A DNA stretch of 64,000 bases from Pegea sp. RAD2-039 (Eukaryota > Chordata > Thaliacea > Salpida > Salpidae), in contig JAQGEQ010000071.1 of the NCBI GenBank assembly GCA_034620365.1, positions 2,604,001-2,668,000 of the forward strand, in the 5' to 3' direction. Below the pieces are notes generated by a model. That model was not told the origin of the DNA and did not search any database. It saw only the letters and a list, made by a program, of their open reading frames with translations. Shown here one piece after another: positions 1 through 64,000 of the stretch. Both the position numbers and the translations under genes were made by a program. Within the stretch, counting starts at the first letter, position 1. Each line of letters opens with the position of its first letter.

Positions 1-2800
1 TTCCTTTTTTACTTGACCTTGAAAGGAAGCTTATATCTTTAATTAGACGTATACTTAAGTAAGCAGACATTGAAATTTTACTTGATTTATCAATCTTCAG
101 CTATCAAAAACTATTTTTAAAACAACCAAACAAGTTTTTTCAGCTTAAAACTTTAAGTTTTATTTCATCAAGTTGTTGCTGATGTTACACTTCGGTACTT
201 TTAAACGGCTGTTACTTTGATGTACAATTCATAATTAAATCTATTTCGATTTCAATTTTTATCAAATTTTTTCTTTTTCTTTTATGAATCTGTTATTGAA
301 AAATATTGACCCAAAATTAACGGTTCGCTTATAAAATTTCACAAGCTCTATTGCTAATGACATTGTTATTCAAGTACGTGGTTTGATGTGCTTGTTACAA
401 GCAGACGAGAAGTTGGGAACCTCAAATACCTGAAAATATTTGACTTTCAAGCTTGATTGTATCAAAATAAACGAACAGTTGTTTAATAAGTCTCTTTTAA
501 TTAGATGGGTTTGTAAAGATATTTTACATATTCCTGGAACTTTTGCTTTTACTGTTCATAAATTTTAATAGCTTAGGTATAGTAGTTTTATAATAGTTTT
601 AACAGCTAAAATCTAAGTTTTTAAAATCTAACCACTGAAAAGTGTTTATATATACACATAAATATAAATATAAATAAAATATTTAATTCATATGTGAATA
701 CTAGTAGTAAACATTTTTGGAGGGTATCTTTTTAAATCTTAAAGGCTTTTCTTTGACAATTCTATCCTTTCAAATTATTTGTTATAAAAATGTCAGTTTC
801 TTCTTATAACTTTCAAATAGCTTTTAATTCTTCTTAAAAAGTTTTATTAGCCATGTTAAACTCCTGTACAAAAATAACTTTTATTAAAAAGACTTTTTAT
901 AATCTACTATTGAAATATATTTTTTTAGTTAGATTTAACTAAAATCTATAATCGTTGATATTATATTTTTCTATATTATATATATGTAATATATAATATG
1001 TATATAGTTTACTTCGAATCCCTTTCAAACTGTTTGCAGTTTTACCTACTCTGGTATTAAAATCACACAGTATGAGAACTTGCTCTTTGCATTAGAATAA
1101 GTTCAATCTTCCTTTTTCATACTTTTTTATTAAGCTAAACTTCAATTTTACTTATTTCTTTACTTAAAAATGATTATTTTTCTTATCGCTTACAAGATGA
1201 TGCCAAAAAATCTTTGAAAAATCTTATTTTAGAAAATTGCCTACAAACTTATTAAAAATCAATAGTTTAAAGTTGAAATAGCAATATGTTCAATTTTATG
1301 TCTGAAATAAAATTTGTAAGCTTACATTTTAGAAATTCAACTGCAACATAAATTAAACTCTTTCATAATCATAAATAAAAAATTAACTCTATACAAACTG
1401 AAGAAATTATATTTGTTCATACCAATTTAAGAAGTTCTTTTTATTCTGATGTCTAATCAACACCAACAAAAAGGATTTATATTTATTTTATTTATCCGTT
1501 TGCTTTCCTAATTAAAAATGATATTTATAATAAGCATAAATATTATGAATAAATTAAAGTAGTACCTCACAATAATTGGATAAAAAACTGTAAGAAAATT
1601 ATTTGGGAATATTATATATAGTAATTATTAATATTAAAATACAAAAGTTGCCAATAATCAATCATTTGATCAGTTTGATTTTTAACTGTTGGTAATATCG
1701 GGCAATATTAAAATTATTTATATTCTACAACAGTAGCTCTAACCCTTTCGGTGAGTGTTAGATCTGAACTTACACAAATTTAAAACTGTTCTATAACATA
1801 AAAATTGAATGTTTATTAGTTGTTTTTTTCAAATAAAGTTTTGCTACAAACTGTAAAATGCACATAACACCTGATTTAAAAACTATACAAAAATATACCG
1901 CTCAAGTAAATGTTCGTACGTGACCAAGGTAAACAGCTGATCGTGATTCTAGCGTGTTTCACTTAACATTCAATTTATTCAGACTTCAGTTTAGCTAAAA
2001 TTTCCTTTGATTTGTTATATTTACTGATTTGATCTAGAATATTATTCTAAGAATATTGTAAATTTGTTTAGGAAAAATGATATTATCAATATTATTAAAT
2101 TTGGTAAATAGAAGTAATGAAATTATTTGTTTGTATTTTGAACTTAATTTTATTAATTTAATTTATTTTATAATTTTAGTAATTTTTCTTGTTTTCATTC
2201 AATAAAACTTTTCTAAAATGTAATTTAAGTAATAAATGTTTCCAAAATGTTTTATTGATTATTAAAAATATTCTTTAAGCTTAATTTTTATAAGAGCACA
2301 AAGTTATCATACTTTTTATAAATTATTTTTTTTATTGTTATTAAGCTTTTAAACCAATATATTATTTATTATCGCTTTATTTATTTTATTAAGTTTTAAA
2401 TTTTATTTGTTAACTGACAATTACAATCAAATTTAACATTTTTTGTTTATCTTCTGAAAATATATTTTTATCAGAAGTGAAAATTGGATCAATTTTTTTA
2501 AATAAATCTTTTGATTTTCTAAATAGACAGTTATATTGAGGCTCTTTTAGAATTATAGATTTTGTATTTGAAATCTTTTTATATTTTTAAGCTTAGATTT
2601 TATTGTTTTGTAATAGCAAATTTTTTAGTTGACTAAATTTACAAGTTATAAGAATTCTTTTTTGAAATTTATGTTTATAATTATTTATAAATAAATTAAA
2701 AAAGAAAATTGTTTCATTTCTTCAAGTGGCAAATTTTGTTTATATTTTTTATAGATATTTATAGTTGTAGTCACTTTTAATAAAATTTTGATATTATATA
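1..2800. other. AT-rich intergenic region, no convincing gene
   Basis: No long open frame is present on either strand. An AT-rich palindromic stretch lies at about 972-1008. The only locally GC-richer patch is 370-429, where the minus strand has an acceptor-like TTTTCAG followed by a short open frame ending in TGA. That could be a lone terminal exon of a gene further left, but nothing confirms it. Confidence 0.5.
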
Positions 2801-4964
2801 ATGTCTCTTGCCTTGAGTTCTAATGATGCTGATGTGATAGAGAGAACAACATCAGCTAATGAACAAGATCTCATATTAACTTTAAATCAACATGATTTAG
2901 AAGCTTTATACGAACTACAAAAATCTGTAGAATATATTCAGGTAACTGGTTACTTTTTACAGACTTTTAATTTTACTTTGATATTATTTATATCTAGAAA
3001 AAGAATTGTAAAAAAGTAGCCCTTCAATTTCCTGACTATCTTCTTCCTGACTCAGTTCATGTCACTAAAGAGTTAATGTCAAGAACTGATTCTGAAATCT
3101 TTTTATTAGCAGATACTACTTATGGGAGGTAAAGTCATTTTATTAAACATTGTATCTTATTTTACTTTATTTTAAAATTGTGGAATGCCTAAATTATGTT
3201 TGAAAACATTTATAATATATAATTTGGTGGAACTTTTGACAGTTATGATGTTGATGAAGTAGCAGCCTCTCATGTAAATGCTGATCTTATAATTCATTAT
3301 GGAAAATCTGCCTTTACTTCAACTCCTAAGACTGATACAATCTTTGTGTTTGGAAAATATCATTTAAATCTTCCAGATGTCGTTTCTTCGTTTGAATCAA
3401 AATTTTCTGAAAAAAAAGAAAGTATTCTTATATTGTTGGATCTCAACTGTTACCATGTTGCAGGTAGCTTTGATGAAAATGGTTTATTAATTGCTTAAAT
3501 ATCTGAACTTTTAGATGATCTTAAAGGAATGTTACATGAGAAATACAATGTGACTGTGGCTCACATCAACAATTCTGAATTTTCATCTGTCTATATTAGC
3601 AAACCACTTGGAGTTGATGGTTGTTTAAGAAATTGTCCTGATTGTGATTGCAAAGAATCAAGTTCACCATCTAAAATGATCTCACAGAATATTGAAGATT
3701 TAATTTCCGAAGATGAGACCTTATTTATTTCTGATGATTCAGACTCAAAGGTTTACATCTCACTTCATAAAAGTTTTAGAGATCATTTAAACTTCACTTT
3801 TGATTTATCATTTTTTAAATTCTTAAATAATTTTTTGCTAAAATTCGTCGAAGTTAATGATGTCTGAGTTCCTTGGTGTCAAGCAACTAAGTACTTCAAA
3901 AGACTTCTCTTATTTCTCTTCATCTGACAGGATCAAGTTTTAGGATTTTATCGTTTCTCAAAAGACCTCATTTTGGATCAATCTCAAATCTTCTTCATCG
4001 GAGCGGAAAAAGGCGAGACTCTAAACAATCTTCTTCTTCAACGACCCTCATCCGCAGGATTTGTTTATGACGTCAGATCGTGTCAATGTAGTCAGATATC
4101 AAACGTCATAAATAGGTGAGATCACGTGACTGCTGATTAGTCGCTTCAATAAATCGCTTTTTGGACTCTTAGGAAATTGAATCAAAGATACTTCATCGTT
4201 GAAAAGGTAAAAGACTCGAAACGAATCGGTATTTTAGTCGGTACGATGGGAATGAGCGGTTATCAACGAATCATTAAACATTTGAAACGAATCATCAAAT
4301 TGTCGGGACGTAGAAGTTATGTGATCGTAGTTGGTAAGCCCAATCCTGCCAAACTGGCCAACTTTGCCGAGGTCAGTTTATCCCAGCCGTCCCAGCACTT
4401 CGAGGACACTTTTTTGACCAGATGGACTCTTTTGTGTTGGTCGCTTGTCCCGAGCAAACGTTTGTCGACTCACCACGTGACTACTATCAACCAATCGCTA
4501 CTCCTTATGAAGTAGAAGTTGCTTTAAACCAATCGCTACTCCTTATGAAGTAGAAGTTGCTTTAAACAAGAAAAGGGATTGGGGCGGGAAGTATGTGACC
4601 GATTTCCGCGAGTTGTTGTCAGGTTAGTGGACCAATGGTCTCGATGTTTACAAGAAGTCCCATTTGATTAGGTGGCAGCAGTTTCATTGAATTTGAAGCT
4701 GATTTAGAAGATGATATTTCACTAATTGACGGTGGAATTCGTTCGTGTTTCGCCACCGACATTTCCTCATCGATGGAATCATCAACTATCGCGTTGACGA
4801 GCGAAGAAAAAGCGCTCGATATCTTCCACCCTCATTCATCAGCCGCTTTTTACGCTGAAAGAAGCTGGAAGGGTCTGGAACAGAATCTAGGTCAAGATTC
4901 GGTAAAAAAATACCAACCTGGTCGTCAAGGGATTCCTCTTTCGTACTCTTTCATTGACGGTTGA
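2801..4964 (+). CDS. DPH2: DPH2, diphthamide biosynthesis subunit 2, with two reading-frame lesions
   Basis: DPH2 partners DPH1 in the iron-sulfur enzyme that adds the 3-amino-3-carboxypropyl group to a histidine of elongation factor 2, the first step of diphthamide synthesis in the cytosol. Exons read as 2801-2941, 2998-3128, 3243-3750, 3931-4115, 4173-4371, 4422-4622 and 4672-4964. Family hallmarks in order are VALQFPDYLL, LLADTTYGSYDVDEVAA with LIIHYG, IFFIGAEKGETLNNLL, RYFIVEKVKDSKRIGILVG, GKPNPAKLANFAE and FVLVACPEQ, then a C-terminal RQGIPLSYSFIDG. Two breaks are visible. An in-frame TAA stands at 3496-3498; a 33-nt intron 3482-3514 would remove it in phase but is very short. An exact 38-bp tandem duplication (4491-4566) shifts the frame and stops translation at 4515; without the second copy the frame runs on to 4964. 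The strong conservation elsewhere suggests recent decay or assembly error. The gene identity is secure; its functional state is not. Confidence 0.85.
4491..4566 (+). repeat. Exact 38-bp tandem duplication inside a DPH2 exon
   Basis: Bases 4491-4528 recur without change at 4529-4566. As 38 is not a multiple of three, the second copy throws the DPH2 frame into a TAG at 4513-4515. Deleting one copy restores a frame that continues into the conserved C terminus. Confidence 0.95.
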
Positions 4965-5673
4965 TTCATATTTTCTTTTTGTGATGAATTTTTAGTAGAA
5001 TCTTTTGTTTTTGTTTGTCACGAGTCAAGTTGTTGTTTTGATGTCTAGCTGCTCTTGAACACCTCAATTTTAATTTTATTCAAATCTTCTTCTGCTAAGA
5101 ATCTATTTTGAGTTTGATAGAAAATGATTCAAACAAAATACATGAAAAGCAGATATAAGAGAATTTAAAAGATTCAATTTGTTGAATTTTGTTGAAAACT
5201 TTTAAACAAATTACCAAATAGGTTTAAATAGGAGTTAAATGGGGGTATGATTGATAAGAGATCAATTTATTGTGATATTTAAAGGGAAGTTTCGAAGTGA
5301 CTCAGAAAACTTTGACAATTTCTGATAAAAATAAATTATCTGATTTTTTAGCTTTGAAAACAAAAAGCTCTTTTTGAAAACCTAGCTTTTATTTTCAGCA
5401 ATCTATATTTTCAAAACATTAAATTTACCGTTAAATTAATTACTTTAAGAAGTTAGTAAATCATTTCCTTATTTAACGCTAAAAAAATTAACGATTAAAA
5501 CTTAACCTATAAGAGTTCGAATCTAGATACAAACTTGAAAATAAATCTCTAAATTTTCAAAAAACTTGCAACCTATCTTGAAAAACCTTTTGGAGAAAAA
5601 TATATTTATGATATTATTTAAGACATATTAAATAAAAAAAGTTTAAATTCACGTTTTTACAAAATTATTATGT
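4965..5673. other. Intergenic, nothing recognised
   Basis: AT-rich spacer between the DPH2 stop and the tRNA pair. I see no open frame, RNA gene or repeat here. Confidence 0.6.
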
Positions 5674-5747
5674 GGCCGGTTAGCTCAGTTGGTTAGAGCG
5701 TCGTGCTAATAACGCGAATGTCGCGGGTTCGATCCCCGTACTGGCCA
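5674..5747 (+). tRNA. tRNA-Ile (anticodon AAT)
   Basis: A 74-nt cloverleaf. The acceptor arm GGCCGGT (5674-5680) pairs with ACTGGCC (5740-5746), with discriminator A at 5747. The D-loop region TAGCTCAGTTGG matches an A box, and GGTTCGATCCC is a canonical B box / T arm. The anticodon loop CTAATAA (5706-5712) places AAT at 5708-5710, flanked by stem TCGTG/CGCGA. There is no intron and no encoded CCA. It closely resembles animal tRNA-Ile-AAT. Confidence 0.97.
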
Positions 5748-5756
5748 TATCTTCTT

Positions 5757-5828
5757 TCCTCGTTAGTATAGTGGTGAGTATCCCCGCCTGTCACGCGGGA
5801 GACCGGGGTTCGATTCCCCGACGGGGAG
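5757..5828 (+). tRNA. tRNA-Asp (anticodon GTC)
   Basis: A 72-nt cloverleaf nine bases after tRNA-Ile. TCCTCGT (5757-5763) pairs with ACGGGGA (5821-5827), with discriminator G at 5828. The D arm GTTAGTATAGTGGTGAG and B box GGTTCGATTCC are standard. The anticodon stem CCCGC/GCGGG encloses loop CTGTCAC, with GTC at 5790-5792. Its 3' end lies 52 bp from the stop codon of the giant minus-strand gene. Confidence 0.97.
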
Positions 5829-5879
5829 CATTTTTTTACATTTATAAAAATAACATGAATGAAGTATAGGTATTTTATT

Positions 5880-8800
5880 TTAGAATTTTAAATTCTTGAA
5901 AAACAGTAAAAAAACAACAAACAGAAAGACAGAAATTGAACAATTTCTGAAAAATCTTTTCGACAAATTCAATTTTTTCCTCACTGTAGCTAAGCATCTC
6001 TCGTCTTTCTCATTATCTGCAACCCTGAAAATTTAAAACTTTATTAACGAGATGTATGTAAAAGCAAGAAATAAAATTATTATTATTTGTTAATAAATAA
6101 ACAAAGTTTAAAATAAAACTCACAACAAACTACTTGGTTCCTTTAGTCTTTCTTCATAAAAAGATTCATTGTTGCAGCAATCTAGAAGCAAAATAGTTCA
6201 ACAAACTCACTGATCACTTCAACTACATCTTACTTTTATTTGTATAATTGAAGAAAGTCTCATTAGAAATTCTCCTTCGTCTTCTAATAGGTGAAATTTT
6301 GTACGAATTTTGTTTTTCAAAACTCTCAACTCCGGGTTTCTTTTTGGATTCTTTTTTTTGTGGATTTCTTTTACCTGACTGTAGAAGGGTCCCTTTGGAA
6401 GTTGTGAATCCTTGAAGAAATCCTACAACTGCAAGATTAGAATCTTCATCTCTATTTTCTTGTTCTCTTCTTCTGACATCGATATGGTGAAAGGTTGATC
6501 GATCTTTTATTGTGCTGACGTAGTAATCTTTGATAGTGACGTCACTACTGCATGATGTCACTTCCTGAGATGAAGATAATCGAGAACAGGTAGAAGCAGT
6601 TTTGATCTTCGAATGCTCAACCCAAACTCGCTTTGTTGTTGTCGTCTTCACTGAAGTACATGATGACGTCATATGCACCGATGTCATCGAATGCTTAGTG
6701 TTGAGCTTCACATCTGAATGATGATGTGTGATGACGTCATCGGGCAAGTTGTGTCTTTTCAATTGGCGTGGAGCGGGAATGGGAGGTTTGATGATCGCTC
6801 CAGTGACGTCAGAGGTTGCCTTCATTGCAATCGATTTATGAGAAGCCTCTTGTTTTTGGATACAGATGGGAGATTGATCTTCTAGATCTGTGTCCTTTGT
6901 TGATGAGTGATCGTTTTGAGATCTTGAAACATCTGAAGAGGTTTCTGATGAGGATTTTTCATCAAATGACTCAAAATCTTCCTGATAAACTGGATTCTGT
7001 TAAGAAGACGAAATTATTTCTGATAATTTTTCTTATTTGAATCAACCTCAGAGTCAAGACTTTCAAAAAAGGTGGTGAGAATTGGAACTGGAACACGTTG
7101 ATAACCTTTCTCCTCATTTCGAAATATTTGAAGCTTCTGATTGGCTAATTTATTTGAAGTCACTTCTTCTATCTTTGAGTTCCATTCAGCTTCTGTAGAA
7201 GAAAAATTTCAAAAAAAAGTTTGAAGAAGAAAAATGTTCACCGTTTTTACTCCAATCTATTTTCATCATAGCGTTCCTTCTTTTTGTGTCTTCTTCAATC
7301 TTTATTGCTCTTTTTAATTCTGTTTGATGACCAAGAAGCTTTCCCGATGAAATGACGTCATCAAATGTCGCGTTTTGATTTGTGTCACTTTTCATAAGGT
7401 TTGAATCAGATGAAAAGATCGCTTGAAGATCATCGGATTTAGAGAGATCCTTTGCTACATACTCTTGTCCTCCTGTTTCATCTACATCTTCTGACAAAGT
7501 TTGATCAACAATGACGTCATCATATTTTGAGATCATCTTAGAATTATCTTTGACAGCACTGATGGAGTCTTCATCATTCTTTTCTACAAATCTATCAAAC
7601 CGAGATTTGTTCTGCTCTTTCGACCACAAAAAGTCTTGGTGAATCCCTTTTTCAATCTCTTCTGAATTAAAAGAATATTTGATCTCAACTCCTCTACAGC
7701 TACATCTTGGAACAATTTGTTGCTGATCTTTATTAGATGAAGATCTGATTTTGAGCCTTCCTTGAAAGGTTTTTCAATTTTGATTGGGTGAACATTTTGG
7801 TGTTTTTCACATTATGCCACAGACTAGAAATGGCCCAAGAACTTAAACCAAAGTTTCTGCTTCTTGAATCTTTTGAAATCTGTTTGAAATTATTTTTATA
7901 AGGAATTTGTGACTCAGATAGTATCCGACATATTAGAGGGAGATTTGATTCTAAAGATTTTAATAAAAATTTTGAACGAGGGGTAATAGGCTGGAATTGA
8001 ACAAGATCAGACAACTGGGTTTTGTGCGGATAAGTCTGAAATAGCTTGAAGGTCTTGACGTTTCTGGCACTAGGTGGCATTACAGTTGTCACTTCAGCAG
8101 CTGAAGATGATGACGTATTCATTTCAGGTGAGTGCTTCAGAGGACTCTGTGACATCATGTTGACGTCATCTACAAAAACGCAGAAGTCTCTAGCGTTAGA
8201 ATCAGAATGGGATTGAAATAGTTTGCGACTTTTTGGGGAGGTTTGAGACTTTTTCAGGTCATCTGAAACTTGTTGAAAAGGATGTTGAACTAGATTCATA
8301 AATGAGATCACTGTGTCTTGAAGATCTTCAACGATACAAGAAATTTCTTCTTTGATGTTGACATCTGCTTTATTTGAGCTTTTGATGGGTGTTGTAGATT
8401 CTTCAGTTTGCTGATTTCTAAGATCATCAACTGCATCTTGCATTTGATTTTCATCATTATTCATTTTTAATAGATTTGTGTCTTGTTCAGTTTTATTTTT
8501 ATATTGCAATAAATCTTCTGAATCCTCCACTAAAGTTTGGCCCGACAGTCTCGGAGTCTTGTGAGTCTCTTTTAAATCAGAGTTGTAATCCGGCAAACTA
8601 TCTTTTGGAGAAGACTCTTTGAGGTCTACAAGTTGTTTATATTCCAACTTATTTTCTTCTTCAATAGAATCTTCACAAGAACTTTGAAAATGATTCTTTT
8701 GGTTTTGATTCAAATTTTCTTTTAATGAACTGACAGTTTTGTGAGCGGTTTTTGATTGTTTGTTAACAGATGATATCGGGAATACTCCGACATCACTGTA

Positions 8801-11800
8801 GTAATCAGTCTCATCAGTATCATGTTCCTTGCTTGATGATTGAGGTGACTCAGTATTTTGCTTCTTCTTTTCAGGATAAACATTTTGTGAAGTCATATTT
8901 CCTCCAAACATCTGCAGAAGAGTGGTTGGGAGGTTCCCGAAGACATAAGAAGCGAGAGTTTCATTTGATTGGTTGTTGCTACCTGCTGATGGCTTACATG
9001 GGCCATCATCTTGCTTTTCTGAGTCAGTAAGTCTGAAATATAAAATGTAGAATCAATTTTAAAAAGTTTTAAATGTTGTAAACACTTTTTAATCAATTTT
9101 ATCGAGACACGAACAACGAGCTTCAACCAAACTCATTTTCACTTACCGAATTTTGGCAAGACTCAACGAGCGAGGTAACATTTGCTGCTGACAACTCAAC
9201 TCAGTAAAATCTTCATCTTCATTGCTTTTAAAGACTTTAATACCTTGATCAGATTTTGATAATTTAGCTGAAGTCAATTTTTCATCATATTTATCTTGTT
9301 CACTGCTGGTATCAAAGAAATCCTCATCACTGACAGGACAAGAGAGAGGATCACTAAAACTTTCTTCTATAATCGAATTTGCGTTTATATAAAGCTCTTT
9401 TAGGAGGCATTTTAAACTTTCATCACTTTCTGTTAGTTTTGCTGGAGTCAAGGAGTCGGAATCTTTTATATCTGATTTTACGTTTACTAATGTTTTTTGC
9501 AAGACTTCATCAAGATCTTCAATGTTAATTTCATCAGGAAAATAATCATCAAAATCATGAACACTATATTTTGATGAAGGTCCCGGCTTATCTCTTCTCT
9601 TCTTTCCGAAAAAATTTGTTATTTTAATTTGACTTTTTTTCTTTTTAGACGATTTCTTTTTCGAATCTTTTTTATCTTTCCCCGAAAGTTGGAACGAAAC
9701 TTTACCTGATAATTTCGTCAAACTTTCTTTCTTTAAAACACTTTTTAAGTCTGCTCCTCTGTTATCATCTTTCTTTTTTTTCTTTTTTGATCTTTCTCTC
9801 AGATTTTCATCTGATCTTGTTTGTAGATTTTCATTTGATCTTGATGCTAGGCTTTCATTAGATCTTGATGCTAGGCTTTCATTAGATCTTGATGCTAGGC
9901 TTTCATTAGATCTTGATGCTAGGCTTTTATTTGATCTTCTTCCCAAACTTTCATTTGATCTTGTTCTCACATTCTCAATTGTTCTTGCTTCCAGGTTTTT
10001 ATTCGATTTTCTACCCAGCAAATTGCTTGATTTTGTATTTAGTTTCTCTCTTGATTTGGCTTTGAGCTCTTTACTTTTATTTTTTGTAAAGAAATTTTTG
10101 AATCTGTCCATCATACCACCCCCATCTTTTTTCTGTTCAACACAAACATAAGAGTTTTGTGAATCATCTGTTGATCCGATGACCTCATTATCAAGTTTTT
10201 TAATCATGTCATCAACACTCATCTCACAATCTCCATCTACATCTACAACTTCAATGTGATCTTTATGCAGCTGAATCAAATTTTCGATGTACTGAGATAT
10301 GCACAAAGCAGTTTGGAGGAACTCACAACTTTTTGAGATCTTATGATCATTTTTGTGCCCATTTAAATACTGATTCAAGCCCCGTACCCGGTTTTTGACA
10401 CAACTGGGTCCTTTACCAGTCTTCAAACACGATGGAGTTTTCGGACTTTTATTGCAAGAAGCATTTTTATTTCTGTCTAAACGCTCTCTGATATAATTAT
10501 TGATGATAATCTGTCGATGAGCACATCCAAACGCGCGATCAACGATCCCAGAAGCAGTTTCAGCTTCAATAGTTTCCCAGATCAGCTCTTTAAGCAACTG
10601 ATTGTAAAGTAACTCAGATCCGACTTCAAGTCGTGATACCTTCACTTGTTCTTCAATCAACATTTGTGAGATTCCATTTTGCATGGCACGGAGTGTCGTT
10701 TGACAAGCAGTTTCATCTATCTCTTGCTCCAACTCAGGAGCTCTCATCTTTTCGACGATCTCAAATGCTTGCATCATCGCGAAGTCAACAATACGCTTGG
10801 CCTTCGGTACAATCACATTATCGCGATGCTGAGTCGGGAAGTAAGGATTAAAGCGTAATCGTCGATCACAATGACCACATAGCTTGTTGACGTTGTCATG
10901 GAAATTACTGGTGGGAATATACTCGCGAAAACTTCTTCCTCCGTGAAAGAGCCGAACTACTTTCTCGTATGTGACGCGTTCCTGGTCGATGGGCTCACAA
11001 GCTGAGGGTGGTTCCTTTCGTGTTCGATGAAGACACAATCGTCGCTGATCGATGTTCGCTTCGGGTCGATCTGGATTTGGAATCAGAGTGTTCCGATTTG
11101 AGTTCATCACGATTCCATCACCACGTAGATACAACAGCTTTGTGACATCACTCTCCTCCACAGACTTCTTCTTCGGGACACATGAGGTTCTGACCATCTC
11201 TGTAAATTCTGAGTAATCAGAAGGAGGATCAACATCCGGGAAAGTGGTCGTTGGGTGGCGACAAAGAACAGGATCATCATCAGGTCGCGCCCACCAGTCA
11301 GTCACATTTGAGAGGTTAGTGGAGCATGACGAGATGCATTCAAGATCGATGTTTCTCTCGCAATCACAACGCCGCGGCGTGCAAGTTTCCTTCAACTGCT
11401 GCTGGAATCTACAATCTTCTTCTTTACTTGTATTTTGACCGAACAATCGATCCCATCTCGACTTCTTTTTATCATTTAATCCACTTTTTCTCATATCAAT
11501 ATGATAATTGAACAGATGCGACGCGTCTTTCATGTGGTTGTCATGGACAACGCGACCAACGATTTCTGAGCTGGACTTGATCACAACATGTAAACCTTTT
11601 TTGTGTTTCTTCTTTTGTGACGCAATCGCGTCTTTCGAGTAGATGACAGTATGATGTAACACTTTCTTCAATCTCCATCCCATACTTGATACAGATGATC
11701 CTGCTGTCTTCACATGATCATCTTTGTTACTTTCTTCCCATTTGTGTCCAAATCGCGGATCGCGGTATTTAATAATGACGTTATCACGCGGTTGCTTCTT

Positions 11801-14800
11801 CGGGGAAATTTTATTAAACTTCAGTTTACTTTGTTTCGCTGGAACAGAGATTTTAACCGGATCAGGGGAAGCCCCGGTCGGATCAATTGTAAGATTAGGG
11901 GTACTAGTAGCAAACTTCACATATCTACTTCTTCTTCTTTGATTGCCATCAAGATAGTTTGTTAGACTCCTCCTCCTTGTCAAATTCGTCGAGCTCTCTT
12001 GCGTCACTATGACGTCATCTTGTATATCGTCATAATTAGTGCCACTTAATGGGATTGGAGCTGAATTGTAACAACTAGAAACTTCGTGAACGCGACATAG
12101 CGAGCTGGTTCCCGCAGCACCACATTTACAAGTCTCCATGACAACACTGCTTCTTGAAATGCTGTCGCTTGCGTCATTATTCTCCGGTAAATACGGATTT
12201 TCGATGACGTCATTATCCTCCGCTTCAAATGGATGCCCAAAGTATAAACAATTATCACCTGAGCTTCGTGCGTCACTGCTGACGTCACTACCAACACCAG
12301 CTGATACTCTTGGTATTGTGTCATTACATCTGATGAAGTTGTCGTATATGGCAGAGCTGCCGACTTGGTCATAATCGTCACGCATGAATAAGTCCAGATG
12401 TTTTTGAATAACCATCTGCTTGTAATTACTGCTTACAACTGATATGTTGTGATTAGATGCTGATAAAGAGATCCTGTCTTCTGGTAAACAGCGCATAAAA
12501 CCTTTTTGATCACGTTTTGTTCGAACATCTCGATATAAAACGTCATCGCGCACTACTTCGTATGTTTCAACTCGAATTGTTGATGACAATTGGTTGATTT
12601 TATCATAATCTTCAAACTGATAAATGGAGCTGTTGATTGTAGAGTACCCAACAACATGACCAGAACTTGGAAAAGGAAACTTCTTTGTGTTCTTCGTCTT
12701 GCTCATATACAATTGAGATGTCGTGCATGACAGGAGAGTCTCTTCCATAAAACTATGATTCGAACCAACCTCAACATCTTGCCTCACTAATGGTCTCTTA
12801 TTGGTTAGTAAATTGAATTGATGCTTATGTAGATTTTTCGATCGATGTTCAGATGTTTCACTACAATCTCCATTAGGAAAGATCTTTGTTTCTTTCTCAA
12901 CATCATCTTTAATCTCTTCATAGTTACCAAAAGCGAGATTAGAACTTTCACGTCTCCTGATTGTCATCTGACCACTAACTGCAGGTTTCCCCATATCACC
13001 AGCTTCATGTCTCCCTGCTCTTGGTGGATACACTTCTTTGCAATCTCCTCTCAGCTTCCGACAGGAAGTGGAGGAGTAAAGTGGGGCTCTTGTGACCTCT
13101 CTCTTCGGACAAACAAAGACACCGTAATCGGAAGATAAAGTTCCATCTGAGAAAGTTCGTTTTACTTTTTCGCCCATTCGATCAAACTCAATCATGTGAA
13201 GTTTCAAATATTCATTTTTTTCTTCTGCAAATCTCGCATCAGCTAAATTGCTGACGTCATGCAGCGAGCGTTTTCGACTAATCTTCACATTTCGATGCTT
13301 ATCTTTCCCCCAACCTCTTAAGAACGGGCGCTCTTTTATCCACTTTTTCTTCAACTCTTCATTCATATCATCAATTTCATCTTTAGCTATTTCAATTTTT
13401 CGATCCATTCGGCTGATGAAGTCTTCTTTACTCGAATTCATGACGTCACTATCACACTCGTCTGTAGTGGCGCTGAGTGACTCGTTTAGCCTTCGACCCA
13501 TATTGCAGCGCTGAGTGCGGCCGATAGTAACTTTACCAGGATATATATTCGGCTTTTCTCTGCAGCATTTCTCTTTTTTTTTCATCACTTTTCTTAAATA
13601 GTATAAAAGAAGCCGAAAGCGTTTTCGAAGCGTCCGTTTCTTAAATGCTTCACTACTTTCAGAGCTGGCACCAAAACTTTCAACAGAAGCAACTTTGTCC
13701 TGTTCAATTTGCATATCTGGACACGCGTGAGTTTCGGCTTGTAGTTCGTTTGTTTTCTTTTCCGGTTCTGGTTCTTTTTCTGGGGGTTTCACTTCCGGTT
13801 TTGGCTTGCATTCTTGCACTGTACCCAAAATGACAGTTTTTCTGTAAAAATTTACTTTTTAGTTCATCTGATGGTTAATATTTATCTAATTTCTACTTAG
13901 TAGATCCATCTGGCTTTTTTAGTTGTCCTATTAGGACCACAAGGTCATCTATTTCAACAGTTTTGCCAATAGATGTGACCACATGCGACTTTTGAATTGT
14001 TGCAAATTTATCTCTTAAGAAAGTCTTTTTATTCTGTGAAATTTTTTGGAGTTATTACAACAAGAAATTAATTTTTAAACTAATATTAAATCTCCTAAAA
14101 TTGTAATTTTTTACTCGTTTAGCGACTCCTGAATAAGAACAATATGAATATTTCTTTTCTGGCTTCTTAGTTACTTCACTGGCATTTGATACTTTTGATG
14201 TTGATTGTTTATCTAGAAGGTCCGTTGCATTTTCTGTTTAATAAAATCTAAACATTTAGAAAGAAACTAACTGGTTAGTTAATTGTTAATTAATTGTATT
14301 AATAATGGTATAATTAAAGTTAATTTTTCAAACAAAACTATAGATAAAAGATTGATGATTACTTGTAATATCAACAACACTTGTATTTGTAGCTTTATCG
14401 TTGATATTTTTTTCTTCTTTAGAAAATGGTTTAGTAGCAAGTGACTGAACGCTTTTTGTTCTAAAATGTATCCGCGGAAACTTCATTTTTTTCTTTATTT
14501 CTTTTTTTTGGACTTCTTTTTTTACAGAATCTAAAGCAGTATCTGATGCTTGAAGAATGCAGCGTTTATCTAATGGTACTTTTAACCCTTTTAAGACATG
14601 CTTTTCCATTGGTTTTGGCCTTTAAACATTAACAAGCATTGAAATTTAATTACTCTAACTGATGTCGTCACAAACTCACCGATAATGGCCGTCAACAAAC
14701 TTTTGTTTTAACTTGCGAACTCTTTTCTTTTTTCCTTCAATTACAATTTCCATTTCGTCTTCATCTAACAATCCTGCATTTAGTGAAGAGCATTGTGCCA

Positions 14801-15101
14801 AACTGTATTCAGAGTCACTTTCTTTCTTGCCTGGATTCGAACTCAAATCCAACGGAGGTACAAGCAGTTCGTACATATCCGGGTTTGTTTTTGAATTGCA
14901 ATTTTTATTTGGCGTACTTGAATTGAGCATAAATTTCGCATAACCTTTCTCATGCTGACAACCATGAAGTCCGCTAGAAGGAGCAGGTCTCTTGATTTTT
15001 TTCTTTTTACGTTTATACTTCGGTCGAGTTTGGGGACAATAATAAGAAGAAGAACTGGAATCATAGATGATTTTACTTGGCTTTTTTGACTTTTTTACCA
15101 T
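5880..15101 (-). CDS. Giant low-complexity protein with a C-terminal transmembrane tail, unrecognised
   Basis: I do not recognise a family. Eleven exons splice in phase: 14680-15101, 14363-14619, 14115-14233, 13897-14033, 9147-13841, 7849-9032, 7242-7760, 7047-7192, 6234-6996, 6124-6181 and 5880-6024, giving about 2,814 residues. The fourth exon would stop at TAG 13893-13895, but a GTAGAA donor just before it joins the 4.7-kb exon in phase. The N terminus is Lys/Ser-rich. Around residues 1267-1435 is the most globular-looking part (helical, several Cys, including CGHCDRR). Around 1595-1646 are octapeptides SLASRSNE. The rest is rich in Ser, Asp, Lys and short (D/N/S)DV(I/T/S) motifs. The last exon encodes a basic stretch then SISVFLFVVFLLFF near the end, as in tail-anchored proteins. 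The weakest junction is 7849/7760 (GTTTAAG donor, TTTCAAG acceptor); without it the product ends near 7733. Start is the ATG at 15101. Confidence 0.65.
9837..9930 (-). repeat. 24-bp coding repeat encoding SLASRSNE
   Basis: A 24-bp unit beginning GATCTTGATGCTAGG on the plus strand repeats almost perfectly from 9837, 9861, 9885 and 9909. On the minus strand it encodes SLASRSNE in the giant gene. Flanking degenerate units (SLGRRSNK, NLQTRSDE, NLRERSKK) extend the protein repeat. The unit is a multiple of three, so copy-number change would keep the frame. Confidence 0.9.
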
Positions 15102-15179
15102 TTTCGTTTCTTGTGTGTCTTAATATCATTTTTTAATAAAATTATTGATTATACTTATAAATAAAAATCAAAGTTATTA

Positions 15180-15187
15180 TGACGTCA
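15180..15187. promoter_or_regulatory. CRE-like palindrome TGACGTCA upstream of the giant gene
   Basis: A perfect TGACGTCA, the consensus cAMP-response element bound by CREB/ATF bZIP factors, lies 79 bp upstream of the ATG at 15101. The same octamer occurs twelve more times inside this gene. Regulatory use is inferred from position only. Confidence 0.45.
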
Positions 15188-16367
15188 CTTTGCTTCTCAT
15201 TATGAGGTTACTGATCATATAAAAATTGCTCAGATATAATAAACTTTCCTGAATGAATGAATACACTAATTAATTGAAATTGATCTAAAAATCCTTTTAA
15301 GAAAAATCTTTAACACAGATAGAATAGATAATTTTGAATAGATACTCTTTTTAATTAATTCTTTTACAAAACCAATTTGATGAACTACTTGGTGTAAATC
15401 ATGAATATAGTATATAATTTAATAATTCCTTTTTATCCAAACTTTGTAGTTCGAAGCACTAACTCACAGAAATTTGATAACTATTCTTTTAGGCTGTCTA
15501 TGAATGGGCATTGACTATAAGGCAGATAACATTTTCCACCTTTTAGATAAGCTGTTTGATAGTATGGCCCAGTGACCTAGGACAGTGACAACCAGGTCAA
15601 CAAATTGTGTTTTCTTTCTAGATTCACTCATATGGTTTTGTTTTCTCCAGAAGCATCCACAGTGCTGTGTTTATTTATTTATATCTATAATTATCAACTT
15701 ATTTTGCATTTTATTGTAATCTTAACCTTATTTTATCTTGCGTAAATTTGCTTTTTTCTATTTTTCTACAATACTTACACTAATAGTGGTATTTGTGACT
15801 TTTATTATTTCTCTACAGTTATATCGTTCTCTACTCACTATAAGAGCTGTATAATTTATTATTTGCATTTAGGCATTAGATAAATTAATCATTTCCACCC
15901 TTCTTAGATTGTGGTGAAATAGCTATAGTATAGTAGTGGTAGTATACTGCATCATCGACAACGAAGATGAAGCTCGAACAAACCACTTAATACACAACAC
16001 TAATGACAAACGCTTTTAATGGACTGTTAGATAACAACTTTTAGAGGTTCAATAAGAATTTTCTGAATAAAAAAGTATTTGAAGCGAGTAAAGTACGATT
16101 TCAAAGAGCTTAATTATGCTTGTAAATTACATTTCCTAATATGAACAAAACAGATTCAAATAAAAAGTCTAATTTAACAAGATACTAAATATTTTTTTAT
16201 TTCTTTTATGGAGTCAACCGAATTAGGACTGATTTTTCTGAGGAAAAATATTTCTGAATAATTTGAAAATGATTTATAGGACTATAAAATTACATTTTTA
16301 GTACAAATTTACGATTTAAGATTTACAGAGACTCGCTAATTTACAATACTCAAAACTAATACTGCTG
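15188..16367. other. Intergenic, nothing firm
   Basis: No gene is supported. About 15920-15985 has a vaguely tRNA-like stretch (TAGTGGTAGT then GCTCGAAC) that does not fold into a cloverleaf I can defend. About 15480-15620 is somewhat less AT-rich but not open in any frame. Confidence 0.4.
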
Positions 16368-19300
16368 TCACTTAGAAAGATAAAGCCCATGAATATCTGG
16401 TGGAATATTTGCGTCAAAGTATATTCTTGCAGTTTCACAAAAAGTTTTGGCATCCAGCATTAAAAGAAACGGCTTTCCCTTAGCATTTGATACAGAAGAC
16501 ATAAGAATACCTGTAAATAAATTGTTATTTTAAAAGCAAAAACATTTTTTATAACAATTTAATAACCTAACATAAAATCAGAAGTTCAATAGTTTATTTT
16601 CAAATCTTCAAACATTTTCAAGCCTTATTAATTTCTAATTTACTAGAAATGTTTTAAATTATTTCTAAGATAATAGTAATTTTGACAATTACAAAGATTT
16701 GATAAATTTAGTTGTTATTAAATGACAACATCTCTAGGACTTAAATCGATTTCACCATTTTAGTACATCCGTTTAGATTGAATTTTATTACCACCTTATT
16801 TGACGATTATTATTCACTTAAAATCTTATTTTCTAAGCTAGTTTCATCGAGATGAATGTGGAACACGAAGTTAAGCTGTTGGTGGAAGAAATTAAACGCC
16901 TTGGTACTAAAAGTGAGTTTTATTGAAATGAATTGTTTGTTTATATTTTCTCTAATTTAGTTTTAGTATTTTGTCTATCCATTATGTAAGGTTTTTCATT
17001 TTGCCCACTCTAAACAATCTTGCTTAATTTTTATCTTTATTTTTTGTATAAGCCTCATGTACTAGAGATGAAAATGAATTAATTATATATATAAAGTTTT
17101 TACTTAATATCTCATCAAATATTTAACATTTATGCATTTAATTTGAATATAAATATATTAAATATTGAAATTGTATATAAAAGCTATAATAATAAATTTA
17201 TATGTAATAAAATCACAACAATTTACTTTAACTTGATGTAAATTAATTGTATTTATATTATATATGTTTATAAATATAAATCTGATTATACTTCTATGAT
17301 TTTAAAATATATTTTTGTAAAATATTTTGGAATTCTTAATTGATTTAAAAGATTTAAATTTTAGTGGTTTTATATAAAATAAAACTTTGAAAAATTAATT
17401 TTGATTAGCTTGGCTCTTTTTAGAAATGTCTCTACATTGTCTGATGTCTTGTTAACACAAATAGTTAATTTAAACTACAAATTTTTAAACTTTTTCAGAT
17501 GATCAAGATGAATATGTGGTTAAGTTTGGTGTTCTCTTCAGTGATGACCGATGTGCTAATTTGTTTGAAGCTTTAGTTGGAACATTAAAAGCAGCAAAGC
17601 GCAAGAAAATCATCAATTTTCCTGGACAGATACTTCTACAAGGACCTCATGATAACGTTGATGTCGTTTTGTTTGCAGGAAATTAATACATTTGTAGTCT
17701 TATGTAGCAGTTTATAGTATTATCAATAATTTATAATCATAATAACAACTCAGCAATATTTTTTAACATTCAAACTGTCATTCCATTTTTACAAGTGACT
17801 TTTTGTTTACAGCTCTGTAAATATAATTAAAAAAATTTCTATTTTTGCTTATAGATATGATTTTTTTAATTTTTCTTTAATATGGAAAAGTTTTCTTTTG
17901 CTGTGAGTGGTTGTCAAATAAATGGGGTTCATATAAATTCCATATTTCTCATTCATTCAATTATGATTCTATTTTTATTAAACTTTCTGCACCAATCATT
18001 TTGGAAACATTTTCTGAAATTACTTCTTATTTGAATAATTAGCTGAATATTTGACATAATCAATAAAACGATCACAAACAAACCCTGGTCTTCGTTTTTT
18101 CCGCCTGGTTCTGGTACAAAAACAGGCTGTGATGCCCAGCAGCTTTCTTCTTGCCAGCTTTTAATAATTTTTCGATCTTTTATTGAAACTTTCACAAGCT
18201 AAAAGTATTGCAGTTTAACTCAAATCAATTCGTCTTCACTTACCTTTTCTCCTGGGGGTAACATGTCGCCTCCTGGTGAATAGAAATAGTTGTAGAAAGA
18301 CCCTCTTTTGAGTTCATTGATCACTGGGAAGTCAGTTCCGTGGACGATTGTTTCAACCGAACATAAGACAGTCTGATTTTTTTGAAGCACGGCTGTGCAG
18401 CTAGAGTTTGGTAAAGTTATCAAATTATCACCAACTTTAGCGTTCTGCAAATGACAAATTATATTTTTAAGATTGATTTCTATGTAAGTGTTTTTGAGTT
18501 TAAATTATTGTCTTATAATTGAGTTTTGTTTATAAAGGACTGCTTCAAAATTGAAATGCGGAGAAAAATTTTATTTTTGGCTTTTTTTTAATAAAACGTC
18601 ATTAGTTTTAAGGAAACTAGATTTGAAAATATATTTTAATGCAATAAATCAATTTGATGAAAAAGCTTTGACAAAATACTCAGTTAGATGGTAGATGTGT
18701 TTTTAGAACTTCAATTAGATTTAAAATAAGTTAAGAGCAGAAATTTGGATGTTTAGTTGATAAACCCAAACGTCAAAACTAAAATCTTTTCTAATATCAT
18801 AAAATATAATCGGTATAAGTGCTTACATAAAAGTTTTTAAAAACTTAAAGTTAATAATTAGAATGCTGTTTATTAAATTGTGATTTTATAAATGTCACAA
18901 AATGTAATTCTAAATCAACAATCAAATTGTACTTACATCTGGTATGGATAAAGGTAAGACCATACGAATAATTCTTGGTCTGCTTTTGCTATACTTAGCA
19001 GCAAAAGCTGAGGGATCTAATTCTAAATCTTTGATGAAGTATTTGCGATGAAATATCGGTTCATTATAGCAACAAACATCTAAAACTAAATTATTGCCCT
19101 CTTCATAAGCATTTAAATGATGCCAGATGTAAAGAGCTTCACAGCAGTAAGTCACATCATGAGTTTTGTTTGGTTGTTTTGGAACTAACAAAATTTTTGT
19201 CTGCTCAAAAAGTTGTAATTATTAGTTGAAGAATTTGATTATAAATGGCATGAATAGGTAAAAGCATTTCAATTTAAATTACATTTAATGATCAATCTTA

Positions 19301-21244
19301 CTCAATTTCACTAACTTTGATTTTAATGAAAAGACAATAAATAGTAAATTGAATAAGTCTGTGACAATATACTTAAATAAAATTAAACTTACTTGTTGGT
19401 TTGGAATTTCTACCATGCAATCAATGCAAGTCTTTCCTACCATATGAGCAGTTGCAAGTGAAGCAATGTTTAGCTTAAGTGGCATTTCAATAAAAACAGC
19501 AAAGTTCTTAGAGATAGAGAAGCTATGATGATAAGAAGGGTTTAATCGAGAAGATGCATAAATACTATTGATGACTTTTCCTTCACTAATCACTTGCTGT
19601 GAAGTCAAATCTTAAACAGAAAAAATCTGTCTATAATCGATATATGAATAATTGATGCATTCTTCATTCATTAAGATATATAAAGAATCTTTTGACGATA
19701 ACAGAATTAGTAATAAAATTAAAAAGAAAATCTTTGAATTTTTTTAAGAACCTTCACTTAAATCAGCCTTAGCTCCTGGAAATTTAATCAAATGGTATTT
19801 AGTATATCCATGATCAAAAATACAGCTGCTAAATATATAGACAATATCCTCTGCTGCCTCTTGAAGAGGATGAGAACACATCACGTGTACTGGTAGATTT
19901 TTAGAAATGTCAAACTACAAAGATAAAATAGATTAAATTTAGGCTTTTGTTAAAATAAGATGAGTTATTTAAAAATCTTCAGCTAATTTTCATAAAGCAT
20001 TAGTTATAATGACAATGTTTACACCATACAAAATATTAAAAGTACTTTTTTAAGATGCAAAACTTTAAGCACATTCAGAAAATTATTATATTTAAGACTT
20101 TAAGTCTATGATTTGCAAACTTTAAAAAATATTTAAAAGTTAAAACTTAATTTGAGGTTTTTTTTTGACAAAGGCTCACGGTTTTAATTGTTTTTAAAGA
20201 TTCGGCGTCAACTTGAGCGATCAAATTGCTTTCAGTTATTGCAAAAACAAACTTCCCAATTGGCATGAAGTTTACCAAACAATTATCAGTTAAATCAGGA
20301 ACAGAGATTTTTTTCATTATTCTGTAAGTTTATTTCACATTTATGACTAATATAAACTTATTAGTTAAAACATTTTCTATAGCTTATATATTCTATAACA
20401 ATTTGCCTTATTATCAAAACAAAAAATTATTAAAGTCAGTAACAATATATATTTTGGTAAAGAAAATTCTTACTTTTGAAATCCTTCATAGACTGCAGAA
20501 GTTCCAAATTCTGAAATTACTAATTTTCCAGCTTTTATATTCTTTCTTCGGCTTTCGCCATCAATAAACTTACTGATATAACTAACTTTCCCGTCTTCAA
20601 TCAAAAATCTAACAAAGTTTTCAATTTTAAAAATCAACGAATTATTATTTTAATTTTAAGCTAACTATCTATTTACTTGCGAGCCAAAGCCATTCCATCA
20701 AACCAATGATTTACTGTTTGTTTTTTGAAGTGAATCATACCCGGGCCATTTCTGTACCACGAACCTTTTACCCATAGTGGTACAGTTCCTTAAAATTGTT
20801 TAATAATTATTTACTATCAGTAATAAAAAGCTTTGAAAGCTGCAAAGTATACTTGCCGAAACTATTATCAAAAAATTATCAAAATCAACAAATTGTGTTT
20901 TGAACTCTCTACCCACACATTTATTTACAATAATATATTTTTTTTTGTATTTTAGCAAAGTTAAAAATATTTGATGTAATTATTAGAATTCAATTCTCAC
21001 ACATTATTAAAAAATTTTATTATTTAAGATACAAAAAAGATAAATTTGGTTAATTTACAGAATGCGTTGTTATAAATCTGCAAAATTGTAGCCACTTGAT
21101 AAGTTCGACAAAAACATTATTTTTAGTGCTACGAATTGTTAAATACAAACCTTCAATTTCACCAAAAACTTCCTCAGGATATTCAACATTCAATGAAGCC
21201 TCCAAAGTTGTTAAATGAGGAAATTTTGTTATAGGAAAATCCAT
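16368..21244 (-). CDS. Carotenoid cleavage oxygenase (BCO/RPE65 family)
   Basis: A complete gene for an iron(II) enzyme that cleaves carotenoids or processes retinoids or apocarotenoids. Exons are 21151-21244, 20677-20788, 20474-20608, 20180-20321, 19752-19914, 19393-19610, 18937-19200, 18244-18444, 18084-18198 and 16368-16510, giving 528 residues, the usual family length. Family motifs are EIEGTVPLWVKGSWYRNGPG, HWFDGMALA, VMCSHPL, PSYHHSFSIS, YIWHHLNAYEE, MVLPL, PVFVPEPGGKNEDQG and the final IHGLYLSK. The four iron-binding histidines correspond to H176, H244, H316 and H522. Of the three second-shell glutamates known from RPE65, one is kept (E144), one is Asp (D414) and one is Gln (Q467, in SQPVFV). 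There is no signal peptide, as expected for the family. The last intron (16511-18083) contains ABRACL on the other strand. Which animal paralogue (BCO1, BCO2, RPE65) cannot be told by eye. Confidence 0.93.
16852..17686 (+). CDS. ABRACL: ABRACL / Costars family protein
   Basis: A small cytosolic protein of the Costars family, linked in other organisms to actin dynamics and cell motility. Two exons, 16852-16912 and 17499-17686, joined in phase 1, give 82 residues, matching the usual length of about 81. The N terminus MNVEHEVKLLVEEIKRLG and the core KFGVLFSDDRCANLFEALVG, with TLKAAKRKKI and ILLQGPHDNVDVVL, are diagnostic and nearly unchanged from vertebrates. The gene lies wholly within the last intron of the carotenoid oxygenase gene, in antiparallel orientation. 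A pyrimidine-rich TTTTCTAAG ends 15 bp before the ATG and could serve as a 5' UTR or leader acceptor; that is unproven. Confidence 0.97.
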
Positions 21245-21410
21245 AATAAACAAATAATTACTCCTAACAATTAGTAATCCTGATAATTAACTTTTGTTTG
21301 AAATTTAATATTTCTTTTAAAATCATCAAACCTAACTTTCAACTGAATTAATTTCCATCTGTCGCTTACAGAATCAACTTAGAAAAGTTATTTTAAATAA
21401 ACTGATATAT

Positions 21411-21476
21411 GAGAAGTAAACAAATGAGAAGTAAACAAATAAGAAGTAAACAAATAAGAAGTAAACAAATAAGAAG
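21411..21476. repeat. 15-bp minisatellite, about 4.4 units
   Basis: The unit (G/A)AGAAGTAAACAAAT repeats four times plus a partial copy, 167 bp upstream of the carotenoid oxygenase start codon. Units differ only at the first base. Confidence 0.9.
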
Positions 21477-22034
21477 TTTTTTTTTCTGACAAGCTCTTCA
21501 TTTTAAATACTACTTTAGTGTGCTTCTACTTATAGTTGAGTAAAAAACCACTATGTATGAAAATTTTGACAGTTAAATCTATAGAAACAAATCCGGTTAA
21601 ATCTGTATTGATTGATGCTCAGAAGAAACCATTACTTTAATGTCAATTATTAAGAAACGTTTTTTTTTACTAGTAGGACTTTATTTAGAAGACAAATTTT
21701 TTGTAATTTCTGTAATGAGTTTTACAAATTGCTTGTAATTACAAAATAACAAGAAAGCTTTTATACTATGGTTTTAATGATTTAATCTTATTGCAACATA
21801 TTTCAGGGTAGTCTTAATCAGGTGTTAACCTATTATTAATCTAAAAAATGATTTTAAAAACTCATGTGATTACTTATAAGTTGCTTCTAGCTTTATTGTT
21901 TTGCTACTCAACAAGTTCGATATAAATCTAATTATTTGAGAAAATATTGATAAAGTTAAAGTGTTTTTGCAAAAAAAAAGGTAATAAAACTAAACAAATT
22001 TTCAATGATTTGACTGAAAAATTGAAATTAAAAC

Positions 22035-24869
22035 TTAGTAATACGATTTTCTAGAAATTGTAGCATTTTTTTTAGCTAAATTTATCAGGTTATTTGGTAG
22101 AACTTCAAGTATATCATCCAATGAAACTACTTCATATGTATCTCCATTTAGTTGTTTCATTATTCCTGATCTAACAAGCAAATTAATAGCATCAATAGAA
22201 TCTACAGATGAAATTACAGAAGTAGAACATTGGTTTTGAATCCATCTGTTTGCGGCTGCAATAATATCAGCTTTTTCCACAACACTACCTATTAAATAAT
22301 TAATTTCTTACAATAACTACATAGCAAATTTGCAACCGAAGATAGCGAACCATTTTTTGAAAGCACCAAAGCTGTTGTATACACCAAGGCAGATATTTTA
22401 GTTATTTCATCATGTTGTTTATTGATAACTTCGTTTAATAAACCAAGATTACTTGCATCACTCTTATTCAGGAGCATTGTTTTCCAATCGAGCTGACGTC
22501 TTGTAAACTGCTTACGATATGTGTCTTCAACCCTAAACAAATTTGTTATTGTAACTAAGGCTTCTTTCTTGCAAATTTGTAATAGTATCAGCGTTTGATC
22601 AAATTCAGCGTAAAGTAGAAGTACTTTTAAGAATATTAGTTGGGTTATAGACTTCGTAGTAAAACTCTTCTGTCAATAAAACTAGACTAAGCAGAGTTTG
22701 TTTCACTGATAAATAAATGTTCTACTACTAGCACAGCAAGTCATCTACGTTTTTTCAAATGAAGAGCGATTTGTTGAAATGAGAATTTGAAATAAGTTCA
22801 AATCTTGATTTAGTACAATATTACTGAAATTATTTTTGTGTCACAGGTTTGTTTGATTTAAAGGTCATCATATCTTTTTCTTGTTTATGACATTTACATC
22901 TAGTTGTGAACACTAAGATGAATTAAAAGCCTATGAGACAAGGACAAATCGAATTCTTTGATAGCTAAGGAAGCAATTTTAATGATAAAAAAATAATTTA
23001 GTAGAAGACATATTATTATGTAAATTTTTTGTATCAAATAAAAAAGATGATTTGATCAATCAACAACAGTTCAAATTACTTTAAATAATAAATTAAAGAT
23101 CGTACCTAAAAGTTTGCAGTAGAACCACAGCAAAAGACATCGGAAGGAAAAAGAAGCCAGCAGAGAAATCGGTAGAAAAAGTCCCGATGTTAAAGAAGAG
23201 TAAAACACCAGTAAAAGTTCTCCAAAGTAAAATCAAAAATCTTCGAAAAATTGGGAGCTGTACGCTGAAAAATTCATTTGATTTGTAGCTGATATGAAAG
23301 TTATTTAAATACTTTAAAAGGTATTGCGACTAACACCGCCTCAGGTAATAGGCTTTGAAATTGGTCTTCTGGTATGTTTTTAAACTGTCGAAGATTCAGA
23401 CGTCCAAGTAATTTGCAGTTACAAGCCCAGACTACTTTTTCGTAACTTGCTCTGTAAAATCAATATCGTTTTCACCAAGGCAAGAAATTTATAATTTAAC
23501 ATCATTAATTATTAATACCTCCTTCTTGGTTTAATTGTATTTTTCAATGGCTTATTGTCAAATGGCCAGTCCTGATCGACATCAATGTTTTTTCCATAAA
23601 CCCAAAATTTCAAATAATTATATGATTGAATATTTGTTTTCAGCTAATAAAAAATGAAAAAAAATATATTAATTACTTCTATTCATAATAAACTTTCATC
23701 TTATACCTGTATCTCGCTGTACTTTTTACATTTTTCTAAAATTGTTAACATTGTTGAGTGTGGAACCTCAATATACCCAGCTCCTTGTAAAATAAGAGAA
23801 AATCTTTCTAAAAACTCTTTTTCTATTACCTTCTCTTTTCCATTCTCTGTTAGATATTTTTTTCGTATAATATTGTTTACATCAGTTTGATCTGGATTGA
23901 TACTATTGAACATTTCTAAGACATCACAATTAATAGATGAGTTTTCTAGCAGGATAAATTTTTCTATCAATTCAGTCACAATCATGAACTTTTCAGTCAT
24001 TCCTTTAAACAAAAAAATGATACAAAACTGCAATATTAAAAAAACTGTTTTTCTTTTGAATAATTGATGACGATAAATTACCTTGGTGGGCGTTTTCAGG
24101 ACTTTTCATTTCTATAACTTCATTACACAGTTTTTTGAATAGTTCTGACTTTGAGATTTGAACTTTTGAATAAACAGCTGGGATAATTGCTTGCTTTGGA
24201 TAAAAATTAGAAAAAGTTGAGGATGTTTTGGACAATTTTTCGCTATAAAAAGTATTCTGTAAACAAAAAACAACAATACTAAGTCTACATAATTGATGGT
24301 TATGTTTAATCAATAAAACGAAGAAGTTAAAAATTATGAAAGTTTAAATCAAATATGTATTTGAGGGATTTTTCTTTTATTTGTTTGAAGTCATACTGTT
24401 TTGTGTTTGCTATAAGAGTTGCACAGTTTGTTATCTGTAGTCATGAATTAAATAAAAATAATGAACATATTTCATAGATTAATTTTTCAAAAAAAAAAAG
24501 GAATAATTTGAAAATGATTGAATTTCGGTTATTTAAATAATTAATTATGCAAAAAAAAAATAAAAATTCATAGCAAAAATAGATCTACTTTAATTTTAAT
24601 TGAACTAAATACTTATGGTGACAATAATAAGACTTACAAAAGATGATTTAATGAGTTAGATTGTAGCATAGAATAATTAAAATTAGGAATATGTCCAATA
24701 AATTTAGATTTATGAATAAAATAAATAAGCTCGCTTTAAAAAGAAATAAAACAATTTAAAACTTAATAGTGATTTATTTTAATGATAAACTTGTAGATAA
24801 ATCACTTTTGCTTACATTAGCTTGAAGGTTCAAACTTCTGATGTACAACTTTTTTTCCATAAACAACAT
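22035..24869 (-). CDS. TMEM143: TMEM143-type (DUF3754) membrane protein, probably mitochondrial
   Basis: Exons are 24816-24869, 24082-24256, 23707-24002, 23519-23643, 23313-23451, 23106-23257, 22312-22532 and 22035-22288, giving about 471 residues; human TMEM143 has a similar length. DUF3754 features seen in order are an early IIPAVYSKVQISKSELFKKL block, the LKFWVYGKNID segment, RASYEKVVWACNCK followed by LRQFKNIPEDQFQSLLPEA, and two adjacent hydrophobic segments (around ILLWRTFTGVLLFF and AGFFFLPMSFAVVLL). Then come the RKQFTRRQLDWKTML block and a C-terminal winged-helix-like VDSIDAINLLVRSGIMKQL with VVSLDDILEVL. The N terminus MLFMEKKLYIRSLNLQ is basic and amphipathic, fitting mitochondrial import, which is how the family is localised. 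Biochemical function is unknown. The start is the least certain part: an acceptor-like TTTTTACAG ends just before it. The exon 22312 donor and the 22288 acceptor were chosen to keep phase. Confidence 0.8.
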
Positions 24870-27000
24870 TTTGTGAACTGTAAAAAATCGATTTAAGGAA
24901 TGCATTGTAATTAAAATGTAAAAATTTCTTCTATATCTATGAAGTTAAAACAATATTTTTTTTGATCTGTTGTAATATTAAAAAAATCTTTAATAAGAAA
25001 TCATAATTTATAGTTGTAATAAAGTGGAAGCATATTAATAAGTTAAAAAAATTTGATTTTTATAACCAGAAATTAAGAACTTCAATATAACTTTACTTTC
25101 TATGATCGATATATCTTCAGCCACTAAAATTGCTAGAATTTTTTTTAATAAAAATGAATATTAAAAAAATAAATCTTATGCTATTTCTATTTCAAAATAT
25201 TCAATTTTATTTAAACAAAAATAAAACTTATTAATAGCTTCTGAATAACTTTTAGATTTGATAAAATTGAATTAAACCAGTTTTCATATATTATAATATT
25301 ATCTAATTAGGTGAATTACAATTAAAAAAAAATCAAACACCTTGAGACATAAATTTACATTATTATTTTGGATTATAAACAAAAATAAAATCACAACAAA
25401 TTAAATAAACTTAAATATCAAATGTTACCAAACAATATATGTCGGCAAAAAACACCATCCATTGAATAGTTTAATGTAATTTGCATATAATTAGATAAAA
25501 CGTTCCAGCAAAATAAATATTTGAGTTAGCAATATTAGCTTGTTGAGTGTTCTGAACTTTTAAAGATGTATTTAAATGAGATTTAAAATATTTATGTTCG
25601 GTATATGAATGCTCAGATGATGCGGTTTTTACAAATATAAAATTGCAATGATATTATAAAAACCAAATTGTCTACAGTTAAAAATCATGATAAGCTCTTT
25701 AATAACAATTATTTTGTATAAGCTATTTTTCAAAACAACTTCAAACCACTATGAGTTCAGGGAAATAAAAAAATTGCAAAAAGCTCAAGTATCTAAAATA
25801 ATTTAATAAGATCAAAAACTCAAACTTTTTGTTTTAATTAAAAACATATTTTACGAGCCGGCAATACATATATTCTATTTATGTAAAACATAATTTCGTA
25901 CTACAAATCAGTGAAGCAAAAAAAAATTTTATATAAATTTTAAACTTATCATAAAATCTAAAATGCTGGATTAAAACTAAAATATTATCTCTAATGAATT
26001 AAATTTTTCGTTATTAAACATTTTCATCTGCTAAAAATGCACTATTAAGTAACCAGAAAACTACTTTGTTATAATAATATATTTTGCAAAAACGTTACAA
26101 GATAAACTTATTTAAAGTAACAGCAACTTCTACTTAACAGTAAGACAGCGTTAAGCTGATAGAATAAACATTAAACACTTGAAAGCTAACTCAAATTTTT
26201 AGAATTTTACAATTAAACTTAAAAATGTTATGTAAAGAACGATTTTATATTTGTGACTTGAGTGCATCATCAAGCTTTTCTAAATTAATGAAACTAATTA
26301 TGTTTCTTATAAAGCACGCTATCAAGAAATAAACCTTTACTAGTTCTTAAATCTGCTAGTAGTTGTAATTAGAACTGCTTTTCTATCTTTTTAGATTTAT
26401 ATTTAAACAAAATTGTGATGTTAACTATTAGTTAACTTAAAAGACATTTTAAGCAAGTTGATAAGATTTAACTAAAGATCAATAAAAGGTTTAAAAATGA
26501 CGCATACAGAATAAGATAAATGGACAATTGTATCTAAAAAATAAACTGAATTAAAGCATGTTCTGTGGTTGAAAATTTATCCTGTAATAGTTTTAAATTA
26601 TGATGAAAGAATTAGAGCAATAAATATAGGTTTATGAGAGTTTTTAAAAAAGGATTTAGAAATATAGCTCAAGAAGATTTTAGGTACTGTAAGCATCAAC
26701 ATTTTTTACAGGTGAATTTATTTGCTTTTAATACCAGCTGTTTATAAGAATAGGTTACTAAAACAGTAAGTAATAAAAATATATTAATATCATTTTAAAT
26801 TATAGACAGATTAAACTAATATAAGCATCTAGAAATTCTTGTTAATCGATTTATTGTTTAATTGTTACGTCAAAATAAAATAACTTGTAAAGAGTATCTG
26901 TAAATTGTGCCATTAAATTACCCAGCAGAGTGTATGCAAACTATTCATATTAATTTTTTGAATTAACAATTATAACTCGAAACAAACTATGACCTATTAA
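24870..27000. other. Very AT-rich intergenic region
   Basis: About 2.1 kb with no exon-like patch, RNA gene or repeat that I can see on either strand. Confidence 0.6.
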
Positions 27001-28520
27001 ATGGAAGTTTTCCAACGGCTAGTAAAAGCTATTGCTAGTATCTTTCGGTGTGGAAAGCGTGAAGAAGACCAACGAAATGAAACATTAGATGATACGTCAA
27101 GTGACAAAAAACAATCAGGTACAAATATAAATGTTTAAGAAAAATATTACACTTTAAGTATTGCTATAATTAAATAGTATTTACATTTGCACAATCTTTG
27201 TTTTTAAGTGCTAAAAACTTTGGCGAAAGTCTCTGTTACAAAATCTCATTTAAGAACTGCCAGTCAAAATGATAAAGTTCAAGACATGATAGAGAACATG
27301 AAAAACATAAAAGTTATAGAAAATCAAGCCTCAAACTCGGTTGAAGCTGGCGATACAAGCTTATTAGACATGTTTGGATGTTACCAAACAAAAGTCAAAG
27401 ACATAATTACCTTGAGTGAAAATATATCATTAACATCAACAGAAACAAATTTGTCTAATGATTTAGACAAATTTGGAATAGTGAAAGACAAAAATTACTT
27501 TGGAGAATTTTGGAATAAAATACAACAGATAGAACGTTCTTTTAGTGAGAATTTATTAAATTTAGATGTCAACGACAACGAAAATAATAATCCATTTAGC
27601 AAAGAAAAAGAACCAGCTGATGACAACGATATTCAGGTGAAAGTTGATGCTATTAATTTTGTTGTATTTTGAATTATTAATAAGTATTAAAAATAATAAG
27701 GTCAGTACAAGAACTTGTGAATAATTCACTTCACTAAATAACAAATTTGCTTGCCTGAAAGTTAGAAAAATGTTATTTATTGATAAATATATAAAATCTC
27801 CTAGTCTTGATTATTGATAAATTTGAGCTGATTTTTTAACTTAAAAAAATGAATTCATTAATAGATATTCCAGTTTTTCCTACAAGTTTCTAAGACTCTT
27901 ATTGTATTTACTTTCATGAAAACTTTATCTTTTTTAGCTTGTATATTATTAAAGCATTTTACTTATCCTAGAATAGTTCTCCGAAAAAGAAAAAAGTTCA
28001 ATTATTCCCACGCTAGAAGGCTTAAAATCATCAATTAGAAGAAACTCAACAGAAGCCAAAACATCGTTGATAAAAGCGAAGTATATAAATCAAATTCTAA
28101 AGACTGTTGCCAACGTTACTATTTCTATATTCTAGAAAAAACGTCAAAATTTTGCTTAATCGACGAGTTCGCTGGCATCATGATGTGATGATGAAAGAAA
28201 AAAACGATCAAGAACGAAAATATGATTCGTCAGCAAAAAACAAGAAACTACCAAGAGTAGAAGAAGAAGAAGAAGATGAAAACTCTGATAGTAATAGTTC
28301 TGATTCTATTGAGGTTGATAATAAGAAGTCACAGAGGTCAGCGAGTCGCAGAGGAAGTAGCAGAAAAAGAGGGGGAGGAAGAGGTGTTAAAAGTAGAGCA
28401 AGAAGCCCAAATAGAGGGCGAGGGAGAGGTAAAGTTAGAGGTAGGGGTAGGGGCAGGGGCAGGGGCAGGGGTAGGGGTAGGGGTAAACGAAGAAGCCAAA
28501 GTAGGTCGAGAAAAAGATAA
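27001..28520 (+). CDS. Arg/Gly-rich nuclear-type protein, unrecognised
   Basis: Four exons, 27001-27118, 27209-27636, 27977-28080 and 28136-28520, join in phase to give 344 residues. The protein starts with an amphipathic MEVFQRLVKAIASIF and continues with an uncharacterised Asn/Glu-rich middle. An acidic run follows (EEEEEDENSDSNSSDS), then a long Arg-rich tail with about ten GR/RG dipeptides and a final SQSRSRKR. RG/RGG tails typically bind RNA or are methylated by arginine methyltransferases; that role is inferred from composition only. Intron 2 has two acceptors five bases apart. The upstream one (exon from 27972) gives a short tail SSPKKKKVQLFPR and stop at 28014, the downstream one the RG form. 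I recognise no orthologue. Confidence 0.7.
28416..28488 (+). repeat. G-rich coding repeat (GGGGTA/GGGGCA), G-quadruplex candidate
   Basis: About eight runs of four Gs separated by TA or CA lie on the coding strand and encode the (GR)n tail. Four or more G4 runs with two-base loops satisfy the usual G-quadruplex pattern in DNA and in the mRNA. This is an extreme composition for such an AT-rich region. Confidence 0.85.
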
Positions 28521-29358
28521 AAGTGATAATTGGTGACAGTTTTGGGCAAAGAATTCAAAATCAAGTTAAAGTAATGAATAATTGATATGTCGTTTTGGTG
28601 GCTTTTAGTCATCATTGCTTATAAATGCATTAAAGTCAAATATGATCAAATATAAATTGTTTGTTGTTTTATAGTTTTTCTGTAAATTTTTTGTTAATCT
28701 GTTACAATGAAAGCTGTTTTCACTGAACTTAAAAGAAGTTTCAGTTCACTGTGAAGTTGGTTACAGCCTTGCAGAACGTTTACTAAAACGTTCATAGAAT
28801 TTGTAGAAGTGTCTTAGTCGATGTCTTCACAAGTAATTATATTGTTTAGTTGTCAACCTATGTTTGTTAATTAATAATTATAAATTAAACATGTGACTAA
28901 TTTTCATTCAATTTAGAATTCTTTTTTCTTGATTAGATAGCAAAAAAATATTATATTTTGTTAATCTTCTGTAATTAAAATTAAAATCATAAATTCAACT
29001 TTCCATGTTTGTTTATTTGCTGTTTTTTTATTTAACGCTGACTTCTTTTAGTTATGTTTTTTATTAAACACAAAACCTTTTAGAATTTTAAGTTTTCATT
29101 TATTTTATTCATAAAGGGTCCATGTTGACATGTATTCTTTGCTTTTATTGCAAGCTTTAAATAAATACAAAATTCAAGATGATTGTTAAGTCGTCCTTTC
29201 CCTAAAAATATATGAAAAAAATAAAGATGACTAAAAAACTACCATATAAATCAAAAATTTGTTGAGTTGTAAAAAAAGGTTTTACAAAGCTTTCTACTTG
29301 ACTTTTAAACTGGTAGAACAATTGTTTGAATTTATAATTAAAAAAAAAACATGGCCAA
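28521..29358. other. Intergenic between convergent genes
   Basis: AT-rich spacer holding the 3' flanks of the RG-protein gene (+) and the multi-exon gene (-). No further gene is seen. Confidence 0.6.
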
Positions 29359-32300
29359 CTACGTTTCTGCTATTGCAAATAGCTCATCAGTTTTTCCTTC
29401 TATGCTCGACATGCTTGATTCGCTTGATTCACTTTGCCTGAAAATATTTAGCAGCTCTTAACTATTTCTAAGAAACAACTTTTTTCAAACCCATCTTAGC
29501 TTAGATAGTAAAGCATTAGCAAAAAAACAAAATTAAAACAAAAAGTAAATTTATAATTGGGTTTTTGAATAATTGTTTAACCTTTCTCGGATATTTACTT
29601 CTTTCGGCAGTTTTATCTGGTTTTCTTTTGAATTTCTAATACATAAATTCTTAGTTTGTAAAAAATCAGCTTTATTTTAGAGTTTATAAATATGTACTTT
29701 TTAAATTAAGTAAATCAAAATGGTTACTTACATATTATTTTTTTCTTTAGTATTAGCTTCATTTCTAATCAATTAAAAAACAATTTATCATGCTTTTCTA
29801 AATTCTTAATTTACAAAATTAACTTATTGAGTTATCAAACTACTTCAACTTTTTGAAGAAAAATTTGAAAATCAGAAATAGAAAATAAAGAACTAACAAA
29901 TTAGCTAACAGACTACCTTTGTAAGAATGTTCTGAAAAAATAAAATTAGTTCAATCATTTGTTTAACTCGGTTAAAGAATAATTACTTAAATAAGAAATC
30001 GAAGTCTGTAAATGATTTTCTTTCTTGTGGACCTGCAGTGGATGATTGACTAAAAAATTCTACACTTAATATCAAAAAATACAAAAATTAAAATAAAAAA
30101 AATCACTTACTCAGAATTATCTGTTGGAAAATATTTTGTTCTGAAAAAGATTAATTAGTTTAAGCTTTTTATCTACTATATTAGAAGACATATTAACAAA
30201 TAGTTTGATAATTAAAAATAAGTATCCAAAATCAATGGCAAGATAAGCAATCTCTTTAGATTTTGAATCTTATTTATAAAGAAAATCTTTTAAAACTAAC
30301 AGTTACTTTCAAATAAGTTTTTGTTTCAATTACGATATAACTTTTTTAATGATGTTAAATTTGAAAGTTTGTTTTGATTTTATTCATCAATAATAAGCAG
30401 ATTAAACTCAAATAAAATCATTTTTTATAGATTTAATAAATCTAATAATGTCACTTACTTCAACCAATGTAGAGATTTTGAATTTCTGTAAATATTTTAC
30501 ATACATTAGTTATTCATATATTATTAGCAATATTATTTGCTAAAATTATTTATCTAAAAGAACTTAAAACCTCAAAATTTTAAAAGATAATTCATCTTGA
30601 TTACTATCTTTATCTTTAACTTCCTTTTTTTCACTTTTTACTCTGCATTAAAAATTAAACAAATTCGTCAACTAATTCTAAGCTCTAAAATAGAAAACCC
30701 AAGTATCTTTTTTAAAACTGAAATGTTAAATCTAATTATTAATATCATTCTTATTAAAAATATAATAAGAGCTTATCTATACAAAGAGACAAGTTTAAAT
30801 TTAACAGACAAGCGGAACAATTTAAAAGTTAGATATTAAAAGCTTTTTATAATGAAACAGGCAACATAAAAACACAAAGTATTAATTTTGAAAACAGACT
30901 ACTTTCTATTTACTAAATTACTTCATTCGATTTTTGATAAAAGCTTCAAACGATTTAATTTTTAAGTAGACCTTTTTTATATGACAGAAAGCAACAAGGA
31001 CAAAAATTATTGCTTAATAAAACATTTTATCAAGTTAGTAAAACATATTTTATTTCATAACCTTTGTTAGTCATCTGTTTGTTTTAGTGTAATATAAAAA
31101 TGATAAATAAAAGTAGTTTAGTTATAATTGAAATAGAGTAGCAAAATAAAGTTAGTAAAATTGCAAGGATAGTTTATGACATTTTGAATTGAAAAACTGG
31201 GTTCACAAATTTGTATGCGGAATAAAAAGGTATTGTTTAAATCAAAGGCTTTGCAGTTTAATAATTTGTTTAAGTGAATAATAAAGGTCGAATGAGTAAA
31301 TTTACATAACAAAATAAATTTGGACAGTTTAAGACACTTTTCGACTGAAACTATTTATTTGATAGATTTACTTTAGATGAAAATTAAACCAAAAGTATCA
31401 GTTGAATATCATTACAGAAATTATTCGTCAAGAAAAAAACTTTAGACATTAAAATCTATAACTATACAAAGATGCATAATATAAAGTTCTGTGTCGAATA
31501 ATTCCTAACTCACATTCTTCTGAAAAGTCTGAAAAAGATATTTTTATTTAGTTTATAAATATGAATTAGTGTAATCTCTTTGTAGAACATAAAAGATTAA
31601 TGAAAAAGCTAGCTCGATTGATTAAGAAACTTCATATGGAAATACTTTTAATTAATCGAATAACAAAACTAATTAAGAAATCGTGTCTTAAAAACATAAT
31701 CTTTTATCAGTAGTCGGTTGATCAAAGAGTTAATATGAGAAGCAGCTACAAATACTACAGTTAAAGATATACCTACTCAGGTAAATTCGCAGCTGCGGCT
31801 TGTAAGTGACTTTTTGATTTTATGTCTGATGTACTTCTTAACAAAATTCACAAATGTTTTAAACAAGACAACGAGAACAAATACACGCAACAAACAAAGA
31901 GAGTTCAAACTTACTCCGATCTATTTGAAGAGTAAGATGATCTAAAATGATTATTTACAGTTTTATAAGATATTATACAAAAAAAACTTTACTTTGAAAG
32001 TTTATTTGAAGCAGATGAAACTTCTTCATCTTCATCTTCTTTTTTATGGTCACTAGATCCATTTTTTGAATATCTATACATACAGAAGTATATTAAGATC
32101 ATTATTAAAGCTACACAAAAGTACTTGAGAAGTTATTGATGAATTTTATCACTAATTATTTTAACTATACTAACGTAGGGACCTATTAAAAAAATAAAGT
32201 AGAAAATATATGCTGTAATTAATTAAACTGTGTTCCTCATCAAACCATGAAATATTTTAAAAAGAAATTCGTCAATTATTAAAATAATTTGAAAATCAAT

Positions 32301-35300
32301 AAACCCTAAATAGTTTATTTTATTTATCAACTGAAAAATGTTTAGTTTTTTTTACAATACTTGTTACAAACTTTGAAACAAATTATCAATAGCTTTCTTT
32401 ACAAGATTTTTTTCTTTATGGTTTACTTGTAGCTATAAATAATGTTTTATATAAAATTGAAATTTAGCTTACTTTTTCTTGAGAACTCTAAAAAAAAATA
32501 ATTTAAGTCACAAAATTTCTATAGCATGTAAAGAAAGAAAACTTTTAAAATATTTTAATTATTAAAGCCCAATGATATAAAAGATATGAAATAGGATAGA
32601 ATAAAATTTATCATAACTCCTTTGATATTTAAAAAATATTATTTTCAATTGAGCATTAAAAACGAATATTATCTATAAACCTATTAAACATAAAATAGTT
32701 GCTAGAAAATAGTTTTTAACAAGTCTGAGTTTATCAAATAAAACGCTATAATTTCATAAAAAAGCATGACATAAAAATGACTTACTTTTTTTTGAAAAAT
32801 CTGAAAAACATTAATTTCAAAAATATCTATTTCAGATAAGATAAGATCAAAGTTACAAATTTTATGAAATATTTACCCAGATAAAGATCTAGCCGTAGTA
32901 TGCAAATAACTCTCAGATTTTTTGTTTGATGTACTTCTAAACAAAATTATCAAATATTTAAAACAAGAGAAGAAAAAACAAAAAACTTCCCAGACTTACT
33001 CTGATATATAAGAAGATTTTGAAGATCTAAAATATAGAGTATAGCTTAGTATCTTATTGTTAGAAACTTTTTAAAGACACTTCTTACTTCAATGGCTTGC
33101 TGGTAACAGGTGAAATTTCTTCTTCGTCATCATCTTCTTCATCATCACTAGAATCACTTTTTAAACTTCTGAATCAACAGATTTATATTAATATCTAGAT
33201 CATTATTTTAGTAACAAATAAGTTGTTGGTGTAATATACGATAGTAATATGGTTACCGCATTTCCTTAAAAAACATTTCAGTTTTTTAATTTCGATTTGT
33301 AATTACAAAAAGTTTTAATATCTAAGTAAGATTTAACTTACCTTTTTTTGAAAAACCTAGAAAGAAAAATATTCTAAATTAATATTTTTCCCATTGCAAG
33401 TAATAATGAAACAGATAAAAAAGAAAGAGTACTTACCCAAAAATTGATTTAGACTTAGGTTGTTGACCAGCTTTTGATACAACATCTGAAGTACTTTAAA
33501 ATTGAATATTTTAAACAGCTTATACTCAAATATGGAATTGAAATATAAAATAATAAAACTTACTTCAAAACTGCAGCAGATTTTGAATTACTGTAAATTA
33601 TTTATTTCAATTAAAATGATGATAGCAATTCATCGGAATCAAATATCTATACATTAAAATTTACCTAGCCATAGCCAAAGGCTTTTTCTTATTAGTTTTA
33701 TCTTCATCTGTTTTCTTGATGTCCTCATTTTTATTTAGTTTTTCATTTCTTAAAAAAAATGCAACAAAGATAATTTTGGATTATATTTCAGTTTAATTTT
33801 TATTATAAATAATATTAAGTTGTAGATTTTTCGAATCTCGTATAAGAGTTTCAAATTTAATTCTATATCATTTAATAGTTTATAAGACACTTTTGTTTAA
33901 GAAAATGTTTATACTTTGAACTTGTGTTGACACCAATAAGGCTCTTGTTATTATCTTTGTCTTCAACTTTTTTTTCATCTTCACCTTCTTCACTATCCAC
34001 TGTGGGATTTTTTCTTTAATGAAATAAATCAATAAGAAGAATTAAATCTAATTTAAGTGATTCTTCTGCATTTTATTAATTTTCCAAAAGTTCACTAATT
34101 TCTAGCAAACAAGCGGGTTTGAAATAAAGTTGATTATATTTAACAATTTGAAATTATTATCGTCACTTAACATTGCTTATATTGAAACTCGAATATTAAT
34201 TTTGAATTAATTTATAACAAAATTATGATAATAAAAAAGTAATATCTAGCTTACTGTTTCTTGAAAAATCTATAAAACAAAATTGTTTAAATCATTAGCT
34301 TTGTATTGTCTGATAAAAATTGGATATAAAAGTGTTCCCAAAATTATTTACCCAACTATTGATTTGAATTTTGATTGATGGGAAACTTTAGATTTATCAT
34401 CTGATGCACTTTAAAAATAAATAGTTTTTTTTTTCGAGTTGAAATCATTTAAATTTAAAGAACTAAAACGTACTTCAAGGACTCAGCCGATTTTGTTTTT
34501 CTGTAAATTAATAGAATTACTTATTAATTTGATTTAATCATTTCCTAGACAATAGTTTTATCTTTAATATCTAAACTTATAACTTAATTTCTGAAAATTA
34601 GTATATAAAGTAAATAGAAGATACTTATTGACTAAAAGTAATTTTATTGTTTATTCTTTTCATTAAACGATAGAAATTGTTAAAGTAAAAGAACCAAATT
34701 GGTAAATTGAATTCTATTTAAGTAGTTTTCAACAGTTTTTTGCTTTTTGATTATTTATTATTTGTAAAGTTTAACTTAATAGCTGTAAAGATTTTATCAA
34801 ATACCAAAGCTTCATTTATCTATAAAAAATTTTTACTTGAAAGTCTTTTTAGAAGAAACAGATCTTCCATTAATGTTTTTGTCCTCATCATCATCATCTT
34901 TATTATTTGTTGTTTTTTTTCTTTGTTAAAACAACAAAAATGGTTAAAACAGATCAAAATTAAAATTAAACGATAATAATTCATTGCATATAATTATTTT
35001 TGTAATAAAACTTAGAGTTAACTAACTAGAAAAAGTAAATTTGACTTTAAATAGAATAGTATTTTAAATATTTCTATAAACTTCGTAGTAAGATCATAAG
35101 TTTAAAAAAAGCTTTGATCTAGATGCCTGCTTTATGAACTTTTCAATAAAAAATTTTTGTCTTACAAAAGATAGCTAGTTACCTATTTTTCAAAAATCTG
35201 AAAAAGAAATACAGTTTAATACATAGAATTTATATTTGTAAATAAGAGGTAGATAAAATTGCAAGAACTCCGTACCCAAATATCGATTGAGTTTTGGATT

Positions 35301-38300
35301 TATACCTAATTGTTGAGTTGTCATTTAGTTTTCTGTTGGATAAAACAGGTTTTAGGAAAAATATAATGACTAATAAATTAAAGAAACAAATAAACTTTAA
35401 ATGTAAATTTAATTGCTGTTAACAAGAAACTAAAATTAATTTAGACATGCCTAATCAAATATATTAAAAAATAGTTAAGTAGAGTATTTTGTAAGTTAAA
35501 TACAGAAAATTAACCATTTTATAGACTTGAAAAATTATATTTTAAACAATTTATTACAAGTTTGTTGAAATTTTATACTTTTTAATCTTATTATCAGTTT
35601 TTGAGCTTTTATTTTGTTTCTCATCTTCATCACTATCTTCAGAGTCTTCAGAATCTTCATTATTTTTTTCTTCTCTTGCCCTTAATCTTATCACAATTTT
35701 ATACTTTTTAAAAGTTTATTAAAATACTTTATCATTAAAATATTTTGAATTGATTGCTATATCATATATATGTAAGTATATATTATTTCTTTTAAAGACA
35801 GGTTTTTAATTCATTTTGAATCTTTTAGAGCAAAATAAAAAAATTCAACTAATTTTTAAACTGCAATCAAAAGTGATTCATCTTTAGAAATCAGTTTCTA
35901 CTTACTTCTTCTTAAGAAACCTTTAAACAAAATTTAGCTGCTTATTATTTTTTTTTCAAAAAAGTTATATGAATAGAAGTTTCCACAAAGCTTACCCGAA
36001 CAAAAAACTTTTTTTCGCTTCTGGTTTTTCTAAGACTTGTGATTTACTTTAAAATAAAAGTTTCAAATTGATACTTAACAACTTAAGTCAGACTAACTAC
36101 AAATGTTTCAACTATTAGTATGAAATATTCGTTTATTATTATCTATTATAGTTTTATTATCAGTTAAAATAAAGATTTTACCTTTTAATCTTATCATTAG
36201 TCGTTGATCTTTTACTCTTCTTTTCATCTTTATCGCTATCTTCAGAATCCTCGCTGATTTCTTCATTTTTCGCCTGCTGCCTTTATTAAAGAATCACAAA
36301 TTTGAATTTAGTTAAAAAAAAGTAAAATAAAGTTCTTCCAGTTGATTACAAATGATAATCTTTGGAAAAAGATCTTTGTATAAAAATATGACATGTAAAT
36401 CACCAACTAGTTCTATAAGTTAACACAACTTACCTCGATAAAGATTTGCTTATCCATTTCTGTTTAGATCCCAAATTGTTATCTGATTTGCTTAAAAAAC
36501 ATTTAAAGAATAAATTTAGGAAAGTAGAGTTTTAGTTTACTCGTAGATTAAAACTTAGTTGGTTATTGGTTTATAGAAAAAGTTTGACTATTTAATACTT
36601 TTTGTTTTACTTCATTAAAATATTGATTTTAAATTAGACGTATCATATTTAGTAACTATTTTTATATAAAAACATTATATTATTTGAAATCTTTGTTTCA
36701 ATCCATAATAGTCATATATTTATGATTTAAAAAGAGCATTTAATTGCTCTTGTAAATTGAAATTTTTATTCAATATTCAAAATTATTTGCTAATTTGATA
36801 GTTCGTCAAAACTAAATTTCAAAATATAACTTTTAAGTTTCCTTTTTGTGTTTTAAAACTTTAAATGAATACTTACACAGCCAAAGAACTTTTTTCTGAC
36901 TTCAAGTTTGTTGTGGATTTTGTATCTTTATCTGGTCTACTGTTGAATAATTTGTGGTAAAATTTGTTTATTTTTAAATATAAATCTTTTAAGAAATCAA
37001 ATACCGTTTCATCTATAATTTTAATATAAATAACAAAAACTAAATAAAGTCTTTAAAAATTAAACATGTGTTTATATAATACCCACTTTGATACAGAGCT
37101 GATATTTTTTTCTGAGTTTACTTTAGTATTTGATTTTGTATCTGACTTTCTATAATATAAAACTCCAAATAGTTTAAAGTTATTATAATCAATAATAACA
37201 TTTTTTATAGTGATTGGTTATTATCATTAGAAAATTGTAAGTAGGTTATTTAGTAATTCAATCAATTTATTTATAAAAGTTAATTCTTGGAAATCTTGTC
37301 TACTAATTTGATAACTAAATTATAATAATTCTGAATTTAAAGCATCTAGACTTTTTTGGATTTTAGAAACTTATCTTAAGAAGTTATCAAAAGATATTAG
37401 TATTAACTGTTTAGTTGAACTCTTCAAATTGCTTGATGACACCTAAATAGTAAAAGTTTGTCAGAATAAAATATAGATTAAGTATTTGATGCGCTTATCA
37501 AAAAAGATGAAAACAAAATTATTTAATTGTTTTTTATAGATAGATTTTTAACATAAAATAGTTAGTATTACAAATTTTTCATTTTGACTTTTAGTTAAAT
37601 ATTTCAAGTTTTGACAGTTTTACAAACACATCGTATTTATCGTATTTTTCAAATCTAGTGCTCGGTTCAAATATTGATTAAAAAATATTTTATTCAAATT
37701 TTAGAAATCGATTTCACTAAAACTTTTAACTGTCAATAATCCGAAAGCGAAAAAGATTAGATTTGTTTTTATAGCTTGAAAAATGATAAAATTGGTTTAA
37801 ACAACTAATTTTCTTACTTTATCTGTTGAAGTATTCTTTTTTCCTTCATTTTTATCCAAAACTAAATCACATACTTTTTTTGAATTACTAATATTTTGAT
37901 TTTAAGATATAATGTAAATATTACCTGAATTTGTTGAATCACAATCTATATCAGCTGTGTAAAAATTTAAGATTGCAAATGGTTCTTTCGTTTGTTTGTT
38001 TTCTACTATCACATTTACTGTCGATTTGTCTTGTTTCACTTCATCTTTTGATTTTGTTGTGAGCTTTTTTACTTTCTGAGTTATGTTTGAAAGTTCTTCA
38101 CAAGTCTCATACTTTCCAGCAGAGCTTTCTGAAGTTGATCTTACGGTTTTATAAGTTAGATCATCTTCACTTGATTCATTAGCCACAAAAGATTTACAAG
38201 ACCTTTTACTTTTATATCTTCCATGATTGCAACTTGTTGAGCTCTGTCGATATGAAGAGTTAATTGACTCAAAATCTCTCAAAGAAAGAATGCTCTTAAA

Positions 38301-38417
38301 ATCTGATGTTGCATACGAACTCTGCTTCGTGACTCTACTTTGTATTTTTAAATAATTTAATGTTGAAACGAACACTTTAGATACGAGACCTACAATTTTC
38401 TTAAAAAAGCTTGGCAT
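29359..38417 (-). CDS. Micro-exon gene: 36 exons built from a repeated symmetric cassette
   Basis: No family recognised. About 741 residues from exons 37925-38417, 37818-37861, 37408-37442, 37087-37149, 36877-36939, 36434-36490, 36182-36280, 35996-36046, 35906-35920, 35579-35680, 35276-35332, 35183-35197, 34837-34920, 34474-34500, 34352-34408, 34255-34269, 33915-34013, 33665-33748, 33564-33590, 33437-33493, 33342-33356, 33088-33168, 33000-33026, 32877-32936, 32786-32800, 32474-32488, 31993-32073, 31915-31941, 31777-31836, 31514-31528, 30571-30642, 30459-30485, 30111-30140, 29987-30049, 29917-29931 and 29359-29437. Every intron from the third on is phase 2, so each internal exon can be skipped without frameshift. 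Eight exons are 15 nt, and several read GF(F/L)K(K/N); five are 27 nt. Acidic exons (72-102 nt, DSEDSEDSDEDE-like) alternate with Ser/Lys-rich ones. The N terminus MPSFFKKIVGLVSKVF is an amphipathic helix, not a clear signal peptide. Composition suggests a disordered protein. Additional tiny exons may have been missed. Confidence 0.72.
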
Positions 38418-38448
38418 ATTTACCAAACTTTCAAACCTACTTAAGTCA

Positions 38449-38455
38449 TTTTATA
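38449..38455 (-). promoter_or_regulatory. TATA-like element before the micro-exon gene
   Basis: TATAAAA reads on the minus strand 32 bases upstream of the ATG at 38417. A start site 25-30 bases downstream would leave almost no leader, so either the 5' UTR is very short or the match is chance in AT-rich DNA. Confidence 0.25.
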
Positions 38456-39351
38456 GTGAGTAAATTAGACTAGATTTCTAAATTAATTGAGTTGTGTTTA
38501 CTGATTATACGTCACAAAAGTCATTTTTACGAAAGGTTTTGGAATGACTATTCTTATGAATTTATTATGACTATTATTATTCAAACTTTATATTATGCAA
38601 AATTATAAAACTTTAGGTTATATTCAAATTTATATAAACTTGATTTTTTTGTTTCATTCGTAGAAAGACTTTTATTTGGTTCGAATATTAATTTGAAAAT
38701 ATTACATTAAACAAACAACTCTATTTTGTCACGACGTATTTACAACAAATTATTACTAAATGCATAAAGTTGTTATTCTTACTTTTCTATTTGAATAACA
38801 TTTTCTTAAATCAATACTGGAATAAAAACAACTTGTCATCTAAAATATTAGCAAAAAACCTTTCCAACCCTTATTGAAGATGCAAGAAAATTATCAGAAT
38901 TTAATTGGAAAATGTAATCGAATGTAAAAGTTGTCTAAATTTTGTATTTTTTCAGAAGACTTCTTATTACTAGGAATTTGTTATCATTTGATTTTTCCCT
39001 ATTATTTATTAAAAATATCAAATTTTACAAAGATTTACTAGAATTAAAAAAAATAAAGAAATAAATATAACTTGCTGTCAATTTAGAGGCTGTTTTGTTT
39101 GTTGTTGCTTTATTTATTGTTTGCTTTCTGAAAAGTTTCTCGTTCATATATTTTTCTGTTCACAAATCATAAAATTATTTATTGAGTTTTGAAAAACAGA
39201 AGTTTGATATTATATTGTAACTTCTATAAGATTTATTAAATAACAACGATCTGTGTTGATACAAAATAATTTATTTTCTCATTCACTCAACAAAATTAGG
39301 GTTTTTCAGCCAAGTGAATATTAAAAGAAATAAAAAGGCTAAATCAACTAA

Positions 39352-39612
39352 AAAATCGCAAGTAGTAATGTTCGAAATAAAACACAAACTAAAAAAGCAG
39401 CTGAAACTGCTGATATTTGGAGTTTAAATGTAGAAGCCGAGACAGAAAAAAGACTTTCTGACATAAAGTTGGGAACTTGTGTCGAAACAAACAAAAGTTT
39501 TCAGCAAGTCATCAAAATAAGATCTTCATCTTTAGTGAATGTTATTTTATACAATTTACTTCGTGAAAAATTAATAAAAATCATTTTTATCAGATATTTT
39601 TTGACTGTTTAA
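39352..39612 (+). other. Possible orphan exon or decayed coding fragment
   Basis: A plus-strand frame without an ATG stays open for about 87 codons from 39352 and is less AT-rich than its surroundings. It contains AAETADIWSLNVEAETEK and GTCVETNKSFQQV. Immediately upstream (39310-39360) a second frame reads Lys-rich (IKRNKKAKSTKKSQ) after an acceptor-like TTTTTCAG at 39302-39309. The pair could be one coding segment with a frameshift. I recognise no family. Confidence 0.25.
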
Positions 39613-39826
39613 TCGAAATAAAAAGTTCTAACATTTTAAGGCTTCTGCAAATAACTTTTCATAGAAATAAGTTTAAGTAGTCTTAGATTAGAAAATCTTG
39701 AAATTCGAATAAGGCTTATAAGTGTTTGAATATTAATTTCTAAAACTTAAGTCTGAAAAAGACAAAAGTTCTCAGCCAAGGTGAAAACGTTCTATCAACA
39801 TCGATGGTTAAGACGCTGGGGCTGTA

Positions 39827-40445
39827 GATAACTTTGTTTATTTCGACCCAAGAATAACATCATCAGTATCAATAGAAGCCGAGATCAACAGCCGCATCGG
39901 TAAAGCATCTGGTACATTTGTACGGCTTACCTCCAGGGTCTGAGATTATCCAAAGCTCTATCAAAGACAAGTCTGCCATCTACAGAGCCTTTATCTGCAA
40001 TACGCTATCGTAAGCCAGTGAAACGTGAACTTTGTCGAACGCTAACGATAATAAACCCATGAATTTTACTCCCGTTGTCTTCGTCGTATACTACGTTTAA
40101 TATGACAGTAAAATACCTCAAACAAGAAAGTCTTGAAACACACTGACTGAACAACAATGTACAGCATGCTAAGCAAGCAAAGGTTTTGTTGATTCAGACA
40201 TGTCAGTCGGGTGGAAGACAAACAGATTCAAAAAGATCTGTTGCATAGAAAGCTATCAACAAGTAGATGCAACATTGGCCGTCCTTGTCTTCGCTTTAAA
40301 GATACTTGCAAGCGCGAAATGAAATCGCTTGACATCAATACCAGCAATTGGGAAGATGTCGCAGCAAATCGCTCCGAATGGCGCTTTTTAGTCCGCAAAC
40401 CATTGAAAGATAGAGATGAAAAATCAAAGAAAAGAAAGAAAATTT
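39827..40445 (+). mobile_element. Decayed non-LTR retrotransposon, 3' end of reverse transcriptase ORF
   Basis: The plus strand carries the C-terminal part of a LINE-type ORF2. It runs from a YLGS-like start through an ITSSVSIEAEINSRIGKAS block and a degenerate RVWDYPKLSIKDKSAIYRAF block, to GRPCLRFKDTCKREMKSLDI and WEDVAANRSEWR. The first blocks contain a stop in place of the usual Trp and frame breaks; the last 78 codons are still open (40211-40444). It is a dead 5'-truncated copy and no endonuclease domain is present. Confidence 0.8.
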
Positions 40446-41630
40446 AAAAACTCTTTCTTTTGTATTTCACTGTCTCTTGCTTTACTAGTTTCTTTGCATC
40501 CTAATCTGCTTGCTTTGATGTTTATTTATCCCTCATATCACATCCAGTATGGTCGTTTTCGGCCGAAGCAGGTCATTATATTATTATTAATTTTTGTAAA
40601 TATGTTAATTGTTTCTTGTTAGATGGAACCATTAAAATAATATTTCCACCATCTGTGGCGTATGCTTAGATGGCATCAATGATAGAAAAGTAATAGAAGT
40701 GCATGCACTGTGAAGCATGGTGCCTTAAATACTGATAAAAAGAACCCATTGGTCTCTTCTGACCTTCTCACACATTTGTGTAAAGACTGTGAAAGGATCA
40801 TCAAACTAAGTTAAAGTAGTTATGTTTTGGGGCAAAATTTTTGCTGAAATCAAAAACTTAGTTGAAAACTTCGATGAACTGATAAATGAGATGGAAGCTA
40901 TAAAGCTCCTATATGCTGATATGACTAAAATACTTTAAAGATTCAATCTGAAATGATTCATCATTCTGGTTAATCAAATTTTTGGAGAATAATTTAAAGG
41001 CTGTATACTCAAATGTCGATAAGCTTACCATAGTTTAAAACCTTTTTCTCGACTTCATCAATTTATTAAAATCTGTCAACTCTTTTAAATTCTTTTTATT
41101 ATAAATATAAATCAATAAATGATTAAGAATTTCGATCTTCATTTTCTTCACTTATTTTGATTCTTATTTTCGATACTACTTCTGCCTCTATATACTTTCG
41201 TATTTTTTCTGTATAAGCTTGAGTACCGAACATAGATACTGAAGATCATTTCAGGAAATCTTCATCATCTTTTCATTTAAATAAAACTAAGTCTGATAAC
41301 GGTGAGATATAAACTGCTAAACATAGATCTTTATTAATAAATAAAATAAAAAGTGCTTCCAAATAAATACTTCATCAAATTGATAAACTGAAAAGCATTT
41401 AGTTTAAGTAATTATTAAAAGATAAATATTCGAATAAATATTAGTTTATTTATTATCAGTTTGTTTAGTTATTTTAATAAGTATTGATATCGATCATTAA
41501 AAAAAATTCTTTAGTTTTAAATTTATTTTAAATTATGAAAAATGTTTAATGTAATTTGGTACTAGTTATTAGTTAGGGTAAGTACCACAAATTAGTTAAT
41601 AATTCAAACAATAACTCTTTATTGTGTTTA
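40446..41630. other. Spacer between LINE remnant and tandem array
   Basis: AT-rich, no supported gene. It may include the 3' UTR of the retroelement at its left edge. The right edge at 41631 is where homology to the tandem units begins. Confidence 0.55.
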
Positions 41631-41929
41631 TAGAATTTAACTTGTTTTAAAAAATAGAAGTTCAGAAGAAGTATTTTTGATTAAAAGATCTCCAAACGAA
41701 TTACAATTTAAAAGTAAAATAAATTTTAAACTCTTTTTATTCATTCTGTTTATTTTAAAACTACAAATAGTTTTGACACCAACACAAATATATTAAACAA
41801 AAAGACAACATAACAAGTTGTTAAAAAGATAACAAGAAGAAAATTTTAAATTGATTGATTTCAAACTGAGTTTTGATCATCAAATGTTAGAGCCTCCAGT
41901 GACATTAGAAAACAAATCACTTCATCAAG

Positions 41930-43996
41930 TTAGTACCTCCACCTTGGAGAATCCAGTTTGGACTTATTTGCTGAATTGGATGATAGAGGCGTTCTTGAAA
42001 GATGACGCAAAGGAGTCCTTGGTGATAGAGATCGGTTTATTGTTTTGAAGCTTTTTGGAGTTGAAGGTGTGAAAGTCTACAAATAAAAATATTTTAAGTA
42101 AAAAACTCAATAGAAAGTAATAATCAGAAAAAGTTTTTTAAAAATCAAAACTAAAAACAAATAAAATATTTAAATTAATAAAACATCAAAAACCTTCATT
42201 TTCAATTTCTTTTCTTTCAGTTGGATGATTTGTGCTTGAAGCTCATCATTCGAATCTTTGAGCTTCTTTTGATAATTCACCTTACTCATAAGATCTTCGT
42301 AGTTTGTCTAAACAACAAACAGAAGAAACAAATAATTATCAAACATAAAAAGTCCTCAGTAACCACATTGACATGATTGTAACATTCTACTCACATTCAT
42401 CTTTCAACAAATCAGGTTGCAATAAAGAGCAAGTTGTTAAATGTCAATTATTTCAATTTGAAATTATTTTAATCATTTTGATTGAAAGCTAATTATAAAA
42501 TTTTATTTTTATTTCTATAACTTTTCTTAAAATAAAAATCATTAAAAATTGTCGATCAGTTGTTTTAAATAAAAGTTGATTGTAATATAAGCAGATGTAT
42601 TAAGTTAACAAATTACAAACCTTTAAAATCATATTTTCAATTTGAAATCGACTACGACGAACATTGAAACTGCTCCTCTTATTTTTCAACCGTTGCAACT
42701 CTTTAGATTTCGATTTTAAATTTTCTTTCTCAGCATTCCAGCTCTCAATCAAAACCTGAAATTTAATTTCAAAATTAAATAAGAACATTAAAACCAAGAA
42801 TGAAAATTACTTTTATTAAAATTCATATCATAAAAAGCTTCAGTAAATATTTAGACAATATTGAAATTGAAAAAATTCTTCTATATATGCCAAAAAACTT
42901 AACTAAAGTGTTTTGATAAATTATTGACAAAATACAAATTATATAATCTTCTGGAAACAAGTTAGATGAAAGTTGTTAAAAATTGCAAAAGCAAAAACTC
43001 TGAATACCTTAATTTCGTTATCTAATTTCTTTATCAATTTTAAAAGTTCATTAGTATGATCTTCAACTTTAATTCTGTTTGTGAGGACCAGCCAAATAGC
43101 TCTATACTCCTCCTAATAAACACAAAATTAAAAATGATTAAGTAATGAATAATGATCATTAGATACACAAACTTGATTGTAACTAACCACTTATATCATA
43201 TACTCAACTTGCAAGTAAAATGAGTAAACTAAACAAGTTTCTAATTATTTTAAAACATCAAATAGTTACCAGCTTATCCTCATAATCTTCTTTATACTTC
43301 TCGACATCAGTTTGAAGTCTTTTCTTTTCATCTTCTACTAGTTGAAGATGAGTATTTTTCTCCTCCATTTTCTCTTCTTCAAGCTTCAAACTGTTGTTTA
43401 AATCCTGAGAATTTAAATTAAGAAATTAAAAAAGTATTTTCAAAAGAAATTTACAGATTTAACGAAAATACTTTTCCTTTCTATCAATAGATTAATACAG
43501 AAAGCAGTTTCAAATAATTAGTAACCCAAATATTCAACTATTTATCAATTTTTATTAATAAAAATATAAGAATCACTTTTGACAACAAGTTAGAGATTCG
43601 AGAGTAAGAATTTGGTAGAACACCAACCTGATTCTTCACTTCATAATCAGATACCAAATCTTTCAAGCTAAAAACTTGATCCTTCAAATCTTGGATCTCA
43701 GCTGCATTAGCATCATCATTAATTTGTTTTAGTTCCTTTTCTTGAGATATTTTAGTCGACTCCAATTGTTTTTCAATCTCTTCAATCTTCTTCTTCACAA
43801 TTCCATTTTCCTCTAAAAGGGATTTATGTTGATCACGCATTCTTTCAAACTTGCCACGTCTTCGTCTCTTCTTAGCAAGATCTCGTTGATTCAACTTCTC
43901 ATTACTTACAGATTCCTAAGAAATATAATCAAAGTGAAAATTGAATCACTTTAAAAAGAACAAACTTACCATCTGAGCTTGAGATGAAGAAAGCAT
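41930..43996 (-). CDS. Coiled-coil protein, array copy 1 (divergent middle)
   Basis: Seven exons, all in phase 0: 43970-43996, 43628-43915, 43270-43404, 43008-43112, 42621-42755, 42194-42307 and 41930-42076, giving 316 residues. A 27-nt first coding exon encodes MLSSSQAQM. Then comes a basic block (LAKKRRRRGKFERMRDQ), then about 200 residues of Glu/Lys/Leu coiled coil. The last exon is Ser/Thr-Pro-rich (TFTPSTPKSFK, SLSPRTPLRHLSRTP) and ends DSPRWRY. The TP/SP sites look proline-directed-kinase targets. Unlike copies 2-4, exon 4 (EEYRAIWLVLTNRIKVEDH) and exon 5 (VLIESWNAEKENLKSKSKE) are strongly diverged, and part of exon 6 reads LMSKVNYQKK instead of LLKKLGDEEK. Function unknown; a structural or cytoskeletal role is only a guess from the coiled coil. 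Confidence 0.85.
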
Positions 43997-44330
43997 TTTA
44001 GTTTCTAATACAAAACATTTGCTTTGAACAATCATAATTCTTATCAGCTTATAGAGTAACTCAATCAGCAAAACGAATCTTTACTAACTCTAAGATGTTT
44101 GAAGCAACAGTTAGATAATTATAGTTTAAAACAAAACAAGCTTTAATATTACTTAAAACAAATAATTTCTATTTTACATAAACGATATAGAAACTCTGAA
44201 TCAATAAGCTTAACCTAATTGCTCAATAAAAGAATAAAATTCTGAAAATATGAAGCCTGCATAAGAAAGTTTGGACAACCTATTCCTTCAAGCCAAATAT
44301 CAAAATGAACTGTTCAAAGCAGCGTCCATC

Positions 44331-44338
44331 TATAAATA
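44331..44338 (-). promoter_or_regulatory. Conserved TATA-like element upstream of the array genes
   Basis: TATTTATA on the minus strand (TATAAATA on plus), preceded by a short GC-richer patch, lies about 335 bp upstream of the copy 1 ATG. It recurs at 49367-49374, 54405-54412 and 59440-59447. Being part of a near-identical repeat, its conservation is weak evidence. It could also face the plus strand, where I see no gene. Confidence 0.35.
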
Positions 44339-44399
44339 CCCGAGTTTTACGCATGAATGAATTCTTAAACTTTTTCTTTTTCTTTTTAAAATCGTTTGC

Positions 44400-46656
44400 A
44401 AGAATTAAACATTTTCTAAATCTACTCTTTTATTAAAAATTTAAACATGAAATGTTTATTTAAGTATTATAAAAAAATAGATTTTTAAAATAAACATCTT
44501 TTCAAACATCTAAATAATGATTAAGGAATACATTATCACATTTTAATTGAATAATTTTCAACAAAGAAATCTGTTTTATTTTAACTTAGATATTTTAATA
44601 ACAATTAAGATATATTTCAGCCTGGTCATAAAGTATGTCCTGGTCCATTTCTAACATTAACTGAAATTTATCAAAATATTTCGATTCTTACTCAATGTTG
44701 CATCATATAAAAAGAATAATTCCACCTTCTTCAAACTATCTCTGAGTCAATTGTACAAATATCAGATCTCTATTAACCTTATTGTGATAATTTTAAAGAT
44801 AGAAAGAAGATAAAATAATAATTTATTTTTATCCTAAATACATTTACAAAAATATTCTGTAATTTTGCAAATTGTTTAGTTTTCTGTTTGAAAAGTTTGC
44901 AAATAATAAATATTATTTGGACTTTTGATGGAATTATTAACAATTTTAGACAAACATGTTTTCGGTCACATCAAAACTAAAATAATTCCGAAAATTTTCT
45001 ACAAATTTCTATTAAAAAAATAATATTTTTAACTAAAAAGTAGTAAAATATACAAAATGTTTAGAAACTCAACTATTTATTTTCACAAATATAAATTATA
45101 TATCATATTCCGTTTATTAATATATTTGAATCAATATTTTTCAATCAAGCGTAAAACTGATGACCCAAAAATTCTCTTTTACAGTTTGCTTCGTTAGTTG
45201 GTCTAAAATGGCCGATTTCGCGATTGGAGCGTTCAAGAAGTAATTTTATTCAGAAATGTCATCAAAATAAGAAAAACTGATTTACAATTAAATTGTGAAA
45301 TATTCTTTTATAGATTCATCGTGAACAACTAAATTATACCAACTAAGTTTTGAATCGATTTTGATTTTAAAAAAGAACAAATTATACTTAAAAATTATTT
45401 TTTATTTTTCGAAAAGTAAAATACGAATCATTCCATTTTTGCATAAAGTCATTTATGCTGAGTCATTCAATCATCTAAATTTGGAATTAATCTATCAAAT
45501 AGTAACTTTAAACTGAGTAACTATTATTTGAGTTCTGCTTGAAACATTTTCACAACTTTCCATGTTGATTTAGTGACTCATCACCTTAGTGACGTATTTC
45601 AAGGTAAAAATTAGTTTGATTGACAGATGTGTTTCGATTCACCAAAAATCTCTTCTTTAAAACATAGATTTTATCATATAAATGTTGAAGAAGATAAATG
45701 AAGGATTTTAAAAACAATTTGAAATATATCTCTTGTTATTTATATCTAAAGTTGTTAAAATTTACTAAAACCAAATTTTGTTATCTGTTGAGATGATCTT
45801 AATATTTGAATAAACAAAAATAGAACTTTTACTTAAAATTAACAAACAAAATATTGTTATGATTGTATTTCTTGTATAAACATTTTGTATAAAACTAATT
45901 TTTAGAAAAATATTTGCTACAAACAAAAACGTCTAAATCTGTAAAAAAGGATTTATAAGATCAATTGTAGTAAATATTTGTATATAAATCAATCACAAAA
46001 GTATTGAAAATTTACTCTTCTTTAAAAGTGAAATTTCTCTACTTTCTACTCAGCTATAAATAGATTGTTTGTAATGTTTTGCTATAATCGACATCGGCCA
46101 GACATAATTTGTTGGCTTACAAGTATTATTCACCTGTTATACTGAAATTTAAATATATAAATAACTGCTGTGACAAGTAATAAGAAAAACTAAACTGGTA
46201 AGATTGATTTTGCATCAATCTGATCTTCTGCTTTAAGATTGATCCGATTAAAATGTAAATTTCTCAAATAGTCGGATTATTTAAGATTGCAATACTTATT
46301 TAGATGTAATAATAGAAGGAATGTTCAGTCCAATTAATCATGACTCTTCGTAAAACTCAATTTAATTAAAAACTTAAACTTTTTTAATAATCGGTAAATA
46401 ACCTCCTTCAAATTTATTGAAGATTAGTTTAATTTTTGTGGACATCTTTTGATGATTTGAGATTTTGTCATTGATATTTAAGATCAAATTAACTAACTGA
46501 TACTTGATTAGAAATTATTTTTTAGTATTTGCTTTATAGTTTGGTGTCTAGACTAATTATGTTTGTTTTGACGACTTTCATTTATATTTGAAAACTTTTA
46601 GTTTTTTCTTCTAGTTTATTCTATATCTTCAAACAATTACTACTTTTGCTCCTTTT
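44400..46656. other. Intergenic spacer of the array unit (also 49440-51694 and 54480-56731)
   Basis: About 2.3 kb per unit with no open frame preserved among copies and no RNA gene recognised. Short GC-richer islands (for example around 45210-45240 and 46085-46130) are kept in all copies but are not coding in any frame I can read. Confidence 0.5.
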
Positions 46657-46953
46657 TAGAATTTAAAAGTTTTAAAGATAGAATTTCAGAAGAAGTATTT
46701 TTGATTAAAAGATCTCCAAACAATTTACAATTTAAAAGTAAAATAAATTTTAAGCTCTTTTTATTCATTCTGTTTATTTTAAAACTACAGATAGTTTTGA
46801 CACCAACACAAATATATTAAACAAAAAGACAACATAACAAGTTGTTAAAAAGATAACAAAAATAAAATTTTAAATTGATTGATTTCAAACTGAGTTTTGA
46901 TCATCAAATGTTAGAGCCTCCAGTGACATTAGAAAACAAATCACTTCATCAAG

Positions 46954-49032
46954 TTAGTACCTCCACCTTGGAGAATCCAGTTTGGACTTATTTGCTGAAT
47001 TGGATGATATGGGCGTTCCTGAAAGATGGCGCAAAGGAGTCCTTGGTGATAGAGATCGGTTTATTGTTTTAAAGCTTTTTGGAGTTGAAGGTGTGAAAGT
47101 CTACAAATAAAAATATTTTAAGTAAAAAACTCAATAGAAAGTAATAATCAGAAAAAGTTTTTTAAAAATCAAAACTAAAAACAAATAAAATATTTAAATT
47201 AATAAAACATCAAAAACCTTCATTTTCAATTTCTCTTCTTTCAGTCGGATGATTTGTGCTTGAAGCTCATCATTCGAATCTTTGAGCTTCTCTTCATCTC
47301 CTAGTTTTTTCAAAAGATCTTCGTAGTTTGTCTAAACAACAAACAGAAGAAACAAATAATTATCAAACATAAAAAGTCCTCAGTAACCACATTGACATGA
47401 TTGTAACATTCTACTCACATTCATCTTTCAACAAATCAGGTTGCAATAAAGAGCAAGTTGTTAAATGTCAATTATTTCAATTTGAAATTATTTTAATCAT
47501 TTTGATTGAAAGCTAATTATAAAATTTTATTTATATTTCTATAACTTTTCTTACACTAAAAACGAAACAAAAGTTTTATTATATTTAATAAAATATATTT
47601 TTTAACAAACCAAACTTTCAAAATAAGACATGTCACACCTTTAGGATCTTATTTCTGGCTTCATAATCTTCGATTTCAGATGAAAGTCTTTTGATATCAC
47701 AATCAACATTTTGTAACTCTTTAATTTCAGATTCTAATTTTTCTTTTTCAAGATACAAGTTGTTATTCAGCTTCTGAAATTTAATTTCAAATTGTTAAAA
47801 AGATTAAATTATTTTACAAAAAGTAGAACTTATAATTAATTCTTAAATAAATTTCAAAAAAGCTTTTATAGATATTTCGTTAGTATCATTCACAATTATT
47901 TTAGAGAATTTATTTTTTCAATGAATATTAATCATCGTAATTAGACTGATGTGATAGATAATTGGAAATTTAGAAATTTATACAACTTATCTAAAAGAAA
48001 ATTATTAATTAAAAAGTAATCTGACAAATATCAAAACATTACATACTCTTTTCTCTTCTTCTAGTTTATTAACCAATTCACGAAGGTCGGTATTATATTG
48101 TTCAAGTTCCTCTTCATCTTTAACAAACAACCAGTGAAATCTGACTTCCTCCTAAATTAAGGAAAAAAACAATTAATTAAATAATGAATAGTGAACAGTG
48201 GGTAGAAAAGCTTGATTACAACTAACCATTTATATTATTTATTTATTTATAAATTTAAAAGTAAGATAAACAAGTTTTTGATATTTTTAGAAAATTGAAA
48301 AAACCTTTATATCCTCATAATCTTCTTTACTTTTCTTGACATCAGTTTGAAGTCTTCCCTTTTCATCTTCTACTAGTTGAAGCTGAGTATTTTTTTCCTC
48401 CATTTTCTCTTCTTCAAGCTTCAAACTGTTGTTTAAATCCTGAGAATTTAAATTGAAGCAATTAAAAAAGTATTTTCAAAAGAAATTTACAGATTTAACG
48501 AAAGTACTTTTCCTTTCTATCAATATATTAATACAGAAAGCAGTTTCAAATAATTAGTAACCCAAATATTCAACTATTTATCAATTTTTAAAAATAAAAA
48601 TATAAGAATCACTTTTGACAACAAGTTAGAGATTCGAAAGTAAGAATTTGGTAAAACACCAACCTGATTCTTCACTTCATAATCAGATACCAAATCTTTC
48701 AAGCTACAAACTTGATCCTTTAAATCTTGGATCTCAGCTGCACTAGCATCATCATTAATTTGTTTTAGTTCCTTTTGTTGAGATATTTGAGTCAACTCCA
48801 ATTGTTTTTCAAACTCTTCAATCTTCTTCTTCACAATTCCATTTTCCTCTAAAAGGGATTTATGTTGATCACGCATTCTTTCAAACTTGCCACGTCTTCG
48901 TCTCTTCTTAGCAAGATCTCGTTGATTCAACTTCTCATTACTTACAGATTCCTAAGAAATATAATCAAAGTGAAAATTGAATCACTTTAAAAAGAACAAA
49001 CTTACCATCTGAGCTTGAGATGAAGAAAGCAT
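46954..49032 (-). CDS. Coiled-coil protein, array copy 2
   Basis: Same seven-exon, phase-0 structure and 316 residues: 49006-49032, 48664-48951, 48305-48439, 48047-48151, 47639-47773, 47218-47331 and 46954-47100. Exon 4 here begins EEVRFHWLFVKDEEELEQ and exon 5 begins KLNNNLYLEKEKLESEIKE, the form shared with copies 3 and 4. The C-terminal exon differs from copy 1 in having SGTPI for SRTPL. Exon 2 carries small replacements (EEFEKQLELTQ). All splice sites are GT-AG and no frame lesion is seen, so the copy looks functional. Confidence 0.85.
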
Positions 49033-51991
49033 TTTAGTTTCTAATACAAAACATTTGCTTTGAACATTCATAATTCTTGTCAGCTTATAGAGTAACTCAA
49101 TCAGCAAAACGAATATTTACTAACTCTAAGATGTTTGAAGCAACAGTTAGATAATTATAGTTTAAAACAAAACAAGCTTTAATATTACTTAAAACAAATA
49201 ATTTCTATTTTACATAAACGATATAGAAACTCTGAATCAATAAGCTTAATCTAATTGCTCAATAAAAGAATAAAATTCTGAAAATATGAAGCCTGCATAA
49301 GAAAGTTTGGACAACCTATTCCTTCAAGCCAAATATCAAAATGAACTGTTCAAAGCAGCGTCCAGCTATAAATACCCAAGTTTTACGCATGAATGAATTC
49401 TTAAACTTTTTCTTTTTGTTTTTGAAATCGTTTGCAAGAATTAAACATTTTCTAAATCTACTTTTTTATTAAAAATTTAAACATAAAATGTTTATTTATG
49501 TATCATAAAAAAATATATTTTTAAAATAAACATCTTTTCAAACATCTAAATAATGATTAAGGAATACATTATCAAATTTAAAAGGAATAATTTTCAACAA
49601 AGAAATCTGTTTTATTTTAACTTAGATATTTTAATAACAATTAAGATATATTTCAGCCTGGTCATAAAGTATGTCCTGGTCCATTTCTAACATTAACTGA
49701 AATTTATCAAAATATTTCGATTCTTACTCAATGTTGCATCATATAAAAAGAATAATTCCACTTTCTTCAAACTATCTCTGAGTCAATTGTACAAATATCA
49801 GATCTCTATTAACCTTATTGTGATAATTTTAAAGATAAAAAGAAGATAAAATAATAATACATTTTTATCCTGATTACATTTACAAAAATATTCTGTAATT
49901 TTGCAAATTGTTTAGTTTTTTGTTTGAAAAGTTTGCAAACAATAAATATTATTTGGACTTTTGATGGAATTATTAACAATTTTAGACAAACATGTTTTCG
50001 GTGACATCAAAAATAAAATAATTCCGAAAATTTTCTACAAATTTCTATTAAAAAAATAATATTTTTAACTAAAAAGTAGTAAAATATACAAAATGTTTAG
50101 AAACTCAACTATTTATTTTCACAAATATAAATTATATATTATATTCCGTTTATTAATATATTTGAATCAATATTTTTCAATCAAGCGTAAAACTGATGAC
50201 CCAAAAATTCTCTTTTAAAATTTGCTTCGTTAGTTGGTCTAAAATGGCTGATTTCGCGATTGGAGCGTTCAAGAAGTAATTTTATTCAGAAATGTCATCA
50301 AAATAAGAAAAACTGATTTACAATTAAATTGTGAAATATTCTTTTCTAGATTCATCGTGAACAACTAAATTATACCAACTAAGTTTTGAATCAATTTTGA
50401 TTTTAGAAAAGAACAAATTATACTTAAAAATTATTTTTTATTTTTCCAAAAGTAAAATACGAATCATTCCATTTTTGCATAAAGTCATTTATGCTGAATC
50501 ATTCAATCATCTAAATTTGGAATTAATCTATCAAATAGTAACTTTAAACTGAGTAACTATTATTTGAGTTCTGCTTGAAACATTTTCACAACTTTCCATG
50601 TTGATTTAGTGACTCATCACCTTAGTGACGTATGTTAAAGGTAAAAATTAATTTGATTGACAGATGTGTTTCGATTCACCAAAACTCTCTTCTTTAAAAC
50701 ATAGATTTTATCATATAAATGTTGAAGAAGATAAATGAAGGATTTTAAAAACAATTTGAAATATATCTCTTATTATTTATATCTAAAGTTGTTAAAATTT
50801 ACTAAAACCAAATTTTGTTATCTGTTGAGAGGATCTTAATATTTGAATAAACAAAAATAGAACTTTTACTTAAAAATAACAAACAAAATATTGTTATGAT
50901 TGTATTTCTTGTATAAACATTTTGTATAAAACTAATTTTTAGAAAAATATTTGCTACAAACAAAAACGTCTAAATCTGTAAAAAAGGATTTATAAGATCA
51001 ATTGTAGTAACTATTTGTATATAAATCAATCACAAAAGTATTGGAAATTTACTCTCCTTTAAAAGTGAAATTTCTCTACTTTCTACTCAGCTATAAATAG
51101 ATTGTTTGTAACGTTTTGCTATAATCGTCATCGGCCAGACATAATTTGTTGGTTTACAAGTATTATTCACCTGTTATACTGAAATTTAAATATATAAATA
51201 ACTGCTACGACTAGTTATAAGAAAAACTAAACTGGTAAGATTGATTTTGCATCAATCTGATCTTCTACTTTAAGATTGATCCGATTAAAATGTAAACTTC
51301 TCAAATAGTCGGATTATTTAAGATTGCAATACTTATTTAGATGTAATAATAGAAGGAATGTTCAGTCCAATTAATCATGACTCTTCGTAAAACTCAATTT
51401 AATTAAAAACTTAAACTTTTTTAATAATCGGTAAATAACCTCCTTAAAATTTATTGAAGATTAGTTTAATTTTTGTGGACATCTTTTGATGATTTGAGAT
51501 TTTGTCATTGATATTTAAGATCAAATTAACTAACTGATACTTGATTAGAAAATAATTTTTGGTATTTGCTTTATAGTTTGGTGTCTAGACTAATTATGTT
51601 TGTTTTGACGACTTTCATTTATATTTGAAAACTTTTAGTTTTTTCTTCTAGTTTATTCTATATCTTCAAACAATTACTACTTTTTGCTCCTTTTTAGAAT
51701 TTAAAAGTTTTAAAGATAGAAGTTCAGAAGAAGTATTTTTGATTAAAAGATCTCCAAACAAATTACAATTTAAAAGTAAAATAAATTTTAAGCTCTTTTT
51801 ATTCATTCTGTTTATTTTAAAACTACAAATAGTTCTGACACCAACACAAATATATTAAACAAAAAGACAACATAACAAGTTGTTAAAAAGATAACAAGAA
51901 GAAAATTTTAAATTGACTGATTTCAAACTGAGTTTTGATCATCAAATGTTAGAGCCTCCAGTGACATTAGAAAACAAATCACTTCATCAAG

Positions 51992-54069
51992 TTAGTACCT
52001 CCACCTTGGAGAATCCAGTTTGGACTTATTTGCTGAATTGGGTGATAGAGGCGTTCTTGAAAGATGACGCAAAGGAGTCCTTGGTGATAGAGATCGGTTT
52101 ATTGTTTTGAAGCTTTTTGGAGTTGAAGGTGTGAAAGTCTACAAATAAAAATATTTTAAGTAAAAAACTCAATAGAAAGTAATAATCAGAAAAAGTTTTT
52201 TAAAAATCAAAACTAAAAACAAATAAGATATTTAAATTAATAAAACATCAAAAACCTTCATTTTCAATTTCTCTTCTTTCAGTCGGATGATTTGTGCTTG
52301 AAGCTCATCATTCGAATCTTTGAGCTTCTCTTCATCTCCTAGTTTTTTCAAAAGATCTTCGTAGTTTGTCTAAACAACAAACAGAAGAAACAAATAATTA
52401 TCAAACATAAAAAGTCATCAGTAACCACATTGACATGGTTGTAACATTCTACCCACATTCATCTTTCAACAAATTAGGTTGCAATAAAGAGCAAGTTGTT
52501 AAATGTCAATTATTTCAATTTGAAATTATTTTAATCATTTTGATTGAAAGTTAATTATAAAATTTTATTTATATTTCTATAACTTTTCTTACACTAAAAA
52601 CGAAACAAAAGTTTTATTATATTTAATAAAATATATTTTTTAACAAACAAAACTTTCCAAATAAGACATGTCACACCTTTAGGATCTTATTTCTGGCTTC
52701 ATAATCTTCGATTTCAGATGAAAGTCTTTTGATATCACAATCAACATTTTGTAACTCTTTAATTTCAGATTCTAATTTTTCTTTTTCAAGATACAAGTTG
52801 TTATTCAGCTTCTGAAATTTAATTTCAAATTGTTAAAAAGATTAAATTATTTTACAAAAAGTAGAACTTATAATTAATTCTTAAATAAATTTCAAAAAAG
52901 CTTTTATAGATATTTCGTTAGTATCATTCACAATTATTAGAGAATTTATTTTTTCAATGAATATTAACCATCGTAATTAGATTGATGTGATAGATAATTG
53001 GAAATTTAGAAAGTTATACAACTTATCTAAAAGAAAATTATTAATTAAAAAGTAATCTGACAAATATCAAAACATTACATACTCTTTTCTCTTCTTCTAG
53101 TTTATTAACCAATTCACGAAGGTCGGTATTATATTGTTCAAGTTCCTCTTCATCTTTAACAAACAACCAGTGAAATCTGACTTCCTCCTAAATTAAGGAA
53201 AAAAAACAATTAATTAAATAATGAATAGTGAACAGTGGGTAGCAGGCTTGATTATAACTAACCATTTATATTATTTATTTAATTATAAATTTAAAAGTAA
53301 GATAAACATGATTTTGATAATTCTAGAAAATTGAAAAAAACCTTTATATCCTCATAATCTTCTTTACTTTTCTTGACATCAGTTTGAAGTCTTCCCTTTT
53401 CATCTTCTACTAGTTGAAGCTGAGTATTTTTCTCCTCCATTTTCTCTTCTTCAAGCTTCAAACTGTTGTTTAAATCCTGAGAATTTAAATTGAAGCAATT
53501 AAAAAATTATTTTCAAAAGAAATTTACAGATTTAACGAAAATACTTTTCCTTTCTATCAATATATTAACACAGAAAGCAGTTTCAAATAATTAGTAACCC
53601 AAATATTCAATTATTTATCAATTTTTAAAAATAAAAATATAAGAATCACTTTTGACAACAAGTTAGAGATTCAAAAGTAAGAATTTGGTAAAACACTAAC
53701 CTGATTCTTCACTTCATAATCAGATACCAAATCTTTCAAGCTAAAAACTTGATCCTTTAAATCTTGGATCTCAGCTGCATTAGCATCATCATTAATTTGT
53801 TTTAGTTCCTTTTGTTGAGATATTTTAGTCAACTCCAATTGTTTTTCAATCTCTTCAATCTTCTTCTTCACAATTCCATTTTCCTCTAAAAGGGATTTAT
53901 GTTGATCACGCATTCTTTCAAACTTGCCACGTCTTCTTCTCTTCTTAGCAAGATCTCGTTGATTCAACTTCTCATTACTTACAGATTCCTAAGAAATATA
54001 ATCAAAGTGAAAATTGAATCACTTTAAAAAGAACAAACTTACCATCTGAGCTTGAGATGAAGAAAGCAT
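51992..54069 (-). CDS. Coiled-coil protein, array copy 3
   Basis: Exons 54043-54069, 53701-53988, 53342-53476, 53083-53187, 52677-52811, 52256-52369 and 51992-52138, with lengths identical to the other copies (27, 288, 135, 105, 135, 114, 147) and 316 residues. Exon 2 reads EEIEKQLELTK. Exons 4-6 match copies 2 and 4, while the last exon keeps the SRTPL form of copy 1. This mixed pattern of variants across copies points to exchange between units. The frame is open throughout. Confidence 0.85.
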
Positions 54070-57028
54070 TTTAGTTTCTAATACAAAACATTGGCTTTGA
54101 ACATTCATAATTCTTGTCAGCTTATAGAGTAACTCAATCAGCAAAACGAATATTTACTAACTCTAAGATGTTTGAAGCAACAGTTAGATAATTGCAGTTT
54201 TAAAACAAAACAAGCTTTAATATTACTTAAAACAAATAATTTCTATTTTACATAAACAATATAGAAACTCTGAATCAATAAGCTTAACGTAATTGCTCAA
54301 TAAAAGAATAAAATTCTGAAAATATGAAGCCTGCATAAGAAAGTTTGGATAACCTATTCCTTCAAGCGAAATATCAAAATGAACTGTTCAAAGCAGCTTC
54401 CAGCTATAAATACCCGAGTTTTACGCATGAATGAATTCTTAAACTTTTTCTTTTTCTTTTTAAAATCGTTTGTAAGAATTAAACATTTTCTAAATCTACT
54501 TTTTTATTAAAAATTTAAACATAAAATGTTTATTTAAGTATTATAAAAAAATAGATTTTTAAAATAAACATCTTTTCAAACATCTAAATAATAATTAAGG
54601 AATACATTATCAAATTTAAAAGGAATAATTTTCAACAAAGAAATCTGTTTTATTTTAACTTAGATATTTTAATAACAATTAAGATATATTTCAGCCTGGT
54701 CATAAAGTATGTCCTGGTCCATTTCTAACATTAACTGAAATTTATCAAAATATTTCGATTCTTACTCAATGTTGCATCATATAAAAAGAATAATTCCACC
54801 TTCTTCAAACTATCTCTGAGTCAATTGTACAAATATCAGATCTCTATTAACCTTATTGTGATAATTTTAAAGATAAAAAGAAGATAAAATAATAATACAT
54901 TTTTATCCTGATTACATTTACAAAAACATTCTGTAATTTTGTAAATTGTTTAGTTTTCTGTTTGAAAAGTTTGCAAACAATAAATATTATTTGGACTTTT
55001 GATGGAATTATTAACAATTTTAGACAAACATGTTTTCGGTGACATCAAAACTAAAATAATTCCGAAAATTTTCTACAAATTTCTATTAAAAAAATAATAT
55101 TTTTAACTAAAAAGCAGTAAAATATACAAAATGTTTAGAAACTCAACTATTTATTTTCACAAATATAAATTATATATTATATTCCGTTTATTAATATATT
55201 TGAATCAATATTTTTCAATCAAGCGTAAAACTGATGACCCAAAAATTCTCTTTTACAATTTGCTTCGTTAGTTGGTCTAAAATGGCCGATTTCGCGATTG
55301 GAGCGTTCAAGAAGTAATTTTATTCAGAAATGTCATCAAAATAAGAAAAACTGATTTACAATTAAATTGTGAAATATTCTTTTCTAGATTCATCGTGAAC
55401 AACTAAATTATACCAACTAAGTTTTGAATCGATTTTGATTTTAGAAAAGAACAAATTATACTCAAAAATTATTTTTTATTTTTCGAAAAGTAAAATACGA
55501 ATCATTCCATTTTTGCATAAAGTCATTTATGCTGAGTCATTCAATCATCTAAATTTGGAATTAATCTATCAAATAGTAACTTTAAACTGAGTAACTATTA
55601 TTTGAGTTCTGCTTGAAACATTTTCACAACTTTCCATGTTGATTTAGTGACTCATCACCTTAGTGACGTATTTAAAGGTAAAAATAAATTTGATTGACAG
55701 ATGAGTTTCGATTCACCAAAAATCTCTTCTTTAAAACATAGATTTTATCATATAAATGTTGAAGAAGATAAATGAAGGATTTTAAAAACAATTTGAAATA
55801 TATCTCTTGTTATTTATATCTAAAGTTGTTAAAATTTACTAAAACCAAATTTTGTTATCTGTTGAGATGATCTTAATATTTGAATAAACAAAAATAGAAC
55901 TTTTACTTAAAATTAACAAACAAAATATTGTTATGATTGTATTTCTTGTATAAACATTTTGTATAAAACTAATTTTTAGAAAAATATTTGCTACAAACAA
56001 AAACGTCTAAATCTGTAAAAAAGGGTTTATAAGATCAATTGTAGTAACTATTTGTATATAAATCAATCACAAAAGTATTGAAAATTTACTCTTCTTTAAA
56101 AGTAAAATTTCTCTACTTTCTACTCAGCTATAAATAGATTGTTTGTAACGTTTCGCTATAATCGACATCGGCCAGACATAATTTGTTGGCTTACAAGTAT
56201 TATTCACCTGTTATACTGAAATTTAAATATATAAATAACTGCTGTGACAAGTAATAAGAAAAACTAAACTGGTAAGATTGATTTTGCATCAATCTGATCT
56301 TCTGCTTTAAGATTGATCCGATTAAAATGTAAATTTCTCAAATAGTCGGATTATTTAAGATTGCAATACTTATTTAGATGTAATAATAGAAGGAATGTTC
56401 AGTCCAATTAATCATGACTCTTCGTAAAACTCAATTTAATTAAAAACTTAAACTTTTTTAATAATCGGTAAATAACCTCCTTAAAATTTATTGAAGATTA
56501 GTTTAATTTTTGTGGACATCTTTTGATGATTTGAGATTTTGTCATTGATATTTAAGATCAAATTAACTAACTGATACTTGATTAGAAATTATTTTTTAGT
56601 ATTTGCTTTATAGTTTGGTGTCTAGACTAATTATGTTTGTTTTGACGACTTTCATTTATATTTGAAAACTTTTAGTTTTTTCTGTTAGTTTATTCTATGT
56701 CTCCAAACAATTACTACTTTTTGCTCCTTTTTAGAATTTAAAAGTTTTAAAGATAGAAGTTTAGAAGAAGTATTTTTGATTAAAAGATCTCCAAACAAAT
56801 TACAATTTAAAAGTAAAATAAATTTTAAGCTCTTTTTATTCATTCTGTTTATTTTAAAACTACAGATAGTTTTGACACCAACACAAATATATTAAACAAA
56901 AAGACAACATAACAAGTTGTTAAAAAGATAACAAAAATAAAATTTTAAATTGATTGATTTCAAACTGAGTTTTGATCATCAAATGTTAGAGCCTCCAGTG
57001 ACATTAGAAAACAAATCACTTCATCAAG

Positions 57029-59105
57029 TTAGTACCTCCACCTTGGAGAATCCAGTTTGGACTTATTTGCTGAATTGGATGATAGAGGCGTTCCTGAAAG
57101 ATGGCGCAAAGGAGTCCTGGGTGATAGAGATCGGTTTATTGTTTTGAAGCTTTTTGGAGTTGAAGGTGTGAAAGTCTACAAATAAAAATATTTTAAGTAA
57201 AAAACTCAATAGAAAGTAATAATCAGAAAAAGTTTTTTAAAAATCAAAACTAAAAACAAATAAAATATTTAAATTAATAAAACATCAAAAACCTTCATCT
57301 TCAATTTCTCTTCTTTCAGTTGGATGATTTGTGCTTGGAGCTCATCATTCGAATCTTTGAGCTTCTCTTCATCTCCTAGTTTTTTCAAAAGATCTTCGTA
57401 GTTTGTCTAAACAACAAACAGAAGAAACAAATAATTATCAAACATAAAAAGTCATCAGTAACCACATTGACATGGTTGTAACATTCTACCCACATTCATC
57501 TTTCAACAAATCAGGATGCAATAAAGAGCAAGTTGTTAAATGTCAATTATTTCAATTTGAAATTATTTTGATCATTTTGATTGAAAGCTAATTATAAAAT
57601 TTTATTTATATTTCTATAACTTTTCTTACACTAAAAACGAAACAAAAGTTTTATTATATTTAATAAAATATATATTTTAACAAACCAAACTTTCAAAATA
57701 AGACATGTCACACCTTTAGGATCTTATTTCTGGCTTCATAATTTTCGATTTCAGATGAAAGTCTTTTGATATCACAATCAACATTTTGTAACTCTTTAAT
57801 TTCAGATTCTAATTTTTCTTTTTCAAGATACAAGTTGTTATTCAGCTTCTGAAATTTAATTTCAAATTGTTAAAAAGATTAAATTATTTTACAAAAAGTA
57901 GAACTTATAATTAATTCTTAAATAAATTTCAAAAAAGCTTTTATAGATATTTCGTTAGTATCATTCACAATTATTTTAGAGAATTTATTTTTTCAATGAA
58001 TATGAACCATCGTAATTAGATTGATGTGATAGATAATTGGAAATTTAGAAATTTATACAACTTATCTAAAAGAAAATTATTAATTAAAAAGTAATCTGAC
58101 AAATATCAAAACATTACATACTCTTTTCTCTTCTTCTAGTTTATTAACCAATTCACGAAGGTCGGTATTATATTGTTCAAGTTCCTCTTCATCTTTAACA
58201 AACAACCAGTGAAATCTGACTTCCTCCTAAATTAAGGAAAAAAACAATTAATTAAATAATGAATAGTGAACAGTGGGTAGCAGGCTTGATTGTAACTAAC
58301 CATTTATATTATTTATTTAATTATAAATTTAAAAGTAAGATAAACAAGTTTTTGATAATTTAGAAAATTGAAAAAACCTTTATATCCTCATAATCTTCTT
58401 TACTTTTCTTGACATCAGTTTGAAGTCTTCTCTTTTCATGTTCTACTAGTTGAAGCTGAGTATTTTTCTCCTCCATTTTCTCTTCTTCAAGCTTCAAACT
58501 GTTGTTTAAATCCTGAGAATTTAAATTGAAGCAATTAAAAAAGTATTTTCAAAAGAAATTTACAGATTTAACGAAAGTACTTTTCCTTTCTATCAATATA
58601 TTAATACAGAAAGCAGTTTCAAATAATTAGTAACCCAAATATTCAACTAATTATCAATTTCTAAATATAAAAATATAAGAATCACTTTTGACAACAAGTT
58701 AGAGATTCGAAAGTAAGAGTTTGGTAAAACACTAACCTGATTCTTCACTTCATAATCAGATACCAAATCTTTCAAGCTACAAACTTGATCCTTTAAATCT
58801 TGGATCTCAGCTGCACTAGCATCATCATTAATTTGTTTTAGTTCCTTTTGTGGAGATATTTTAGTCAACTCCAATCGTTTTTCAAACTCTTCAATCTTCT
58901 TCTTCACAATTCCATTTTCCTCTAAAAGGGATTTATGTTGATCACGCATTCTTTCAAACTTGCCACGTCTTCGTCTCTTCTTAGCAAGATCTCGTTGATT
59001 CAACTTCTCATTACTTACAGATTCCTAAGAAATATAATCAAAGTGAAAATTGAATCACTTTAAAAAGAACAAACTTACCATCTGAGCTTGAGATGAAGAA
59101 AGCAT
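57029..59105 (-). CDS. Coiled-coil protein, array copy 4
   Basis: Exons 59079-59105, 58737-59024, 58378-58512, 58122-58226, 57714-57848, 57293-57406 and 57029-57175; 316 residues, phase 0 throughout. Private changes include EEFEKRLELTKISPQ in exon 2 and a last exon with SGTPL. It lies in the truncated fourth unit, whose homology continues about 1 kb upstream of the start codon, so the proximal promoter region is retained. No lesion is seen. Confidence 0.85.
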
Positions 59106-60105
59106 TTTAGTTTCTAATACAAAACATTTGCTTTGAACAATCATAATTCTTGTCAGCTTATAGAGTAACTCAATCAGCAAAACGAATATTTACTAACTCT
59201 AAGATGTTTGAAGCAACAGTTAGATAATTGTAGTTTAAAACAAAACAAGCTTTAATATTACTTAAAACAAATAATTTCTATTTTACATAAACGATGTAGA
59301 AACTCTGAATCAATAAGCTTAATCTAATTGCTCAATAAAAGAATAAAATTCTGAAAATATGAAGCCTGCATAAGAAAGTTTGGACAACCTATTCCTTCAA
59401 GCGAAATATCAAAATGAACTGTTCAAAGCAGCGTCCAGCTATAAATACCCGAGTTTTACGCATGAATGAAATCTTAAACTTTTTCTTTTTCTTTTTAAAA
59501 TCGTTTGCAAGAATTAAACATTTTCTAAATCTACTTTTTTATTAAAAATTTAAACATAAAATGTTTATTTAAGTATTATAAAAAAATATATTTTTAAAAT
59601 AAACATCTTTTCAGACATCTAAATAATGATTAAGGAAAAAATTATCAAATTTAAATTCAATAATTTTCAACAAAGAAATCTGTTTTATTTTAACTTAGAT
59701 ATTTTAATAACAATTAAGATATATTTCAGCCTGGCCATAAAGTATGTCCTGGTCCATTTCTAACATTAACTGAAATTTATCAAAATATTTCGATTCTTAC
59801 TCAATGTTGCATCATATAAAAAGAATAATTCCACTTTCTTCAAACTATCTCTGAGTCAATTGTACAAATATCAGATCTCTATTAACCTTATTGTGATAAT
59901 TTTAAAGATAGAAAGAAGATAAAATAATAATTTATTTTTATCCTAAATAAATTTACAAAAATATTCTGTAATTTTGCAAATTGTTTAGTTTTCTGTTTGA
60001 AAAGTTTGCAAATAATAAATATTATTTGGACTTTTGATGGAATTATTAACAATTTTAGACAAACATGCTTTCGGTGACATCAAAACTAAAATAATTCCGA
60101 AAATT

Positions 60106-62059
60106 GAAACGTTATCCTGTCGTCTATATTAATAAAATATTATATATTCATAAAGATAAAACTTAGAAGAAAACAAATTGTTAATTAAAATTGTTGATTA
60201 AATTTCTTTTTATAATTTAATTACCATTTTTGAAATCATTAAATATTCTTTAGTCTGAAAAAAAAATTCTTAAATTTTTAATTATTTGGTTTTTGGGTAG
60301 TTTTTATATTAAGTCAAAATTTTCACAAATTTTTCAACTAGTCGACTTGTCAATTTTTAAAACTCTCATTTGCCTCATCAATTACTTTATATGTTAATTT
60401 AAAAATAATTAATTTAAATTGTAAATTGGTTTACCAACTATATTCATAAAATCAAATAATTCATCAATAAACCAATAGAACGGAAGTAGTCCACACCTTC
60501 AGCCGACTTTCTCCGGTTTCAATATTTCCCTTCCTAAGCATGATTATGATAACAAATTTAATAGTTGTTTTGATGAATTGAGTCGATTTGATAATACTTT
60601 TTCCTTCCTGAATATCTAAAACAAATAAAAAAAAATTGATGATTTCCTTTTTAAGTGAAAAAGTAAAACTTTAGATTGTTCTTTAAAATTTGGAAAACTT
60701 TCGAACTGAATGAGATTTTGAAGTGAAAACAAATAAATAATTATTTAAAACCAAGATTATCAACAAGTTATTACATTTTTTATAGTTTTGTAACTTAACT
60801 AAAATACTTCAACTATTTCAGTGAATACTTTTTCCATTTTAAAAATTGAGTTGTTTACATTTTAAACTATGACTATAAATTATGTCAAATCAAAATTGTT
60901 ATTAACTGAATTCTTTATTATTAAAATTAGGACTGTTTCCTTAAACAAACTAATAAAATTACCAAAATATAATGTTTGAATCAACTTCTGTTGATATAAA
61001 AGTCTGTGAAGTAATTTGATTATCGATTCAGCTTTGAGGCATCAAGTCATGATGTTGATGAAGATGAGAGGATAAAGTATTGGTTGAATTTCTATGTCTA
61101 ATCTTTTTATTTTGCCACTAGATATACCAAAGATAACTAGATATACTAGATAAGAGCAAATCTAGTTCCTATCTGAAATCATCGTGAAAAACGATACCAA
61201 ATAAATATGATAATGAAGATGATTATAGGAGGTATTTTGAATTTATTTTTATGAAAAAGCTTAGAGTTTTTTGCATATTGATAATTTTTTATGATAACTA
61301 AATATTTACAATAATAAAACAGTTAAGAGATATTAGGTCAAAATGACTTTAGAGTAATCAATTTTTATTCGTTAGATGTTTACATCTAATTATAAAGACT
61401 TCCAATAAACACTTTATTTTACTTTTTTAAGAACATCAATTTTCTCAGCGATGAAATTTCAAACAAATTAGACTTTAATGATTTTGTGACAAATGAGAAA
61501 GGATTGATTTTTGATGTTTGCAAAATATATTTAACATAAAATTTACTAAATTATTTGCACAATTTTTCACTTCTAACAAAACTATCTCTCTTTTAATCCA
61601 GTAGATCTTGGTGGTTTGCATCAATCAATCTATAACTGTATTAGTTAGTACTGTCCTTTTGCGGTTGTTCGTGTTTCGCTTACGATTTTCTACTTCCTAT
61701 TGTTCCCATTATAGCATTTAGACTAATTGAAAGGACTCGGTTGCCCTATATACTTGAAAATAAACTCTTGATTTATAGATTTATTCTCAGAAGTATAGTT
61801 TTTATTTTAAATTATGGTATTGGTTCAAATGCTAAATTCTTATGGCTAACTGATTAAAAGTAATTGATTAAATCAATTAATTTTTTGACTTTTAATTTTT
61901 ACATGAATTAATAAAATTTATCCTTCTTAATTTTTTTTACCTTTATACGAATAACTTCGGTCCTAGACTTTGGCATTACCCTATCATCTGACTTTAAATG
62001 ACACATTTATTTTTCCAAAATCTTTGCAAAATCAATCAACCTTTTTTATTTTATTATAA
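60106..62059. other. Intergenic right of the array; one weak exon candidate
   Basis: Homology to the array stops at 60105. On the minus strand, after an acceptor-like TTTGTTTTAG near 60620, one frame stays open for about 47 codons to about 60474 (IQEGKSIIKSTQF, then MLRKGNIETGESRLK). It could be an orphan exon, but no partner exon or family is visible. The rest shows nothing recognisable. Confidence 0.35.
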
Positions 62060-62555
62060 AGACCTTTAATTTTTTATCAATCTCTTCAAATTGTATGTAC
62101 TTCCAATTTTTGGATACACTGTCAGTACATGGATGCCATATCAAGTTGGTGATATCAAAAGAATCGAATCTGTTCATGCAACATTTACGAGATTGGTATG
62201 CAGGAAACTTAATATTAAATACGATAGTTATAAACATCGTCTTAGCTTATTAAATTAAGATTCTTCGGAAATTCGACGGATTAAATGCGATTCAATTCTT
62301 ATTTTTAAAATTATTCACAATTTAGTTGACCTTAAATTCGATTATTTCTTTTCCATTAGTCCTTCCCTCAAGTTGTATCAACTCAGACGATACCCATTAC
62401 ACCTTAATAAGCCCAAATCACCTAGTACGTTAATCAGAGCGAATTTTTCCTCATACCGTACAATTGGTACTTGGAACTAGCTGCCATCAGACATTGTCAT
62501 GTCAGAATCACTCGCGTTGTTAAAGCAGAAGTTGAAGAATCACTGCCATTTCTAA
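62060..62555 (+). mobile_element. Decayed CR1/Jockey-like LINE, 3' end of reverse transcriptase ORF
   Basis: The plus strand reads the typical C-terminal part of LINE reverse transcriptase. Blocks in order are LYVLPIFGYTVSTWMPYQ, IKRIESVHATFTRLVCRK, EIRRIKCDSILIFKIIHNLV, LNKPKSPSTLIRANFSSYR and TWN-stop-LPSDIVMSESLALLKQKL. Stop codons interrupt it at least twice, so it is inactive. A TA microsatellite follows 35 bp downstream, a common situation at LINE tails. Confidence 0.85.
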
Positions 62556-62589
62556 ACTGTGATTTTCCCCTTTTTTATATTATTAACAT

Positions 62590-62605
62590 TATATATATAT
62601 ATATA
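62590..62605. repeat. TA dinucleotide microsatellite
   Basis: Eight TA units just downstream of the LINE remnant. Confidence 0.9.
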
Positions 62606-64000
62606 GCACCATCCTTCGTATTTATTGAAATAAGTAAATATATTTGGATATGTGTAGCTCATTTGTTGATTATATTGAGTGAGTGTACGTTAAAAAAACG
62701 TTTTAGTTTTTAGGACTATTATCATTAAATTTTGACAGAAACTCGAATTTATGAAATTATAACTATCTGGATTTAGAATGATTCTCAATTAACTTTGTCT
62801 AATTATGTATAATAATATTTATTTAAGAAACTTTCAAATAGTTTTTATACTTTTTAAGCAACAGGTTAACTAAATATTTTATTAATTTTTTGTACCAAGT
62901 TGGTTATTAAGTCTTAACGATTTTTATTGATTCAATTAATTTATTCAACATATAGCTATAAGTGACAAATTATACAGCACTTTGACAAAAAACAGACAAC
63001 ATGAGAGAAAAGATAACAATAAGGCTCAAAAGATTCTGTAACATTCTTAACCAAAAACTCATCAGTAATATTAGCAGAATTGATTCTAATAGGGAAATGA
63101 AAATAAGCTTTTTTGATAATCCTTATACACAATGTTTAATAAACTAAAACTTTATTTACTTCCAAGTTTTATCTAATAACAGATTAATTTGTATTATACA
63201 ATTTTCAAAATCATATTTGCTGAAGATAGAATATCTATGACGTTGGTAAAAGATTGTTAAATGTTAAATATTAAGATACTTAGACTTTTTCAGGAAAATC
63301 ATTATTTATATTAATATGAAAATTACTGATACTTTTTTTTTAAATCCTAATAAACTTTCTCATACAAAATTTTGTTTAAATGATAAGTTTTTTAAAATTA
63401 CTTCAAACTTTTTTGACAGTTTGTAAGAAATATTTTGTAACAATCATTTATTAAACAAACTTATTTTAAAATTCAAAAAGTTGAATAGAATGTTTGCTAG
63501 CCTAAAATTATATAGTATACATTTATCTTTTACCTGAAAAGGAACATCAAGAAAATTTTCACAAACATTACCTGTGGTAACATTTTAAAATATATTTCAA
63601 AGCAATCTTTTTTAAATTAAATTTTTTTATGAATAAGAAGCACAGAGAATAAGAGCAATAGATTAAGCAAAAAGTTGTTATCTAGCTGATAATTTAGAAA
63701 GTCACAAATTTCATATTTGTTTAAGATGAGAGTGTATCATTCATAATTTTCCAATATTAAGTTAATAGAAATTTAGAATTAATTTCAGTGATTTAGAAAT
63801 TCAAATAGCTTTGAAATTGACAAAATATTTCTTTCAATATAACAAATTCTTTTGAAGTTTATTTTAGCAATTAACTAATTTTGGTAACTGGTAATTAATA
63901 AAATAAACCAACTAATAGACAACCAAAAAGAAGAGTATCCAGTAATTTTAGTTTGAAATCAAAACTTTTAAGCAGAAAGAATTATGTTATATGCCAAGCT
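62606..64000. other. AT-rich region to the window edge
   Basis: No gene, RNA or repeat recognised on either strand. Confidence 0.55.

Follow-up and report, generated by a model that had tools for sequence, protein, structure and literature searches.

MARCKS proteins carry an effector domain, a charged Ser/Lys patch with Phe beside acidic disordered sequence, that binds reversibly to acidic membranes or calmodulin, is tuned by serine phosphorylation and is under PKC control, and members of the family have an N-terminal Gly (MG) for myristoylation. The Nopp140/treacle and titin PEVK genes contain repeat exons of the same phase, and the bicycle family of aphids is named for its CYC motif. PMC9168663 describes the bicycle genes as carrying small internal exons in long series, with phase 2 in almost every one. 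For the micro-exon genes (MEGs) of flatworms, the Hymenolepis genome paper (PMC7653826) gives an operational rule: at least seven exons, of which half or more are micro-exons (a multiple of three and <70 nt), with a run of at least four. In the strict definition of PMC5825161, symmetric exons of 6–36 bp account for about 80% of the coding region, and products are almost always secreted or membrane-anchored.

The gene considered here lies within a 64-kb stretch of DNA that was analyzed as a whole (the window) and comprises, on the minus strand from 38417 to 29359, 38 GT-AG exons that were picked by hand and positioned by script. Class alignment shows that the middle of the gene consists of seven tandem copies of a symmetric-phase cassette, A-B-C-D, which opens with an acidic class A exon (72–102 nt), continues with a 27-nt class B exon (none is seen in the first two cassettes) and a class C exon (51–63 nt) that terminates with a KSKSIFG-like motif, and closes with a 15-nt class D exon of FFKK type. 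We consider it very likely that this is a gene of symmetric cassettes in tandem copies, with the following features.

37925..38417, minus: exon 1, 493 nt, ATG 38417; encodes MPSFFKKIVGLVSKVF...; possible amphipathic N-terminal helix
37818..37861, minus: exon 2, 44 nt, phase 1 to 0; from the chain, tentative
37408..37442, minus: exon 3, 35 nt, phase 0 to 2; from the chain, tentative, weak donor gttaat
37087..37149, minus: exon 4, 63 nt, C-like, phase 2-2; from the chain
36877..36939, minus: exon 5, 63 nt, C-like; C-profile match E 0.0014, exon outside the training set
36434..36490, minus: exon 6, 57 nt, C-like; weak C-profile match, E 0.46
36182..36280, minus: exon 7, 99 nt, class A, acidic, cassette I; leave-one-out rank 1
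35996..36046, minus: exon 8, 51 nt, class C, cassette I; leave-one-out rank 1, E 0.39
35906..35920, minus: exon 9, 15 nt, class D, FLKKK; leave-one-out rank 1, E 1.8
35579..35680, minus: exon 10, 102 nt, class A, cassette II; leave-one-out rank 1
35276..35332, minus: exon 11, 57 nt, class C; leave-one-out rank 1, E 0.73
35183..35197, minus: exon 12, 15 nt, class D, FLKNR; leave-one-out rank 1
34837..34920, minus: exon 13, 84 nt, class A, cassette III; leave-one-out rank 1
34474..34500, minus: exon 14, 27 nt, class B; leave-one-out rank 1
34352..34408, minus: exon 15, 57 nt, class C; leave-one-out rank 1
34255..34269, minus: exon 16, 15 nt, class D, FFKKQ; leave-one-out rank 1 and genome pattern search
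33915..34013, minus: exon 17, 99 nt, class A, cassette IV; from the chain, leave-one-out rank 4
33665..33748, minus: exon 18, 84 nt, class A, cassette IV; from the chain, leave-one-out rank 4
33564..33590, minus: exon 19, 27 nt, class B; leave-one-out rank 1
33437..33493, minus: exon 20, 57 nt, class C, ...KSKSIFG; leave-one-out rank 1
33342..33356, minus: exon 21, 15 nt, class D, FFKKS; leave-one-out rank 1 and genome pattern search
33088..33165, minus: exon 22, 78 nt (81 with upstream AG), class A, cassette V; splice chain, leave-one-out rank 1
33000..33026, minus: exon 23, 27 nt, class B; leave-one-out rank 1
32877..32936, minus: exon 24, 60 nt (57 with downstream AG), class C; splice chain, leave-one-out rank 1
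32786..32800, minus: exon 25, 15 nt, class D, FFKKK; leave-one-out rank 1 and genome pattern search
32473..32487, minus: exon 26, 15 nt, isolated class D, VLKKK; leave-one-out rank 1
31993..32073, minus: exon 27, 81 nt, class A, cassette VI; leave-one-out rank 1
31915..31941, minus: exon 28, 27 nt, class B; leave-one-out rank 1
31777..31836, minus: exon 29, 60 nt (or 57), class C; leave-one-out rank 1
31514..31528, minus: exon 30, 15 nt, class D, LFRRI; leave-one-out rank 1, E 0.11
30571..30642, minus: exon 31, 72 nt, placed by position in class A of cassette VII; tentative, leave-one-out rank 40, weak donor (score -7.6)
30459..30485, minus: exon 32, 27 nt, class B; leave-one-out rank 1
30111..30140, minus: exon 33, 30 nt, B-like, tentative; weak B-profile match, E 1.5
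29987..30049, minus: exon 34, 63 nt, placed by position in class C; tentative, from the chain, not recovered by leave-one-out
29917..29931, minus: exon 35, 15 nt, TFLQR, placed by position in class D; tentative, leave-one-out rank 163
29732..29764, minus: exon 36, 33 nt; from the chain
29582..29635, minus: exon 37, 54 nt; from the chain
29359..29437, minus: exon 38, 79 nt, ends with TAG; from the chain
38450..38455, minus: TATAAA, possible TATA box, starting 38 nt upstream of the ATG; one of three in 283 nt
29144..29149, minus: AATAAA, possible poly(A) signal, first after the stop; five such in the 459 nt scanned

The rebuilt chain has GT-AG borders at all 37 introns and a coding sequence of 2310 nt (769 codons plus the stop) with no internal stop. 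Exons 4–37 (34/34) are divisible by three and of phase 2-2; counting all internal exons, 34 of 36 start in phase 2, with a mean length of 48.3 nt. An initial annotation had proposed this in-frame GT-AG chain between the same ATG and TAG, with a 493-nt first exon, phase 2-2 from the fourth exon on and eight 15-nt exons, and each of these elements recurs in our chain (the 15-nt exons are nos 9, 12, 16, 21, 25, 26, 30, and 35); its suggestion that exons can be skipped without frameshift agrees with frame arithmetic, by which any subset of exons 4–37 is removable in frame. The architecture thus stands, with the count of about 36 exons revised to 38, and the exon lengths then listed are correct but incomplete, since exons of 33, 35, 44, 51, 54, 72, and 78 nt and a last exon of 79 nt also occur. 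The chain is most tentative at exons 2–3 (the donor of exon 3 is poor), 31, and 33–37, and exons 22, 24, and 29 have a 3-nt acceptor ambiguity. GC content is 30.1% in the exons versus 20.8% in the introns; that of the sampled genome is 27.7%, inside the span of 24.95–31.14% that PMC11954553 gives for monogonont rotifers, an animal group that this composition would fit. The tandem cassette array, with a 15-nt exon closing each copy, is the main point absent from the initial annotation.

The exon chain is not a product of chance, because its scores exceed those of 200 shuffles and 48 other genomic stretches, leave-one-out profiles rank 24 of 29 exons first in the window, and changes between cassettes spare amino acids (dN/dS 0.23). 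When a cross-validated splice-plus-coding chain (cost 5) was trained on exons 21–38, 11 of the 17 exons from 4 to 20 were recovered, with a chain score of 132.2 against maxima of 17.8 in the shuffles and 11.9 in the genomic stretches; training on exons 1–20 gave a six-exon chain within exons 21–38 (4/18 exact and two more 3 nt off at the acceptor) that scored 44.3 against 10.4 and 10.9, respectively. Splice signals alone (cost 3) gave smaller margins (21.5 and 29.0 vs. shuffle maxima of 13.3 and 11.3), and generic or too costly splice models recovered zero to two exons in two runs. The leave-one-out ranks were taken among non-training matches on both strands of the window, using classes that we assigned ourselves, and exons 17, 18, 31, 34, and 35 were not ranked first. 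The pattern AGNTTYTTYAARAARNNGTAAG, modelled on these exons, has three matches in the 105.7-Mb genome, all inside this gene, and none when reversed. A decaying pseudogene, or an over-read chain of which just part of the exons is used, would accord with the five repeated exons that fail leave-one-out and with the weak support for exons 2–3; we hold this to be highly unlikely given 38 exons without stop or frameshift and the purifying selection between cassettes.

That selection is seen in a pooled comparison of the cassettes over 122 codons (pS 0.60, pN 0.24), in which substitutions at codon positions 1, 2, and 3 number 35, 31, and 57, of 131 each (chi-square p 0.001), and none of 1000 neutral simulations had so few amino-acid changes. 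We read this sparing of amino acids as purifying selection. The 15-nt exons alone give a dN/dS of 0.18 (84 pairwise codons from seven of the eight exons, the pairs not being independent), and class C exons 11, 15, and 20 are less constrained (0.48). The introns of adjacent cassettes are alignable (63% for III/IV and 62% for V/VI, versus 69% in exons), and in two of three cassette pairs exon nucleotide identity is just slightly above that of introns; the alignable introns fit copying of cassettes with their introns. Unequal crossing-over could copy whole cassettes in this way and keep the frame, because each exon is bounded by phase 2 on both sides. When the protein was searched against the genome, all 22 matches (E up to 10, 58 of 96 candidates scored) lay inside the gene, so that no paralogue was found among them, and exon 1 matches nothing else in the genome at E up to 1. 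We infer that the array grew by tandem duplication of this kind within one gene and that its copies later diverged under purifying selection. In the last two cassettes, the D motif has degenerated to LFRR and TFLQ, and the stray class D exon 26 is perhaps the remnant of a partly lost cassette.

To our knowledge, parasitic flatworms lack catalase, and catalase matches on three contigs of the genome indicate that the source is probably not a parasitic flatworm. A hydropathy scan of the N-terminal part of the protein agrees with the initial statement that there is no clear signal peptide, the best 11-residue hydropathy (residues 8–18) reaching just 2.0 with a lysine inside. The likeness to flatworm MEGs that had been proposed holds in part, and a link to flatworms themselves is unsupported. 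Like them, the gene has many tiny multiple-of-three exons with symmetric phases and potential in-frame skipping, and it qualifies under the operational rule of PMC7653826, as 26 of its 38 exons are micro-exons, with a longest run of six; unlike them, it has ordered cassette repeats, a highly charged product and no paralogue among the candidates scored, and its 15 exons of up to 36 nt make up 13.8% of the coding sequence, against about 80% in the strict definition of PMC5825161. A true flatworm MEG, encoding a secreted protein varied by micro-exon skipping, is therefore very unlikely. The run of small internal exons with phase 2 starts is also shared with the aphid bicycle and megacycle genes as described in PMC9168663, yet the gene-structure classifier, with the coefficients printed there, returns p 2.3e-5 against a cutoff of 0.72. 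Given further that there is no gene family here, that this charged repeat protein has four cysteines in 769 residues and no clear signal peptide, and that a search without a positive control did not find the arthropod RR cuticle domain, we regard an effector of this type as extremely unlikely.

The product is rich in Ser (17.8%) and Lys (17.4%), contains 1.7% proline and 36% charged residues, and has a mean hydropathy of 0.36 versus a boundary of 0.43; from its Ser/Lys/Asp/Glu-rich composition, it is probably disordered. Along the protein, (S)KSIFG-FFKK motifs alternate with acidic linkers (e.g., SEDSEDSDEDEK), and there are 21 [ST]xx[DE] and 31 [ST]x[KR] sites. The cassette string SLSGFFKKK reads like MARCKS KLSGFSFKKNKK, and a Ser/Lys patch with Phe again lies beside acidic disordered sequence; the effector sequence of MARCKS is in print in at least six papers. 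However, there are seven or eight patches rather than one, and the protein matches no Pfam family at E up to 1, MARCKS included. It begins with MPSFFKK and not MG and so lacks an N-myristoylation site of the MARCKS kind. Neither the protein nor two 31-residue C-D peptides have a sequence match in the PDB, and in view of these Pfam and PDB results the comparison with MARCKS is one of motif style only.

We hypothesize that each C-D junction would form a Ser-Lys and aromatic-basic patch (S-K-S-I-F-G-F-F-K-K), that these patches, set between acidic, CK2-site-like linkers, would make the disordered protein a multivalent chain, and that they would reversibly bind acidic membranes, calmodulin or another acidic partner. 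By analogy with the MARCKS effector domain, serine phosphorylation would tune this binding, and an amphipathic N-terminal helix may assist it; the N-terminal amphipathic moment is equalled by 433 of 20,000 shuffles, and the strongest amphipathic stretch lies not there but around residues 631–657. MARCKS-like action, taken by itself, is a tentative analogy that we consider doubtful. The alternating acidic and basic segments and the 21 [ST]xx[DE] sites, together with tandem duplicated symmetric exons, would also suit a nuclear or nucleolar phosphoprotein in the style of Nopp140/treacle, whose CK2-phosphorylated acidic and basic segments gather nuclear partners. We take this alternative seriously but think it unlikely, as there is no shared Pfam domain, proline is scarce, the 15-nt exon is fixed in the repeat unit, and we know of no repeated aromatic FFKK core in that family. 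The same exon architecture and disordered segments recall an elastic spacer like titin PEVK, in which a disordered spring owes its length to same-phase repeat exons, a decidedly improbable reading for a low-proline protein with no flanking folded domains and no Pfam match. The explanation toward which we lean, with slightly more confidence than doubt, is that of a duplicated-cassette gene encoding a disordered, multivalent MARCKS-like chain in which splicing may vary the number of patches.

Since the repeated motif is carried by in-frame mini-exons, splicing could alter its count with the frame intact, and the number of patches or linkers may vary in this manner. Regulated skipping of some exons is plausible, at a little under even chances. 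Splice sites in this gene are better at the 15-nt exons than at the acidic ones, which makes the latter the better guess for frequent skipping, if any; the good acceptors of the 15-nt exons argue for their routine inclusion over switching. We are cautious about the stronger proposal, which we think quite unlikely, that the smallest exon of the cassette, of 15 nt, forms the functional core of a binding motif present in many copies, and that up to eight such micro-exons serve as independent in-frame on/off switches of valency for a single disordered scaffold, the animal being probably neither a schistosome nor an aphid.

Eight natural 15-nt exons in one gene, most of them clearly related, offer material on how the spliceosome handles exons too short for exon definition. 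Gene finders likely miss such tiny exons, as PMC7653826 states for the exons of MEGs and PMC8831610 for plant micro-exons. Here, the shape of a micro-exon gene arises through plain duplication of a small exon cassette, and the product looks like an intracellular disordered scaffold. This suggests that such a shape can follow from symmetric-phase duplication and does not have to point to the secreted arsenal of a parasite.

The gene under study is a minus-strand chain of 38 exons, picked by hand and then located by script, that runs from the ATG at 38417 to the TAG at 29359 and encodes 769 residues in 2310 nt. All 37 introns have GT-AG borders (median intron length 144 nt), and GC content is 30.1% in the coding sequence versus 20.8% in the introns. 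The initial annotation had proposed an in-frame GT-AG chain of about 36 exons on this strand; its frame and borders were rebuilt, and the exon count rises to 38. Exons 1, 2, and 3 end in phases 1, 0, and 2, respectively, and exons 4–37 are without exception symmetric (phase 2-2), as had been claimed from the fourth exon onward; the eight 15-nt exons claimed there are exons 9, 12, 16, 21, 25, 26, 30, and 35. A occupies donor position +3 in 32 of 37 introns and G occupies position +5 in 22 of 37, and acceptor position −3 is divided among T (13/37), C (12/37), and A (12/37). The least secure parts of the model are the 5′ link (exons 2 and 3), exon 31, and exons 33–37. By eye, exon 1 has a second donor-like GT after 38019 that would give an in-frame join to exon 3, and acceptors are ambiguous by 3 nt at exons 22 and 24 in the chain model and, by eye, at exon 29. 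A candidate additional 24-nt exon of phase 2-2, seen by eye only, lies between exons 6 and 7 (36350–36373, minus strand).

Most internal exons belong to four classes, which we set from an alignment of the encoded peptides.

Exon classes of the gene
Class A: acidic, 72–102 nt; exons 7, 10, 13, 17, 18, 22, 27, 31
Class B: 27 nt; exons 14, 19, 23, 28, 32; for example NSKSAAVLN
Class C: 51–63 nt; exons 8, 11, 15, 20, 24, 29, 34, and probably 4–6; for example TSDVVSKAGQQPKSKSIFG
Class D: 15 nt; exons 9 (FLKKK), 12 (FLKNR), 16 (FFKKQ), 21 (FFKKS), 25 (FFKKK), 26 (VLKKK), 30 (LFRRI), 35 (TFLQR)

The order A(-B)-C-D is repeated seven times (cassettes I–VII); cassette IV holds an additional A exon, and in cassette VII the small exon 33 separates B from C. 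Exon 26 (32473–32487, 15 nt, VLKKK) is a lone D exon between cassettes V and VI and is perhaps the leftover of a cassette whose other exons were lost. Measured from exon start to exon start, cassettes III and IV are offset by 910–915 bp (B, C, and D exons), and V and VI by 1085–1100 bp (A, B, and C exons) or 1272 bp (D exons). Intron alignments give 62–63% identity for III/IV and V/VI and 52% for I/II. From its sequence, the array is best read as a product of tandem duplication that included the introns. The introns from C to D are 75, 78, 82, 80, 76, 248, and 55 nt long, and those after D are 225, 262, 241, 176, 298, 399, 871, and 152 nt long. For 17 within-cassette introns the median is 75 versus 251.5 nt (p = 0.0008), a test that omitted the introns after exons 7, 10, 13, and 17 (135, 246, 336, and 166 nt); all 21 within-cassette introns have a median of 78 nt by hand count, the p value belonging to the set of 17 only.

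Introns of unequal length (I/II and V/VI) caused whole-cassette pairwise DNA alignment to misplace the 15-nt exon, and codon tests were therefore made on ungapped exon pairs. The ratio dN/dS is 0.26 for III/IV, 0.40 for V/VI, and 0.23 when pooled, a pooled result that none of 1000 simulations equaled in extremity; dS is saturated for I/II. The C exons 11, 15, and 20 give a dN/dS of 0.48, and changes at codon position 3 are in excess between copies. The comparison between cassettes shows coding constraint.

In a blind chain search, a generic splice model returned a chain of 2 exons only, and charging 9 bits per exon returned chains of 0 and 1 exon; these settings were judged unfit for AT-rich DNA, and the searches were rerun at lower costs. 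For both halves of the gene, a cross-validated chain model scores the locus above 200 shuffled sequences and 48 stretches from elsewhere in the genome, with exact recovery of only 11/17 and 4/18 hand-picked exons. At cost 3 and without the coding term, splice signals score 21.5 and 29.0 versus shuffle maxima of 13.3 and 11.3, with smaller margins. With leave-one-out profiles, the omitted exon ranks first among non-training matches in 24 of 29 cases (A 5/8, B 5/5, C 7/8, D 7/8), exons 17, 18, 31, 34, and 35 being those not ranked first; exons 8, 9, and 11 have poor E-values despite their first rank (0.39, 1.8, and 0.73, respectively). A degenerate FFKK exon pattern, built on these same exons, has three matches genome-wide, all in the gene, and none when run backwards; a narrower pattern has one match, also in the gene.

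When the protein was compared with the genome at E-values up to 10, all 22 matches were inside this gene (58 of 96 first-look candidates scored), and exon 1 has no other genome match at E up to 1. Besides itself, the gene DNA matches three short segments of 48–61 bp on another contig (C6). Pfam and PDB searches with the protein gave no match at E up to 1. No such gene is described in the published titles and abstract openings listed for rotifer micro-exons (most of which need not concern rotifers) and for tandem symmetric micro-exon cassettes, which is a weak test of absence.

The assembly comprises 105.7 Mb in 387 contigs and has a GC content of 27.7% in a 120-kb sample of 12 stretches. A set of 40 open frames (37 of the 52 frames of at least 90 codons from the 120 kb, plus 3 from the window) has Pfam matches of animal-like appearance without a phylum-specific signal among the 25 of 34 families listed; these include peptidylglycine monooxygenase domains, SEFIR, SNAP, and ApaG/YccV, from genes typical of animals. 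Genome searches found no COX1 and no cuticle family PF00379 (RR domain), the controls for the latter also giving nothing. Catalase matches occur as separate pieces on three contigs: at one place on C21, two on C79, and three on C148. For monogonont rotifer assemblies, PMC11954553 gives GC contents of 24.95–31.14%, and for B. plicatilis PMC6555955 gives a mean exon of 175 bp and a mean intron of 194 bp. A rotifer would thus fit, but oligonucleotide comparisons with two Brachionus species were negative. A 40-base pattern from B. manjavacas mlh3 does not occur in the genome, with up to 3 mismatches allowed, and catalase primers of B. plicatilis differ from their best sites in four catalase loci by 7–8 of 20 bases (forward) and 4–5 of 20 (reverse), so that the source is probably not B. 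plicatilis. The window around the gene holds further features.

Other features of the window
4153–4515: diphthamide synthesis protein piece (Pfam PF01866, E 3.6e-18)
5674–5828: two tRNA genes
9143–13858, minus strand: 1,571-codon open frame in a stretch of raised GC (about 34–42%), lacking any Pfam match (E up to 0.1) and carrying a 24-bp tandem repeat that encodes RSNESLAS-like repeats
28101–28520, plus strand: open frame with an RG/SR-rich C-terminus, directed toward the end of the studied gene
41603–42538 (near): additional pieces of the following array
43137–60105: large tandem array, period ~5,037 bp, matching itself at 97.4% over 11.9 kb
43538–43915, 48574–48951, and 58647–59024, all minus strand: basic coiled-coil-like open frames of the array

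The resemblance to flatworm micro-exon genes (MEGs) proposed in the initial annotation stands in part: the operational rule applied to Hymenolepis (PMC7653826) includes the gene, and the strict description (PMC5825161) does not, which removes MEG as its identity. A run of small phase-2 exons is common to the gene and the aphid bicycle genes (PMC9168663); the classifier published there, run from its printed coefficients, rejects the gene as a bicycle gene. The most fitting name for it is a micro-exon-bearing repeat-exon gene.

The product contains 36% charged residues, with 17.8% serine and 17.4% lysine, and falls on the disordered side of the charge–hydropathy boundary. At most C-D junctions, a patch is encoded between acidic linkers (KSKSIFG-FFKK and RSLSG-FFKKK are examples) that is similar in motif style to the MARCKS effector peptide (KKKKKRFSFKKSFKLSGFSFKKNKK). 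GFFKR is the integrin tail motif; an integrin tail was considered and set aside. By analogy, the protein would act as a multivalent scaffold whose C-D patches would bind membrane or calmodulin, a reading that we favor only tentatively and at a low probability over a nuclear Nopp140-like protein, which we rank slightly below it. Residues 1–25 could form an amphipathic helix, their moment being equaled in 433 of 20000 shuffles; the highest amphipathic moments are not N-terminal but are around residues 631–657.

That exon skipping would leave the frame intact, as first suggested for this gene, is arithmetically certain from the symmetry of exons 4–37; as a biological process, such skipping is hypothetical. 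By leave-one-out splice scores, the 15-nt exons surpass the acidic exons at both the acceptor (p = 0.010) and the donor (p = 0.030); therefore, if exons of this gene vary, those of class A are likelier to do so than those of class D.
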